Below are positions 1 through 64,000 of a stretch of DNA of 64,000 nucleotides, piece after piece. Both the position numbers and the translations under genes were made by a program. The number at the start of each line of letters is the position of its first letter. Position 1 is the first letter of the stretch. The DNA is from Gracilaria domingensis (Eukaryota; Rhodophyta; Florideophyceae; Gracilariales; Gracilariaceae). Where the stretch lies: contig VCMS01000168.1 of assembly GCA_022539475.1 (NCBI GenBank), positions 55,651-119,650 on the forward strand, given 5' to 3'. The notes below the pieces were generated by a model. It did no database searches and was not told the origin of the DNA. It saw only the letters and a list, made by a program, of their open reading frames with translations.

Positions 1-277
1 ATTTATTATTCTGTGCCAGATTGGACAAGTGTACAGCGTACAACGTTGCGAAACCACAGGTTTATAACCAGTGGTAGATAGTACGAGACGTACACCCTTG
101 TGTTAAGGTCGACGTGTACCTACGTTCCTTTTTGAACGAAAGCACGTGATTTAAACTCAAAATATATTCTCCGCTCTCAGCTTGACGTCAAACCTGACTG
201 TCGCACGACCTCTTTCTCCCCTCGCACGACCTTCTTTCGCCGTCTTTGTCGTCGTTTCTCCTTCATTTCTTCTTCCC

Positions 278-2709
278 ATGGTCTACTACTGTACACATAA
301 GAAGCGTGGGTGCCCGTTCGTTACTCGCCGAGGAGTGTTATCTCTTCAACAGCATGTCAATTATTTCCCGTTTCGTCTGCAAGCCGCGCTGGAAGACGAC
401 TATAGGCGGCCCATTCGAAGAAGCAAGCGTCTCAAGCTTTCTGCGGCCGCGCCCGCATCTTCCAAAACAGTCACTGCCCCTTGTCGCCTTCCTGAGCCTC
501 AGGTGTCCGAAGACATCGTTGACCCCACTCCGTGCGCCCCTCCCATTCCGGACACTTCGCATTGTGTTTCTTCTTCCCCGGGTCCCGCGGCATTAGAGCG
601 AGAACACGGAAGCAGTTCCCGCCCAGTGCCTTCTGAGGAGGCCCTCGGTGATTTGCATATGGATTATCTCACGGTTTGTCTGGCTTCAGTAGCTTCCAAC
701 CTTGGTCATCGTGAGGCAGACGAGCTAATTGGGCTACTTTGGGACCCGCGATTCTCGCGAAAGCGATTCAAAGAGACCATAACAAGTTCCAAGCGCTGCA
801 CAGAACTGAAGAACGCCATTTTCGAACGATACGCCTCAAAAGACGGTTTCAATCGAAGAACTGTCTCGCCCGAAGGATGCAAGTTCAGCGCCACCCTCTA
901 CACGAGAGACCCCGTTCACACACTTGTTAAACAGCTCCAGTTGGCTAACAACGAAAACATATTCTTCCACCCTATACCTCAGACCCACTTCACGAAAATA
1001 TCTCACCCTATGTCCGGCTCTCTCGCAAGAGACGCCACCTCAAAACTTAAGGAAATGGTCATGGGCTCTTTGGATAGTAGAATAGTGTGGTACTCCCAAG
1101 AAATACGTTACAGTGAATCTTTCGTAGGTCTTATGCAGGTATACACCGATAAGTCTTCAACCACTCTAAAGCAAACAACGGTTACCGCCTATCCTCTTCA
1201 CCTCATATTTCTCAACTTCTCCGACGATCTACGCCGTAAGTGCATCCGTGATGACCTCACAGTAGTGGCATACTTCCCTACCACACTGATCGAGGTTTCC
1301 GCATCTGAAGCAGACGCAATGCCATTCGTTTCTAGCAAGTCTCTACGCGAGTCCAGGATGCAAATCCTTCAAGAATCTCTTCGTCAAGTCCTGGAGCCCA
1401 TTCTAAATCTCACGCAGAAAGGTTTTCAGTTCATCGGCGAAGACAAACTAAGTCGAGTGTGCCATCCTCTGCTTGCAAGTTATTGTGCGGATATTCCTGA
1501 GGCTAAGGACATTCTGTCCATTCTTCATGGGACCAAAACAGAAAGCCCGTGTCATAGATGCAAAGCCCCTCGCTCATCTTTATGCAGTCCTGTTCCCACC
1601 TCATTCAACGAACGTTCTCAAAAGCACACGAAAAGCATCCGAAAGACATACACAGCTATCTTGCAACATGCACAAAAGACGAGGGGGAAAGACGTCCACG
1701 TCGTGCGAGGGAGAGGAGATCTCAGGCGGATATTCTGATGCGTTCAAATTCCATATCTCTCATTCCTTCGTTCCTCGAAACTCCCGTAAGCCTTGGAATG
1801 AACCCGGAATTGTCTCCATACAGTCGGTTCTCATTCGAACCGTTACACAACTTGCATCTCGGCATCTCGAAGCTGATAAAAACGGCCACAATCGAGAGAA
1901 CGCAGTCAGACACCCTGTGCACCACAATAGGAACATCTGCATCGCGTTCATTTCGAACGATACGCACCCAACTCCTCAACCATGCAAACGCAATTCTAGC
2001 TGCCATAGAACGCGAATCTCCTGCCAAAGGTTTACATATCGATTTCTCCACGCAGGAAAAAGGCAAATCTTTGAATGGTATCTTCACGAAAGACGGTCTC
2101 CGTGGAATGCTGGAGGCCAAAAACTACAAAGCACTTGACATGGTCTTCCCCTTCATAAGAGCATTCTTTGACATATGCTGTGGAGAACAGGACGTTGCCC
2201 CAATCACAACCGTCTTCTCTCAGTACTCGGACTTGCTTTCGACCTTATTCAGATACAATCGTGACCCGTATTGGACTGAAAGCTCTCTCCTGTGTCTTAG
2301 CCTGGAGATTGAAGCCTTCAAGCGTTCCGCAACAGAGACTCTGGCGGATTTTCATCCCTCTAGACTGGGAACTCTGAAGTTTCATCTTCTCGATCATCTC
2401 ATGGACGAAATTCGCCGTCTGGGAAGTATCAAGTACTACGACGCAGCCATATACGAACATGCACACCTGCGTTTTAAGAGACACTACAAAAAGACGTCCA
2501 GAAGAACAGCAACGGCTGTGGAGGTGACTATTCGCTTCATTGAGCACGGACATGTTAGAAAGCAATGGAATGGCAATACTCCTTACCAGAGTAATCCAGG
2601 TTTACCAGGAACTTCCCCTTCCTCGCATTCACCAACGAAACAATCCCTAATAGACCCCAATCTTCGGCTCACACTGTCAATAAAAAATTGTTCTTTCACA
2701 GTGAGGTAA
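278..2709 (+). pseudogene. Plavaka/CACTA-like DDE transposase, copy 1, frameshifted
   Basis: The ATG at 278 begins a Cys/His finger-like stretch (YYCTHKKRGCPF, then a His about 14 residues on). The middle resembles Plavaka-type transposases: a candidate first catalytic Asp in VYTDKSSTT, a segment VVAYFPTTLIEV, and a Cys pair SPCHRCKAP. The C-terminal half (from about 1690 in another frame) has LHNLHLGISK, LLDHLMDEIRRLGSIKYYD and a HLRFKRHYKKTSRR block, as in this superfamily. The N-terminal frame stops at 1738 and the C-terminal frame is open from 1558 to 2709. Comparison with copy 2, which is continuous here, places a one-base deletion near 1675-1690. The upstream 180 bp is also repeated at 55,621-55,800. 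The family call rests on motif memory, not a search. Confidence 0.7.
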
Positions 2710-3386
2710 AGTTTTCCGTTCGACGGCGTTCGATATCCAAATGTAGCCTCTCTCACGTCATTACCAAGAACCTTAGTCCAATCTTCCGTTGTCGTTCTAT
2801 AATTACGAAACTCGCTGGAATTGGTCCTCAAGACATGTTGCCTGACATCCCCCAGAACATTCTTTAAACACAGAGGTAGTTGGGCAAACTTCTATGTAAA
2901 CAGTTTCTGTCGCTGGCCACCCCTTGACACATCCGTACTTAGAAGGCTCACAACCGTCAACACCCAAGCGTCCAAACGTGCGAGCAATAGTATTGTGCCA
3001 TCTAAAAAGGTGCCCGTATCCTTGTCTTCCACATCACACCCAATAAACTCCTTTAGTACTTGTACCCCGACACGGTTTCCGAAGAACAAGTCTTGATCTT
3101 CCGTCGGCACATCCTCGACATTATCCGCATTGGAGTACTTTAGACGAACAAATGGGGCTTTTCTCCACCATGAAGTGTTCGGTACACCGTTTTCGTCGAG
3201 ACGCAGTATGTTCTCCTGCGCTTCCTTCAACTGCATTGTGAGTTCGTCAGCATTCTCTTCTACCAGCTTTGTTTTTCTCCAAATCAGATCGTAACCCAGG
3301 AGCAGAAATAGTTTATCCGTCTTATTTCTCTTCAGAACGCCCACGACGTCACTCATGGTTTGCGGCATTCTCTGCCTGAGGCACAT
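2583..3386 (-). pseudogene. In-frame continuation of the coiled-coil gene beyond two stop codons
   Basis: After the TAA at 3399-3401 the frame of the upstream 500-residue ORF stays open. It reads MSDVVGVLKRNKTDKLFLLL and then NVEDVPTEDQDLFFGNRVG, up to a TAG at 2892-2894. It continues in the same frame through FRNYRTTTEDWTKVLG to a final stop near 2583. No frameshift is needed, so this looks like one former ORF of about 770 codons cut by two nonsense codons, or a readthrough product. The last 130 bp overlap the transposase C-terminal ORF on the opposite strand. No known domain recognised. Confidence 0.5.
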
Positions 3387-3398
3387 ATCTGCACAAAG

Positions 3399-4901
3399 TT
3401 ACGGTTTACACTTGTCGGTAAGAGATGCTTTTCTAATACCTTCCCAGCTCAACTCCTTCAACTCGCTTTCAACCATTTTCTTCAGCAAAGCATCTGGCCC
3501 CCCCTCTACCGATGGTGTGAACATGCCAAAACTGCCTAAGAGCTCCACGGGGTTTTTAGGAACCATGTATGAACCACTTTCCTCCGGCTCAATAAGCCCT
3601 TTCCCACTCTCAGCTGCGTCTTCCACCTTCTCGGCACGGTTACCCCAATTTCGGGTGAGCGACTCACCTTCGAGCCATATCTCACTTCTTTCTCTCCTTG
3701 CCCACGTCAGCATGTTGTGATACACTGCTTGAGCAACCACTCGAAACTCGTCGCACACCTCAATTTTATGCTTCTTTCGACCTGTCTGCCCAGGTTCACC
3801 AGCACGTGTACTCCTATCTCCCTCCTGTTTCAGTGCCCCTCTTAGCCCTTCAATGACTAGATCCTTCTCTTCAAGCCTCTTTTTCAAAGCCGTACTCTGC
3901 TCTTGGGCGACCTTCACTAGAATTCCCCGAACCATCAAGTCCTCTTGTAGCGTCTTAACCTTTTCTTTCAAGCAATTCAGTTCATTTAAAAGATCAGGTC
4001 TGTTCATAGAGCTTGAATTCACACCAGTTTGGATATCTTCCGTTATTTCCCTAGCTTCTTCGGCGACAGGCCCCGGTAATGCCGCAGGATTCGGTGTTAT
4101 TTCGTTATCGGAACTATCCTCATGTGCCATAGCCTTAGCCACGAGAGGCTGCAGGCGTTCTGTGTCCACCCTTGGCACGGCTCCGAGCTCCAACTCCCGT
4201 GTATGTCCTCCTCCATGGCATGGTATATCAGATGAATTGGGCCTCGTACGAGCTGCAACGGCCCCCGTTCTGGAAAGAGGGGAAGGTCGAAAAGTAACTC
4301 GTCTATCAGTTGTCTCTCGATTTCTTATTGTGTTTCTCCCTTGTCCGGACCCATTGCGAGGCATGATACGATTCATAGCGGCCCCAGTTCTAGAAGAGAG
4401 GGATGGACGTGACGATCTTAATATACTAGGACTCTCACGACTTCTCGTCATTGTCCCTTGTTGTCCAGATCCACTGGGCGGCGTAACCCGCGCCCCAGTA
4501 GCTCCGGTCTTCGATATCGGCCGGGGACATGAAGGTTTTGGTGTCATACGAACCTCTTCGGTTCCAGTTGTCATGCCCTCCTGTCCTGATCCGCTGGGCC
4601 GAGTTACCTCATCTTCTTGAGGAGCAGAGACAGATGCACGATTTGCATTATCGGCAGTTGACGGCACGACATCGTTCGCTGATCCACGAATTCTTGACGC
4701 AATCCCGGAAGACGCTCCGCTGCGAGATGGGCGAGAGAGTCCTGTAGAAGGACGCCCACTGACTCTCTCCTTCGTCGAGGACGACTTCCGTTTAGGAAGT
4801 GCGGTGCTTGTAGCCTGATTCGTATCATCCGATGCTCTTCTCTTCTTCTGTCCACTCTTGTTCCGCTGCGTACTATTTCGCTTTCTCGGCGTTATACCCA
4901 T
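3399..4901 (-). CDS. Basic repeat and coiled-coil protein of the transposon, unknown function
   Basis: 500 residues starting at the ATG at 4901. The N-terminal 80 residues are Lys/Arg/Ser-rich (PRKRNSTQRNKSGQKKRR), suggesting nuclear location or nucleic-acid binding. Residues of about 95-215 hold three diverged copies of a roughly 40-residue repeat, each with a SGSGQ core and ending in a RTGA or KTGA motif. Residues of about 300-365 form a predicted coiled coil (LNELNCLKEKVKTLQEDL and LKKRLEEKDLVIEGLRGALK). The C-terminus is mixed alpha/beta-like and unrecognised. Between this gene and the SET gene to its right is a G-run of about 30 bp. A DNA-binding accessory protein of the transposon would fit, but that is inference from context only. 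Confidence 0.6.
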   Translation of the reverse strand: MGITPRKRNSTQRNKSGQKKRRASDDTNQATSTALPKRKSSSTKERVSGRPSTGLSRPSRSGASSGIASRIRGSANDVVPSTADNANRASVSAPQEDEVTRPSGSGQEGMTTGTEEVRMTPKPSCPRPISKTGATGARVTPPSGSGQQGTMTRSRESPSILRSSRPSLSSRTGAAMNRIMPRNGSGQGRNTIRNRETTDRRVTFRPSPLSRTGAVAARTRPNSSDIPCHGGGHTRELELGAVPRVDTERLQPLVAKAMAHEDSSDNEITPNPAALPGPVAEEAREITEDIQTGVNSSSMNRPDLLNELNCLKEKVKTLQEDLMVRGILVKVAQEQSTALKKRLEEKDLVIEGLRGALKQEGDRSTRAGEPGQTGRKKHKIEVCDEFRVVAQAVYHNMLTWARRERSEIWLEGESLTRNWGNRAEKVEDAAESGKGLIEPEESGSYMVPKNPVELLGSFGMFTPSVEGGPDALLKKMVESELKELSWEGIRKASLTDKCKP

Positions 4902-4938
4902 GCTGTGGAGATAAACAGGGTAATGAAACGAAATTGTT

Positions 4939-4969
4939 GGGGAGGGGGGGAGGGGGTGGGGGGGGGGGG
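4939..4969 (+). repeat. Interrupted G-run in front of the coiled-coil gene
   Basis: Thirty-one bases that are G except for two A and one T. It sits 38 bp upstream of the ATG at 4901 on the minus strand, so the coding-strand promoter or leader reads as a C-run. It has the composition of a G-quadruplex former. Similar G-runs recur in the hairpin arrays at 8.65 kb and 59.2-59.4 kb. Confidence 0.75.
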
Positions 4970-5152
4970 TGCATGGTTCAGATATTCCGGGAGACTCCGC
5001 AGTTCCTGCTTTTTAGGAATTTGAGGTGCCCAATGGGTCGCAAATATCGCCGTTACAGATGAAGAGCTCCAGTGTACATGTACAACAACGCGTATTGCAG
5101 GCAGCTGCAACACTCACAAGCATATTTACTTTCTATTCGCTACTGAACTCAT

Positions 5153-5878
5153 CTATTGCTCCAATGTCAGAGCCCAGTCCCAGGCGTACTGCTCTCCGTA
5201 GTCGAAATACAACTCTTCGCCCTTCTCAATATCTCTTACTGCTCTACAACGAAGTAGAGCATAGTTAGAAAGGTCTGACTTGAACTGTATCACGGACTTC
5301 GCTTCCACCACCTGCACATTGGCAGTTCGAGTCCTGTTTGACCGGGGCTCCGATAAATCGGGATCCCCGGCATGATATCCGGCGTCGTTAATTTGGCCCC
5401 CGATACAAAACGGCGCCGGGAAAATGTAGACTTCGCTCTCCTTTTTATCCTGAGTCTGTCCTGGTCTGTTCCTCAGGTGCAGAAACTCCGAACGAGTCAC
5501 AGTGACCATCATAGAAAACAACTTGTACCGCACAGGAGTTGCTCCGAGAAATCCACTTCCATACGTTAAGTGTCTCTCCTTCCGGTTCGTCAGATCCATG
5601 TATACCAAAGTTCCATAAAAATGACAAATAGTTTCCCCAGCCAATATCTTATGTTCCGTGAACACCCCCATACAAGCACGCGAATGTCGAATCTTAGAAG
5701 ATGCTACATGTAAGCGATAGCGATTGGCTTCAACAGTCAACAACATATGCATATCCATTAGATTCAGAGCTCCTCGGTACTTCTCGTCCCAAAGATCTAC
5801 AGTATGCTGTCCACACTTGTCGACAAACTCCCAGTCCTTCCAGTTTCTTCCTAGGAACTGAGTAATATGTGCAGGCAT
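5153..5878 (-). CDS. SET-domain protein (putative lysine methyltransferase) of the transposon
   Basis: 241 residues. The SET core is visible: RACMGVFTEHKILAGETICH (first SET strands), then INDAGYHAGDPD where SET proteins have their Asn-His active-site region, a following NVQVVEA strand, and the C-terminal RDIEKGEELYFDYGEQY with its catalytic Tyr. SET enzymes transfer methyl from S-adenosylmethionine to lysine, usually on histones. I see no pre-SET or post-SET cysteine clusters. The start is ATG 5878, preceded in frame by GTG and the TAA that ends the methyltransferase, so the two genes are in the same frame with a two-codon junction. Product could be separate or a readthrough fusion. Substrate unknown. 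The stop is TAG at 5153-5155. Confidence 0.8.
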   Translation of the reverse strand: MPAHITQFLGRNWKDWEFVDKCGQHTVDLWDEKYRGALNLMDMHMLLTVEANRYRLHVASSKIRHSRACMGVFTEHKILAGETICHFYGTLVYMDLTNRKERHLTYGSGFLGATPVRYKLFSMMVTVTRSEFLHLRNRPGQTQDKKESEVYIFPAPFCIGGQINDAGYHAGDPDLSEPRSNRTRTANVQVVEAKSVIQFKSDLSNYALLRCRAVRDIEKGEELYFDYGEQYAWDWALTLEQ

Positions 5879-5881
5879 CAC

Positions 5882-8290
5882 TTAGTACTGAGGGTATCCA
5901 AATGGAGCCTCCCATTCTAGCCGACCTCGGTCCCGATGTGGAACCCGTTCATAAGTCGTTGAAGCAGCATCCACCACCTCCTGTTCAACCACGATGTCAT
6001 CCTTCCCCGCGCGACGAACTTCGGCCATAAGAGTCGTTATATTATGCTTTGCATGGCTGAAGCATGGCCTATTCTTCTCGCCCCCTAAGAACTTCCTATG
6101 CGTTGTCAGCGATAGGCACGCCATACCCGTAGAAAAAGTTCCCGCAAACATGTCCATGACAAGATCACCCGGTCTTTTGAACCGACATATCAACTCTTTC
6201 ATCAACTCCCTGGACTTCTGCTCCGGTCTTATGTGCTGCACACTTGGTACTGAACTACCTGGCTCATTTACCTTCCATGTCAACCACTCCCCCGCTCTCG
6301 GTTTCGGCACCCGGTCAATTACATTCCTGTTAGCCGGGAAAGTAGAAGGAATGAAATTGTTCTCCTCAAATGGAGTAAGACTGGGGTCCTCCGATGGTCG
6401 CAATCCATGCTTCACCCCATGAACGGCGTACTCCGTTACGGGCTGTATCCCAAACTTCCGTGGATTCCCTCCAACATTACTTCGATCCCGGATGAACACC
6501 AGTGGATTCCCATCCACTTTAAACGAAGGCATGAGTTCTGGCTTACCTTCGCTTCCAGCTTCATCTTTCGTACTCGCCGTTTCCGAAAGTATCCTGTGCC
6601 TAACATGAAACTGTGCCATGGCACAGAATATAATGAAATGCTCACCTGACCGAAGCGCGGAACTTATTAAGTCAGCCGTACTGATCATGTCATCCTCACT
6701 GAAGACATCGTGAGCACTATTCCGTTTGTTCCTCTTCCTTCGAGTGTTAAAGGGAGGGTCTGTTTGGACAAGCTGTGCCTCACCCCATAAAATCTCACTC
6801 TGATTCAGAAATATTTCATGTGTGTGCCTCAGGTCCTTCATGTCACAGTTGTACGCTACAAAGTGCGACTTTCTCATCCCCTTCCACACCTTGTCCATAT
6901 TCATTCGAAGAAGACTGGATATCCCCTTCATGGGCGCCTCAATACCAGTCTTTTGGATGTTGTAACCGGCAACCCAAGATTCATGCTCCGCAAGATTCAC
7001 CGGCTTCTCGAAGTCGTCGCTATCGGAGCTCACGAGGTTCATATACTCTCGACGAGGTGGGGATGGGGCAGACTTTGTCGAAGAAGGTTCGGCATTACCG
7101 GAAGTTTTAGGAGTTTTCGTCAGTTCAATATCGGGTTTCGCGTGATTGCCGACATGGAACCCTGCCGCATGACGCATATTCTGTATCGGTTTCCATAGCA
7201 ACTCCGAAAACTTCTGAAATCGAGCGGGGAACTCACCGGAGTCAGAACCAGATACGGTATCCATCCGTATCTCCGAAAACTCTATCCAGTTCCTCATCTG
7301 ATCAGCCCGTAAGCTATAGAGGCTATCGTGGGTGCATATGGTTTCGAGGTCTGTCAAAAATTCCTTAGCCAGTATTCGGAGGTTTGTATCGCATTCATCA
7401 CTCAAGGTCTCCACCGATCCAGTAGTACTGCTCTGTGGCACACCCTGTGTGTTGAATCGAGTACTCTGGCTCGGCGGGGCATAACCAGACTCCCGTGTCT
7501 CTAGCGCTGTATACTTCAACTTCTGCATATTCATGTAAATGTATGGTTTCACCATGTGCTGAACGTTCGTGTATCCAAGATGAGCCGCAAAACAACTCCA
7601 TGCCCATACGACCTCACTGATAGCGAATCCCAGTCGATCACAGTTGTCTTTGGAGAACGACGTAAAAGTGGGTATGTACACAGATGGTGCATAGTTCACT
7701 TTTCGTTTCTTTTTCGGTTGTTTCTTCTTCATCATTCTGATGTTGTCCTTCTCTCCCATTATGTGGCCGAGGTATGATAAGTATATAACGACCTCAAATG
7801 GGTTCACAGCTGTTGGTTGGATGAACACTGTCGTCTTCAGAACCTGTTTTCTCCTGGTCATGAAATAACCAACCAGGCATCGCACCGGTAGGTATATACC
7901 CATATCCATAGAGAGAAGGAAAAAATCGCGCAGTCTCTGGTCCTCATCCCCGTCCTTCTTGTCAAGAAGCTTCGTTACAAGATATCGTTGCTCAACAGGT
8001 TTGTTATTCACAACACTGTTTTGCAGCTGTTGCAGTGTCAAGTTCTGCAGGTTCTTGGAGTTAGTGGCCTCCTCAAACATCTTCCTTGCCTCCGGAATAT
8101 CCTTATAGTTCTCCGCGGAGAACTCTATTAGCCCTCTAAACCCCACGTCCCGTGGCCGATCAGGGCCTCCATCGCTGTTTGCCAAAGCATCGCGAAGAAC
8201 CAAGAAAAGTCTGACATATGCATGGAACGCCGGAGGCGGAGCACTCATGTCGATAGGATGTATCTCCTCTCCATCATCGGTGGAATCCAT
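5882..8290 (-). CDS. Beta-class DNA methyltransferase (N6-adenine or N4-cytosine)
   Basis: 802 residues from the ATG at 8290 (a GTG lies 5 codons upstream). The catalytic motif IV is QTDPPFN, about residue 511-517. The AdoMet-binding motif I is LVMDMFAGTFSTG, about residue 711-723, preceded by RPEQKSRELMKELI. Motif IV before motif I with the target-recognition region between them is the beta-class permutation of bacterial N6A/N4C methyltransferases. DPPF or DPPY alone does not separate adenine from cytosine-N4 activity. The N-terminal 500 residues are extra and unrecognised, with a Lys-rich stretch (MKKKQPKKKRKVNY) resembling a nuclear localisation signal. It starts at the symmetric divergent promoter and its stop (TAA 5882-5884) is followed in frame by the SET gene. 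Catalytic motifs look intact. Confidence 0.85.
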   Translation of the reverse strand: MDSTDDGEEIHPIDMSAPPPAFHAYVRLFLVLRDALANSDGGPDRPRDVGFRGLIEFSAENYKDIPEARKMFEEATNSKNLQNLTLQQLQNSVVNNKPVEQRYLVTKLLDKKDGDEDQRLRDFFLLSMDMGIYLPVRCLVGYFMTRRKQVLKTTVFIQPTAVNPFEVVIYLSYLGHIMGEKDNIRMMKKKQPKKKRKVNYAPSVYIPTFTSFSKDNCDRLGFAISEVVWAWSCFAAHLGYTNVQHMVKPYIYMNMQKLKYTALETRESGYAPPSQSTRFNTQGVPQSSTTGSVETLSDECDTNLRILAKEFLTDLETICTHDSLYSLRADQMRNWIEFSEIRMDTVSGSDSGEFPARFQKFSELLWKPIQNMRHAAGFHVGNHAKPDIELTKTPKTSGNAEPSSTKSAPSPPRREYMNLVSSDSDDFEKPVNLAEHESWVAGYNIQKTGIEAPMKGISSLLRMNMDKVWKGMRKSHFVAYNCDMKDLRHTHEIFLNQSEILWGEAQLVQTDPPFNTRRKRNKRNSAHDVFSEDDMISTADLISSALRSGEHFIIFCAMAQFHVRHRILSETASTKDEAGSEGKPELMPSFKVDGNPLVFIRDRSNVGGNPRKFGIQPVTEYAVHGVKHGLRPSEDPSLTPFEENNFIPSTFPANRNVIDRVPKPRAGEWLTWKVNEPGSSVPSVQHIRPEQKSRELMKELICRFKRPGDLVMDMFAGTFSTGMACLSLTTHRKFLGGEKNRPCFSHAKHNITTLMAEVRRAGKDDIVVEQEVVDAASTTYERVPHRDRGRLEWEAPFGYPQY

Positions 8291-8307
8291 CGCTTCAGCG
8301 CACACAA

Positions 8308-9208
8308 CGGAGGCGAGCCTTTAAATGGCGACTTACGCTGGGAACCCCCGCTTTCGGCAGCTCCTCCCTGCGCACTGCCAGTCTCGTCCGTGTCCGTGTC
8401 CGCTCCCTTCTGAGGTCTGTGTCCGTGCCGCTTCGAGCGGGTGCGATAGTGTCGCGTGTCGGCCACGTCGCGATTCAGAGCTATTGCAAAGGACGTGTAT
8501 TGTGCTAATAGTCGCGGACCAAGTGGGTGTGAAGCGCTAGTTTTCTCTAGTTTGCTATATGTGCACGGCGTGTGCAGCGAAATCACTGCCGGAAGTGCCG
8601 GGAGGAGTGTTTTGGGAGGCCTCCGGAGGGTGCCAGAATGTGGCCAGAACGTGCCCGCGGGCGGGGGGGGGGGGGGGGGTCGGTCGTGTTAGGGTAGGTA
8701 CCCTAACACGACCGGACCGCCCCGTCCGCCGGCACGTTTTGGGCGATTTTTTGAAAAATGTGCGATTTTATGCCCGAGGGCGGGTGGTTCCGGTCGTGTC
8801 AGGGTACCTACCCTAACACGACCGACACCCCCCCACCCGCGGGCACGTTCTGGCCACATTCCAGCGCCTTCCCGGGACCTCCCAAAACACGCCGCTTCGC
8901 AGTGATTTCGCTACACCCGGCCGCCGGTACGTTGGCGCCGCTGTCCACGTGTATTGGCGGGAGTAGGCTGTACATGAAAGTGAATGAGTGTACTCTTGAC
9001 TACTATGCAAAGCATTTGAAGAGCACGATTAGAGAGCGCGACCATTGCTCGCGTGAGTCATCATTGCGCGAACTCCACGACTCTAAAGCGTACAATCAGC
9101 GCGCGAGCGGCCACGGACAGGACACGGACGAGACTGGCAGTGCGCTGGGAGGAGCTGCCAAAAGCGAGGGTGCCCAGCGTAAGTCGCCATTTGAAGGCTC
9201 GCCTCCGT
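8308..9208. promoter_or_regulatory. Symmetric divergent promoter region with inverted-repeat arms
   Basis: The 89-bp arm next to the methyltransferase gene (8308-8396) is repeated as its reverse complement next to the ParB-like gene (9119-9208). Both arms contain AAATGGCGACTTACGCTGGG reading away from the gene, then a block rich in GGCAGCTCC and GTCTCGTCCGTGTCC. The methyltransferase ATG (8290) lies 18 bp outside one arm and the ParB ATG (9272) 64 bp outside the other. Between the arms lies the foldback/hairpin repeat. I infer a bidirectional promoter giving both transcription units the same control sequences. No classical TATA box is evident, although a TTTAAATGG motif is present in the left arm. 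Confidence 0.65.
8570..8916. repeat. Foldback element with two G-rich telomere-like hairpins (family A copy)
   Basis: The outer arms, about 100 bp each, are inverted copies: GTGTGCAGCGAAATCACTGC on the left against GCAGTGATTTCGCTACAC on the right. Matching blocks around GTGTTTTGGGAGG and TGTGGCCAGAACGTGCCCGC follow. Inside are two hairpins, 8681-8714 and 8790-8824, with stems of about 16 bp whose core is CGTGTTAGGGTA. They are separated by an AT-rich spacer containing GATTTTTTGAAAAATG. A run of 18 G precedes the first hairpin. The same family recurs at 59,080-59,589. Confidence 0.8.
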
Positions 9209-9271
9209 TCTTGTATCGTCCAGAGCGAGCGTATTGTTGATATACACCTTTCACTGCAATAGCTGTTCAAC

Positions 9272-11431
9272 ATGAAGCCAACTCGTGTTCGAAAGCGTAC
9301 GCAAAGCGTGACTCCTCGCACTCGGCGGAGCACGCGATCATTGCAAGGTGGAATGCGGGTTTCTCTGCAGATGGATATTGAGAATGAAGGAAATGTGATA
9401 GTCGGGGAAGCGTTGTTGCATGGAATTGGAAGTGTTCTACGCCGCGAGTTGAACGGGAAGCAATTGGACCCAGGTCTTGTGGTGGTTCATAATATTCTCA
9501 TCAGTCGAAGCGGTCAGACGTTCTACCCTTACCCGGCGGAGGGCCTGGATCTTCCACAATATATCCAGGATCTCCGGACGGCCGCTCCTTGGGATGAGAA
9601 AATGATGGAACCGGTGGCAGCCAGCATTCCGGCGTCGAAGCGAGAAACGGTGAGCGCTATGAGTGAGGTGATGACGCCGACAAGCCGCACGGAGCCAATT
9701 CGAAGTTCATCAACACCGAGAGGTAGCGCATCAGTAGCACCTCCGCGGGCAGGTCCGTCGTCTGTTACGAAGCGGTCTATGGAGACGAGAGCATCCCCAG
9801 CTACGAAGCGGACAGGTCAAACAAAGTCTACCTCCGCTACGAAGCCCACTGCGTCGAAAAGGGCTTCTCCTGCGATGAATCAGACCGTCGACACAAGGGG
9901 ATCTTCTGCGTCGAAACAGACGGTTCAGCAGGGGACGGCTGTGCAAGAGGAGGAAGATGAGATCATGAACGGTCCCCTTCCAGACGCGGATGCGCAATCC
10001 GCGCAAGGAGCTGGTCCATCTGTACCCCAAACTGCACCAGAAACTGCGGAGCAGCAGGACGATGACGTTGTGCTTCTGTCCGCAAGAATGGCACGTTCAA
10101 GTGTTTCTGGCGAGCGGTCTGGAACACAAGGGACACCTACTCGGAGCAAGACGTACAGACGAATTCGTCAGAAGGTACCAAAAATGAACCTCAATCAGTA
10201 CCGGATGGTTGTTGTTACTGTTGACATCACTCTGGTGGACACTCCGCCCAATTTACTCCGTGGAGTAAGTAAACGCCACGTTGAAGCCCTTGTGAAGAGT
10301 ATGGAGGAGCGGGGGATATTGCAGTCGATGGGTTCTCCAGTGGTGGCCTTACAAGATGCTACTACGGGAGAGAGGGATACTGACAAGGGACGCCTAACGA
10401 AGAAGTGCTTCATTGTAGATGGTTTGCATCGTCTGAAAGCTATACAATATTTGGCAGCGACTGGTGCACCGAAGTGGAAGCGATTAGCCAAGTTTTGGCG
10501 TTGCAATCTGCTGATACGAAGAGATGGGAGGCCCATTGGGATGAAGGAATTGTTATGTGTTGCTTCGTACCTCAATGAGTCGACGAGTACGATGCGAAGG
10601 ATGATGTTTGCAGACAAGATACACTCTATAGTTAGTGTGGTCGCCATTCTAATTGAAGATGTTGAGGGGGTGACGCCGGCAGACGTGGATCCTGCAGAAG
10701 TGACAGAAGTGTTGAAGGAGAGCAAACTGATTGGGAGTGTGCAAGAGCGTCAGTATCTGAGATATGCCAATGTCGCCCTGCAACTCATGTCTCGTGAGGA
10801 AATGCTGACCCATTTCGAGAATATATGTGAGAGTGTGAGTGACATAGGTCTCACACATCTGTCCCATACTCCGCTATATGTTTTCGATGCCGAGGAGTTT
10901 TCCTTCATTCTTGATTGTCTTCAGATGTTTCTATTGAAGGGCAAGTCGACAAAGACAAAGCAATGGAAAAGATTTGAGGAGGTTCGAGGTTTCTTTTATG
11001 ATAGAGCAGTGTCTCTGTTCCGCTCGACTCGAGCAGTGAGGAATGAACTAAACGAGGAAGAGTCCATGGAAGTGTTCCTGAAACGCGAAGTCAGTCTTTC
11101 TGCTCCATCGAATGAAGATGACATTGAAGACCCAGATAACAACGCCGCTGTGTATCAGTTCCTTTTGGGACAAGTTGTGAACTTTAATACATTGCCGCGT
11201 GTTCGGAGCAGGACGAACTCAATTAGAACTGCCACGACTTCGGTTCAGAATCGATTGCGGACGATGCTCAAGGTAATTCCGCCACCCGCACCAGTGAAGC
11301 AGTTCGTGACGAAGAGAAGGACTCCCGCTGCTGCTGCTGCAACATCTGCCAGTGAAGAAGGGGAGCCGCGAAGAAGTGCACGAGAACGGGCGCAGGTGAG
11401 TTATAGGGAAATTGAGCACGGCCGAAATTGA
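9272..11431 (+). CDS. ParB-like domain protein of the transposon
   Basis: 719 residues from the ATG at 9272. The first 290 residues are low-complexity, rich in Thr, Ser, Arg and Lys with repeated SATKRT/SASKQT-like units. Residues of about 305-430 look like a ParB/Srx-type fold: a VSKRHVEALVKSMEERGI helix region and the signature FIVDGLHRLKAIQYL, comparable to the GERRL/DGHHR motif of ParB-like nucleases. The C-terminal part (to RSARERAQVSYREIEHG) is unrecognised and basic. ParB-like domains bind or cut DNA or act as CTP switches, and occur in phages beside DNA methyltransferases. The ORF ends at TGA 11429-11431. The same frame stays open for 28 codons (with a PPRKKRRK basic patch) into the next ORF, so a single fusion protein is possible. 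Confidence 0.65.
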   Translation: MKPTRVRKRTQSVTPRTRRSTRSLQGGMRVSLQMDIENEGNVIVGEALLHGIGSVLRRELNGKQLDPGLVVVHNILISRSGQTFYPYPAEGLDLPQYIQDLRTAAPWDEKMMEPVAASIPASKRETVSAMSEVMTPTSRTEPIRSSSTPRGSASVAPPRAGPSSVTKRSMETRASPATKRTGQTKSTSATKPTASKRASPAMNQTVDTRGSSASKQTVQQGTAVQEEEDEIMNGPLPDADAQSAQGAGPSVPQTAPETAEQQDDDVVLLSARMARSSVSGERSGTQGTPTRSKTYRRIRQKVPKMNLNQYRMVVVTVDITLVDTPPNLLRGVSKRHVEALVKSMEERGILQSMGSPVVALQDATTGERDTDKGRLTKKCFIVDGLHRLKAIQYLAATGAPKWKRLAKFWRCNLLIRRDGRPIGMKELLCVASYLNESTSTMRRMMFADKIHSIVSVVAILIEDVEGVTPADVDPAEVTEVLKESKLIGSVQERQYLRYANVALQLMSREEMLTHFENICESVSDIGLTHLSHTPLYVFDAEEFSFILDCLQMFLLKGKSTKTKQWKRFEEVRGFFYDRAVSLFRSTRAVRNELNEEESMEVFLKREVSLSAPSNEDDIEDPDNNAAVYQFLLGQVVNFNTLPRVRSRTNSIRTATTSVQNRLRTMLKVIPPPAPVKQFVTKRRTPAAAAATSASEEGEPRRSARERAQVSYREIEHGRN

Positions 11432-11515
11432 GGTGCCATAGAAGTTCTGGATAGCTCTGAAGAAGAACAGCGGGCCCCGCCGAGGAAGAAACGGAGAAAG
11501 ACTTTCACAGAACAG

Positions 11516-13186
11516 ATGAGATCTACTCTGAACAGCATGACACCGGATGACCTGCTGTCTCAACTAAATGAACATGTGCTGAGAGGAAGGTCGATGAAAG
11601 TTCAGTTCGTGGCATTGGAAGAGGGAGCGAATGCAGAGAACGCAGGCAGTTCTGCATTTGTGCATGACGAAGAGCTTCTTGCGGTGACAGTTCTACGGGT
11701 TGTCACCGTCGAGAAAAATGCTGCGCCAGACGATCAACAAGAGACAGGAGGGGGGTCATTTGATGAGTTACCTACAGCTCTTCTGGAATCTGAGGAGCAC
11801 GGACTTGTTCGGGGAGACCCATATGATGGCCCACCGAACCCATCATGGTGCGGGTATGCCAGGCTGAGACCGCAGGAATGGCAAGGGAAGAACGTAATTG
11901 AGCACAAGGACCCCTGGCTTAGAGTCATTCACTTGCAGAAGGGACATAGGTCGGAGCTGCTAAGTGTCTCGAATCTCAGAGATGTACACCATCTTGTCTT
12001 TTGGCACGCTGCAAGGGCTGAACATCGCCTACGGGCGGAGACATTTGGTATGCAGTATCCTCGTACTCGACCGACAGGTATGGATGATGAGGGGGTGCTG
12101 TGGGTTGCTGCGAAGGAGCATGACGAATTTGGGCAAATGTTCTTCGCCCGAATGCAAGCTGAGCTAAGGCAGAATGGATATTGCGTGCTTGATGGCTTTG
12201 CGACTGATAATGGTGTCCCTAAATGGGAGGAGTTGGAAGAAGTTCGGGAGTTCGGAGATGTGTCGGGGAAGTTGGTGGACTTCTTCGAGAATGAGTATGG
12301 AGCGATGCCGGATATACGGAAAGGAGAGGAACAGAAGTCGTTTATTCAAATAATCAACGATGATGAAGGATGGAAGGACGGTAGCGATGGACCATTTCAG
12401 GGGAGAGTGATGTCGACACGTTGGGGTACGGTGGAGAAGCCGGAGGATAATGAGGAGCTCAGGTGGGTTGTAAGGTCGCGTGCTTTACTTGATGTTCGAA
12501 TGGGTACAATTGCTGCGGCTTTGGGACTATGGGACAATGAAAGGGAAGCTGTGAAGATGTACACTCCGAAAACTGGTGGTCGATTTCTGGGGACGACGAG
12601 AAAGTGCAAGCGCCAGACGCTGCACACCGACTTCAGTGGTCTGGTTACGAAGGAAACAATGAATGCTGGCAACCCCGGATACTTTGTAATGGCCTCCGGG
12701 AAAGAGGGCTTTCCTCTCTGGGTGAGCGCTGGAAGCCATCAACTGGTGGGGATGAACAACCAACAGTTGCGAGTGATGTCGGAGGTGTATCCAGCGAAGA
12801 AGATAATCATCCCACCGTACTCTGTATTCGTGGGCCGTGGTGATGTGACACATGCTGGAGCAAGTGGGAAGGACAAGGTGGATAGGCCCGAGTCTATGGA
12901 TTTGCTGGTTAGATACCACATGTACATGGTACCAGAGGGCTACGCACTACCTGATGCTGTTCATCGGGTACGGGATTTCCGACCCACGTTTGTCAATGGA
13001 GACGAAGAGGAGGAGGCGGAGGATGAACTGTTGTCCGTTAAGGAGGGTGGGGCGGTTGACATGGAAGGAGACCAAGTGGTCGTGGAGATTGGTGTGGAAG
13101 CGAAGACCGGTAGAACTGAAGTGCTCGAGAGTAGTAGTGATGACGATTTGCCAATAATGAGGCTGCGAGCGCCTCGAAGTGGATGA
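11516..13186 (+). CDS. 2-oxoglutarate/Fe(II)-dependent dioxygenase of the transposon
   Basis: 556 residues from the ATG at 11516, in the same frame as the preceding ParB-like ORF. The double-stranded beta-helix motifs are visible. NGYCVLDGFATD marks the domain start at about residue 220. The iron ligands are HTD in RQTLHTDFSG (about residue 370-372) and His in GRGDVTHAGA (about residue 446). A following Arg in LLVRYHMYM is a candidate 2OG-carboxylate binder. All three iron ligands appear intact. The family oxidises diverse substrates; the setting with a DNA methyltransferase suggests nucleic-acid base oxidation or demethylation, but AlkB, TET/JBP and PhyH-like options cannot be separated by eye. 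The acidic C-terminus follows the catalytic core. Confidence 0.75.
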   Translation: MRSTLNSMTPDDLLSQLNEHVLRGRSMKVQFVALEEGANAENAGSSAFVHDEELLAVTVLRVVTVEKNAAPDDQQETGGGSFDELPTALLESEEHGLVRGDPYDGPPNPSWCGYARLRPQEWQGKNVIEHKDPWLRVIHLQKGHRSELLSVSNLRDVHHLVFWHAARAEHRLRAETFGMQYPRTRPTGMDDEGVLWVAAKEHDEFGQMFFARMQAELRQNGYCVLDGFATDNGVPKWEELEEVREFGDVSGKLVDFFENEYGAMPDIRKGEEQKSFIQIINDDEGWKDGSDGPFQGRVMSTRWGTVEKPEDNEELRWVVRSRALLDVRMGTIAAALGLWDNEREAVKMYTPKTGGRFLGTTRKCKRQTLHTDFSGLVTKETMNAGNPGYFVMASGKEGFPLWVSAGSHQLVGMNNQQLRVMSEVYPAKKIIIPPYSVFVGRGDVTHAGASGKDKVDRPESMDLLVRYHMYMVPEGYALPDAVHRVRDFRPTFVNGDEEEEAEDELLSVKEGGAVDMEGDQVVVEIGVEAKTGRTEVLESSSDDDLPIMRLRAPRSG

Positions 13187-13450
13187 GAATGAGATGATTA
13201 GTAAATTATGAATGTCTTGCGAGTGTTAAGAGTAGTATACTATTGCAAGGCTATACATATGAACATAGAAAAGGTGCGGTAGGCTAGTAATTGAACAAAT
13301 GTCAAAAGTCTTTGGTCCAGTTGCGTCTAATTGCAACATGCCACATGCTCGGTATCGTTAACATCATTGGTGGCACCATTCAATTCGCAATTGAACATGT
13401 AGCGTACTAACACTTCTGAAACTGCACTTAAGGTTGCTTTTAAGAGAAGT

Positions 13451-14233
13451 ATGAAACTGAGAAGTCTATGCAGTTCCTGTCTATGCGGTACTTGTGGCAG
13501 TATGGTGACTGTATTAGGAAAAATGGCAGAGGAACAGAGAGACTTGGCCGAAATTTCACCCAATACCTTGTCTAAGTTCATATATGCCAATGGTTACGGT
13601 ATATTAAGTTCCGTTGATGGAACGTTGAGAAGAGAAGGAGAGTCAATTCCAGAAGAAGTATTGAAGTGTATGAAGTTCATTGACGAACGTGTTGGTTTCG
13701 GACTTGTCACAGGGGGTGATGTGGGCGACGTGGAGAGGAAAATGGAAGGAATCGGAGACTATAAGTTTGGTGTCTCGGCGAATCATGGAGCTTTCCTCCG
13801 TTTCTCTGACGAGAGGGAAATTAAGGCTGCATTCAATGATCACACCCTTGACCACACTGTTGACGGACTACTGTTCCTGGCAAGGAATTTGAATAGGAGG
13901 CATGGTATTGTGAATGATGATGAGAAGGGGTTCGTGGAGACCAGAAGTGATAGTGGCCTTCCCAATTTCGTGTACAACAAACTGTGGCAGTGGAGAGAAG
14001 AAGTGGATTCTGCTATTGGGGACCTGTTGCAGAAGATGGATGCGTTTGTTATCTATCCCGGCGATAAAAGTTGCGAAATTGTGGACAAGCGATACACAAA
14101 AGGAAGCGGAGGAGAAAATCTTGTGGATAATGAACCGAGATTTATTGATACGGATGACGTCGTGACGTTCGGAAGTGCTTTGAGCGACGGGCCTTTGCAT
14201 GAGGTAGGCGTGTACGGCGTTCACGTCAAATAA
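13451..14233 (+). CDS. Trehalose-phosphatase-like HAD protein lacking catalytic Asp residues
   Basis: 260 residues. The order of motifs follows trehalose-6-phosphate phosphatase (HAD superfamily): YGILSSVDGTL (about residue 48-58), VGFGLVTGGDVGDVERKM, SANHGAFLRF, and near the end VVTFGSALSDGPLHEVGVYG. In active enzymes motif I is DxDGTL and the late motif is GDDxTDE. Here the nucleophile Asp is Ser and the GDD is GSA. I infer a pseudoenzyme or a decaying gene that has kept its frame. Start choice is uncertain, since an internal Met (MVTVLGKMAEEQ) is also plausible. It converges with the next gene, 61 bp apart. A reading as a divergent Cof-type HAD is possible. Confidence 0.55.
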   Translation: MKLRSLCSSCLCGTCGSMVTVLGKMAEEQRDLAEISPNTLSKFIYANGYGILSSVDGTLRREGESIPEEVLKCMKFIDERVGFGLVTGGDVGDVERKMEGIGDYKFGVSANHGAFLRFSDEREIKAAFNDHTLDHTVDGLLFLARNLNRRHGIVNDDEKGFVETRSDSGLPNFVYNKLWQWREEVDSAIGDLLQKMDAFVIYPGDKSCEIVDKRYTKGSGGENLVDNEPRFIDTDDVVTFGSALSDGPLHEVGVYGVHVK

Positions 14234-14294
14234 GATTGTATCCCGGGTGGAGTACACAACCTGTTCGAAAGCGTGGAGGATGTACATTCGACAA

Positions 14295-15182
14295 TTATGC
14301 TGGTGGCTCTGTTGTACTGCTACGAGGAAAAGCAGCACGACAAAAAACACCATGAATCATAAAAGGCTGTTGAGATATATACGACCCTTTTATTACTGAG
14401 ATTCCGTATTCTAACTGAATATTAGAGACATCGTAGTACTTGAAACAAATTCCAAGAGCATTTCTAAACCATTGACACTTGCATTTTCTGTACCCGTACA
14501 GTTCTGCCACCCTTCTGATGGTCTCATGCACGTCCTCCACTACAATGTTTCTTTCTTGGCGGGAAAAGTCGTAGAAGTACGCGTTCCTAAACTGAAAGTC
14601 GGAGAAAGAAGTAGGGAAGCCAACGAGAGTTTTCCCATATGCAAGAAGTCGCCCAACGGTCTCTTCCAGGTTGAAAGTAGTACCTGTCTTAAGCGAAACT
14701 ATCTTCAACAGCTCTTTCATTATTGTGAGCACAACCGTACTGCACTCCGTAGCGACTATGTCCATAGGAATGAAACCTCTTGAGGCCCCGACGATGTTGA
14801 ACGCTGATAGCCACACGAGCTTCTCATAATAGCTTACGAGAAATGTGTCTTCGTCGACAACCCCGCAAGTGAGACCCATAGACCTAAACCTGTCTGCAAC
14901 GTTGGAGGCCCACTTTCCTGTTGCGACAGTGAGACCATCCGGACCTTGAGGAGTGACACCATCCTGCGGAGCTGCGTTTCTTGAGGGGACACCAACGTAT
15001 AGGACAACTTTTGAACATTTGTCCACACCGAGCTTCGAAACCAATGGTATGATATCTCCATTCTGGAAGAAAACGAGATTTTCTCTGAGCCAATAAGGGC
15101 AAGCCTGAATTACGGTCTTCAGGGTGTTCGTTCTTCCACAAACTAGTATCGGTACATCAGAAAGATGAGAGGTAGCAGCCAT
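14295..15182 (-). CDS. Ketopantoate-reductase-like protein, N-terminus probably broken
   Basis: 295 residues from the ATG at 15182. The pattern VPILVCGRTN, LVFFQNGDIIP, GLTVATGKWASNVADR and YEKLVWLSAFNIVGASRG matches a plant and algal dehydrogenase-like family related to ketopantoate reductase and 6-phosphogluconate dehydrogenase. The usual N-terminal nucleotide-binding loop is not in this frame. Upstream, in another frame from ATG 15358, the sequence reads AVIVERGRIGTMLANEED where the family has a GGGRxG loop, so two Gly are replaced and a frameshift lies near 15,185-15,215. A 25-nt GT-AG stretch there does not restore the frame. The C-terminal body is intact. Likely a pseudogene or an enzyme without cofactor binding. 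Confidence 0.6.
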   Translation of the reverse strand: MAATSHLSDVPILVCGRTNTLKTVIQACPYWLRENLVFFQNGDIIPLVSKLGVDKCSKVVLYVGVPSRNAAPQDGVTPQGPDGLTVATGKWASNVADRFRSMGLTCGVVDEDTFLVSYYEKLVWLSAFNIVGASRGFIPMDIVATECSTVVLTIMKELLKIVSLKTGTTFNLEETVGRLLAYGKTLVGFPTSFSDFQFRNAYFYDFSRQERNIVVEDVHETIRRVAELYGYRKCKCQWFRNALGICFKYYDVSNIQLEYGISVIKGSYISQQPFMIHGVFCRAAFPRSSTTEPPA

Positions 15183-15769
15183 GCTGCACAATTCGTGTGC
15201 GGAATCACCATATCTTCTTCGTTCGCCAGCATGGTACCTATACGCCCCCTTTCAACAATAACGGCCCGAGTCCTTCCGGCGGGAGATGAGGCCTGAGAGA
15301 CGTCAGAGTATCTGGGACTCGGAGGCAGAGTCGGAAGCATGTCGGACTGGGAGTTCATTGTAAGGGTTCGATTGTTTTTGTGTGACGATAAAAATGGAAG
15401 ATGAGGGGGAGAACTGCTGGGGTAAAGAGTGATACTTAAGTACAAACGGTTGGGAAGCGCAGAACAGGAACATGGTTCACTTTGTGAAAGTGAGCGAAAT
15501 GTATGATATGTGATTGTACTGAATGAATGATAGGGCTTGTATGAGACGACAAGCCACAAAGTGTGATGATGTTTTATGAAAAGTAGGTGGAAGAGTAGAA
15601 AGTGTACAATGAATGAAACTGATTTCGAACCTGAGTTGTAAAGTAGTTGTAAAGTACGAGTTACGGGGAGCTAGAATACAGGATGAAAGGAGCCATTTTG
15701 GCTTCACAAATGACGTGAACGGGTTCTATAGCTTCACTCGGATTGCTATAATCTTCTTTTTTATTGAGG

Positions 15770-15777
15770 TATAAAAG
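15770..15777 (+). promoter_or_regulatory. TATA box in front of the epimerase reading frame
   Basis: TATAAAAG lies 63 bp upstream of the ATG at 15833, at normal TATA spacing for a short leader. Its preservation beside a stop-containing gene is notable. Confidence 0.6.
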
Positions 15778-15832
15778 GGGGGTGTGTCTGGGAAGGACGG
15801 GTTTAGCGTTACTGAAGTTATCGATGTTCAGT

Positions 15833-16531
15833 ATGGATTCTCGTTTAATTATAGCGCCATCAATTTTGGCTTCAGACTTTGCTCGCCTTTCAGATGAAGC
15901 AAGTGCAATGGAAGAGGCTGGAGCGTAGTGGCTGCATATAGATGTAATGGATGGTCACTTTGTGGCGAACCTTACTGTTGGACCGCCTGTTGTCAAAGCG
16001 TTGCGGAGGCATACGAAATTGTTTTTGGACTGTCATCTGATGGTATCAGATCCTGGGCGCTGGATAAAAGACCTTGCAGAAGCAGGCGCAGACGGAGTCA
16101 CATTTCATATCGAGAGTGGGGCTAAGGGACTAGAAAAGTGCGAGGTACCAACTGAGGAGGTAAACGTGGTGTTGAAGGAATTATGTAACCGAATTAAAAG
16201 GATCGGAATGCAGGTTGGAGTTGTGTTGCGCCCGAATACGTCTATAAAGGTCGTAGAAGCACTTATGAAGTAAGGAATTGTAGACATGTTATTGTTGATG
16301 ACGGTGGAGCCAGGGTTTGGAGGACAGGCGTTTATGGAGGGTGTTCTTGATAAGGTGCGAAATGCAAGGGAGTTGTACCCAAGAATATGGATATAGGTGG
16401 ATGGGGGTATTGGACTGAGTACTGTGAAAGGAGTAGTGAAGGCCGGTGCAAACATTTCAGTTGCAGGATCTGCCATCTTTGGCTCGAGTAACCGAGCTCA
16501 TGTCATAGCTGGTTTTCGAAAGGTTGGTTAG
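15833..16531 (+). pseudogene. RPE: Ribulose-phosphate 3-epimerase with three in-frame stops
   Basis: One frame of 232 codons covers a whole epimerase: IIAPSILASDFARL at the start, [51 protein letters not shown] and GANISVAGSAIFG at the end. The enzyme interconverts ribulose-5-phosphate and xylulose-5-phosphate. The metal and catalytic residues (His and Asp of LHIDVMDGH, His of DCH, Asp of VDGG) are all present. Stops are TAG at 15926-15928, TAA at 16271-16273 and TAG at 16394-16396. There are no frameshifts or indels, and all three positions could have been Glu by a single G-to-T change. An in-frame ATG also lies at 15824. Either a young pseudogene or a readthrough gene; I call it a pseudogene. 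Confidence 0.85.
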
Positions 16532-16614
16532 AGATAGTAGCATAAAATTATTGTTTATTATATTGTTACGTTTACGTGTTATTACGACTATATTCTCCGT
16601 CTCCATTTGAGATG

Positions 16615-16945
16615 TATTTCTCTTGTATCACAACCGGGAAAGGATGTGAGAGAACATCAATATATCCCCAGTGGACGCTGAGACGGAGGATGAACTACTC
16701 TACGTGCTATCATTGTTACCCATCCAGTGTCGAGTGGTGACATATTCGTTTTTTGTCACAACCCACACAGAATGTGACGGAAGAAGAAGATGCCTCCAGT
16801 CGAGACAGAGGGTGAGCTACTCTAAGTACAATCACTAGTCCCTAGCTTGCCTCCACTGGCAATATCTTCCTGTTTTGCTATAACCATCGAGTGAGGTTAT
16901 GGTGGAAGAGAAAAATGTCGCCGGTCGAGGCGAGATGGGTGGGGA
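16615..16945 (+). repeat. Three diverged tandem units of about 120 bp
   Basis: Successive units begin with TTGTATCACAACC (about 16,622), TTTTGTCACAACCCAC (about 16,753) and TTGCTATAACCATC (about 16,873). Each carries a block such as CCAGTCGAGACAGAGGGTGA some 55-60 bp later. Each unit opens with a short inverted repeat around the CACAACC motif. They lie upstream of the coiled-coil gene at 17,172. Confidence 0.6.
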
Positions 16946-17171
16946 TTATGTGAGCGCGAAAGAGGAGACAGAGAGGTGGCGCTTAAGTAGTGGAAGGTGC
17001 GGAGGTGTACAATAGATGTTTTGGCGGGAAATGGGATGAGGGAAACAGGGACAATCATGGTGCTGGATATAGCCCGTGTGGTTGGACAGTGGGGGTGGAC
17101 AGCACAGTTTAGCTCGATTGCACTGTATCGCAGCGGAAACTTCGATCCAACTACTACTTCTTCTTCTGAAG

Positions 17172-18101
17172 ATGTCGAACGGATACGTGAAGGATGAGGA
17201 GCTGTTGGCGCTGTTGGAGGGGAAAGAGGTACCGCCGACGCCGTCACCAAAGCGGGAAGAGGACGTGATTACGGCGGCTGGTCGGATGTCGCAGAAGAAG
17301 GAAGTGGCCGATGAAGGAAAGAAGTGTGAGGCGAGGAGAGGGGGTGGTGATGAGGTGGAGAAGGGTGTAGAATTGGAGGTGGAGGGGGTCGCAATGGAGA
17401 GAAGGGGTGCGGTGCATCTGAGTGAGTTAGAGGTTGGAGACCAGATAGAGAGTGGGGGCGGAGAGGGTGACAGGGAGATGCGGTTTGTGGGGGAGATGAA
17501 GGCGAGGGTGGGAATGCTGGGGTTGGTGCTGAAGGAGCAACTGGACGATGGAATTGTGGAGATTGTAACGGAAACGGGCGGTGTTGTGCTGAGTGGGGGT
17601 GGTAGTGGTGTTTCGGTTGAGGCGATTTCGAGCCTGCGGAATTCGTTGTCGGTATTGGGAGTGGAGATAAGAAATCATGTGTATGGGATAGTGGAGTGTG
17701 TGGGAAGGGAGGTTGGAGAGTTGCGGGAGGAGAATAGGGTTCTGAACGAGAGGTTGGACGTGCTAGAGAAGGAGGTGAAGGAGCTGGGCAAGAGGCAAAG
17801 ATTGGTGAAAGAGGAGACGGTGAAAGGAGGTGTGGAGGGAAAGACGGAGAAGGGAGGTGTGGGAAGGGTGGCGGTGCAGAACGGGTCCCCTGTGACACCG
17901 AAGACAAAGGGTGGTGTGGTTGGGGATGGGAAGAGCCGTCTGAAGAAGAGGCGTAAGGAGATGAAGAAGGTGGTGGAGGAGATGCCGCGGGAGGGAGTCC
18001 GAGCTCCGGTGGTGACTGGGTTTAGGAGTGCGGCGGAGGTAGCGCGGACTGCGAAAAAGATTCTGAGGGGACAGGAGGAGAGAAGGATGGGAGGGATTTG
18101 A
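17172..18101 (+). CDS. Glu/Gly/Val-rich coiled-coil protein, unknown function
   Basis: 309 residues from the ATG at 17172, which follows a TTCTTCTTCTGAAG leader. There is a charged N-terminal half, then a coiled coil of about residues 165-220 (VGELREENRVLNERLDVLEK, then EVKELGKRQRLVKEE). A basic C-terminus follows (KSRLKKRRKEMKKVVEEM) and a tail with SAAEVARTAKKILRG. No catalytic motif or known domain. The coding strand is strongly purine-rich with G far above C, unlike neighbouring genes. The long antisense ORFs here are by-products of that skew. It may be structural or nuclear; the basic patch could be a nuclear localisation signal. An open frame of 32 codons precedes the ATG. Confidence 0.45.
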   Translation: MSNGYVKDEELLALLEGKEVPPTPSPKREEDVITAAGRMSQKKEVADEGKKCEARRGGGDEVEKGVELEVEGVAMERRGAVHLSELEVGDQIESGGGEGDREMRFVGEMKARVGMLGLVLKEQLDDGIVEIVTETGGVVLSGGGSGVSVEAISSLRNSLSVLGVEIRNHVYGIVECVGREVGELREENRVLNERLDVLEKEVKELGKRQRLVKEETVKGGVEGKTEKGGVGRVAVQNGSPVTPKTKGGVVGDGKSRLKKRRKEMKKVVEEMPREGVRAPVVTGFRSAAEVARTAKKILRGQEERRMGGI

Positions 18102-18571
18102 AGCCGTATTGGGGCGAGTCGAGTATACGAGAAGGGGGAGAGTTGTCCACCTGACTTCTACAAAATGACGTTTACGGAGACGGAGAGAGAGGATGCGAAC
18201 GCGTGATGGGCGAGAAATGGGTAAATAGCGGGGGTGGTGTGGACTGGGAAGAAGTGATGGGATGATTGAGGTGGGATGAGTTGCGATTGGCATTGCAACA
18301 TGGGAGAAAATGGAAACGCAAACTAGCACGAGTGCAGTTTTGAGAGAGGGTCGCGGAAAAGAGTGAATGGGGTGGTGCGGCGAAGTAGAACCTCTACAAA
18401 AACTAGAAGACCCAAGAACTAAACTGCGCGAAATGGAATTTAATATTCCAAAATTTCTTAATCTTTTGAGTGCCAGCCTCTGCCACCCCCTCGCGCGCCC
18501 CAAATAGCCCCAAAACTAGCTTAGTTTCCAAAGCGAACAGACTATATTTCACTTTGCAGAACACAGACGTA

Positions 18572-19563
18572 TGGGGAATCTCCACTAGGATGTCCCAGTC
18601 CTGCTCCCTGTGAGGGATAGACTCAGCGATAGAACCCTCCGTCCGTACTAGAGTCGGGTGACAAGCAGGATGTAAGACCGGAGACGGTGACTGGCTATAT
18701 CTACAGAGGTGGGATGCAAAGAACGGTGCAGATCCAGGGATGGAGTGTGATCCGAACCTGAACAAAGGGAAAGAAAAGGAGACCGTGTAAACGGGGGAAA
18801 ACTCACGGTATAAACCACCGAAGCGGAGCCACGGACGGTGCCAACCGGCGGGAATAGGTCCCACAGCCGAGCAACGCCCACAAAGGCGCCAAAAGTAAGT
18901 AAACCCAATACTGGGGCGGAAGCGATACCTGAACCAGGTGAACAAGTGTAAACAACAAGAGTCAACAGAGTGACAACAACAAAAATCAACAACAAGAACA
19001 AGACAAGGAACAACAAGAGACAACCGACACAGCGGTAAAGACAATCAAAGATCCAAAGATGGCGAGACAAGTGCTTCCTAAGTGACCCTGAGGGGTAGTA
19101 GTGCCGATACCAGTCGTGGTTACTCTCCAGATGGAGTTGTAGACCTACGTAGGCAGCGAGCTACTATAGCCCGATCCTGAACAGGATTCGACTTGAATGT
19201 CGACTCAGTTGTCCATTTACTTGAAGGCTCAAGGGTAAGATCACCCGAGCATATATACTACTACTAGGTCTACGGTGCACACCTCCCAAGGGTTCTACAC
19301 GTGGACAACCCACTGTCAGGGGGTGGGGTAATTCCTAGCGGGCGTGGCACAATTATCTGCAGGCCAACCTCCACACGTGGCCAACTATCCCACTTACTAT
19401 ACACCTCCTACAGAGGATTCACCTATCAAGGCTCTGTTAAAACCCTCCAAACATTGCCCAAAATTAAAGGGAGTTTTCATAACTTCGCCACGTCACCGGC
19501 CACCGGTACCATCTCATTATGAGCGGCATGATGCACCCGGTAGCGGAAAGCCGTTGCTTCACA
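18572..19563 (-). repeat. 3' LTR of the chromovirus
   Basis: 992 bp, nearly identical to 29882-30869. On the plus strand it starts TGGGGAATCTCC and ends TTGCTTCACA, giving TG...CA ends on both strands. An ATATATAC stretch at 19251 is a possible TATA box for minus-strand transcription. The left copy has a 4-bp insertion (an extra GTAA near 18,895). Confidence 0.93.
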
Positions 19564-19577
19564 TCTCCCCCTCCTTA
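19564..19577 (-). other. Polypurine tract of the chromovirus
   Basis: On the minus strand the sequence immediately before the LTR start is TAAGGAGGGGGAGA, the standard primer site for plus-strand DNA synthesis. It fixes the LTR boundary at 19563/19564. Confidence 0.85.
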
Positions 19578-19632
19578 CGTTCGAGCACGAGCGCGAGCGC
19601 GACGGCGAAGTACCGACATCGGGAGTATAAAT

Positions 19633-21693
19633 ATGACGTCCTTTCAGGGTTCCACCGACCACTCGGTTCTTCCACGCAAGCGGCTTTCGCCTCCGACTTC
19701 GGATACAACTACTGCTTCTCCTCCGATACCTCGGCGTTCGCTACCAGTGCCTACTGAGTTTTCTTCTCCTTCGACAGGAATGAATCCGAACCCGTTACAT
19801 ACCAACCCGCTCTCGGGAAACTAGTAGTCAGCTCCGCAGGCGGCGTCTGAGGTGCCCTCGCGCAGCGCTTCCCAACAAGGACAGCCTTCTCAAAGTCTTC
19901 CACAGTACTTTTGTGGCTTCCAATCAGCTCCTCTCCCTCAGAGGAATACGTACAGCGGGCCGTTCGCTCAACTCTACTCGGGGTACAACCATCCAGGTTT
20001 CCTGCATCCTCAAGCTCCGGCCCAACCTATCCCGCAAGCGGTAGCTTTTTTCAACTTCTATGAAGCTTATCCCCATCCGGGTGCGCCTCTTCCGATACCT
20101 CCGGCTCCTCACGTGGCTCCGGTGCAATAGCACTATGATCCAAACACAATCGCGTGGAATGCCGAGCAGGCCGTACCGTTGACGGTGAACCCTCGTGGGC
20201 GGATTAGTAGAGAGTCCCTTGTGAACCGGGATACCCGACGTGAGGGGTTGATCTTTTCCCGCGCTCCGTGGTTTCACCCGACAGCGGTAGCAGATGATGT
20301 TCTCATCGATTCCTATGGCGTGGGCGGAATACTCCCAGATGGGCTTCCTCGAGATCCGATGCGCTCTCGCGAGTGGTGGACCCGCATAGCGGTGGAGCCG
20401 CATTTGCTTCGTTGCGATCGCGGAGAGTCCCTTGACCACGCACGTGGGGATATAGCACGACTCACTTATTCCAGACTTGGAAGATTGCGATGTGACCATC
20501 CGATTCCGGCCGAGTATGACTTTGACGTCTCGCACTACTGTACCTACGGTGAGGTTTTCTATGGTAACGCATTGGCGGAATTTCCGGAAGCGGAGCATCG
20601 ATACCATTTCAGTGAGGTTGATCCTGATATTTTCCTATGGAGTCGACTCTTGCTCAGGGCGGAGTTCCGATACCTCTCCAGAAGTAAGAGACACAACAAG
20701 GATCTCTATGACTTCGAGAGACGAGTCCGGTTCGAGCGGAATGCGCGCTCCCGTAGGGGACTCCTAGTTCCATATCCAAACTTGGAAGTTGATCGTTTGC
20801 GCTTCGATACCTTGCCCTCCCGATACGTCGGCCTTCCATCGTGGTGGAGCCCTGTAGAGGTCCCCGCGGGGTGCTTCGCTGAACTCCCGCCGAGTATCTA
20901 CTACAAAGGTTCGCGGTTGATAGACAATCTCAACTCGGGCTATTGGTCTCTGGTTCTTGCCGAGTGGGCTGCCCGCGTCGCGGTTCACCTCCTATGGAAT
21001 ATCTATGACCATTACCGTTTGTGGTATCTCCTTCCGAATCTAAGGTGGCTCCTTCCAAGGATTGATATCATTACGCCCTTGGGTTCCGAGGCTAACCAGG
21101 AAGAGGTTGGGGAATTGTTGGATGTCATCGACAGGGTCGATTGGGACCGAGCTCCGGTAGCTTGGCAGCCTGACAGGCGACAGCGTTTCCGCGACCGATC
21201 ACCGGGGAGAATTTCCACCCGTTCCGAGGTCTCGGTGTGCTACGACCCGTGGGAGAGACAGTTTATCTCCGAAGAGCAAGCGACTGCAATGGCGGCTATG
21301 CCCCGCGCAATGCCGGTCGGTCACCCCGTAGGGTTCGTGTTCCCCGAGGATTACGCCGTCCCGTCGGATGCACCTCATCCAATGTTGGACAATGATGAGA
21401 TAGCCACCGTAGCAGGGCCAGCACAGCTGACGGGAGTACCGCACTCGGATCCTACCGCGACAGCGGTCCCAACAGAGGGCGATCAAGTCCCTGCAGGATG
21501 GTCCTTGGTTGCTCCGACTGCTCAGCCTGCCAATTCGGCTTGGAGTGTGTCTTCTTTTCGTGCTGACCTCCAGGCTCATGGCATTTCGATCACACCGGGA
21601 GTGGACACCGTTGCGGGGCTTGCGGTTCTCGTAAGCGAGTACTTCGCGCAGAATCGCAACACGGGAGGCGGTGCTCCCTCCACTGGCGGATAG
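19633..21693 (+). pseudogene. Antisense ORF of the chromovirus, three internal stops
   Basis: A single plus-strand frame opposite to gag-pol runs from ATG 19633 to TAG 21693. It is interrupted only by a double TAG (19822-19827) and a TAG at 20128-20130. The uninterrupted last part gives about 500 residues. The N-terminal third is Pro/Ser/Gln-rich. The middle (RFDTLPSRYVGLPSWWSPVE, then a Trp-rich WAARVAVHLLWNIYDHYRLW) is well structured, and the C-terminus is Ala/Thr-rich. No known domain recognised. Antisense ORFs of this type occur in some large plant Ty3/gypsy elements. The proline-rich start and the position next to the 3' LTR could also suggest a second gag-like gene. Confidence 0.5.
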
Positions 21694-22084
21694 CCCCTCA
21701 TCAGGTGTTCCTTCAATCTCAGAGTGTCTTGTGATAGTTTCCAATTAAAGCCAGCTAGTGGCAAATTTTCCCTTAGCCTCGTCGAGGTATGCTTCTCGGC
21801 GACGAGCTTCTTCTTCTTCCTTCTCCTTCAGCAGGATCTTCCTTCTTCCACTTCTCTTCCAGTTCCTGGCCATATAGTGCAGATATCTTCATTCCTTTTC
21901 AGACAGTTCCTACTTCTCCGTAATACGGAAGGATCCCGATAATTCGGTAGTTCTACTACATCTCTTCTATGATACAGAGGATCTCTTCCTACTCTTAGGT
22001 CTTCTTCTTCTCTTCCGAGCGTCTGACTTCTTTCTTCCAAACGCAAGGTGGGCACGAGTACAGTAGAGCACACCGACAAGGGGG

Positions 22085-22465
22085 CTATCCGACCATCGCG
22101 TTATCCAATGTTGGAGGCAATGGCGTCCGAGTACGCCGGTGATAAGACATGACCTTGGACCTAGGGAGGTGTTCAATTGGCTTCCAAGTGTCCTCGTCAG
22201 GAGGAAAGCCGTACCAACGGACTCTATACAATAGTTTCCCTTCGGGGCTTTCCTCGTGTTCGACGATACGATCTATCACGAATTCTTGTGGGTATACGCC
22301 ATCTATTGCTTCTTCCTTGTCCTTTCCCGACATCAGAGAAGGACAATTAGCAAAACCCAAGCGAGGTAGTAGTTCCTTCGGGTTTCGAACCGGTTCTCGG
22401 GGCGGAGGACAGGTGAACTGTCGTGTCCTCCAGCCGTCGCGACGGAGTGTGCTTACTACCGACAC
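22085..22465 (-). pseudogene. Chromodomain of the chromovirus
   Basis: 126 residues. The chromodomain is clear: EFVIDRIVEHEESPEGKLLY, then VRWYGFPPDEDTWKPIEHL with the aromatic-cage Trp and the DTWEP-type motif. In chromoviruses it directs integration to marked chromatin. It is about 840 bp downstream of the integrase ORF and in another frame, so the connecting region has lost its reading frame. Cage residues remain visible in the fragment. Confidence 0.8.
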
Positions 22466-23310
22466 GGGCGTCCAATTGCCTCACAAATGAGCTCAATTGA
22501 AAGCTCTCGATCTCCGATTTCCGGCAAACTCTTTTCTATCCTAAACGGGCAACTAATCAACGAATGGTTGCCTCCGTGAAGCGGCAATACCTTCACTTTC
22601 GTTGCGTAAGAGCCGTTGTGATGGAGAAGTGGCGTACAGCACTCCCTGCGGAGGGCGGCGGAACGTCGGGCCACGGGGCATGACCTGCAGTGCACTCCAT
22701 TTTCGTTGGATATTTGGGCGCACCTGGGCCCGCGTGTGCGCCACACGTCTCGTGAACGGTATCTACAGTGTCAGGTTCACCGGCCGGCAGTTGCCAAGCG
22801 GCGTGCACTGCCCTCCAGCAGTGGCGTATGCTTACAGCAGATAATCTCGAATATCCCGCCGTCGGGCTGCACATGCATACCGTACGTGATACCCTTCACC
22901 GTGCCTACGGGTCCTGCACCTCGACATGTTCCGTATGTTCCAGCTTACCCTTCAGGGGACTTGACCACTTCCTCCTTCAGGCTCTCTAATACAATCCACA
23001 AGGATTCTTCTTTCCTTCCTCCTCCCGCTATGGGCTGTTCCCAGGTGAGCTATGCATCGCTCTCCATGGCGCCTCATCCCGCAAATGGGTCGGCGGAGAG
23101 AGTGCGTTCGCGCGAGCGATATACAGTACGCTACAACGATTTGAATTGCATCCCAACGGGGCCACTAACTTCCTTAGCTGTAGCACTCCGTGCGGGGGAT
23201 TCTTCACTTCTCTTGACTTCATTCCTCGCCGAGATCTCGGATGTACGCGACTCAGCGCCAGCGCTACCATTCCCAGCGGGGGATTCTGTCTCAGTCTGAG
23301 ATTCAACATC

Positions 23311-24474
23311 TCAGTCAGGTCCAGCGGACGACGGAGCAACCGCAGCGCGATTTACACTGTTCTCCTCCTCCTTAGGGTGCGATACGGCTTCCGTATTTGG
23401 CGCCAATACCGTAGACGGGGGGTGAATCTCATTCAACTCAGTAGAGGGTGTAGGTGTATCCCGTGAGAGTCCGGGGTTATCCTTGAGAAATTCTGTTGTG
23501 CTGGGCAAGTCAGAGAGACCGCGTTGCCGGTGGGATAAAACCGATGGGCGGTTCGCGGTTGCACCCGATTGTTCGGTCTCCTGGTGCGGCGGTGAGCCAT
23601 TTCCGGTACCCTGCTTTGCGATAACTTCTTGGATAGGGCTTGGGGCACGATACACTCGATCTCGCGATACCCACTCGTGTTGATTATCGATATCGAGCAC
23701 GACGGTCGTCTCCTGTACGGATACTACGCGATAGGGGCCACTGGGAGTCGGAGAGAGCTTATGCCGCTTCTCCTTCTCAGGATTATAGTACTCCTTCCTG
23801 AGGAACACGTACTCACCAGCCCGCAGTTGCGGTAGCGGCCTGCGAATTCGACTATCGAAGTTGTGCTTGTAAGCGAGTTGAGCCTTCTCCATAGAGCGTT
23901 TAGCAATAGGCACCATCATGTTTAACCATTTCTTCCACGCGTCGCTATGTAACCTCGGTGTCGAGTATTCGTCTATAGTTGGCTGTGCCGCAATAGCAAG
24001 TGGAGGCGGTCTCGTTGACAGGACCACCTCGAAAGGGGACAAAGATGTAGCCCGATGTACTTGGGTATTATACGCGTATGTGATTGCGTCAGTGTACAGA
24101 TCCCAAGTCTTGGGGTGTTCCGCAACGTAGGATCTCAATGCACCAAGAATGGTTCGGTTAAATCTCTCTGCTCGACCATTAGTTCGGGGATGATACGTTG
24201 TTGTAAACAGATTCCTAATACCCAGGATGCGACACACGTCTTGAAAGAACTTCGACGTAAACTGAGAGCCGTTGTCGGAGAGTAAATGTACCGGTGGTAC
24301 ATAGACAAAGACCCAGTGGGTAACAAACGATTGAGCCACGGCGGCAGCAGTTATCCGCTTAAGCAACACAGTCCGTACCAGCTTCGAAAAGCGATCGGTA
24401 ATTACCAAGAGGTATTGATTCCCTTGCAAGGTTTTGATCAATTCGCCTAGAATATCAATGACGACAGACCCCAA
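23311..24474 (-). pseudogene. Integrase core and C-terminal part
   Basis: 387 residues. The DDE triad is present: Asp in VVIDILGEL, Asp in HLLSDNGSQF, Glu in NGRAERFNRT. A SH3-like C-terminal region follows (YVFLRKEYYNPEKEKRHKLS, then GPYRVVSVQETTVVLDI). It is separated from the zinc-binding domain in the preceding ORF only by an in-frame TAG near 24,505, so the integrase is one broken gene. Confidence 0.9.
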
Positions 24475-24504
24475 CGGCGCCCTTGCGGGGAATAACTTTA
24501 ACTT

Positions 24505-25902
24505 CTAGAAATGCTTTCTCAATTTGATGTCGTTCTTGGCACATTCATGACAGGATGGGCGGACTGCATAACAGTCAAATGCCATTGCCGGCCAGTAAAA
24601 ATCGTTTCTCAGTGTGAGATACAACTTCCTTCCTCCCGGATGGGCTCCCAACTTCACGTAGTGAGAGAGATGAAGAACGCGACTCTGCAAGGAGTGCGGC
24701 GCCACTATTTGTCGGTTCGTTGACACCTTCCTTACTAGGTAGCCTTGATCGTTCAGCTGAAAAGGTAAGTGATATCCACCGTTCAGACGGGCTCGTACCT
24801 GGGTACAGAAGGGATCCGTCTGTTGTTCCCGTATCATCTCCTCGGGCGTGATGGATATAAATGACCCAGCACCCGGTTCAGCGGTTTGTGTGGCGAGAAT
24901 GTCGTCACACATGTCATCCGACAGAATTTCAGTACTCCCGGCGAGGTCACCAACCATAAAGCATGGGATATCAGCGTCCTCAGTAGGCTCTGCTTCAGGT
25001 GCTGTGCCCAAACGGGATAGTGCGTTTGCCTGCAAGTTGAGGGAGCCTTTCTTGTACACGACTTCGAAGTCAAATTCCGATAGTCGGAGTCTCCAACGCA
25101 TTAAGCGTCCCGATGGTTCGTTGATCTCCATGAGCCAATGAAGGCACTTGTGGTCAGTGTGCACCCTAAAGTGAGTTCCCATCAAATGTGGTCTGAGAGT
25201 AGACAATGCCCAGACCACGGCAAGACATTCCTTCTCGGACACCGAGTAATTACGTTCGTGGACGTTCAGCGATCTCGACCAGTACCCAATAGGGTGTCGT
25301 TTCCCGGTGTCGTCGGTTTGAAACAAAGCGCACCCAACCTGATTCGCGCTAGCGTCAGTATCGATTTCATAGGGTAACACAGGTTTGGGGAGGGACAAAA
25401 TTGGCGGTGACGTTACGGCGTCGACCAATGCCGTAAAAGCGGAGGCCTCTGCACCTCCAAAGGGGCCCAATTCAACAGGTTTCCTTTTCGCAAGGAGTTT
25501 AGTCAATGGTAAAGCAATGTCCGCAAAGTTCGGAACGAAACGTCTGTAGACGTTACACAGTTCTAGGAAGGATCGCAACTCTGTTTGAGTTCTTGGGTGC
25601 TTTGCCTCTTTCAAGGATTTGACCCGTACTTCATCGACTGAGAGTTTTCCTGGACGGATGATGTGACCCAGATACTTAACCGATTCGGTGAAGAACTCGC
25701 ACTTCTTGAGTTTCAGTGTGATTCCTGCATCACGCAGTACTCTCATGACATCCCGAACATGGGCTAGATGGTCATCCAGATTGTTGGAAGAAACGATGAT
25801 ATCGTCCAGGCACACCAAACATGTGGTCCTCTTAAATCGTGCCAACAGGATATCAACCGCAGGCTGGAAAGTATTGGGTGCATTAGTTAACCCAGAGAGC
25901 AT
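24505..25902 (-). pseudogene. Reverse transcriptase C-terminal part, RNase H and integrase zinc domain
   Basis: 465 residues. The start (LSGLTNAPNTFQ) continues the reverse transcriptase of the preceding ORF after a frameshift. The catalytic box reads VCLDDIIVSS, where Tyr is usual at the C position. RNase H is YEIDTDASANQVGCALFQ and onward to HTDHKCLHWL. The end contains the integrase HHCC domain (HYVKLGAHPGG and CHECAKND). The stop is a TAG in an otherwise open frame. Confidence 0.9.
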
Positions 25903-27509
25903 TCTCCGGAAACGTTATAGGCCTTGATGGCAGACGAATGCTTTCTTGTCCCGGTCTTCGTCCCTGTGGCAATATCCCCAGTTAGCATCAAGGGTGGTAA
26001 ATACGTTTGCGCTCCCAGAGAGTCGATATATTCGTCCATCCGGGGTATCGGATATTCATCTTTCACTGTAACCGCGTTCAACTTTCGGTAGTCGATACAG
26101 AATCTCCAAGATCCATCCAGTTTCGGAACTAGCACTACAGGTGAAGCCCAAGGGGATTGAGCGGCCTCAATAACGCCAGCCCTCAACATCTTCTCGACTT
26201 GAGATTTCTCTTCTTCCCGAGCTTTCGGTCCGGCCCGATAGAGATGTTGCGCGATAGGCCGAGTATTCGGAAGCAGGTCGATACAGTGTTCAGTTACTCC
26301 AATCGTTCCTAGGGTACCGTCCCACATGGGAGTGAATTCATGAAACATCTCACGTAATTTATCCCGATGAGTTTCTGGTACATGCTCCAGATCTAGCTTC
26401 ATCGATTCCTCAACACGATCCTTCAAATCACTGCCAGGCGGTACAGGGCTAACCTCGAAAGGTTTCGGATTGTCTTGAACCGGGTCCTTTCGGGTTTCAT
26501 CCGTGTCCACGGCTTCACTAACTTGCGATTCATCGCTCTCCTTCCCCTCCTTAAGGTCTGACACTCCGAGAACCTTTGCAATAGGTATCTTTGTTGGGAC
26601 GACCGCATTCAGGTGTGGCAGCACTGTACCAATCACTTGGTTCTTTGCCAGCCACTGAGTGGACTTTGCACAGTTGGCGACCATAACCTTGAAGGTTTGA
26701 TCTGGTTGGATAGTTACCACTCCATTTGCAAGAGCGATTTGGCGCTGTTCATATAAAGCGGGCAACGGTTGTACTGTGTGAAGGCCCCGTTGTTTGGTCG
26801 TGACATCGACCCATACCTGGGACTCTGGTGGCAGCTGCACGGACTTCGAGACGTGTAGTTTGGTCGACACCATGCCATCGTTGGAGGCTTGCTGCGCGTC
26901 TGGTAGCGACACGTGTTTCCGCGCTGCGGCTCGCAGCGGTTTCCGAACAATCGGCAGGACTGATCCGTCTTCCATTTCCACTTCGCGTTTCCGCGGGCGG
27001 ATAGCTTCCACGAAGCGATCGCAGAAATCACAACCGAGGATAGTCGGGGCAGCCAATGAGTCGCAGACGACAAAGTCAAGCTGTACCAAACAAGTTCCTA
27101 ATCGTACAAGGAGTGTAATGTAACCAGCCGTTTCTAACGGATTATTGTTGGCGTCGGCGAGGTTTAAAGCAGGGCCGAAATGGATGGTTCCCCAAAGAGC
27201 GGGCGGAATTAACTTCTTGTTGATCAAATTAGGAGCAGCTCCTGTGTCTAGGACAGCTAGTTCCCTAACCATGAATTGGGTGGACAGGCCAAGGTCAGCA
27301 TATACCTTGTAGTTCCTCTTGGCCATTGACAGGATTCTATCCAGCGCCCGGAGATCTCGCGACCGTACCCACGGGCGACGAAGAACACCACACTGTTCTG
27401 AATCCACGTCTGTGGCAGCCATCTTCCTTGTAAGGATTCTAACAGCCGGAGAGTGAAGCAGAGGGGCCTCGGGCGTCTTCAACTTCGGCTTAGAAGACGC
27501 CCCTTCCAC
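25887..27509 (-). pseudogene. Protease and reverse transcriptase N-terminal part
   Basis: 540 residues. The aspartic protease motif is AVLDTGAAPNLINKK. The reverse transcriptase starts at VEKMLRAGVIEAAQSPWASP and continues VVLVPKLDGSWRFCIDYRKL. The fingers and palm are lost after about 25,990, where the frame shifts. The ORF overlaps the next one by 16 bp in a different frame. Confidence 0.9.
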
Positions 27510-27725
27510 AGGGGGAGACTACCAAGTTTAGTTTTTCGGAGCAGGACCCACCTGTTGGGGGCGGTTCCCATCCTGGGCATCGTGCTGATGACCGTTCGCG
27601 GGTTCGAATTTTCCCACCATGTTCTTGGCTGCCGTGCGGGCGGCCTGACCAACATTTGATCCGCCGCTCAAGTGGACAGCCATCCCATGCTTCGCACCTT
27701 CATAGGAAGTTCTCGGCTCACGAGC

Positions 27726-29655
27726 TTAATTCTCTGGCGAGAGGGACTCGAACTGAGCGATAATTCTCAACCTTTCCCGTGCTGGGAGTGTACACTGCGT
27801 CGAGATATGCCCAAATTGGTAACACTCGTAGCAGATGACTGAGGTTGATTGGTGTTGCGGATCTCTATCTACACGACCCTGCGCGGTGCTTTCCCTCCAT
27901 CCTGGGCGACTGAATCGCATCCCACGACCTCCATAAGGGATAGGTGCTGCCAGAACCCGCTGTCCTTGTGCATAAAGTGCAGGATCAGTCTCCGATGACG
28001 GAGTTGACGTGGACGGTAGTTCCGAAGTACCCACTGAGTCGGGGTTGCTACCCACGAGGTTCATGTTGTCATAATCGAAATTGGAGTCGTTTCCATCGTA
28101 TTGGGCGGATGAGTAATCAGATTCCTCTGCGAATAGTACCTTACGAGGCTTTGACCTAGAGGGACGCCGAGCTCGAAGCGTTTCCCCTTCGGCTTGGGCA
28201 TATTGTACCAATTCAAGGTAGGTCATCTTTCTATTATCCTACCGATATAGGGCTACCAGTGCCCGTATTTGGTGATCCAACCCATCCACGAACATGCCAC
28301 ATCTCTCTTCAGACGGATGATGAACATTACCACAGCGGTGGAAAGCCTTATTCAGGCGCGTTGAATAAGCAGTTTACGTTTCTCCCGGACGTTGTTTCGT
28401 ATCCCTCATGGCCGACGTAGCCTTCTGGATGGCATAGCCAGTAGCGTATGACCTTAAGAGGTAGTGTACCGCTTCGGGCCAACAAGTAACTCCTCCTTGC
28501 GAGGCTCTTGACGATGCGCGGACGGAATTGAATTGATCTTCTCCCAGACCTTTGAGGTAATACGTGAGGGACACATACGCCTGTCCCTCACTCATTCCGA
28601 GTATATCGGCTTCTTGCACGAACCTTGCGAGGAAATCCAGGACCAGAATGGGGTCTTCTCCTGTAAACTCTCTCCTGTTTAGAGTAAGGCCGAGTCTTCG
28701 GATAGAATCCCTAACTTTTCCAGTTCCTCTCGAGGTCCGAACTTCGGAGGTATTCTGAAGTCGATAGTATCGATATGAAAGCAACTTCCGATATAGCGGA
28801 TTGGATGGCTTCAACTCCTTCAAGCCATGGTGCTTCTTTCTCCCCTTCCGAGTGCGGATACCCCCTTGAGAGGTAAAGGTAGCTTTAGACCGTGACTTTG
28901 ACGAACGGGAACGCCGACGGCGGCTATCATCCGAGAAATGGAGAATGACGACGATGAAAAACCGTCCGAAGTACTTCCGGAGTCGGAGTCAGACATATCC
29001 GAATAATTACGGGATTCCTTCATGGACTTGCGACGGCTTCTCTTACTAGATCGATGAACGGAACTTTCGGCATCCGAACGATTCCGCTCGGCGGCTTCTG
29101 TCTCCTCATCCATCCTAATAGTGGCTTCGAGGGTATCCAAACGTACATGGATTCGTTCCAGGGCGGTTCGGGTTTCCTCTCTTTCGAGGCGAGAGTCATC
29201 TACATAGGCCCTTGGGGAACCAAAGCACTCCATTATGGAATTCGCCTCCTGTCTCAGGGTACGAACTTTTCCCGAGACATCCTCATCTAGGAGTTTATAG
29301 ACATGTCGACGAAGCTTCTCGACTGACTCGATGAGGGATACGTGGGCTGCATTAGCGATGCTAAGGCGGGCGCCTAAGTTACTGTACTCTTGAGAGTCAG
29401 CTTTTCGGGCGGTGCGGTTGAGAGTATCTCCACGACTGGATCTTCCTCCTCTGGTTGCCGTGCAGCCTGCGAAGGAAATTCTACAACCTCCTGTCCATCA
29501 ATTGGGGCGTCCGGGTTCTCGGAGTTTTCACGATTACTTTCCGGTTCGGGGACCGATGTCCTTGAACGCGCACCACCCGAACGAGCAGGGGCGTTCGACG
29601 TAACCGATCTTCCTTTCGAAGACGGAGCCTGGTGCGGCATATTGCAGGTAGCCAA
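27726..29655 (-). pseudogene. Gag of the chromovirus, broken
   Basis: Three pieces. 29374-29655 is a low-complexity N-terminal part. 28374-29233 is capsid-like (RREFTGEDPILVLDFLARFV, then ILGMSEGQAYVSLTYYLKGL), spread over two frames. 27726-28226 has the nucleocapsid zinc knuckle CYECYQFGHISTQC (CX2CX4HX4C). Between capsid and knuckle the frame continues but holds a TAA (near 28,375) and a TAG (near 28,240). Gag would assemble the virus-like particle, but this copy cannot make a full-length protein. Confidence 0.8.
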
Positions 29656-29881
29656 CCGGACTCCGGGATAATTACGTGAGAAATCAAGAGACTTCCGAAC
29701 TACCGAAAAGGGAATGGGAGAAATCTAATCACAACCCTCAGAGAGGGACTAAAAATGTCAATCTCCCGAAAAAGGGATTCCAAGTGTCCAGATTCTAATT
29801 GAAACAACAACCCAGTTATGGTCCTGTCCCGTTCTAATTCGGGAGACAAAAATGTAGAGCAAAACCCTGCGATAAACGCTA

Positions 29882-30869
29882 TGGGGAATCTCCACTAGGA
29901 TGTCCCAGTCCTGCTCCCTGTGAGGGATAGACTCAGCGATAGAACCCTCCGTCCGTACTCGAGTCCGGTGACAAGCCGGTTGTAAGACTGGAGACGGTGA
30001 CTGGCTATACCTACAGAGGTGGGATGCAAAGAACGGTGCAGATCCAGAGATGGAGTGTGATCCGAACCTGAACAAAGGGAAAGAAAAGGAGACCGTGTAA
30101 ACTGGGGAAAACTCACGGTAGAAACCACCGAAGCGGAGCCACGGACGGTGCCAACCGGCGGGAACAGGTCCCACAGCGGAGCGAATCACACAAAGGCGCC
30201 AAAAGTAAACCCAATACTGGGGCGGAAGCGATACCTGAACCAGGTGAACAAGTGTAAACAACAAGAGTAAACAGAGTGACAACAACAAAAATCAACAACA
30301 AGAACAAGACAAGGAACAACAAGAGACAACCGACACAGCGGTAAAGACAATCAAAGATCCAAAGATGGCGAGACAAGTGCTTCCTAAGTGACCCTGAGGG
30401 GTAGTAGTGCCGATACCAGTCGTGGTTACTCTCCAGATGGAGTTGTAGACCTACGTAGGCAGCGAGCTACTATAGCCCGATCCTGAACAGGATTCGACTT
30501 GAATGTCGACTCAGTTGTCCTTTTACTTGAAGGCTCAAGGGTAAGATCACCCGAGCATATATACTACTACTAAATCTACGGTGCACACCTCCCGAGGGTT
30601 CTACACGTGGACAACCCACTGTCAGGGGGTGGGGTAATTCCTAGCGGGCGTGGCACAATTATCTGCAGGCCAACCTCCACACGTGGCCAACTATCCCACT
30701 TACAATACACCTCCTACAGAGGATTCATCTATCAAGGCTCTATTAAAACGCTCAAAAAATTGCCCAAAATTAAAGGGAGTTTTCATAACTTCGCCACGTC
30801 AGCGGCCATCGGTACCATCTCATAATGAGCGGCATGATGCCTCTGATAGCGAAAAGCCGTTGCTCCACA
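29882..30869 (-). repeat. 5' LTR of the chromovirus
   Basis: 988 bp, partner of 18572-19563. It starts TGGGGAATCTCC and ends TTGCTCCACA on the plus strand. Differences from the left LTR are mostly single substitutions, clustered near both ends. Confidence 0.93.
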
Positions 30870-32770
30870 TCTTTATAGAGCCTCGCGGATCTCCTGGGTA
30901 ATGAAACCTTTGATAAATACGTCTGAAATGCGAGAGGGAAGTTTTAACCAAACGAAGGTACTGAAGGCGTAACCTTTTTTTTTGGAGAGTGGCAAACTAC
31001 TTATTGGCTACAGCATACCTATGATACTATACTGTGCGGCACAATTACTAGGTTTGAAAGCCGTTGGGACTCACCGCGCGTATTTCGACCGCGGCTGACG
31101 CTCCAAACCGCCCAGTCTGCTTACGACTGCTCAATGCTGGCGTACGTTTCCACTCGTTACACTTATACCTGACTGGATGACGGGACTTTACGCCCCGCTT
31201 ACGAACTTACTCGGATCGCGGCATTAAAACGTTCTCGCCTGACAAAGCGTTCTCATAAAAAATGGAAAAGATCAAGGCATTAAATCAGCTGCATGGAGTA
31301 AGCTTGCACCTAAAATGCAAGGCATGGTTTGGTTTGTCCAGTTTCTTTTCATGTTGTAGCGCACGCGTTAAGAGGTGTTTAAGCATCCTGACTTTTTGCT
31401 TAATGGCTTTTTAGTAGTCGTGGTTGTCGGCAAGGATCTCAATGTCGATTGCTGTTATCAAGCACATCAAGGATGTGCTACGTGACTCGTATGTTTGTCG
31501 AGAAGAAAGTACGGGCAAGTAGTGGAAGCCAAAGTGGTTTTATCCATCTTAATGAAGAGTTGCTGAGACGTATTTTGCAATTTAAAGGTTTGTTGGTTTG
31601 TTTTCAACGGAGTGTACCAATTGCACTTACTTGTTATGAATAAGTACGCGGAAACAAGGCTGACGAATGAATCACGGTAATGGGAATTTAGGTAGGTACT
31701 TATAAGGGTTTGATTTCTTGTTCAGAGCGAATGTTTGGTTTTACGTAGACTATTGTGGCGTTTTGCCAAAGTTCTTTTCAGATGTTTTTGGTGCTGCAGT
31801 AGTTCGCACGTTGATCGTGTCGCAGTTTTTGAACAAGCCCATAATCTGTCATCGATGAACGATGACCGCCGATGGTTATGGTTGTCGGTGGCGGTCGGAG
31901 TTCATTGGATTGTAGACATTCATGTTCACGTGCGTGTTGACAAAAAGCGTCCTATTTCAGGCCAACTGAAGAGCACGTGTACACGTTTTCGCGCTTGACT
32001 TTATTTCAAAATGTAAAAAGCAACTGGAAGCAAAAATTTATCTCTTACCGAAAGAAATCCCTTTTTTGAAAAGGGCTATTAGAAGTTTTGATTTTCTTCC
32101 TTGTTTTGCTGATGTTTTAATAGGCGCAATTGGTAAGCAAATTAGAAACGTTTGCTAACATCACATTGATCACACGCTTTATGTGCATGCAGCGTCCGTT
32201 AGATGCTTCGTGTGCTCATACAGCTCGCTTTTCGTCTTTTAGAGTGCCGAAAAGAGAGTTTCTATTTCGAGCAAGGAAAAAGAGTGTTGAGGAATTACTG
32301 TCAGAAATTTGACAGTATATCTACAGCGAAAGATTGCGGCAGATAGGCCGGGGCACATGACCTGTGAGGGAGAGAGACGTTTGTCTATTCTGTGAAAAAT
32401 GGGGCGAAGTTTGCTCTGTTAGCTTTGGAAGAGGGTGGCGTTTTTGGGCGTGGTACGAAAATAGACGGGGGCGCGTTCAGGGGGGGCTGCGGATGCGGTA
32501 CAGTACGCGCGGGCGCGCAGCGAGCGCGGGGCGCGCGTGCTGCGCGGGGGGGCGCGGGCGTGGCGCACGCGCGCGGCTCGCGCAAACAGCGCGCAATGCG
32601 CACTGCGCAATCACGCAATCGCGCGCTCACGCACAAAACGCGCGAGGCGCGCCCCACGCAAGCGCGCGCGCGGCACCAGCGAGCGCGTCCGCCCGAGTTG
32701 CCGTGTGCTCGCCCCGTGTGCTCGCCCCGTGCGCCGCTCCGCCGTGCGCCGCTCTGCCGTCGCGGCCCCC
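30870..32770. other. Intergenic stretch, no gene recognised
   Basis: About 1.9 kb between the chromovirus and the deaminase gene. Most of it is AT-leaning with only short ORFs and no recognisable domain. GC content rises abruptly from about 32,450 into a GCGC-rich leader of the deaminase. No tRNA, repeat or mobile signature found by eye. Confidence 0.5.
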
Positions 32771-34387
32771 ATGACGCGCAGCTGCGGCTCTATGCCGCCG
32801 AGCGCCCGGCTCCCAAAGAGCCGCCCTGCCGCCGGCTCCACCTCGCCCGCCGCCATCGCCGCGTCCGACCGCTCGCCGCGCGCCTCGCCGCACTCCTCCC
32901 CGCTCCGTCGCCCCTCCGTCATGGCTCCCACCTCGTCCATCCCCACCGAGCGCGTGCTGCTCAAGGAGATTGCGCTGCTGTGGACTGGTGAGGACGACCG
33001 TCTGCTCACCGGCTGCTCAATTGTCGTCGACTCCGGCATCATCCAGTGGGTCGGCCCCCACGACCGCCTGCCCACGTCGCTGCGCGCGTCGCCCTGCTCC
33101 ACCGTCGACATGAGCGCCTGCCTCGTCACGCCCGGGCTCGTCAACACGCACCACCACATGTACCAGAGCCTCACCAAGTGCTTTGCGCGCAACGCGTCGC
33201 TGTTCGACTGGCTGCAGACGCTGTTCCCCGTGTGGAACTTCCTCACCGCCGACATGGTGTACAAGTCGGCGCGCTTCGCAATGGCCGAGCTGCTGCTGTC
33301 CGGCTGCACGCTCACGTCCGACCTGCTGTACCTGTACCCCAACGACGTGACGCTGGACGACACCATCCGCGCCGCAAAGGAGCTGGGCATGCGCTTCCAC
33401 CCGTGCCGCGGCGCCGTGTCGGTGGGCGAGAGCGACGGCGGGCTGCCGCCGGACACGCTGGTGGAGGACGAGACGCACATCCTGCGCGACATGCGCCGTG
33501 TGATCGATCGTTACCACGACGAGCGTGACGGCGCCATGGTGCGCATCGCACTGGCGCCGTGCTCGCCGTTCAGCGTGTCGGAGCAGCTGATGAAGAAGAC
33601 GGCCGCGCTGGCGCGCTCGCACAAGAACGTCATGCTGCACACGCACTTTGCCGAGAACGCGTCCGACATCGACTACATGCGCACCAACGTGCAGAAGGGG
33701 CTGGTGGAGTTTCTGGAGCACTGCGGGTGGAACGAGAGCGACTGCTGGTTTGCGCACTGCGTCAAGCTGCGCGACGACGACGACGACGGGCGCTTCGAGT
33801 CGTCGCTGGACTACTTTGCGCGGCGGTCGCTGGGCGTGTCGCACTGCCCGACGTCCAACTGCCGGCTGGGGTCGGGCGTGGCGCCGGTGTCGCAGATGGT
33901 GAAGCGCGGCATCCCGGTGAGCATCGGCGTGGACGGGTCGGCGAGCAACGACTCGGGCAACCTGCTGGCGGAGGCGCGCATGGCGCTGATGGTGGCGCGC
34001 GTGAAGGAGGAGAGCGCGTCGGCGCTGACGACGTCGGACGTGCTGCGCATGGCCACGTCGGGCGGCGCGCGCGTGCTGGCGCGCGGCGACGTCGGGCAGC
34101 TGCGCGCGGGCATGTGCGCGGACGTGGCGGCGTGGCGGCTGGACGCGCCGGCGTTCGCGGGCTCGTTCCACAGCCACGAGGCGGTGCTGAGCGCGCTGGT
34201 GCTGGGCAACGGGGGGGACCTCAAGGCGGACTACGTGATGGTGAACGGGGTGGAGGTGGTGCGGGGGGGGGAGCTGAGCGGCGAGAAGGACATGGTGACG
34301 ATCACGCGGGAGCACCAGGAGGCGGCGATGAAGCTGTGGGCGATAGCGTCGGACCAGCTGTCGCGCGGCGGCGCGGCGCGGCCATGA
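32771..34387 (+). CDS. 8-oxoguanine deaminase-like amidohydrolase
   Basis: 538 residues from the ATG at 32771; the conserved domain begins at the internal Met at 32921. Metal and catalytic motifs of the amidohydrolase superfamily are intact: NTHHHMYQ (about residue 125), LHTHFAEN (about 289), WFAHCV (about 328) and GVDGSASNDSG (about 386). The surrounding sequence (SLFDWLQTLFPVWNF, SGCTLTSDLLYLYPND, LGMRFHPCRGAVSVGESDGG, APCSPFSVSEQLM) matches bacterial 8-oxoguanine deaminases of the AtzB/TrzN branch. These convert 8-oxoguanine to urate in purine salvage or detoxification. The Ser/Pro/Arg-rich first 50 residues could be an organelle transit peptide. Third codon positions are almost all G or C, unlike neighbours. 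A bacterial origin by transfer is likely but unproven. Guanine deaminase activity cannot be excluded. Confidence 0.85.
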   Translation: MTRSCGSMPPSARLPKSRPAAGSTSPAAIAASDRSPRASPHSSPLRRPSVMAPTSSIPTERVLLKEIALLWTGEDDRLLTGCSIVVDSGIIQWVGPHDRLPTSLRASPCSTVDMSACLVTPGLVNTHHHMYQSLTKCFARNASLFDWLQTLFPVWNFLTADMVYKSARFAMAELLLSGCTLTSDLLYLYPNDVTLDDTIRAAKELGMRFHPCRGAVSVGESDGGLPPDTLVEDETHILRDMRRVIDRYHDERDGAMVRIALAPCSPFSVSEQLMKKTAALARSHKNVMLHTHFAENASDIDYMRTNVQKGLVEFLEHCGWNESDCWFAHCVKLRDDDDDGRFESSLDYFARRSLGVSHCPTSNCRLGSGVAPVSQMVKRGIPVSIGVDGSASNDSGNLLAEARMALMVARVKEESASALTTSDVLRMATSGGARVLARGDVGQLRAGMCADVAAWRLDAPAFAGSFHSHEAVLSALVLGNGGDLKADYVMVNGVEVVRGGELSGEKDMVTITREHQEAAMKLWAIASDQLSRGGAARP

Positions 34388-35098
34388 CTTACGGGCCGCG
34401 GGCGTTATTGGCTGTTGTAAAAAGGGATGAGCTGGCGAGATTGCAGCGGCGGCAGCCAGCCAGCGCGCGCCACGCCGCACGCCACAAGCGGTGTTATAGC
34501 GCGCCGCGAGCAGCCGCCACGTCGCGCGCAGAATGCAGCGATTAAGCCGCCGCCGCCGTCCCGTTAACCTTCGCTGAGAGTGGCCGCTATAATATCTTGC
34601 TTCGGCCGCTCGGCCACCGCCGCAGGCGCGCCGCCGCGAGGTCGCGATCCGGTGCGGCGCGTTCGTACTGTAGGAGATGGTGTGGCGGTGGTGCCTCCTG
34701 TGCGCCGAGTGGAATACCGTATCGGCTGCCGCCGTGAGGTCTGGACTGGCGGCACCTGGCGGCGGAGCTCATCTCCCGCAACCGCGGCGTCGTGGCTATC
34801 CTTATACCGCCGCTACGTGTACGTGTACGTGTAGTATCTACTGAATCTCTGCTAGTGATTGGCCCGATGTGTCAGCGCACGCGTCAGCCGCGTCACCCCG
34901 GCGCCGCCCCACGTGTGCCCCGCCCATTGGTCGCGCGCGGCCAGCAAGAACCCCCGCCGCGCGCCAATCACACGCCACCATTTGCACACATCTCAAATGG
35001 CATCAGCAGTGCGCCAGCAGTGACAGCTGCGCAGATCGAATGCGCCGCTTTTTTTCATTTGCCCCGTCGAGCCGCATGCGCAGCCCCCGCCGGCGACG
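34388..35098. other. GC-rich intergenic stretch
   Basis: No gene recognised. It presumably holds the deaminase 3' end and the 5' end of the non-LTR element, whose exact start I cannot fix. A T-run TTTTTTTTCATTTG lies about 50 bp before ORF1. Confidence 0.5.
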
Positions 35099-36124
35099 AT
35101 GCAATCGCGTAGCCAGCCTGCAAACAGCGACCAACCAACCAGCAACGACGAAGCGCATGAGAACAATGCAGTCGACCCAACCAAATTCACGTACGCCGAC
35201 GTTCTCAAAAGCCGACTCCCGCAACCAAAAGTCCTTAAAGCAAGCCGCCTGCCAGCATTCACCGCAGACAACGTAACTCAAAGGAACGAATTCAACGCAA
35301 ACGATGTTTGCTTGTCAAAGAAAGCAATACTACGCTTCCATCGCACTGCACTCAACACAATCGGTCATGAGAAGAAGAAGTTTGCGCTACTACGTACGTC
35401 AGCAGAGCAACCACCGATGCAGAATCCGTTTAACATTACCAGGTGTCTAGCCGAAGCGGGCATCCGTGAACCGCTCACGCTAGTTAAATCGGGAGACCCA
35501 CGCACTTTCCTGCTCTTTGGACCGGAAAGCTGCCTCCCGCTGCTGCAACCGGCCTACGAACGTTTCTATGACATCACCACCCGCCATTGCCGAATTCAGC
35601 GACTCCCCAAGCTCATCGTTGAGCCCGTGGACGACCTTCTGTCACTGTGCGCTGGCGAAAACGCAACCAACGACTTGACGCAGCTGATCGTCAAACTGAG
35701 AGAGGAAATATCGCGCCTAGAGGACAAAACCACTATCTGGAGGCCCCGTCTTTACTTTGCCGACGCTCTGCGTGAGAACGAAGAGTATTGCTATGCTCAC
35801 CTGAGACAGCTTGATCCCTCCTGTGATATGCCCCCACTACCACCACGAGCAATTGCGGCGAACCGCCCCGACAGTGTGCCCACCCATACTGAAAGAAACC
35901 GCCAGCACAATATCGCTTTGAACCGTGCTTCTGACCCAACGATTACAGAAGACTGCCACATGACCCCCGCTATACGACGCAACAATGCAGCTTCACGCCC
36001 GTTGAGCAGCCGTTCACCCGCTCTTAGTCGCTCTGACGCAACCACGAACCGCTTCACGCCATTGCAGAACCACCCTGATTACATTGCGGCGCCCGCATCC
36101 AACGTTCTTCCATCTGTCAATTAG
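35099..36124 (+). CDS. ORF1 protein of the non-LTR retrotransposon
   Basis: 341 residues. The N-terminus has FTYADVLKSRLPQPK, a pattern seen near the start of many ORF1 proteins. The middle part (ILRFHRTALNTIGHEKKKFA, then RCLAEAGIREPLTLVKSGDP) suggests a compact domain, followed by a short helix (LTQLIVKLREEISRLEDK) and a disordered Arg/Ser/Pro-rich tail. No zinc knuckle or RRM signature could be confirmed. By position it should be the nucleic-acid-binding partner of the reverse transcriptase. The ORF starts at an ATG with no upstream Met in frame nearby. Confidence 0.6.
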   Translation: MQSRSQPANSDQPTSNDEAHENNAVDPTKFTYADVLKSRLPQPKVLKASRLPAFTADNVTQRNEFNANDVCLSKKAILRFHRTALNTIGHEKKKFALLRTSAEQPPMQNPFNITRCLAEAGIREPLTLVKSGDPRTFLLFGPESCLPLLQPAYERFYDITTRHCRIQRLPKLIVEPVDDLLSLCAGENATNDLTQLIVKLREEISRLEDKTTIWRPRLYFADALRENEEYCYAHLRQLDPSCDMPPLPPRAIAANRPDSVPTHTERNRQHNIALNRASDPTITEDCHMTPAIRRNNAASRPLSSRSPALSRSDATTNRFTPLQNHPDYIAAPASNVLPSVN

Positions 36125-36160
36125 AGAGAGCCCTCCACACTACAACAGTCCTCTAGCATC

Positions 36161-39037
36161 ATGCCGGTCCCACCTACCGTTGGTGACTGTCCCTCCATTC
36201 CAACGGTCATGAATCTTCGCCTCTCAACTGTGGAATTCCTCCCACGCTCCCTTCGTCTCGACTACATCGAGCTCTACTACCACCTCCTCCACAACTACAA
36301 TACTGCCCGTACGCCGGCACTCCAAGAACACTGCCTCACGCGACTCATCGCAACCCCCAAGCTAGTCTTCCGCCGAAATGGACGTGGGGAACCTCGTAAC
36401 AGAAACCGTCCTTCCCTAGCGCGCTCCATCAAAAGGAGGATACTGCTAGCCCTGCAGGGCGAATGGTACACTCTCCTTGACGAGGCCCGCTTGGCACACC
36501 TACAAGTCCCGAACCAACTGTCATCACCACCGTGTAAACTCCGCAGAGCCCGCAAAGCATTCCTCCAGGGTGAGTACACCAAGGCATGTGCTGTGTTAAG
36601 CTCTCAAACACAGCCAGTGACCCCATCTCTCGAGGCAGCTGACGCTCTATCCCAACTCCACCCATCACCATCCATTCCGATCCAACCCACACCACTCTCG
36701 CAACTCCCACCCCCGCTGTCATTCAATGAAGCATCTGTGCGTCGCGCACTGCAGGAGACCTCAAAATCACCCTCGCCAGGTCCAGATGGTATGCGTCCGC
36801 TTTTTCTAAAGTATCTCGCAGCAACTCCAGGCGGTCAGCCCCCTGACCGTCCAATAATGAAAGAAGTGACTACTTTCATCAACGCGGTTGTCGCGGGGAA
36901 GCTGCCCATGGGTAGTGAGCAGTGGTTCTCCACTGGCAATCTCATAGGCATTGCAAAACCACGCTCAACGAAGCTTCGTCCATTGGCGATCGGCCTGGTG
37001 TGGAGACGATTCATTGCCCGTATGGTAGCCAAGGCAATGTCACGAGACAATGAAGTGCAGTCTTACCTACGCCCACACCAACTAGGCGTAGGGACCCCAT
37101 GCGGCAGTGAAGCAATATTGCACATTCTCCGTAATGTCGCCAATAAGCTACGTAGAGAAGACCTCGTGCTGATCAGTATCGATGCAACAAATGCGTTTAA
37201 CGCAATTGAACGCCAGCTGATCCTCAAAGCCACGATCGAACACTGCCCCTCCATGGCACGCTTCGTGCAATACTGTTATTGTGCACCCATCCCGCTCCGA
37301 TTTGGCACCTTCATCATCGAAAGCAAAACCGGTACCCAACAGGGAGACCCATTGAGCCCGTTGCTTTTTGCGCTCGCTCTCCATCCCCTCGCTCTGAAGC
37401 TACAAAACCAATTCAACCCCGTCCTTAATCTCTTCTATTCGGATGATGGCAACGTGCTTATCAAGAGAAATGCGGCGACAACTTTCCTATCAGCCCTGAA
37501 CACCGAGGGTGCCCGAATCGGTTACGTCCCAAACCTGCAGAAAACCTTCGCGTGGTGGTGGCGTACACCGACCATCCCCTTCTTTTCAGCAGCGATTAAC
37601 AAAGAGAACGCTATCCAGGTGCTTGGCGGTCCGATAGGGCACGGCAGCGCCGTGAAAAAGCTCTTACGATCCGGCCGGGACAAGCAAGAATCTTTGCGCG
37701 AAGCCCTGATATCTCTCAACGATCCGAACATGGCCCTAACCTTGATGCGCTTTTGCGCAGGCTCTTGTAAGCTGACCTATATGTTGCGAACCACCCCGCC
37801 GCACTTAACCTCGGTTGAGGTCGAACATTTCGACGAACAACAGCGAAGGGTGTTTCAAAAGATACATAGGCCAGTTTCTCCACAAGGCTGGCGTAGAGCA
37901 TGCTTGCCTTTCAGCAAAGGCGGACTCGGACTTTCGAGCGCTTCCTGGATACTCAGAGCGGCATTCGTGTCCTCGTTCATGGCAGCATGGGCTCTCATAA
38001 ATTCAGAGATCCAGCGCGCGCTGCAACCGTATGGAGTCACGCCATCACACTACGTCAGACTGGCGCAAATTACCAATGTAGTGAAACAAGCCTACTCACT
38101 GCCTTCCGAGTTCACGTTTGACTCTTTGTCGGCGAGAGCGAATGAGCGCGGTTTCATCGCCAAACTGCAACACTCATACACTGATGCAATCGTCGAGCAG
38201 ATTGCAAAACTCGAATCACCGCCGCAGACAGAGACGTTTCCCAACCGACTGCGCCGCGCGCGTCTAAAGTCGGTGTCTACGACCGAGGCTAACCTGTGCT
38301 TCACTTCCTTCACCCATCCAACACGAAACCCCTCTCCCCCGCCTGAGATATTCAAAACGATGATCGACCTCAGGCTCGGAGAAAGATTATTTTCCAGAGC
38401 TCCATGTCCCATGTGTGCGCACTCAAACATTGCCTCCGTTCCACAACTCGACGCTCTCGGGTACCACGCCATGGTTTGTCCAATTGGCGTCGGCTCCACC
38501 CGCCGACATAATGCACTTCGGGACGCTTTCTATACGTTTCTGAGACGCCCTCCGCTTTGTTTGCACGTCACACGGGAATGGCCTTTTCCATCGCAGCAGC
38601 ACCTCCCCGAAAGCCAGCAATGGCGTCTAGATCTTGTCATCGACGACATGCGATTCAGTCCAAAGCCCTGTGGCGTCGATGTTACTGTTGTAAGCCCCAG
38701 CAGCAGAAACTTTGCGCTGGCGGCATCACGTACAGCAGGAGCGGCGGCTTCGAAGGCGGAAGCTGCCAAATGCGCAAAGTATTCAGCGCTGTGTACGACG
38801 AACAACGTCGAGTTCGCGCCGTTCGCGTTTGATGTCCACGGCGGTCTGGGAGAGTCAGCGAAACAATTCGCCCACCGTATCGCCGAATATGTCAGCGGCG
38901 TTCGCGGCACAAATCCTATCACCGAATATCACACGTTCATACTCAGCTTGGAGAGAACGGTGCTCCAGTTCACTGCAGCGGCCGTCAACCGACGACGCCT
39001 AACGACTGACACTGCGTTTTACGGCGTGTCCACTTAG
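36161..39037 (+). CDS. ORF2 protein: reverse transcriptase with restriction-like endonuclease
   Basis: 958 residues. Reverse transcriptase motifs in order: SKSPSPGPDGMRPLFLKYL (about residue 204), KLRPLAIGLVWRRFIARMV, ISIDATNAFNAIE with the first catalytic Asp (about 341), GTQQGDPLSPLLFALAL (about 391) and LFYSDDGNVLI with the Asp pair (about 427). The C-terminus has CPMCAHSNIASVPQLDALG and HAMVCP (CCHC-type), RRHNALRDAFYTFL and LDLVIDD...GVDVTVVSP. The last matches the restriction-like endonuclease of R2-type elements, which nicks the target for target-primed reverse transcription. All catalytic residues look intact and there are no stops, so this may be an active copy. It ends 108 bp before the enolase ATG. 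Confidence 0.9.
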   Translation: MPVPPTVGDCPSIPTVMNLRLSTVEFLPRSLRLDYIELYYHLLHNYNTARTPALQEHCLTRLIATPKLVFRRNGRGEPRNRNRPSLARSIKRRILLALQGEWYTLLDEARLAHLQVPNQLSSPPCKLRRARKAFLQGEYTKACAVLSSQTQPVTPSLEAADALSQLHPSPSIPIQPTPLSQLPPPLSFNEASVRRALQETSKSPSPGPDGMRPLFLKYLAATPGGQPPDRPIMKEVTTFINAVVAGKLPMGSEQWFSTGNLIGIAKPRSTKLRPLAIGLVWRRFIARMVAKAMSRDNEVQSYLRPHQLGVGTPCGSEAILHILRNVANKLRREDLVLISIDATNAFNAIERQLILKATIEHCPSMARFVQYCYCAPIPLRFGTFIIESKTGTQQGDPLSPLLFALALHPLALKLQNQFNPVLNLFYSDDGNVLIKRNAATTFLSALNTEGARIGYVPNLQKTFAWWWRTPTIPFFSAAINKENAIQVLGGPIGHGSAVKKLLRSGRDKQESLREALISLNDPNMALTLMRFCAGSCKLTYMLRTTPPHLTSVEVEHFDEQQRRVFQKIHRPVSPQGWRRACLPFSKGGLGLSSASWILRAAFVSSFMAAWALINSEIQRALQPYGVTPSHYVRLAQITNVVKQAYSLPSEFTFDSLSARANERGFIAKLQHSYTDAIVEQIAKLESPPQTETFPNRLRRARLKSVSTTEANLCFTSFTHPTRNPSPPPEIFKTMIDLRLGERLFSRAPCPMCAHSNIASVPQLDALGYHAMVCPIGVGSTRRHNALRDAFYTFLRRPPLCLHVTREWPFPSQQHLPESQQWRLDLVIDDMRFSPKPCGVDVTVVSPSSRNFALAASRTAGAAASKAEAAKCAKYSALCTTNNVEFAPFAFDVHGGLGESAKQFAHRIAEYVSGVRGTNPITEYHTFILSLERTVLQFTAAAVNRRRLTTDTAFYGVST

Positions 39038-39060
39038 TGCAACGTGTTCTTAAATCTCAT

Positions 39061-39066
39061 AAATAA
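39061..39066 (+). terminator. Polyadenylation signal of the non-LTR element
   Basis: AATAAA 23 bp after the ORF2 stop. It would have to act within the 80 bp left before the enolase start codon. Confidence 0.5.
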
Positions 39067-39145
39067 AGGTTTCGTTCGTTCGCCCCCCTTCGATCCACAC
39101 GCACCCCCGTCGAGCGCCTCACAGCCCGATCCCCATCCCCACACC

Positions 39146-40471
39146 ATGCCCGGCATCATCACCGCCGTCACCGCGCGCTCCGTCTTCGACTCCCGCGGCA
39201 ACCCCACCGTCGAGGTCGACATCACCACCGCCGATGGCAAGTTTTCCGCCATGGTGCCGTCCGGCGCCTCCACCGGCATCTACGAGGCGCTCGAGCTGCG
39301 CGACGGAGACAAGTCCGCCTACCTCGGAAAGGGCGTCGACAAGGCCGTGGCAAACGTCAACGAGAAGATCGCCCCGGCGCTCATCGGAATGGATGCCTCC
39401 GATCAGCCTGCCATCGACGCCAAGATGATCGAGCTTGACGGCACCGAGGGCGGCTTCAAGAAGAACCTCGGCGCCAACGCCATTCTCGGCGCCTCCATGG
39501 CTTGCGCCAGGGCCGGTGCCGCCGCGAAAAAGCTTCCGCTGTACAAGCACCTCAACGATCTCGCGGGAAACCCCAAGATGTTGCTTCCCGTGCCCAGTCT
39601 CAATGTCATCAACGGCGGAAGTCATGCGGGAAACAAGCTCGCCATGCAAGAGTTTATGATCCTTCCTTTGGGCGCCACTACTTTCCGCGAAGCCATGAAG
39701 ATGGGCGCGGAGACCTATCAATATCTGAAGAAGGTCATCAAGAAGAAGTATGGCTTGGATGCCACCAGCGTCGGAGATGAAGGCGGCTTTGCTCCCAACA
39801 TTCAGGATAACACTGAAGGTCTGCGATTGCTGGAGGAGGCCATCGCAATGGCCGGATACACCGGCAAGGTCAAGGTCGGCATGGATGTCGCCGCCAGTGA
39901 ATTCTGGAAAGATGATAAGAAAATGTACGATCTCGACTTCAAAACCGCCGACAATGACGGCTCCCAGTGCCTCACTGGTGAGCAGCTCGGTGAGCTGTAC
40001 AAGGGTTTCGTCGCCGATTTCCCCATGGTCTCCATCGAAGATCCGTTCGATCAAGACGACTGGGAGTCTTACGCCGCCCTCACCGCCGCTGTCGGCGAGA
40101 GCGTCCAGATTGTCGGTGATGACCTGCTTGTAACCAACCCCACTCGCATTCAGACTGGAATCTCAAAGAAGGCCTGCAATGCCTTGCTACTGAAGGTTAA
40201 CCAGATTGGATCCATCACCGAAGCGATTCAGGCATGCAAGCTTTCGCGCGATGCGGGATGGGGCGTTATGGTTTCCCACCGATCGGGAGAAACAGAAGAT
40301 ACGTTTATTGCTGACTTGTGCGTCGGCCTTGGCACTGCGCAGATTAAGACCGGCGCTCCTTGCCGTTCCGAGCGACTCGCCAAGTACAACCAGTTGTTGC
40401 GAATTGAAGAGGAGCTTGGCAGCGAAGCTGTTTACGCCGGTGCTAGTTTCCGTACGCCCTGGACTTTGTAA
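39146..40471 (+). CDS. ENO: Enolase (phosphopyruvate hydratase)
   Basis: 441 residues starting [20 protein letters not shown]; the open frame upstream is not family-like. It converts 2-phosphoglycerate to phosphoenolpyruvate in glycolysis, in the cytosol or plastid. Present are the [17 protein letters not shown] loop, [29 protein letters not shown], the metal ligands in [13 protein letters not shown] and [12 protein letters not shown], the catalytic Lys in [11 protein letters not shown] and the [15 protein letters not shown] loop. Length is normal and there are no introns. GC-rich third positions suggest high expression. Its 5' flank is only 80 bp from the end of the non-LTR element, so its promoter is either extremely short or lies in the element. 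No obvious transit peptide. Confidence 0.98.
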
Positions 40472-41332
40472 GCATTGAAGCATCTGGTTTCTAATGGTGC
40501 GGATAAAGACTAAGGACAAGTAGATACGATCATATAGTAGATATCGAGTTGGTACCTCGCATCTATACGTTTGCCTGAATCTCGAAGGCTCTCGACCCCA
40601 AAGCATGGGGGAAGTCTCTAAAGCTGGGAGTGGCTGTAAGTTAGATAAAACCAGAACTCTTGGCCTCAATCGATGCCCATGGCGAGACTGGGGGTATAGG
40701 ACGTGAGAGCAACCCGCTCTTAACTTTGATAGATTCTTGACCGCCCTAAAAACATGCTTGACTGTTGATTCTCAATCTAGCTTTTGTCTTTTCACCGCAT
40801 CTTCTATATTCTTTTCTCCTTCTTCCACACATACTACAAATCGTATTCAGTAACAGAAGCAACAATCGCGATCTAAAGTTTTCATTCTTCAGGCAAGCCA
40901 GCTACTTTTGACACCACTGCCGAACAAACGTCCTTAGTATTAACAAAGGCGAAACCATATCCCCACTATAGACGCCGGGGAGGAAGTGTGTGTATCCTCC
41001 CGCATACACACATATGATTCCCTAGAACATCCCGAAACTCTCAACTCACCCAGAACCGGGCTACCGTCTCCTTGAAGACGTCCTGGATTCTGTCATTCAC
41101 CAACGCCCGCAATATGCCTTGAGCCGTTACAGCCGCTCCATATGCTACGTCAACAGCAGGCACACTCTTCAGGCAAGGTCCATCTAGTGTTCAAAAGCCC
41201 TGTTCTCCGGGAGGATTCCTCCCGTCATGATCCGAAACCCATCCACCTGCGTTATCCGCTTGACGAAATCTGAAGTCGTGATAGTAAGCTAGTCTAGAAA
41301 CGCCTTGCGGTCCAAAAACACCAAAGGTACCC

Positions 41333-41423
41333 CTAATACTTTCTCATCGTAACTCAGTAAGCGTATTGCGGCTACTCACCGGTGGTCAGTGGCTGCGATG
41401 TAGAGTTGTTATAGGTCGTTGGG
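41333..41423 (+). repeat. Diverged direct repeat, first copy
   Basis: About 90 bp, similar to 42308-42397. Shared blocks include CTAATACT at the start and GGTGGT-AGTGGCTGCG toward the end, then TTATAGG-CGTTGGG-like sequence. Spacing between copies is about 975 bp. Confidence 0.55.
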
Positions 41424-42425
41424 TCTTGAGTAAGCCCATGCGTAAAAGCTAAACTTGCTTCAGTGTTTCCATAAACAAGATAGAGAGACAAAATCAGTCA
41501 AGGATTTAGTGACGCAATGCGGCCCAAAGAAATTCCTGTTCTAGCTTACATGACATAGTATGTTCTCTCCATAGAGCAAGTAGTTCTTGCTAACCTTCAA
41601 ATAAAGACAAGATCTTTTGGGTCAGTTCTTGACAGGACACGTTCCCCAAGTCTTCACCTAGTAGCATTCTATATACTGCAGACGCTACTGGGGTGCGAGT
41701 GAGTGTGGTAAACTAGTCGAAAAGGACGCAGAACACAAGAGATCGCTCCAACCTTCGATGGAATAAAACCGCACACCGCAGCAACCCGATTCAACTGTCA
41801 AGGCGGCGAAGGGATATACCAGTCCACAGTCTTCTTTTTAACCCGAGAGGTCGTTAAACTCGTCCAGGCGACCGCTCAGCTTGCTGGTCGTCCTCATGGA
41901 CTTGAGCGGTACGTCGCCAAAATGCCCCGTCTAGCAGCGCGCAAGCAGCTGGTTACGAGCCGGTCACCGAAGGAAGATCCTACCGCCGTTTCCTTGAATT
42001 TTTTCCTCTGAAGGAAGAGCTCCAAAGGGACCACTGGACGGAGGTTTTCCAGGGTCTTTTCTTTGGAGCGACTACTCTGGGGTTGGATGACGGTGAAAAG
42101 CTACGGACTAGTTCTTGCACCCGATCTCGCCGATTGATATGAGGGTTGGGTCGCTTGGACGCTGCGCATGGTTTCTTGAGTGGCCAACGTGGTACATGAG
42201 GAGCGCCTTGTCGTGGTGTGCCCCTTAGCCTACGGTCTCTGGAGGTTGAATGAAGTAGTTGAAAGGAAGAAGGCGATAAGCGTCGGTGACGAAATCACGT
42301 AAGAAATCTAATACTCTCTTGCCGTAGCCTGCGAGTGTAGCACGGCCTCTGATAGGTGGTTAGTGGCTGCGGCATAGAGGTATTATAGGCTGTTGGGCAA
42401 ACCCACGCGTACGAATTGCGTACGC

Positions 42426-42429
<4 letters not shown>

Positions 42430-42465
<36 letters not shown>
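42430..42465 (+). repeat. CA microsatellite
   Basis: About 18 perfect CA units directly after the second copy of the diverged direct repeat. Confidence 0.95.
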
Positions 42466-42467
<2 letters not shown>

Positions 42468-42766
42468 CTCCTTTGTAAGTCAATCAAAGCGATCCATTCC
42501 CAAAGCAGCAACCAACGCCACTTCGGTAATCGTCCTGCCAACCAACATTCCAATACGAGACCGAAGATAATTCTAATGATTTCCGCAGCTGTGAGAACAA
42601 AAGAACGGCTCGTCCAAATCAGAAGCTCGGGAACCGTCCAGAGCTTCCGAGAGGGCTACACAGGGAAGTTCCCTGCGGCAGGGTGCATGTGAGCGCATAA
42701 TATAAAAATAGCATTCTGCTTCCCTTCAATAAATCCATCACAAGTATTCAACGGTTGAATACTCGT

Positions 42767-42857
42767 GATAGAAGGCTAGCCCTCAGGCTTGCGAAGGATA
42801 CCCTTGGGTATGGTTGAATTTCAACCATACCCAAGGGTAGAAGGATAGCCTTCTATC
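42767..42857. repeat. Nested hairpin
   Basis: Inner arms of 20 bp (42799-42818 and 42820-42839) are perfectly complementary with a 1-base loop. Outer arms GATAGAAGGCTA (42767-42778) and TAGCCTTCTATC (42846-42857) are also complementary. A further short palindrome, TATTCAACGGTTGAATA, lies just upstream at about 42,746. A small foldback or MITE-like insertion is likely. Confidence 0.75.
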
Positions 42858-45191
42858 GTACAACCCGATCTAGGCAGTAAGCCTCTCCGTTTCACGTCTT
42901 TCGGGACAACCATGCATATAAACCAAATGTGGCCGAACGCAAGAGCGCGTTGACAAGGGGGGCGAGTAAAGAGTGGACCAAAAGCAGAGACGCAAGCGAT
43001 CCGCCTTCACGTGGTCTCTTGTATTCCTTTCGGAAGCAAAAACGGTCAGGCATCCAACGGGCGCCAGCATCGTTTCAATCTCTTGAGCACAATCGCTCTA
43101 TAATACGCCGTAATAAGGCTGCTATGTCATACTCGTAGAGCAGAGAAAGAGAGACGGAGAAATCAAAGCAAAGAAGTATAAACCATGCGGTGTGAAAACG
43201 AGAAAACCTAGCCTCGCGCAACCGCGTAACCACTCTCGAGACTAAGGCATGCATCAATTCATGTCCATTGTTTGTCCAAACCACGAATCTTCTGACTGTC
43301 GGCTCGCTTCATTTTCTGCCCGTCCTCTACATTTCGCTGACGACGAGTCATTCTACTAAGAATCTCACAAGCTCAACTCAACGCCCTAGCAAGTGCTCTG
43401 AGTTCGAGTGAAGTAATTACCAGGCAGGAATGGAATGTCATTCCATCTGACGGCTTATCAACACAACGATTCTGCAAAGGGCGCCTGTAAGCGCGCTCGC
43501 CAAGTGCAATCATAAGAGTACAACTTCTTTTGTACATATGAATATGAGAATCAAAATGGCCTTTCTTCCTCAATCCAAAAGAAGCTTCAGACATGTACAT
43601 AAGGTTATAATTATAATATATTGGTGTAGTCAGTCTCGCGAAATGCGTGAATGATGTTTTCCCTAGCATCCGTGATGTCCCATTCATAGTCTGCCCAATT
43701 TGCGAACTGCTTACGTGTTCCGTGTAGTCCACAACGACAGCGCATGTCGTTAAACAGTCCGCGCCATTGGTCGACCTAATCGCGGAACGGTCACTCCTTC
43801 AGACCTGGGGCGGTCTTCAGTAGGTCCGCAACCTTCCCAAGTTTGATATGGTCAACTCGTTTAGACTGGAAAGTCCAATTTGGGGTCCTCTCAACAGTTG
43901 CTTTTTGATCCCCCAAATGTAGCACCAGCATAGAGAAGTATTGTGCGCCACAACGGCTTTAAGCTATCAACAAGGCTTGCTTCCTGAACGGGAATTAAAA
44001 TGCATGGGTCCTCATCGCTATGATACATAGAGATTAAGCTAAGTATGCACGTTTGCCATCGCTAGCATACCGCAATAGGTGAACTTCGGGTTCATACACA
44101 CTTGCTCGGCCTGTGTATCGCACTTTCCTGCCCATCATGCCTATATCTGGACACTGCTCCGAAAAGCTTGTTTCCCTACCCCAATGTTCTCAAAGTGTGT
44201 TTCAGGGATTGAAACGACATCATGGCGCTGTGAAGCATAAAAACTCCCTCACGGCTATCACGTACAAATCACAACGTCATGTTCTCCCATCTCATATACG
44301 GGATTGTTGTGGCCGGTCCACTCGTGCTCCTCGACAGGCTCATCTCACACCTTCAACGGGGAAGAACAATCGTTCGTCCATGAACTGAAAAAAGCCAGAA
44401 ACCCCTCGACTCGCATCAAGAGCGGCTGAGTAACACATTCCGTATCCACCAACCTTCGGAAGTTGGGCATGCACCTGTTCCTCTGCTTCGACGTCTTTCC
44501 GTGATGCCTCTTCTGCGCTTTTCATTGTGCATTCTGCCATAGCGGTCGGCAGGTTGTGGGCAAAGGCCGGTCATGACCGTTCCGTTCACTTTGGTGACGA
44601 GTTCACATGTCCGAAATGCAAGCCCACAGTTTGTGAAAGTGCAGTGTATTTTCTGCGTTGCGAACTTCTCACCCCGCGCGTACGATTGGTTTCATGTGTT
44701 GTCGAATGATGTGGATGGCCACTCCGAGAGCTTTGATACGTTTCTCCCGGATCTATCACCAAATGCAGAGCACCAAAATATCCGTGTCGCAGATTCTGAT
44801 GAACCAACGACAAAGTTTGGCGGGGGAGAGAGATAGGCGTCGAGGAGATATTGCATTGGTCGCGATTGCGGAGGCGACGGCGAGCATGTAGAACAGAGCT
44901 GTCATGTGAGAGATATCAGCGGAAATAGCATTGTGTCAGAACCAACCGTGCGCGCTGTGTGGTGTAAGTCGCGCGCGTGTGTTGGCGACTGAAATTTGAA
45001 GGCCTCAAAAGTACACACTGTGCCTTGCTTGCGCGTATTGGAGACACCAAATTGTTTCGGCGGTCGTCTCTAACATCTCCAGCATCCGCGTGCGCGTTCG
45101 GCTCCTGTGAAGTCTTCGTCAGAATCCGTCGTCCCGTAAGTGCCACAGATCAGCTCTCTAGAGCCGAGTTTCAACTACAGCCAACGCCGCC

Positions 45192-46302
45192 ATGAATCCA
45201 GAATAGTAAGCAAAGCAAGAGTCGTCAACAGCACTTGCGATTTGGCAGTCAACATCTTCTGCTAACTTCGCGTCTTCCTTGAATTATCGCGTTCTTTCCT
45301 GTTTCTAAACCTTTTGCAGCGACTATTTGTACAAGAATCTTCTCATCGGTGACTCGGTACGTTGCGAATATAGCATGAGACGTTGACATCTCTCTAAAGC
45401 GCGACACCCTGGCGACTCCAACGGCGAAAGGTGGCAACCAAGAGCGCAGCAAGTGTTATTCGAATCTGGCATCATCTAACTGACGATTGCGGTGGTCAAC
45501 TTCTATGTCCCTCAAATATGGATGATTTGTTGCGTCTCGTTCTTCACAGGGGTAAGTTTGCAAAACTTCGAGCAACTCACGCACATGCTCACTTTCAGTT
45601 CGTTCCCGGTTTCTGACTCAAACCTTCGACTACGATGCTTTTGCGCGATTTTAGTGTTGGCAAATCATGTCTTCTACTGCGTTTCGCCGACGACACGTAC
45701 ACCGAAAGTTATATCTCCACAATTGGTGTCGACTTCGTACGTTGCAACTTTTTGACTGAAACGTCTCTACGTCTGCTCATATGCAGGATAAGCTGACTTT
45801 AATCCCCTGTGAATGAAATCTCATGCAGAAAATCCGTACAATCGAACTCGACGGGAAAGTAATCAAGCTTCAGATTTGGGACACAGCAGGGCAAGAACGT
45901 TTCAGAACAATCACATCCTCATACTACCGCGGGGCGCATGGTATTATCATAGTTTATGATGTCACAGATCAAGAATCGTTCAACAATGTCAAATCATGGC
46001 TACAAGAGATCGACCGTTTCGCCTCAGAACATGTTTGCAAGCTATTGGTGGGTAACAAGAATGATTTGACATCGAAGAAGGTTGTAGATACTGCGACAGC
46101 GAAAGAGTTTGCCGATTCTTTGGGCATCAAGTTCTTAGAGACTTCTGCCAAGACTGCCGAGAACGTCGAAGCAGCGTTTACAGCCATGGCTGCGGAAATC
46201 AAGGCATCCACGTCTTTCCAACCTACCAAGACTCCTAACGGCGGAACCGTAAAGGTGTCTGCGAAGGATGAAGAAGTGTCAGCGTCATCTGGTTGCTGCT
46301 AA
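45192..46302 (+). CDS. RAB1: RAB1/YPT1-family small GTPase, four exons
   Basis: Exons read from homology: 45192-45205, 45320-45356, 45655-45736, 45829-46302. Together they give a protein of about 202 residues starting [17 protein letters not shown]. They include the P-loop [10 protein letters not shown], effector region [20 protein letters not shown], switch [31 protein letters not shown] and the prenylated C-terminus SGCC. RAB1 drives vesicle transport from ER to Golgi. Introns 1 and 3 have standard GT and AG ends. The exon 2/3 junction is two bases short with standard sites, because the second Gly of the P-loop would need GG (see findings). It converges with HUS1, 92 bp apart. Confidence 0.93.
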
Positions 46303-46394
46303 CCTAAGAAATGCAAAAGATTTACTGGCAAAGCGTTAACGGAGCGATAGGTTTTATGTGCAAGGATTTTGTTAATGTCGAGATGTGCTAACAG

Positions 46395-47237
46395 CTATGG
46401 GGCGAACTTACGAGGGATGTAGTACGATACGCTGACATCGGCGGAAACTGTTAAATGCACCATGACGTAGTTTGGGTGGATGAAGCACGTTGCGTGTAAT
46501 GGCTGTGCTTGGTGACCAAACAAGCATTTACTAAAGTTACGCAGGTCCACGACTGCTTCCAGTTCAGGGGCAGGCATTCCTCGTTGCTCTTGAATAGATT
46601 CGTCATCTTCGTAGCTTGCGATGGACAGATCCGTAAACGTCGCAGAAACAGACGCCGTGTCTGTGTCAATTCCGAGCGAAAGTTTGGCTCTGTCCTCACA
46701 CAACGTAGCTTTTAAGCGAAGTGAGTTACACAGGACTTTCATGCGGTCGACGAGAGTATGAATTTTGGTCAGCGGGGGCAATGCGAACCCTATTGTCTTA
46801 TCATGATCAGGTGGTTGGTATTCAGAAAGCCGTATCGCGGATAGAACTACCACGGGGATGTCCTGCATAATAGGCCCTAGCGCAGTAATCATTTCAAATG
46901 TGAGAACCGGGACACCCTTCTTCGCAAGCTTTATGAGTATGTGGTCTGCGGCAGTAGCGGAACGTAATGCACGAAGAAGATTCTGCATGTCCATCTCAAG
47001 CCCAATTTGGTTTGCATTTTGAGACTCGATCCGGTATGATTGAAACCACTCCGTCCTCGTGAAATGAGCGTAAGCAGCTACTGATCCCGAAACATCTGCT
47101 TGAAATATGATGCGGATGTTGTCCACTTCAGGCGCACTGAGGTGCAACACGCATCTCTTTCCAACCTTGTCCAAAAGTTGGGTTACTCTTAGGAAATCAG
47201 CCACTCTTTCTGGTCTTAAACGACTTTTAAATCTCAT
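46395..47237 (-). CDS. HUS1: HUS1, clamp subunit of the 9-1-1 DNA-damage checkpoint
   Basis: 280 residues, single exon. The start MRFKSRLRPERVADFLRVTQ and the ends of strands such as IRIIFQADVSG, QIGLEMDMQNLLRALRSA, VPVLTFEMIT and DIPVVVLSAIRLSE match HUS1, as does the C-terminal VSVSYYIPRKFAP (HUS1 proteins end in a YFIP-like motif). It is PCNA-like and forms the RAD9-RAD1-HUS1 ring that recruits checkpoint factors to damaged DNA in the nucleus. Length is normal. Its 5' end faces the SKP1 gene with about 750 bp between them. Confidence 0.88.
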   Translation of the reverse strand: MRFKSRLRPERVADFLRVTQLLDKVGKRCVLHLSAPEVDNIRIIFQADVSGSVAAYAHFTRTEWFQSYRIESQNANQIGLEMDMQNLLRALRSATAADHILIKLAKKGVPVLTFEMITALGPIMQDIPVVVLSAIRLSEYQPPDHDKTIGFALPPLTKIHTLVDRMKVLCNSLRLKATLCEDRAKLSLGIDTDTASVSATFTDLSIASYEDDESIQEQRGMPAPELEAVVDLRNFSKCLFGHQAQPLHATCFIHPNYVMVHLTVSADVSVSYYIPRKFAP

Positions 47238-47983
47238 GGTGCGGTATTGATTAAGAAAGCGTCTCTATTCGTCGATGCGGTCGGTGGCCCAAGTTCACGG
47301 CAATGATGGAGTCTGCCTTTGGCCAACGGAGAACAGGACGTCTTTCTTTTTCCAATGTCCGTAGCGTTAGATCTGGAAGTCGTGTTTGTTCAGGACAGAC
47401 TTGTTTGGTGTCCATATGAGTCTCTTCATGTTCAACAGAACCTGGACATGTGGATTGTCAAGGTCGAAATTCGACTCGAAAGTGTTTGGTTGTGCCCGAT
47501 TTTCGCGCCAATTTGATGTCATCGATAAAATAAGTGAGCAAACTTTGTAACAACTGGGATTCCAAGGAGTTTGTCGCAATTCATACACCTTCTGCATGTT
47601 AACTTAGATAATGTCGGAGACATGCTACGTACCTTTCGACGACACTAAGGGGTAGCAAAGATACCGTCGGTATCTATCTCTTGGTTATACCGGTACCGAC
47701 GGTACCGTTTGGTACACATGTGGGAGATGATAAAATTTTCCAGTGATGCGAAACACAAATCTTTGCCAAGGCGCTGACAAACTCTACCCCAATTTTTGAT
47801 CCATTTTCGCAAAAGCATGGGAAAAATCACATGACCCTTCCAGCGCCAAATCACAGACACGCGATGCTACTTGAGTGACCACGTCCACGTCAGAGATATC
47901 TAGGATTTCGCAGTCCCGCAACAATTCATCCGTAGCCTGAAGCCAAAGCGCCCAACTTTCTAACATCACTGCGACATTCAGCC
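47238..47983. other. Divergent promoter region between HUS1 and SKP1
   Basis: No gene recognised. Around 47,665-47,713 there is a run of GGTA/TACC-rich sequence (for example ACCGGTACCGACGGTACCG), partly palindromic. It may hold control elements for both flanking genes. Confidence 0.45.
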
Positions 47984-48702
47984 ATGACGGAAGCACCAAA
48001 TCAAGCGAACAGCATCACTCTCAAGCTGCGGAGTAAGGATGGAGAAATCTTCGAGGTAGAGAAGCCCGTTGCAATGCAAATTAACTTCGTCAAGGGTATG
48101 CTTGAAGATGTCGACGAAGTGGATGGTATGGAAATTCCAATGGGGGAGGTAGAAGCCGCGATTCTCGCCAAAGTAGTGGAGTATTGCAGGTTCCATTACC
48201 AACAAGAGCTCAACCAAACAAGCGGAGATGAAGTTGATCGTTGGGAACGATCGTTTGTCCAGGTTGACAAATCCACTTTGTTTCAGTTGATTCTGGTAGG
48301 TGCTCCAAATCTTCCGTTCCTTTCTGTTCTTTCTGTTCAGCCTTTCGCGTTCCCTGATTATACTAACAGAGCGAGAGCGCTTGCCGCGGCTACGACTGAA
48401 CCTTACTCTTTGCAAACGAAAGGCCGCGAACTTCTTGGACGTTCAATCGCTTTTGGACCTCACTTGTAAAACGTAAGTGCGCCATAGAAGAGACACCTCT
48501 TTCGGTTCATCTCCTAGTTTACAACGAAAACTAACTGACCTGTTGGATGTTGCGCTGCGTTCTAAATGTCAGGGTTGCCGATATGATCAAAGGGAAAACA
48601 CCTGAACAAATCCGTGCAGAATTCGATATCCATAACGACTTCACCCCTGAACAATTAGAGGAGGTGCGTCGAGATAATGCATGGTGCGCCGAGGATCGCT
48701 AA
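47984..48702 (+). CDS. SKP1: SKP1, adaptor of SCF ubiquitin ligases, three exons
   Basis: Exons 47984-48295, 48423-48472 and 48573-48702 join in frame with GT-AG introns to 163 residues. The N-terminus ([20 protein letters not shown]) is the BTB/POZ-like fold and [11 protein letters not shown] follows. Exon 2 gives [17 protein letters not shown]. Exon 3 gives [20 protein letters not shown], then [20 protein letters not shown], the F-box-binding helices, ending at the conserved WC motif region. SKP1 links F-box proteins to cullin 1. Length is normal. Confidence 0.95.
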
Positions 48703-49541
48703 TGAACAGATCGAAGAAGAGAACAGTGCGAGCACTGAGACTTGCTTTCATGAGAGAAGAATGTGTGTGAATACCTTTTCTAGAGTCAAGAAGAGTGAAG
48801 TTTCAAGCCCAATCGAATAAAGCTTGAGGTGATGCAGATAAGCACCCGTGGGGGCAGAACTGGATGGGGAAAGATCGTGTTGAGATGCCTTTTGCAGAGA
48901 CTACTGCTATCCAGTACCCATAGTTCTGCGAGAGCTCGTGCTATATTCATCGCTAGCAAATTTGTTTCCGACGGACAGGCCAATCGCTAACGCTGAACGT
49001 GGCAAATGTTGCGAGGGACTAGTTGTAGCATGGTTACGGAACCTGGAAGGGACGTTCGGGCACAAGATATTCTGACGTAGTTTAGAAACTTTGATCCTCA
49101 CATGGGACAACGACCTGTCTTTCAAGCTACGTGTAGCCGTCTGCGTTAACTTGGACGTTCTGTAACGGTGCGCGCCAAAAAACGAAGATACCCATAGGGG
49201 ACTTAGGGAAGCGCCTAGGCGGAAGTATAGTTAGATAGTTCTGTAAGTTACATGGCAGCTTGGTGTCGAATGAAGCGAAATCCCCCTATCCAGGCTCTTC
49301 AAGAAGTCCTCACTCTTATCGTTGGTAAGTGATACAGAGCTCACAAACTCTTAAAAGACATGATCTATGCGGTCTCTTGCACCAAAGAAAAACCCCCGGG
49401 CGCTTTTCAACGCTTCAATACTTCTGATAATCAAAACAAAAAAACCATTTGCAACCAAAGTTAGACCCAGTGTGTAGTCAAGTTTGAATGTTAAGCTCCC
49501 ATTCTTATGATACAGCGGTGCATGCGTTTCATGATCACTTA
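48703..49541. other. Intergenic stretch between SKP1 and the SLC17 gene
   Basis: About 840 bp, convergent 3' ends of the two genes. Small ORFs without recognisable domains. No repeat seen. Confidence 0.5.
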
Positions 49542-50867
49542 TCATGAAACGAGCGCACTCTTGGAGGGCAATCCGCTGCTTTCATCAAGAACTCGTTCGC
49601 ATTCCACGAATGAACAGAAGATGACATTCATACACAGGTAACATATGCTAAGGCTTGCAAACATAGCACGCCAAGAGCCTCCAAGCATATCCATGATTTT
49701 CGTTGACAAAGGGAGTGCAATAAAGCCACCAAGGCTTGCAAGGGTGTTCGAGGTCGCCTTAAAAATTCCAACCACACTTGGTGCCGCCATGTCCATATAG
49801 CAACTCGCAAATCCCCCACTGTTCAAGCTCATAAACGCCAAGCTCAGGGATATGTATGCCAAGGCTACGCCAACTGTTTTCGCTGTTGCAAACGCGAGCA
49901 ACATGGTGGCAGCCCCAAGATTCGCTGCGAATGTTACAACCTTCCTAACTCTGGTCAGCGACATCCCACCCTGCAATAGAGCATCTGCGAGATATCCGCC
50001 GACGTTGCCACTCACGGCCATTGAGAAGTATGGGATAAACGTGAAAGACAGTGATGTTGTTTGAATCTCATAAACGTTCTTAAAGTAGGACGGAAGCCAG
50101 CTAAGAATAACAAAATGCACAAGGCCAAACATGGCCTGTGTGAGACAGACAGCGAGGGTGCGCCTGTCTCGAAGGATTGCAAGTACCAAACGCACTTCTT
50201 GAGAGGAGGAAGACAAATATTCTTTCTGTTCCGTGCCATCTTGGTTTGAGCTCGAGGACGACGAACTTTCTTCCCCGGGTGGTGCAGAAGCTTGGACCTT
50301 CTCATAGCGATCGTAGGCAATCATTTGCCAAACTGCAACCCAGACCATGCCAAGAGTGCCGAATGAATAGAATATAGCTTGCCATGAAGCTTCTCTAATT
50401 ATAATCGGAGACAAAATAAGAGCTAATGTTGTTCCTACGTGGGTACCACTGAGTAGCAGCGCGACTCCCCTCGCTCGTTCCGTGGGGGAAATCCAGGTGG
50501 AAAGAAAATGATATACGGAAGGATATGCGACGCCTTCGGAAAGGCCCATAAGAAATCGACAAACAACAAGGACTTTAAAGCCCATGAGACAGGCAATTGG
50601 AGTAACGACGGTGAAGAAAGACCATAGTGTGGCCCCAATGGTGAGCACGTTTTTCGCCCCAAAACGTCGACAAAGAAGAGCGCCGCCCAAGTTCATAGGT
50701 AAGTAACCCAGATAAAAGTAGGACATAATCAAGGACTGCTCATGCAAATTGAAGGAGTACTGCTCGGCGATATTAATGATAGCGACTGACATGTTGACGC
50801 GGTCAGCATAATTAATGCAGCAGCAGACCGCGCACAGTATGACCATCACAAAGCGCTCGGGAATCAT
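49542..50867 (-). CDS. SLC17-type major facilitator anion transporter
   Basis: 441 residues from the ATG at 50867; the open frame continues to a GTG at 50930 without another Met, so an upstream exon is possible. The first membrane helix holds CCINYADRVNMSVAI, a signature of the SLC17 group (Na+/phosphate, sialin, vesicular glutamate, plant PHT4). Also seen are GYLPMNLGGALLCRRFGAK between helices 2 and 3, RFLMGLSEGVAYPSVYHFLS, TERARGVALLLSGTHVGTTL and a Ser-rich, acidic central loop (EESSSSSSSNQDGTEQ). About 12 helices. It likely carries organic or inorganic anions across the plastid, vacuole or plasma membrane; substrate not predictable. C-terminus intact. Confidence 0.88.
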   Translation of the reverse strand: MIPERFVMVILCAVCCCINYADRVNMSVAIINIAEQYSFNLHEQSLIMSYFYLGYLPMNLGGALLCRRFGAKNVLTIGATLWSFFTVVTPIACLMGFKVLVVCRFLMGLSEGVAYPSVYHFLSTWISPTERARGVALLLSGTHVGTTLALILSPIIIREASWQAIFYSFGTLGMVWVAVWQMIAYDRYEKVQASAPPGEESSSSSSSNQDGTEQKEYLSSSSQEVRLVLAILRDRRTLAVCLTQAMFGLVHFVILSWLPSYFKNVYEIQTTSLSFTFIPYFSMAVSGNVGGYLADALLQGGMSLTRVRKVVTFAANLGAATMLLAFATAKTVGVALAYISLSLAFMSLNSGGFASCYMDMAAPSVVGIFKATSNTLASLGGFIALPLSTKIMDMLGGSWRAMFASLSICYLCMNVIFCSFVECERVLDESSGLPSKSALVS

Positions 50868-51149
50868 GTTAAGGTATGACGCAGAGCGGGGGACACGGAT
50901 CGATGTAGGCTTTAAACTAAACTTATTCACCAGACGTCATCCTGAAGAATGTCGCAGAACGCGCGCAGGGGACGGGTGTGATATCGGGTGATGGGGTGGT
51001 ACGAAAGACAAAGGAGCAGCATCAGCTGGTTGGCTCAAGATGGCCGACTTCGAATTATACCTTCCGTACTTCCGTAGAGGGCCATCCTTCAGCAAAGGGG
51101 CTACCGAATCGTTCCCCGAAGTGATTGAATGCGTAGGTTACCACGTTTC

Positions 51150-52330
51150 TTTTCAGTGATATGGGTGCTAAAAGGCTAGTGAAATTGTATTATAAAAGTT
51201 CTTGAAGAGAATTCGCATTCGAATTTCGAATTTCGAAAGCGTCACTTAAAATAGATAAAAATAAAAATAGAACTAAAACAATTGAACTTAAAAATAAAAA
51301 CGATTGACTCTCTCTATTCGCAAATGAAATGTGGACGACTGATATACAAACCATGAAGATTTGCAGTAAGAGAGTAAAAGCCTAAAGGGTAGTATTTCTG
51401 GCTAGACAAATGGACAATACGAGCTCGCTGGGGAATGTTTTGACGTTCATTTCTAAAAACACAATACATACGACACAAAAAATGATCAATTGATTATAAA
51501 TCTCTTTTCTACGATAAACAACTACGAGTTCTGCTCATTTGTCAACTTTTTATCTAAAATACAATGTCATATGTTAGCCAATACTTATAATGAGTACATT
51601 TTGTCTACAATAATTATAATCATTTTACTAAAATAAGACCAAACATAAATCCATCAAAACATTAGAACTATTAAAGAAAAAAGTTCCTTTTCAACACCTA
51701 GGTTACAGTCGATCATTCTTCAATTTTTATTAAAATAATTTTTGAAAATCAAACTTAAAACCAAAACCCAAGGACTTTTTTAAACATTCTATTGATCCAA
51801 TTCTACTGGTCCAATCCAACTCTACTGATTACCTATGTTTATAAATTGGTATAAAACGTTTTGCTATTTCTACTTCAAAACATTTGTTTTTACGTATTTG
51901 TTATATTCAACCAACATTTTGCGTATTGTATCAAAATGTTATTAGAAACACTTTTCTGAAAGATGTATTTGGCTCATGCTATATCAAAAACATCTCATAA
52001 CATAATTGCACTTAAACGTTAGTTCATGTTTAAACCTATCTACACGTCTTTGGGTTACCTAAATATCAAAACGTCACCTTGAAGAAAATTAAAATTAGCG
52101 ATGGTTATTGGCCATTAAAATAAACATTGATAAAATAAGCAGATCGTATTTTCCATTTAGGTTTTTTTGGACATATAAAGCTCCAGCGTACACGTAGCAC
52201 GTGGAATATAGTACCTTTTTACAAAAACATTATTAAACAAAATTCAAATATGCTAATAAGATAGTGTCAGGAGCCAATCACGTATAAAAAAAATGCCACC
52301 CCCTGAACATTTTTTCGCCAGTTCATTCCA
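51150..52330. other. AT-rich block without genes
   Basis: Roughly 1.2 kb with very high A+T and no open frame of note. It begins with the GAATTTCGAATTTCGAAAG motif near 51,220. It ends sharply at a GC-rich minisatellite. Origin unknown; it may be an old insertion or a scaffold or matrix region. Confidence 0.6.
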
Positions 52331-52409
52331 AATAAGATGAGGGCACAGGGTGCAAGCTGCGCCATCCTCTCAGCTGTCACAACCATTCGATGCGCGGCAG
52401 GAGCAGCAC

Positions 52410-52680
52410 AGCCGATGCACCATCGTGCGCCGCGCGGCGCCGCCCGGCAAGGACAAACTTCATCATGTGCACAGCGCCGCGCGCCGCAGCGCGTCGAGAT
52501 AAAGCAAAATCATGCTCCGGGCGCAACCGCGCGGCAAAAACGAACGTCATTATGTGCACGGTGCCATACGCCGCAATGGGGCAAGAAAAAGCATCATGTG
52601 CGCCGCGCACCGCCGCAAGACTAAGACGAACGGCATCATGTGCACGTCTCCATGCGCCGAAGCGCGGCGCAGTGCGTTAC
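52410..52680 (+). repeat. GC-rich degenerate minisatellite, about six units of roughly 43 bp
   Basis: Units are recognised by a CATCATGTGCAC-like box at about 52,419, 52,461, 52,548, 52,591 and 52,633, with a diverged unit near 52,510. Each is followed by GCGCCGCGCGCCGC-like sequence and a AAGACGAACG-like spacer. The period is not a multiple of three, so the small ORFs here are incidental. Confidence 0.7.
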
Positions 52681-52775
52681 GAAAGCACAACGTGGCCATA
52701 AGCGCCTGCAATATAGGACGTGTGTTACTCTTGGTGATGCTATGCGGTTCTTTGAAAAAAATATTTCGCCTTCCT

Positions 52776-53769
52776 CCTTTTGTGGAGCAAACTCGGAAGA
52801 GTGAAACCCACCAGACTGTCCGAAGGTCCGCTCTCGTGAGAGATGGCAGACCAGTGACAGAGCTCTCTGTACCACCGTAACTCGGTTGTAAGGCCGAAGT
52901 GGCAACTGGCTATACCTACAGAGGTGCTAGGCCACGTGGTGAGGAAACGATGAGAAACTCCAGAGACGGGGTGGTATCGGCAACGATGAAACACGACCAA
53001 TGACAGGTGTAGTCCCGAGAGGGAAAGCAACAGAAAACAACAACCAAACAACACCCACACGCGACGGGTAGGGCCTCCTCGGCACTGTGCCCGGAGCGGG
53101 GCAAGATCCTCCAACGGTAATGCACGGGTTTCCGTAAACACGGCAAAACTCTATACAGAGTCGGATCACTTCGTAATCTAGTCCTATACCTCCTCGGTAC
53201 GACCCTCAGGTCCCGACATCAACGACAGATGTTCCTCAAAGGTACCGAGAGGGTAGGACCACCGTAACCAGACGTGGCTATACTCGCGAGAGTGATAACC
53301 CACGTAGGCGGTTGGCGCCAGAGCCTCACTCGTGTAGAGTCCACTCAGGAGAGCGCTACTCGACAAAGAGTTCACTTAGAAGTGCTCGGGTTGACTTTAC
53401 AAAGGTGCTCGCGACGACGAGGTCGAGCTCACCTAAGTAGGTCTAAACTAACTATGTACACGTGGTGCACACCCGCAGGGGTCCGTACACGTGGCTAGCC
53501 CAGTGTCAGGCACCTCAGGTGCACTACCTATTGTCCCGTAATATGCACACACACGGTGGTGTAGTACACGCGTCCACCTAGCGGTATTGGCCAGCAATGG
53601 CAACCCTGATTACAGGTAACTGTGGGAAAGCCATTCCAAAAGTAACCGCCAAAATTGGGTCCAACTCATAACTCTTCGAGTGCATCCTCGTATCACTCCC
53701 CTGAGTATATGAGGCGCATCATCCTGATAATCACGCAAATTGCGTTGCTCTACATCTCCCCCTCCTTAG
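52776..53769 (-). repeat. LTR of a related chromovirus family, with polypurine tract but no coding region
   Basis: Landmarks are in the same order as in the 18.6-kb LTR: GGCTATACCTACAGAGGTG (52,904), CCCTCAGGTCCCGACA (53,203), GTACACGTGGCTAGCCCAGTG (about 53,485) and TTGCTCTACATCTCCCCCTCC (53,745). The last is the LTR end followed by the polypurine tract. Sequence identity to the other LTR is low, so it is a different subfamily. No gag or pol follows, so the element is truncated. The left boundary near TGTGGAGCAAACTC is tentative. Confidence 0.65.
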
Positions 53770-54297
53770 AGCCGAGAACGACTTCGAGGCTGAAGTTTTG
53801 TGCGAAACGCAAGTACGTCTGTCTCTTGCAGATGCTAGTTTTTGGCGAGGGTCGTCCAGAAATTGGCAAGGGTCGTCCAGTAAATTTTTTGAAAAAATAT
53901 CGAGATCAATTATTTCAAAATTTGCAGATAATTGCTTGGGTCGTCCAGAATCTCTGTGCAGTAAATACTGGGGGGTTTTCCACTCGTGCTAGTTCTTTAG
54001 TCGAGGGCTACCTGAACCGTATTTCGCGAAGTCTAGGTTCAGTTTCCATTGAGGTGCACATTACACGATACCTTCTGCGGAATGATACCCTGCAACGCAT
54101 GGAATACTAGTGCTAGTACAGATGATCCCCATTATGAAATCATACCGTTTTATTCGTATCTATTCTTCTATCGACCGCTTTTGCTAACCACTACTTCGCT
54201 ATATTACATGTACCATTTCTCCATGATGGAGCTGGTGTAGGCGCAATCTGCGCTAGCTGCCGCAGAGGGCGGTATCGGTAGAACAAATACGCACTCC

Positions 54298-54382
54298 GAG
54301 AGGATGAGGCGCGAAGCGCCTCATCCTCTCCGTTCCTCATGTAGGGAACCATGCCCAGATGCATGGTTCCCTACTTGAGGAA
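54298..54382. repeat. Two adjacent hairpins
   Basis: Hairpin 1 (54298-54330) has perfect 15-bp arms GAGAGGATGAGGCGC with a 3-base loop. Hairpin 2 (54333-54382) has 22-bp arms with one mismatch and a 6-base loop. Unrelated sequences, identical style to the 42.8-kb hairpin. Confidence 0.85.
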
Positions 54383-54424
54383 CCTGCACCTGCAACTCGT
54401 GAGCTACCTCCGCATCAAAAGTCA

Positions 54425-55176
54425 TTTACCTGTATACGCAAGCAGAAAGTATCCATAAGTTAGTCAATGATCCGTTAGATACATTTGAAATGCGATGGAA
54501 CGTACCATTGATAAAACGAAACAGAAACGTTGCGCTAGAAAAGTCGAGGGACCTGGTAACTCGCATACGGAAGAAGAAGCAGGAAAGGGATCGGTTAGAT
54601 TACCAGCCGACCATATCATCGTAAACCGCGAAAGGTGTCGAAGCGAGAACTCACAAGCAAGGACACCGAGAATGCCCATGCAGCAAACATACCGCAAGAC
54701 GCGATAAACGAGAATCTAGCCTATATCCCAAACAAGTACCAGAATCGCCTATCCCGAACAGTCAGACAGTAAAACGACCAATTTCATTTTGTCTCTCAAG
54801 ATCGATGATGGATCTGGAGAGATGAAATAAAATTGGTCGTTTACCTGTATACGCAAGCAGAAAGTATCCATAAGTTAGTCAATGCTCCGTTGGAAACATT
54901 TGAATTGCGATGGAACGTACCATTGATAAAGCAAAACAGAAACGTTGCGCTAGAAAAGTCGAGGGACCTGGTAACTCGCATACGGAAGAAGAAGCAGGAA
55001 AGGGATCGGTTAGATTACCAGCCGACCATATCATCGTAAACCGCGAAAGGTCTCGAAGCAAGAACTCACAAGCAACGACACCGAGAATGCCCATGCAGCA
55101 AACATACCGCAAGATGCGATAAACGAGACAGAAACCTATGTCTCAACCAAGTACCAGAATCGCCTATCCCGAACAG
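54425..55176 (+). repeat. Direct duplication of a 338-bp unit around a hairpin
   Basis: 54425-54762 and 54841-55176 are about 93 percent identical by eye. Between them (about 54,771-54,843) is a further imperfect hairpin with arms AAACGACCAATTT. The unit encodes an in-frame stretch (ESIHKLVN, then NRNVALEKSRDLVTRIRKKK) that stays open and conserved in both copies, although I do not recognise it. It lies upstream of transposase copy 2. Confidence 0.85.
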
Positions 55177-55451
55177 GCAGAGCTAGAGCCTATGGCGCAA
55201 CGAAATGAACTATTGGTCGCGTACTTACAGTCGTCGGTTTGGGTTACCGGGTTCCCGTTTTCACCCTTCAACTCGTTCTATATCTTGAACAAATAGAAGA
55301 AGTTGAGGGTGATTAGCTTATTTCCAGCCGTTTCCATGTCGCAGAGCGCGAAGAAACGCGGTGAGGATTGGTTAGTTTAGAGCAAAGATACGTGGAAGGA
55401 TATGGGAGAACGTACGAAAAGACTGCACGGAATACATCCCTGAGATACGGA

Positions 55452-55532
55452 TGACTCCGTCCTACTTTCTTCCGCCCTCTACTTTATGGAGCCTCCATAA
55501 AGTGGAGGGCGGGAAAAAGTACGACGGAGCGG
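55452..55532. repeat. Inverted repeat upstream of transposase copy 2
   Basis: 38-bp arms with about six mismatches and a short loop. The core is CCCTCTACTTTATGGA against TCCATAAAGTGGAGGG. It lies about 90 bp before the start of the region shared with copy 1. It could be a transposon end or subterminal site. Confidence 0.7.
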
Positions 55533-55620
55533 AGTATAACGCGATGATATCGATGGCATGGCTCACGACGGTAACGGAAGTTCGGACGTCGGAGGCGCGG
55601 CGGCGGCGGCGAAGGGAAGA

Positions 55621-58030
55621 GATTTATTTTTCTGTGCGAGATTGGACAAGTGTACAGCGTACAACGTTGGGAAACCACAGGTTTATAACTAGTGGTAGAT
55701 AATACGAGAAGTACACCCTTGTGTTGAGGTCGACGTGTACCTACGTTCCTTTTTGAACGAAAGCACGTGATTTAAACTCAAAATATATTCTCCGTTCTGA
55801 GCAAGACGTCGATCTTGACTGTCGCTCGACCTCCTTCTCCCTTCGGACGCCCTTCCCTTGCAGTCTTTGTCGTCGTTTCTCGTTCAGTTCTTCTTCCCAT
55901 GGTCTACTACTGTACACATAAGAAGCGTGGGTGCCCCTTCGTTACTCGCCGAGGAGTCTTATCCCTTCAACAGCATGTCAACCATTGCCCGTTTCGCCTG
56001 AAAGCAGCGCTGGAAGACGACAATAGCCGGCCCATTCGGAGAAGCAAGCGTCTCAAGCTTTCCGCACCCGCGCCCGCATCTTCCGAAACGGTCACTGCCC
56101 CTTGTCGCCTTCCCGAGCCTCCAGTGTCCGAGGACATCGTCGACCCCACTCCGTGCGCCCCTCCCATTCCGGACACTTCGCATTGTGTTTCTCCTTCTCC
56201 GGCTCCCGCGTCATTAGAGCGAGAACACGGAAGCAGTTCCCACCCAGTGCCTTCTGAGGAGGCCCTCGGTGATTTGCATATGGATTATCTCACAGTTTGT
56301 CTGGCTTCAGTAGCTTCCAACCTTGGTCATCGTGAGGCGGACGAGCTAATTGGGCTACTTCGGGACCCGCGATTCTCGCAAAAGCGATTCAACGAGACCA
56401 TAACAAGTTCCAAGCGCTGTACAGAACTGAAGAACGCCATTTTCGAACGATACGCCTCAAAGGACGGTTTCAATCGCAGAACTGTCTCGCCAGAAGGATG
56501 TAAGTTCAGCGCCACCCTCTACACGAGAGACCCCGTTCAGACACTTGTGAAACAGCTCCAGTTGGCTAACAACGAAAACACATTCTTCCACCCTATACCT
56601 CAGAACCACTCCACAAAAATATCTCACCCCATGTCCGGCTCTCTCGCAAGAGACGCCACCTCAAAACTTAAGGAAATGGTCATGGGCTCTTTGGATAGTA
56701 GAATAGTGTGGTACTCCCAAGAAATAAGTTACAGTGAATCTTTCGTAGGTCTTCTGCAGGTATACACCGATAAGTCTTCAACAACTCTAAAGCAAACATC
56801 GGTTACCGCCTATCCTCTTCACCTCATATTTCTCAACTTCTCCGACGAGCTTCGCCGTAAGTGTATCCGTGATGACCTCACAGTAGTGGCATACTTCCCT
56901 ACCACACTGATCGAGGTTTCCGCATCTGAAGCAGACGCAATGCCATTCGTTTCTAGCAAGTCTCTACGCGAGTCCAGGATGCAAATCCTTCAAGAATCTC
57001 TTCGTCAAGTCCTAGAGCCCATTCTAAATCTCACGCAGAAAGGTTTTCAGTTCATCGGCGAAGACAAACTAATTCGAGTGTGCCATCCTCTGCTTGCAAG
57101 TTATTGTGCGGATATTCCTGAGGCTAAGGACATTTTGTCCATTCTTCATGGGACCAAAACGCAAAGCCCTTGTCATAGATGCAAAGCCCCTCCCTCATCT
57201 TTATGCAGTAATGTTCTTACGTCATTCACTGGACCCTCTCAAAACCACACTAAAAGAGTCAGAAAGACATACTCAGTCATTCTCGAATATGCAAAGAAAG
57301 GCGAGGGAGAAAGAAGTTTACGTCGTGCAAGGGAGAGGAGATCTAAGTCGCATACTCTCATGCGTTCTAATTCCATATCTCTTATTCTGTCGTCCATCAA
57401 AACCTCCTTGACCGTAAGATTCATCCAGGGGTTATTTACATGCAGTCTGTTCGGAACAAGGAGAGCTTTCTTTGAACAGTTACGCAACCTGCATCTCGGC
57501 ATATTGAAATCGATTAATACTCCAGAAATCGAGAGAGTGTAGTCAGAGACCCTAAGCACTGCAATAGAATCATCCGCGTCACGTTCATTTCGAACGATTC
57601 GTACTCAAATCCGGAACTTTACAAACGCAAATCTATCTCCCATGCCATGCAACGTTTCTGCCAGAAGTTTGCATATAGATTTGTCCACGCCGAAGAAAGG
57701 CAGGTTACTGAATGAAACCTTCACCAAGGCTGATCTCCTTCGAATGACGGAGGCCAAAGCATACAAAGACATTGACATGTTTTTCCTTTCATGATGGAAT
57801 TCTTTGAAATCTGATAGGGAGCGCAGGACACGGCCCCAATGAGAACAATTTTCTCTCAGTACTCGGACGTCGCTTGGACTACTTATAGGGGCAATCGTGG
57901 CCCATTATGTAGTGAAAGCTCTATTTCGTCTCTTCGGTGGCAGATTGAAGCCTTTAAATGCTCCTCGACGAAGTGGTCGGCAGCAATTCATAGCATTGGA
58001 AGTGGAACTCTGAAGTTTTATCACGGCTCT
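55621..58030 (+). mobile_element. Second, truncated copy of the transposase region
   Basis: The 180 bp before the ORF and about 1.4 kb of coding sequence are near-identical to 1-1590. After about 57,190 similarity falls sharply, though it stays recognisable to about 58,020 (ACTCTGAAGTTTTATC), and then ends. The downstream C-terminal part of the transposase and all cargo genes are missing. Same orientation as copy 1, 55.6 kb away. Confidence 0.85.
55899..57542 (+). pseudogene. Transposase copy 2, 5' part
   Basis: 547 residues from the ATG at 55899. The finger-like N-terminus is more complete than in copy 1 (HVNHCPFR instead of HVNYFPFR), so copy 1 may have lost a zinc ligand. The frame is continuous through the position where copy 1 is shifted. 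It stops at a TAG near 57,540, inside the C-terminal domain (LHLGILKSINTPEIERV). Remains of the rest continue out of frame to about 58,020. Not functional as it stands. Confidence 0.75.
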
Positions 58031-59079
58031 TAGCAGAAGAAGAACTAAAACCATTGGCAGCATTTTACAGTATCTCCACAACACGTCGATTTATGTCTTC
58101 TCTTGTAATGTTGGTGACAGGCCTTGTTAATGGGAGGGGAAGCGATGCGATTTCAATATTGGAACAATTGTCATGTGCTACAAGCCCAAGCACGCCGGGC
58201 TGAGGGGTTTTCATGACTACCATCTGTTTTGCTTTCAGCTACGACTCTTGTCGCGTTTTCCTTCCATAGAGTTTTATACTGAATGAATGTAGCATATAGG
58301 AGCTGTTACAGCCCCCGTTCTCTAGACCTGTGAGGATCATGTAATAGTTAGCTTGTCAAAACTCCATTTATTTCTTTTTAGTGTTGCGCAGAGAAATCCA
58401 CTACGACTATAATTCGGAGATTCTATGGTCGTTGAAGGCCTTCATTGCTTTTTACCACCCGTTCGGAACGAACCAATTAAATTCAGGTAATAACATAAAA
58501 CGCCAGAGCTGGTGCGCTCATGCTAGACGATATTACCTCTTCTAAATCATCGGTAGAATATGTTTCTTCACCGGAAACAATGGTGGCGAGTATTTTAGTT
58601 AGCTATCTACTTTCGTCACTCTGTTCACCTGCCGCTCATCCCGGCGAATTACTGCTTTCGTGCGTGCGGCTGTTGAGGCGCTTTTGTAGTTCGTCACCTT
58701 GCTGCTTTGAGGAGTGTAAATAGTGTAGTGTGTTAAAACGTACACAACGTGTAGAAAACACATGGTCGTGAGTTCCCTTATTAGGTGAGCATTAATTGTA
58801 TACGAAAAATAGCTGAGTCTTGTCTGATGAATTTATATTGTGCTTGCAACAAAAGGACTGTGAGTAATGCATCAAACTGTGTTTTTGGAGGTTTTAAAAC
58901 GCTGAAAAATGGTTTTAATACGAGTAATGGGTGCGTTCTTGAATCGTGCTCTTTAAGCGCTCATAATAATGGAGATTTACTCTCATTTATGTACAGACGG
59001 CGTTGTCTGTACAGCCCTTTTACCTCCCGCCAATTTACGTGGCCAGCAGCGTCCACGTGTTGGCGGGCGGGTGCACCGT
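58031..59079. other. Unassigned region between transposase copy 2 and the hairpin array
   Basis: No gene recognised. The part from about 58,950 to 59,080 is similar, in reverse complement, to 8,915-9,040. It shares a TCGTGCTCTT box, a CTGTACAT region and a GTCCACGTGT-TTGGCGGG block. Confidence 0.5.
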
Positions 59080-59589
59080 AATGAATGCGGGAAGTGTCGA
59101 GGAAGGTGTTTTGGGAGGTCTCGGCATGGTGCCAAAATGTGGCCAGAATGTGCCCGCGGGCGTGGGGGGGTCGGTTGTGTTAAGGTGGCTACCCTAACAC
59201 AGCCGGACCCCCGCCCGCGGGCACGTTTCGGCTGGTTTTTTAGAAAATGTGATATTTTATGCCCGCGGGCGGGGGGGGTCGGTCGTGTTAGGGTAGCTAC
59301 CCTAACACGACCGGACCCCCCGCCTGCGGGCACGTTTTGGGCGATTTTTTGAAAAATGTGCGATTTTATGCCCGCGGGCGGGGGGGTCCGGTCGTGTTAG
59401 GGTACCTACCCTAACACGACCGACCCCCCCCGCCCGTGGCCACGTTTTCGGCACATTCTGGTAGCGCCCACAGACCTCCCAAAACACACACCGCACGCAA
59501 CGCCGTCCAAAACGTAACCTGCCCGCGGGCACGGTGGTCAAGTTGTGTTAGGGTAGCGAACCTAACACAACTTGACCTCGCCCGCTGCC
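59080..59589. repeat. Foldback element with four G-rich telomere-like hairpins (family A copy)
   Basis: Hairpins at about 59172-59204, 59280-59313, 59389-59422 and 59539-59574, each with a GTGTTAGGGTA-type stem flanked by a run of G on one side and C on the other. The units alternate with CACGTTTTGGGCGATTTTTT-like spacers. Outer arms repeat the TGTTTTGGGAGG and GTGGCCAGAA blocks of the 8,570-8,916 copy. The last hairpin lies 40 bp before the ATP-grasp start codon. Stem changes occur on both sides. Confidence 0.85.
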
Positions 59590-59613
59590 AGTACGACAGA
59601 ATGACATTATGAC

Positions 59614-60933
59614 ATGTCTGACGACGCGCGTCTGCAACAACCCGTCGCCAGCGAACCGCCTTCAACGCGTTCGCGTTCCCGCCGCGCCTCCGCCGCCACA
59701 AACCCCGTCCGCGGCCGACTTCCTCGCGCAGCCGCTTTCCGTCCCACTCGTTCCGCACACCAGTTCATAGAGCTCGATTTCACAGCATATGACAGCCTGT
59801 TCGAGCGCGCTATGGAAGCTATTCTAGAATCCACTGTCGAAGGCGAGTTTGATGCTGTCACCACCTGTTACGAAAACGCAGTCCCTTTGGCCGCCCGCAT
59901 TGCCACCGCGCTTGGAGTGGAGACAAACTCAATCGAAAGCTGTGAGAAGGCTCGCAATAAGCGTAAGACTCGCCAGACCATGGCTGAGGCTGGTTTGCCT
60001 GTGCCGCGCTTTAGAAGAGTTCTCAAAGTCGATGACATTCCGGCTGCGTGTGATTACGTTGGATTCCCCATCATTCTCAAGCCTGTGTTTGGCGCTGCCT
60101 CGATGGGTGTTACACGTGCCGAATCTGTTCAGGATGCCATGCAATCATATGAGAAACTGTTTGGTACATTTGATGTCGAGGAGGATACTATCTGGGCTCA
60201 GGGAACAGAAATGGTAGTTGAGGAATATTATGACGGAGACGAGTTCGATGTGGATATTTTACTTTCTGAAGGCACTGTTGTCTATGCTAAGGTTTCGGAT
60301 AACTGGGCTTGCTGGGAGCCATATTTTCAAGAAACAGGCACCAACTGTCCTTCATCCTATCCGGAGACGAAACAGACAGAAATCGTCAAGCTGGCCATTG
60401 ACAGTACCCTGGCTTTGGGCTTCCGAAACGGCTGTTTTCACGTAGAATTGCGGTATACCAAACGTGGTCCCCGTCTAATTGAGGTTAATGCTAGAATGGG
60501 CGGTGTCTCTGTTCGCGATGCAAACCTGTTGGCATGGGGGATAGACTTGGTTGAGGAGCACCGCATGACCGCTTTAAAGATTCCTATACGACCGCTTATC
60601 CCGAAGGAGCCGCTCAAGTTTATGGCAGAGTCTGCTATCAATGTTCCATATTCTGGTGTTATAAACGATGACGACTGGCTAGAATTTGCTAGGCAAAGCA
60701 AGTTGGTGCTGAAGATTGCTTATCTGAAGCATAAAGGAGATAAGGTTTGTGGGCCGGAAGACGGTATTCCCCACTTTATGGCGGAAATTATCGTTGTCAG
60801 CGAACACAGCACGGAGGAGGCAGTCATGGAAATCAAGAAGATTATGGACAGTTGCAAAGTTCCGATTACCCCGTCAATCCAAGGTAGCGAGCGACCATTT
60901 TTCTTCCCGAGCTCCAGTCATCCTTTTTGCTAG
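59614..60933 (+). CDS. ATP-grasp ligase, carnosine-synthase-like
   Basis: 439 residues from the ATG at 59614. The first 50 residues are Arg/Ser/Ala-rich, transit-peptide-like. Then comes a half pre-ATP-grasp domain (FDAVTTCYENAVPLAARIA), the nucleotide-binding part (NKRKTRQTMAEAGLPVPRFR, FPIILKPVFGAASMGVTRAE, MVVEEYYDGDEFDVDILLSE) and the metal-binding end (GCFHVELRYTKRGPRLIEVN, then ARMGG). ATP-grasp enzymes couple ATP hydrolysis to ligation of a carboxylate to an amine; the closest family I recall is carnosine synthase. The pre-ATP domain is shorter than usual, so an upstream exon may be missing or replaced by the hairpin array. Substrate unknown; a dipeptide is plausible. Confidence 0.8.
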   Translation: MSDDARLQQPVASEPPSTRSRSRRASAATNPVRGRLPRAAAFRPTRSAHQFIELDFTAYDSLFERAMEAILESTVEGEFDAVTTCYENAVPLAARIATALGVETNSIESCEKARNKRKTRQTMAEAGLPVPRFRRVLKVDDIPAACDYVGFPIILKPVFGAASMGVTRAESVQDAMQSYEKLFGTFDVEEDTIWAQGTEMVVEEYYDGDEFDVDILLSEGTVVYAKVSDNWACWEPYFQETGTNCPSSYPETKQTEIVKLAIDSTLALGFRNGCFHVELRYTKRGPRLIEVNARMGGVSVRDANLLAWGIDLVEEHRMTALKIPIRPLIPKEPLKFMAESAINVPYSGVINDDDWLEFARQSKLVLKIAYLKHKGDKVCGPEDGIPHFMAEIIVVSEHSTEEAVMEIKKIMDSCKVPITPSIQGSERPFFFPSSSHPFC

Positions 60934-61369
60934 CTGCCAACTATCCATTGAAGTTTTAACCAATTAGAGTGAAACCCCAACAGGACATGAGTCGCATGAC
61001 ATTAGCTTAGCATCTTGTAAGCGAATAAGGGATTCTGACTACCTGCAATGTTTCCAATAAACATACTACGGTGCAAAACTCTTGCTCCCCACAATTTCTG
61101 GCCTCGGAGATTCTTTTTTCCTTTTAAGGCGTTCATCCCTTTGTTGATAGTGTGTCAGGCTGCCAACAGCATTGAGTCAATGAGGGTGCCTCCGGTGCGT
61201 AAGAAATGATCGAACTAGTGGTGAAGACAATCGTCATGACCGTTGGTCGTGTTGAAAAAATGCAAGTTTAGACATAGTGTTTGCTTTATGTTTTTTGATA
61301 TTGGTTAGATAAGTTTAGGCATGTTTTGAATGTTACGGCTACACTAATTGAGACCGCGAGCTAAGTTGT
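60934..61369. other. Intergenic stretch with convergent 3' ends
   Basis: No gene recognised between the ATP-grasp gene and the vWA protein gene. AATAAA at 61,056 may serve as polyadenylation signal for the ATP-grasp gene. Confidence 0.5.
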
Positions 61370-64000
61370 TTAGTCAATATTATCGCTATCAGTGAACCAA
61401 GGAGGAAGCTCGCTAGCCCTCCTGGATATTCCTTTCCGAATGTTTTTGTCGGCGGCATTGTTCTTCAAACGAAGAGCATTATACACCTGCTTCCTCTTTT
61501 CCTTGGCTTTTTCCCTGGACTTCTTCATTCGTTTCCTAATTACCGGTGCGCTTCGCAATACTTGACCGTCAAACCGATAATCCGACCTTACAATCATTTC
61601 AACAAGTTTCGGCACTAAAGTAACGACATCAGCAACCGAAGAAGCGCTCAAAGACGACTTCCCAGTCCCTAGCTTTGCAAGCTCAGGGTCCTGGCCCTCT
61701 CCAATACCAATTGTAACAACACGTATTCCTAGCTTCTCCATTTCCATTTTCTCTTTGAAAGCAGACTTCAATCCTTGACCACCTGCACCACCTTTGGTCA
61801 ATTCTCCCGCATTTATCAAGACGACACGCCGGAGTCTTCGAGCGTTCAACAGTTGTGTCTGAATGTGCTTGTTCGCGGCCGGTGGTATTATTTCATACCT
61901 GGACCATTTCAAGGCCAGATGGGCTTCCCTACACATCCCATTCATTGCTGGTGGTACTTCTGTTGCTTGCACAGTTGATGGCTCTTCGATGTCACCCTCA
62001 CTTATTGTATGAATATCGTTGTTCTTTTCAGGATCATTAACCAAGCTGTCCACCTTTCTCAACGCATTTCCCCACATTTTATCTCCGACTTCGTATATAT
62101 ACATGTCGTTAGTGTCCCATTTATTTGCATCGCCTTGGAATGAACTCAGAATTCGTCTCCTAACGGCATCGAGATCCCTGTCGAGCTCAGAAACAACCAC
62201 GGAGTCATACGCATACTCCAAAAATCCAACCCGAGATCCGTCGTGAACTTGCTTTTGTACATTGTCAATCACACCTCCAGGAGTAGAAAGGATCTCCTTC
62301 AGTCTACGATAATCTCTCCACGAGAGGGCACCTGATGAGTCGAAAACGAACAAAAGATCCAGTCTCGGCTTCTCCGCCACGGCAGCTCCCCTTTTCCCTT
62401 GCTGTGGGAGTTCAGCCCCTAGTTCCGAGTTTGATCGCTCTTGGGATGAAGATGATGCTCCTAGAGACGGGAAGGAAGGGGGGTCAGAAGAGTGGGCTGA
62501 CGTTGAGGAAGTAGCGTCTGATCCCGTAGAATCAGGAGACAACTGACTCAACGCCAAACACATCCCAGGGACAGCTAGCCTGGTTATCACTTGAGGAGGA
62601 CGCACACGTGCCGCACCAGGCCTCATAAGGCCAGCAAACTGTCCCCCTACCGCGGCAGCAGCTTCCTGCCCCATTTCCACTACTGAGTCCGACAGTTCGG
62701 ATGCACTTCGCCACACTTGGGCCCATGGTGAGTCGTCATCATCATCATCATCTGACTCAAAGCTTATCCTGCTCGACATCAGAATACCTTCATGGTTCGA
62801 ACTCTCTGAAGGCGATGAGACCGGGGCTTTTCCAAAGTCCGGAAATACTGCACAAGATCTGTAAACCACGACGCCAACAACTAGAACGACAACAAGAGAA
62901 CCTACTGCTATGCCGCTCATACCACCAATGCCTCCAGGAAAAGATCCTCCACCTCTGGAGCTATCCCGACCTGAGTCGGCGTTACCACTGTCACTCCCTA
63001 TAACGGGAGATATGAAACGTGGAGAACTACCATCATCGTTGCCTGATTCGCCAGCGGGATCAACCCCAAGTGCAGTTCCATTAGGCGAAGGACTCACTGA
63101 TGGTACCCATGGTTCAAGGCTCACCAGAGACATAGTCGGTGACTCTTCTTCGACAGGTGGGCTTTGTCGCACTATCGGGGATGGCAATACACTTGGACTC
63201 AAAACAACTGTCGAAGAGGTTTCGTCCACACTTGTCGCAGGATTGGACCCCGAAAGTTGTTCTGAATCAACACCTTCACTAGGTGACAATAGAACTGGCT
63301 CAACCCCGTCCAAACTTGGACTAGGGAAAAAGATTCCCTCACAGCACTTGCACTCGGCGAAGCAAAGTTATCCACCTCCGAAGCGGTGAAAGACGGAGAG
63401 GTCGGGGGCAAAGAGGGTCCTGATGCACTGACTGACATCAAGTTTGGACTCGGTGACATATCTGGGCCTGCTACTGCACTATTGCTTGGTTCCAGAGTGA
63501 CACTAGGAACCACTCCAGATGCACTTGACAGAGCTAAGCTCGGGGACAAACTTATTGCTCCCGTTATGCTTCCAAACGAAGGTGATCCACTACTAAAACT
63601 TGTCGATTCGGACAAACTGGGAGAAAACGGGAACCCCTGAAACAATTCCAGGAGATGAAGATGGCAACAGCACATCATCCGAAAACGAACTGCTCGGCGA
63701 CACAAATGAACCTGAAAGAGTAGGGACATCAAACTCACTGAAGCCACAGGACTCAGGCCGACACTGCCAATGGGTTCCATAGTTGGGCTCGCTAGCCGAC
63801 TTCTTTCCCGCTTGCAGCGGAGAACAGCTTGCAAAGACACTTAGTTCCGCCGTAACGATTCCTATGCGAGAGATATGACCAAACTGCCAGAAATACGACG
63901 AAGCTTGGAGAAAGAGAACCAGAGACTGCAGCAAAACACCAAGAGCGACGCTCTCACTGACGAAATCCCCGGGCTCGACCCTGAAAACAATACTTCGGTT
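61370..64000 (-). CDS. Membrane protein with von Willebrand factor A domain, partial
   Basis: The reading frame is open at the window edge, so the N-terminus is missing. From 64000 down: a hydrophobic stretch (SVALGVLLQSLVLFLQA), a Cys-containing part, then a Ser/Pro-rich repeat region with many SPS units. One transmembrane helix follows (GIAVGSLVVVLVVGVVVY, about 62,880). The C-terminal half has a vWA fold starting LLFVFDSSGALSWRDYRRL, with a DxSxA version of the metal site, and VVTIGIGEGQDPELAKL near the end. The tail is Lys/Arg-rich (RKRMKKSREKAKEKRKQ). The reading frame changes twice, near 63,640 and 63,330, so the annotation is not one uninterrupted ORF; 61370-63313 is a clean stretch. 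A cell-surface or secretory adhesion-type protein is inferred. Confidence 0.65.

Follow-up and report, generated by a model that had tools for sequence, protein, structure and literature searches.

The genes noted in the first 13 kb of a 64,000-nucleotide stretch of Gracilaria domingensis DNA (the window) are enclosed by one Plavaka-type DNA transposon. The genes include a DNA methyltransferase (MTase) fused to a SET domain and, transcribed divergently from it, a ParB-like protein fused to a putative 2OG dioxygenase. From the sequence we propose that a large red-algal Plavaka-type family has a chromatin-marking module among its own genes and may use it to mark its own chromatin, a reading that we hold tentatively, at slightly short of an even chance.

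Extent, ends and copies of the element

The element is about 22.8 kb long in general and 19.7 kb in the window copy (C168:54534-74219, 19,686 bp, + strand), which begins 1,117 bp beyond the left edge of the window and occupies window positions 1..18569. The extent given in a preliminary description of this DNA (1..13200) was thus wrong, and further ORFs lie inside the element to the right of the '2OG' gene. Limits were set by sharp homology ends against the copies on contigs C20, C69, C108 and C157, with unrelated flanks, and the window copy has a TA/TA target duplication. The terminal inverted repeats are imperfect (termini CGTCTGT..ACAGACG); the right terminus (18552..18569, CTTTGCAGAACACAGACG, no strand assigned) matches the left end in inverted orientation at 12 of the first 15 terminal positions. 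Genome-wide, 563 left and 578 right ends were matched.

The target duplications of 2 bp (or 2-3 bp) that characterize Plavaka were found, as 2-bp duplications, at 13 of 22 insertions, where about 1/16 would be expected by chance. These insertions comprise 19 end pairs (11 duplicated), assigned and sized by the end coordinates among the first 100 left and first 100 right matches listed, together with the window copy (duplicated), C20 (duplicated) and C157 (not duplicated). Duplications flank 10 of the 13 insertions below 16 kb and 3 of the 9 above 19 kb, and their scarcity in the larger class counts against a module carried by the element. The three cargo-bearing insertions with matching duplications are the window copy (TA), C20 (CT) and C6:458664-480015 (TC), which contains the 2OG-like gene at C6:471936. 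Both C20 and C157 hold the whole gene set between one pair of ends, and no further ends turned up between genes of the element. Transposon carriage of the gene set, as first suggested, is therefore supported by the single end pair around it and the three duplication-flanked insertions. The further copies, terminal repeats and target duplications that the preliminary description had proposed to look for were all found, and neither of the patterns it named as contrary, a transposase that never accompanies the cargo or element ends between the genes, was observed.

The transposase (182..2709, + strand) was recognized correctly at the outset: it matches the Plavaka transposase family PF18759 (E 2e-19), above the Pfam cut-off in this family (family 1) and in a second one (family 2). 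It is split by a frameshift into ORFs 182-1738 and 1558-2709 in the window, and is intact on C591 (1,091 aa). The red-algal ends do not match the fungal Plavaka termini (PlavakaA TGT..ACA; PlavakaB CATCA..TGATG), which places the element by its ends in neither fungal clade, and the family name therefore rests on the transposase domain. Besides the split transposase, damage to the window copy includes one stop at each of two fusion junctions; frameshift counts in the copy comparison are inflated where copies hold N runs or messy alignments. One deletion derivative, the 10.3 kb C8 copy, retains a damaged transposase region, the promoter and half of the ParB-like gene, the cargo being otherwise gone. 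Seven of the 19 end pairs span 10.1-10.9 kb by their coordinates among the matches listed, C8 being the one that was read. Deletion derivatives that lack cargo, as C8 does, also count against the carried module.

A coiled-coil-like protein without a Pfam family (2892..4901, - strand, split here into 2892-3386 and 3399-4901) follows the transposase and has a counterpart in the same place in family 2 (38% identical). The convergent 3' overlap described earlier was confirmed in the C591 copy, where the coil ORF (L026:71-2140, + strand) and the transposase ORF (L026:2137-5412, - strand) overlap by 4 bp. On the right lie a HAD-like hydrolase ORF (13451..14233, + strand; PF08282, 23.9 bits, cut-off 20.9), a Rossmann-like ORF named by eye (14295..15191, - strand; no Pfam family, pN/pS 1.37), which is doubtful as a real gene as read, and, near the right end, a second coiled-coil-like ORF common to C20 and C157 (17076..18101, + strand; no Pfam family above cut-off). 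Neither tRNA genes nor Rfam families were found in the window.

Two gene fusions and their shared promoter

The methyltransferase half of MTase-SET (5882..8305, - strand) matches PF01555 (E 3.2e-12) and has the beta-class motif order with the motif DPPF, and the SET half (5153..5881, - strand) matches PF00856 (E 2e-8) in the same frame, one stop lying between them. Both matches exceed the Pfam cut-offs, in agreement with the domains first named, although their description as two genes was wrong. At L002 the frame is uninterrupted over 1,055 codons and places both domains in one protein; it ends near the SET end in two of the four copies read (L002, 1,055; L008, 1,050; the others being L004 and L007), and 9 of 58 genomic matches contain a stop-free fused frame. 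The fusion is intact in three lineages that are about 28-35% identical, with both domains above cut-off in each, and motif IV reads PP[YF] across the alignment (DPPF, DPPY, EPPY). In the PDB the methyltransferase matches DpnA (1.6e-6) and CcrM (1.1e-4), and SET has no match there.

The uninterrupted ORFs, and a methylase nearest to bacterial and phage enzymes, would suit bacterial, phage or viral contamination instead of algal DNA. We reject this explanation as extremely improbable, since copies are spread over dozens of contigs and no relative was confirmed in viral contigs or prokaryote genomes. Viral-contig scans returned 66 stretches with the 2OG-like protein, 21 with the MTase-SET alignment, 27 with a deeper 2OG alignment and none with the methyltransferase, and a prokaryote genome-contig scan returned 37, none being confirmed in either case. 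A protein search with the methyltransferase gave 0 of 6,003 candidates at E <= 0.001; by tblastn it matched 57 phage records, with a coverage of 10-14% in the ten records listed.

The ParB-like part (9272..11431, + strand) and the 2OG-like part (11516..13186, + strand), also taken at first for two genes, share one frame that is split by one stop in the window copy and fused at L081 (1,305 aa). Four separate genes were thus rejected in favour of two fusions with uninterrupted frames in other copies. The ParB-like half matches phrog_3264 (E 3.6e-4; E 0.0026 with the full 1,305-aa protein) and phrog_4715 (E 0.036), and visual inspection showed a DGxHR-like motif. Pfam gave no match above cut-off, the PDB none, and phage tblastn none at E <= 1. 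The ParB identity first assigned is weakly suggested by the PHROG matches.

For the dioxygenase, a putative HTD/H/R motif is present (HTD 370-372, H446 and R466, ORF residues), but no family was matched in Pfam, PHROG or NCBIfam and no match in the PDB was credible (a single one at E 1; in another search an unrelated nucleotidase, six times at E 0.78-0.88; none with a deeper alignment). No phage match was found at E <= 1 (tblastn). In alignments the motif is HTD in the window and L084 and HTN in P0004. A first hhalign comparison with algal PhyH was not significant; a later one beat 39 of 40 shuffles, with a probability <8%. The 2OG dioxygenase reading, drawn from the motif, is unproven.

Between the two fusion genes lies a divergent promoter region (8306..9271, no strand) in which 90-nt inverted arms (8306-8395 and 9120-9209, 94% complementary) surround nested palindromes with 26-bp dyads, which bears out the symmetric promoter described before. 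Families 1 and 2 both have a palindromic divergent promoter, with different sequences. In three elements scanned, the palindromic array is confined to the promoter of the modifying genes, as for an autoregulatory operator. This arrangement, and the frequency of deletion derivatives (the seven 10.1-10.9 kb end pairs among the matches listed), would also fit marks that repress the element itself, limiting its copy number through autorepression at the palindromic promoter and making it tolerable to the host. We consider such self-repression unlikely, though a serious alternative; the large amplification to 563 left and 578 right ends speaks against it.

Gene order, constraint and proposed function

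Family 2 has the same layout as family 1 at identities of 47% (transposase), 38% (coil) and 33% (MTase-SET), and a third lineage has kept the MTase-SET fusion. In the expected order and orientation 61 gene adjacencies were counted, whereas 200 trials with random orientation gave 16.3 on average and never more than 27. Among best-scoring copies, a neighbour is listed for at least 21 of 83 transposase, 34 of 56 methyltransferase (the 58 matches minus two small fragments on C49 and C81), 19 of 78 2OG and 38 of 86 coil copies; 62 of the 83 transposase copies are without a cargo neighbour among the best-scoring matches listed. Both family-2 copies that were read have a disrupted ParB-2OG, and at L084 MTase-SET and a 2OG-like gene stand in tandem in a different layout, with no palindromes and no transposase match within the 10 kb read; both observations count against a module carried by the element.

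The L084 tandem could instead reflect a composite, in which an independent MTase-SET/ParB-2OG element was captured by a Plavaka element. The failure to find inner ends and the same layout in both Plavaka families argue against this origin, which we regard as improbable; an old capture would also be compatible with the carried module.

Shared variants are in excess at third codon positions in the methyltransferase (19/27, p 2e-4), the transposase (18/29, p 0.002) and the ParB-like part (9/14, p 0.03), and not significantly so in two non-coding controls (9/24, p 0.88; 8/16, p 0.37), which shows codon-position constraint on these three genes. For SET, 2OG, coil and HAD the shared variants are too few to prove constraint. 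A passenger set that contributes nothing to the life of the element, decaying and becoming lost, would account for the cargo-less C8 and the numerous broken copies. It is disfavoured, and we give it little credence, because MTase-SET is intact and the gene order the same in two distant families, and because the methyltransferase has a lower pN/pS than the transposase (0.39 vs 0.51) in addition to the third-position excess.

Under the carried-module reading, the ParB-like protein (or the methyltransferase) would recognize the palindromic array in the shared promoter, and MTase-SET would methylate adenine-N6 (or cytosine-N4) in the DNA of element chromatin and put a lysine mark on its histones. 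Such marks would determine how the family is expressed, most likely so as to avoid silencing or to time transposase expression, and deleted copies would be mobilized in trans. A base mark, or some other substrate, may be the target of the 2OG-like half, which is the weakest step. From its domains we infer that the element could both write and edit DNA and histone marks, as first suggested, the editing half being the weakest part. C>T changes per position in 16 copies are as frequent at CpG (0.052) as at other C/G (0.051), and 5mC-driven CpG decay was rejected; the element has a CpG observed/expected ratio of 0.93, compared with 1.10 in window 26000-52000, a slight deficit. Lacking a C>T excess, the copies bear no mutational trace of 5mC silencing against which a TET-like eraser would work. 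A more elaborate possibility, which we rate as unlikely on present grounds, is a self-contained epigenetic address system, in which a dual DNA/histone writer would work with a ParB-like oxygenase that recognizes, or spreads from, a parS-like promoter array, the array having diverged with the proteins while the architecture was kept.

These results suggest that some mobile DNA may bring its own chromatin-marking kit; if so, red algae would hold a mobile paired DNA-and-histone writer. With several diverged families and many copies in one genome, the role of transposon-borne chromatin enzymes becomes directly testable.

Relation to known systems

Fungal TET+ Plavaka and other TET+ DNA transposons are described as carrying one TET/JBP gene between TGT..ACA or CATCA..TGATG ends (Kojima 2025, PMC12730594). 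The algal element shares with them an epigenetic-enzyme cargo, a Plavaka transposase, short TIRs and 2-bp (or 2-3-bp) duplications, but differs in its red-algal host, its MTase-SET and ParB-2OG fusions and its CGTCTGT..ACAGACG ends. No TET/JBP domain was detectable in it, Pfam giving no match for the 2OG-like proteins. Phytophthora HarbingerS and MuDR elements similarly combine a DNA transposon with a SET gene, although they belong to other superfamilies and the portion of that paper concerning them mentions no DNA methylase fusion (PMC12730594). Giant Plavaka repeats of Amoebidium reach up to 50 kb, carry tyrosine recombinases and have some genes that match dinoflagellates or red algae only; unlike for the algal element, no MTase-SET is mentioned in the relevant excerpts (PMC11244446).

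In bdelloid rotifers, N4CMT and SETDB1 likewise tie a bacterial-type amino-methyltransferase to histone methylation in a eukaryote, but they are separate host proteins that silence transposons (PMC8885841), whereas the algal element carries one MTase-SET protein on a transposon. The ParB-like and adenine-methylase pairing resembles the ParB-adenine-methylase fusions of bacteria and phages (PMC5512222), the algal pair being two divergently transcribed proteins fused to 2OG-like and SET parts. Among the open-licence PMC papers listed by literature searches, none turned up with a transposon-borne DNA-methylase-SET fusion. Single epigenetic enzymes on transposons are already known; the paired methylase-SET fusion apparently sets the red-algal family apart from them.

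Fused cargo genes of the Plavaka element

The transposase of the window element (family 1) is of the Plavaka type and is intact on contig C591 (1,091 aa), where its 3' end overlaps by 4 bp that of a convergent coiled-coil-like ORF; SET and DNA methyltransferase sequences come next, on the other strand. A preliminary description had listed methyltransferase, SET, ParB-like and 2OG dioxygenase genes separately. In the window, SET and methyltransferase belong to a common frame that only one stop codon interrupts where they meet, and in a stretch of contig C465 (L002) this frame runs for 1,055 codons with no stop. Pfam places both domains within this single protein (MTase-SET), and 9 of the 58 genome matches listed have this frame length and are stop-free, by our own count. 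The ParB-like and 2OG-like parts, also separated by a stop in the window, share one frame of 1,305 aa in another stretch, L081 (ParB-2OG). Two annotated G. domingensis proteins (P0001 and P0002) join the same parts, and P0004, which is 32% identical, aligns across the junction. P0003 matches its best place in the genome at 97–99%, in two pieces because the annotation leaves out part of the frame. The stops at window 5882–5884 and 11429–11431 break both fusion genes exactly between their domains, thus making two genes look like four.

The right part of the element holds one or two HAD-like hydrolase ORFs and a coiled-coil-like ORF, along with a Rossmann-like reading frame that is doubtful. The HAD-like ORFs at window 13451–14233 and at 17876–18577 of the C20 element, both near the right end, are similar by eye and have opposite orientations.

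Among variants common to at least two family-1 copies, third codon positions account for 19 of 27 in the methyltransferase, 18 of 29 in the transposase and 9 of 14 in the ParB-like part; the same count in non-coding controls gave 9/24 and 8/16, neither significant. SET, 2OG, coiled-coil, HAD and other ORFs have at most 10 shared variant sites each, which alone is no proof of constraint. Pairwise pN/pS is 0.39 for the methyltransferase, 0.48 for ParB, 0.51 for the transposase, 0.52 for HAD1, 0.54 for both SET and 2OG, 0.63 for coil2, 0.67 for coil, 0.75 for HAD2 and 1.37 for the Rossmann-like ORF.

Ends, copies and insertion sites

The 77.9 Mb assembly (680 contigs), in which the window is C168:55651–119650, was searched, and five copies with transposase and 2OG sequences (contigs C20, C69, C157, C89 and C108) and two partial copies (C591 and C600) were compared with the window. 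Homology starts sharply at the left end, 5'-CGTCTGTCTCTTGCAG, in the window and all five fuller copies, with unrelated flanks. The right end, CTTTGCAGAACACAGACG-3', is shared by the window and C157 and differs at one base in C20; 12 of the first 15 positions match between the inverted ends. The element measures 22,840 bp in C20 and 22,805 bp in C157. The window copy (19,686 bp) lacks stretches present in C20, including the second HAD ORF. Its left end lies 1,117 bp outside the window and its right end at position 18,569, so the right limit of 13,200 proposed earlier was wrong. Genome-wide, the left end matches at 563 places (up to two mismatches) and the right end at 578 (up to one), against 0 and 2 for reversed-sequence controls.

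An identical 2-bp target duplication flanks 11 of 19 further end pairs (chance about 1 in 16), as well as the window copy (TA/TA) and C20 (CT/CT); the C157 flanks are unmatched. By size, flanks match in 10 of 13 insertions below 16 kb and in only 3 of 9 above 19 kb; since the repeat exceeds the read length, chimeric joins might account for this. An insertion at C6:458664–480015 (TC/TC) contains a 2OG-like gene, and with the window and C20 it makes three duplication-flanked insertions that hold cargo.

A 10.3-kb internally deleted copy (C8:197779–208117; L072–L073) has lost both MTase-SET and the 2OG half, and its transposase region is damaged, so such copies, if they moved, probably moved in trans. 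Lengths of 10.1–10.9 kb, about that of the C8 copy, which alone was read, occur in 7 of 19 fetched end pairs, and this derivative may therefore itself have been amplified.

Window 53816–59487 is a second, partial copy: it keeps the left end, the transposase region and some of the palindromic promoter, but no methyltransferase. On C69 (L013, about 192500–195455), the left end of one copy abuts the right part of another, in what looks like a nested insertion. Elsewhere in the window, ORFs at 23311–27509 resemble, by eye, LTR retrotransposon integrase, reverse transcriptase and protease, and a 958-aa ORF at 36161–39037 resembles, again by eye, a non-LTR reverse transcriptase.

Other families and the divergent promoter

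A domain search of the genome gave at least 150 N6_N4_Mtase matches, with 150 of 328 candidates scored, and three loci outside family 1 were read. One of these, L083 (contig C12) with L085, represents a second family whose transposase, an ORF that runs off the left side of the sequence retrieved, is also Plavaka (47% identity to family 1 over 930 aa; Pfam E 3.5e-24 on 832 aa). Next come a coiled-coil ORF (38%) and an MTase-SET that is intact at 1,055 aa (33%), then a divergent promoter and ParB-2OG (29–36% over the aligned parts), in the gene order and orientation of family 1. ParB-2OG is broken in L083 and in pieces in another copy, L082. Some of the 55 genome matches listed for the family-2 MTase-SET reach about 56–68% identity, among them C157:117646–120753, which is stop-free and covers residues 24–1053. 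The third locus, L084 (C382:5500–15499), encodes a third MTase-SET lineage, with 1,127 uninterrupted residues (identity 25% by tblastn, 28% by alignment) with a 2OG-like gene upstream in tandem on the same strand; no transposase or coiled-coil match was found within the 10 kb read.

The symmetric promoter region noticed earlier was borne out: between MTase-SET and ParB-2OG, 90-nt inverted arms flank nested palindromes. In family 1 these hold 26-bp dyads, CGTGTTAGGGTA-GG-TACCCTAACACG, whose half-sites vary in number from copy to copy and, in a scan of three elements (the window copy, C20 and C157), are confined to this region. In the same place, each of the two family-2 copies read carries inverted arms of 169–183 bp with 96-bp palindromes of other sequence; L084 has no such arms or palindromes. 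We interpret the palindromes as a putative operator of either MTase-SET or ParB-2OG.

Predicted function and known relatives

The DPPF/DPPY motif of MTase-SET presumably indicates adenine-N6 (or cytosine-N4) methylation, and we take the SET domain to predict lysine methylation. The 2OG-like part, assigned by motif reading, has no match in protein families or the PDB; aligned with an algal PhyH protein by hhalign it outscores 39 of 40 shuffled controls, though with a probability below 8%. C>T changes among copies are not raised at CpG (0.052, versus 0.051 elsewhere), although the element is slightly poorer in CpG (0.93) than window 26000–52000 (1.10). We therefore favour the reading that the element would mark itself, by amino-methylation of a base together with a histone mark, over one in which it would erase 5mC.

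Searches of the open-licence literature listed no MTase-SET fusion carried by a transposon. Related systems have been described: TET/JBP genes are carried by fungal transposons, Plavaka included (Kojima 2025, PMC12730594), SET genes are named in oomycete Harbinger and MuDR elements (PMC12730594), ParB–adenine-methylase fusions are known from bacteria and mobile elements (PMC5512222), and giant Plavaka repeats occur in Amoebidium (PMC11244446). In bdelloids, by contrast, N4CMT and SETDB1 are proteins of the host (PMC8885841).
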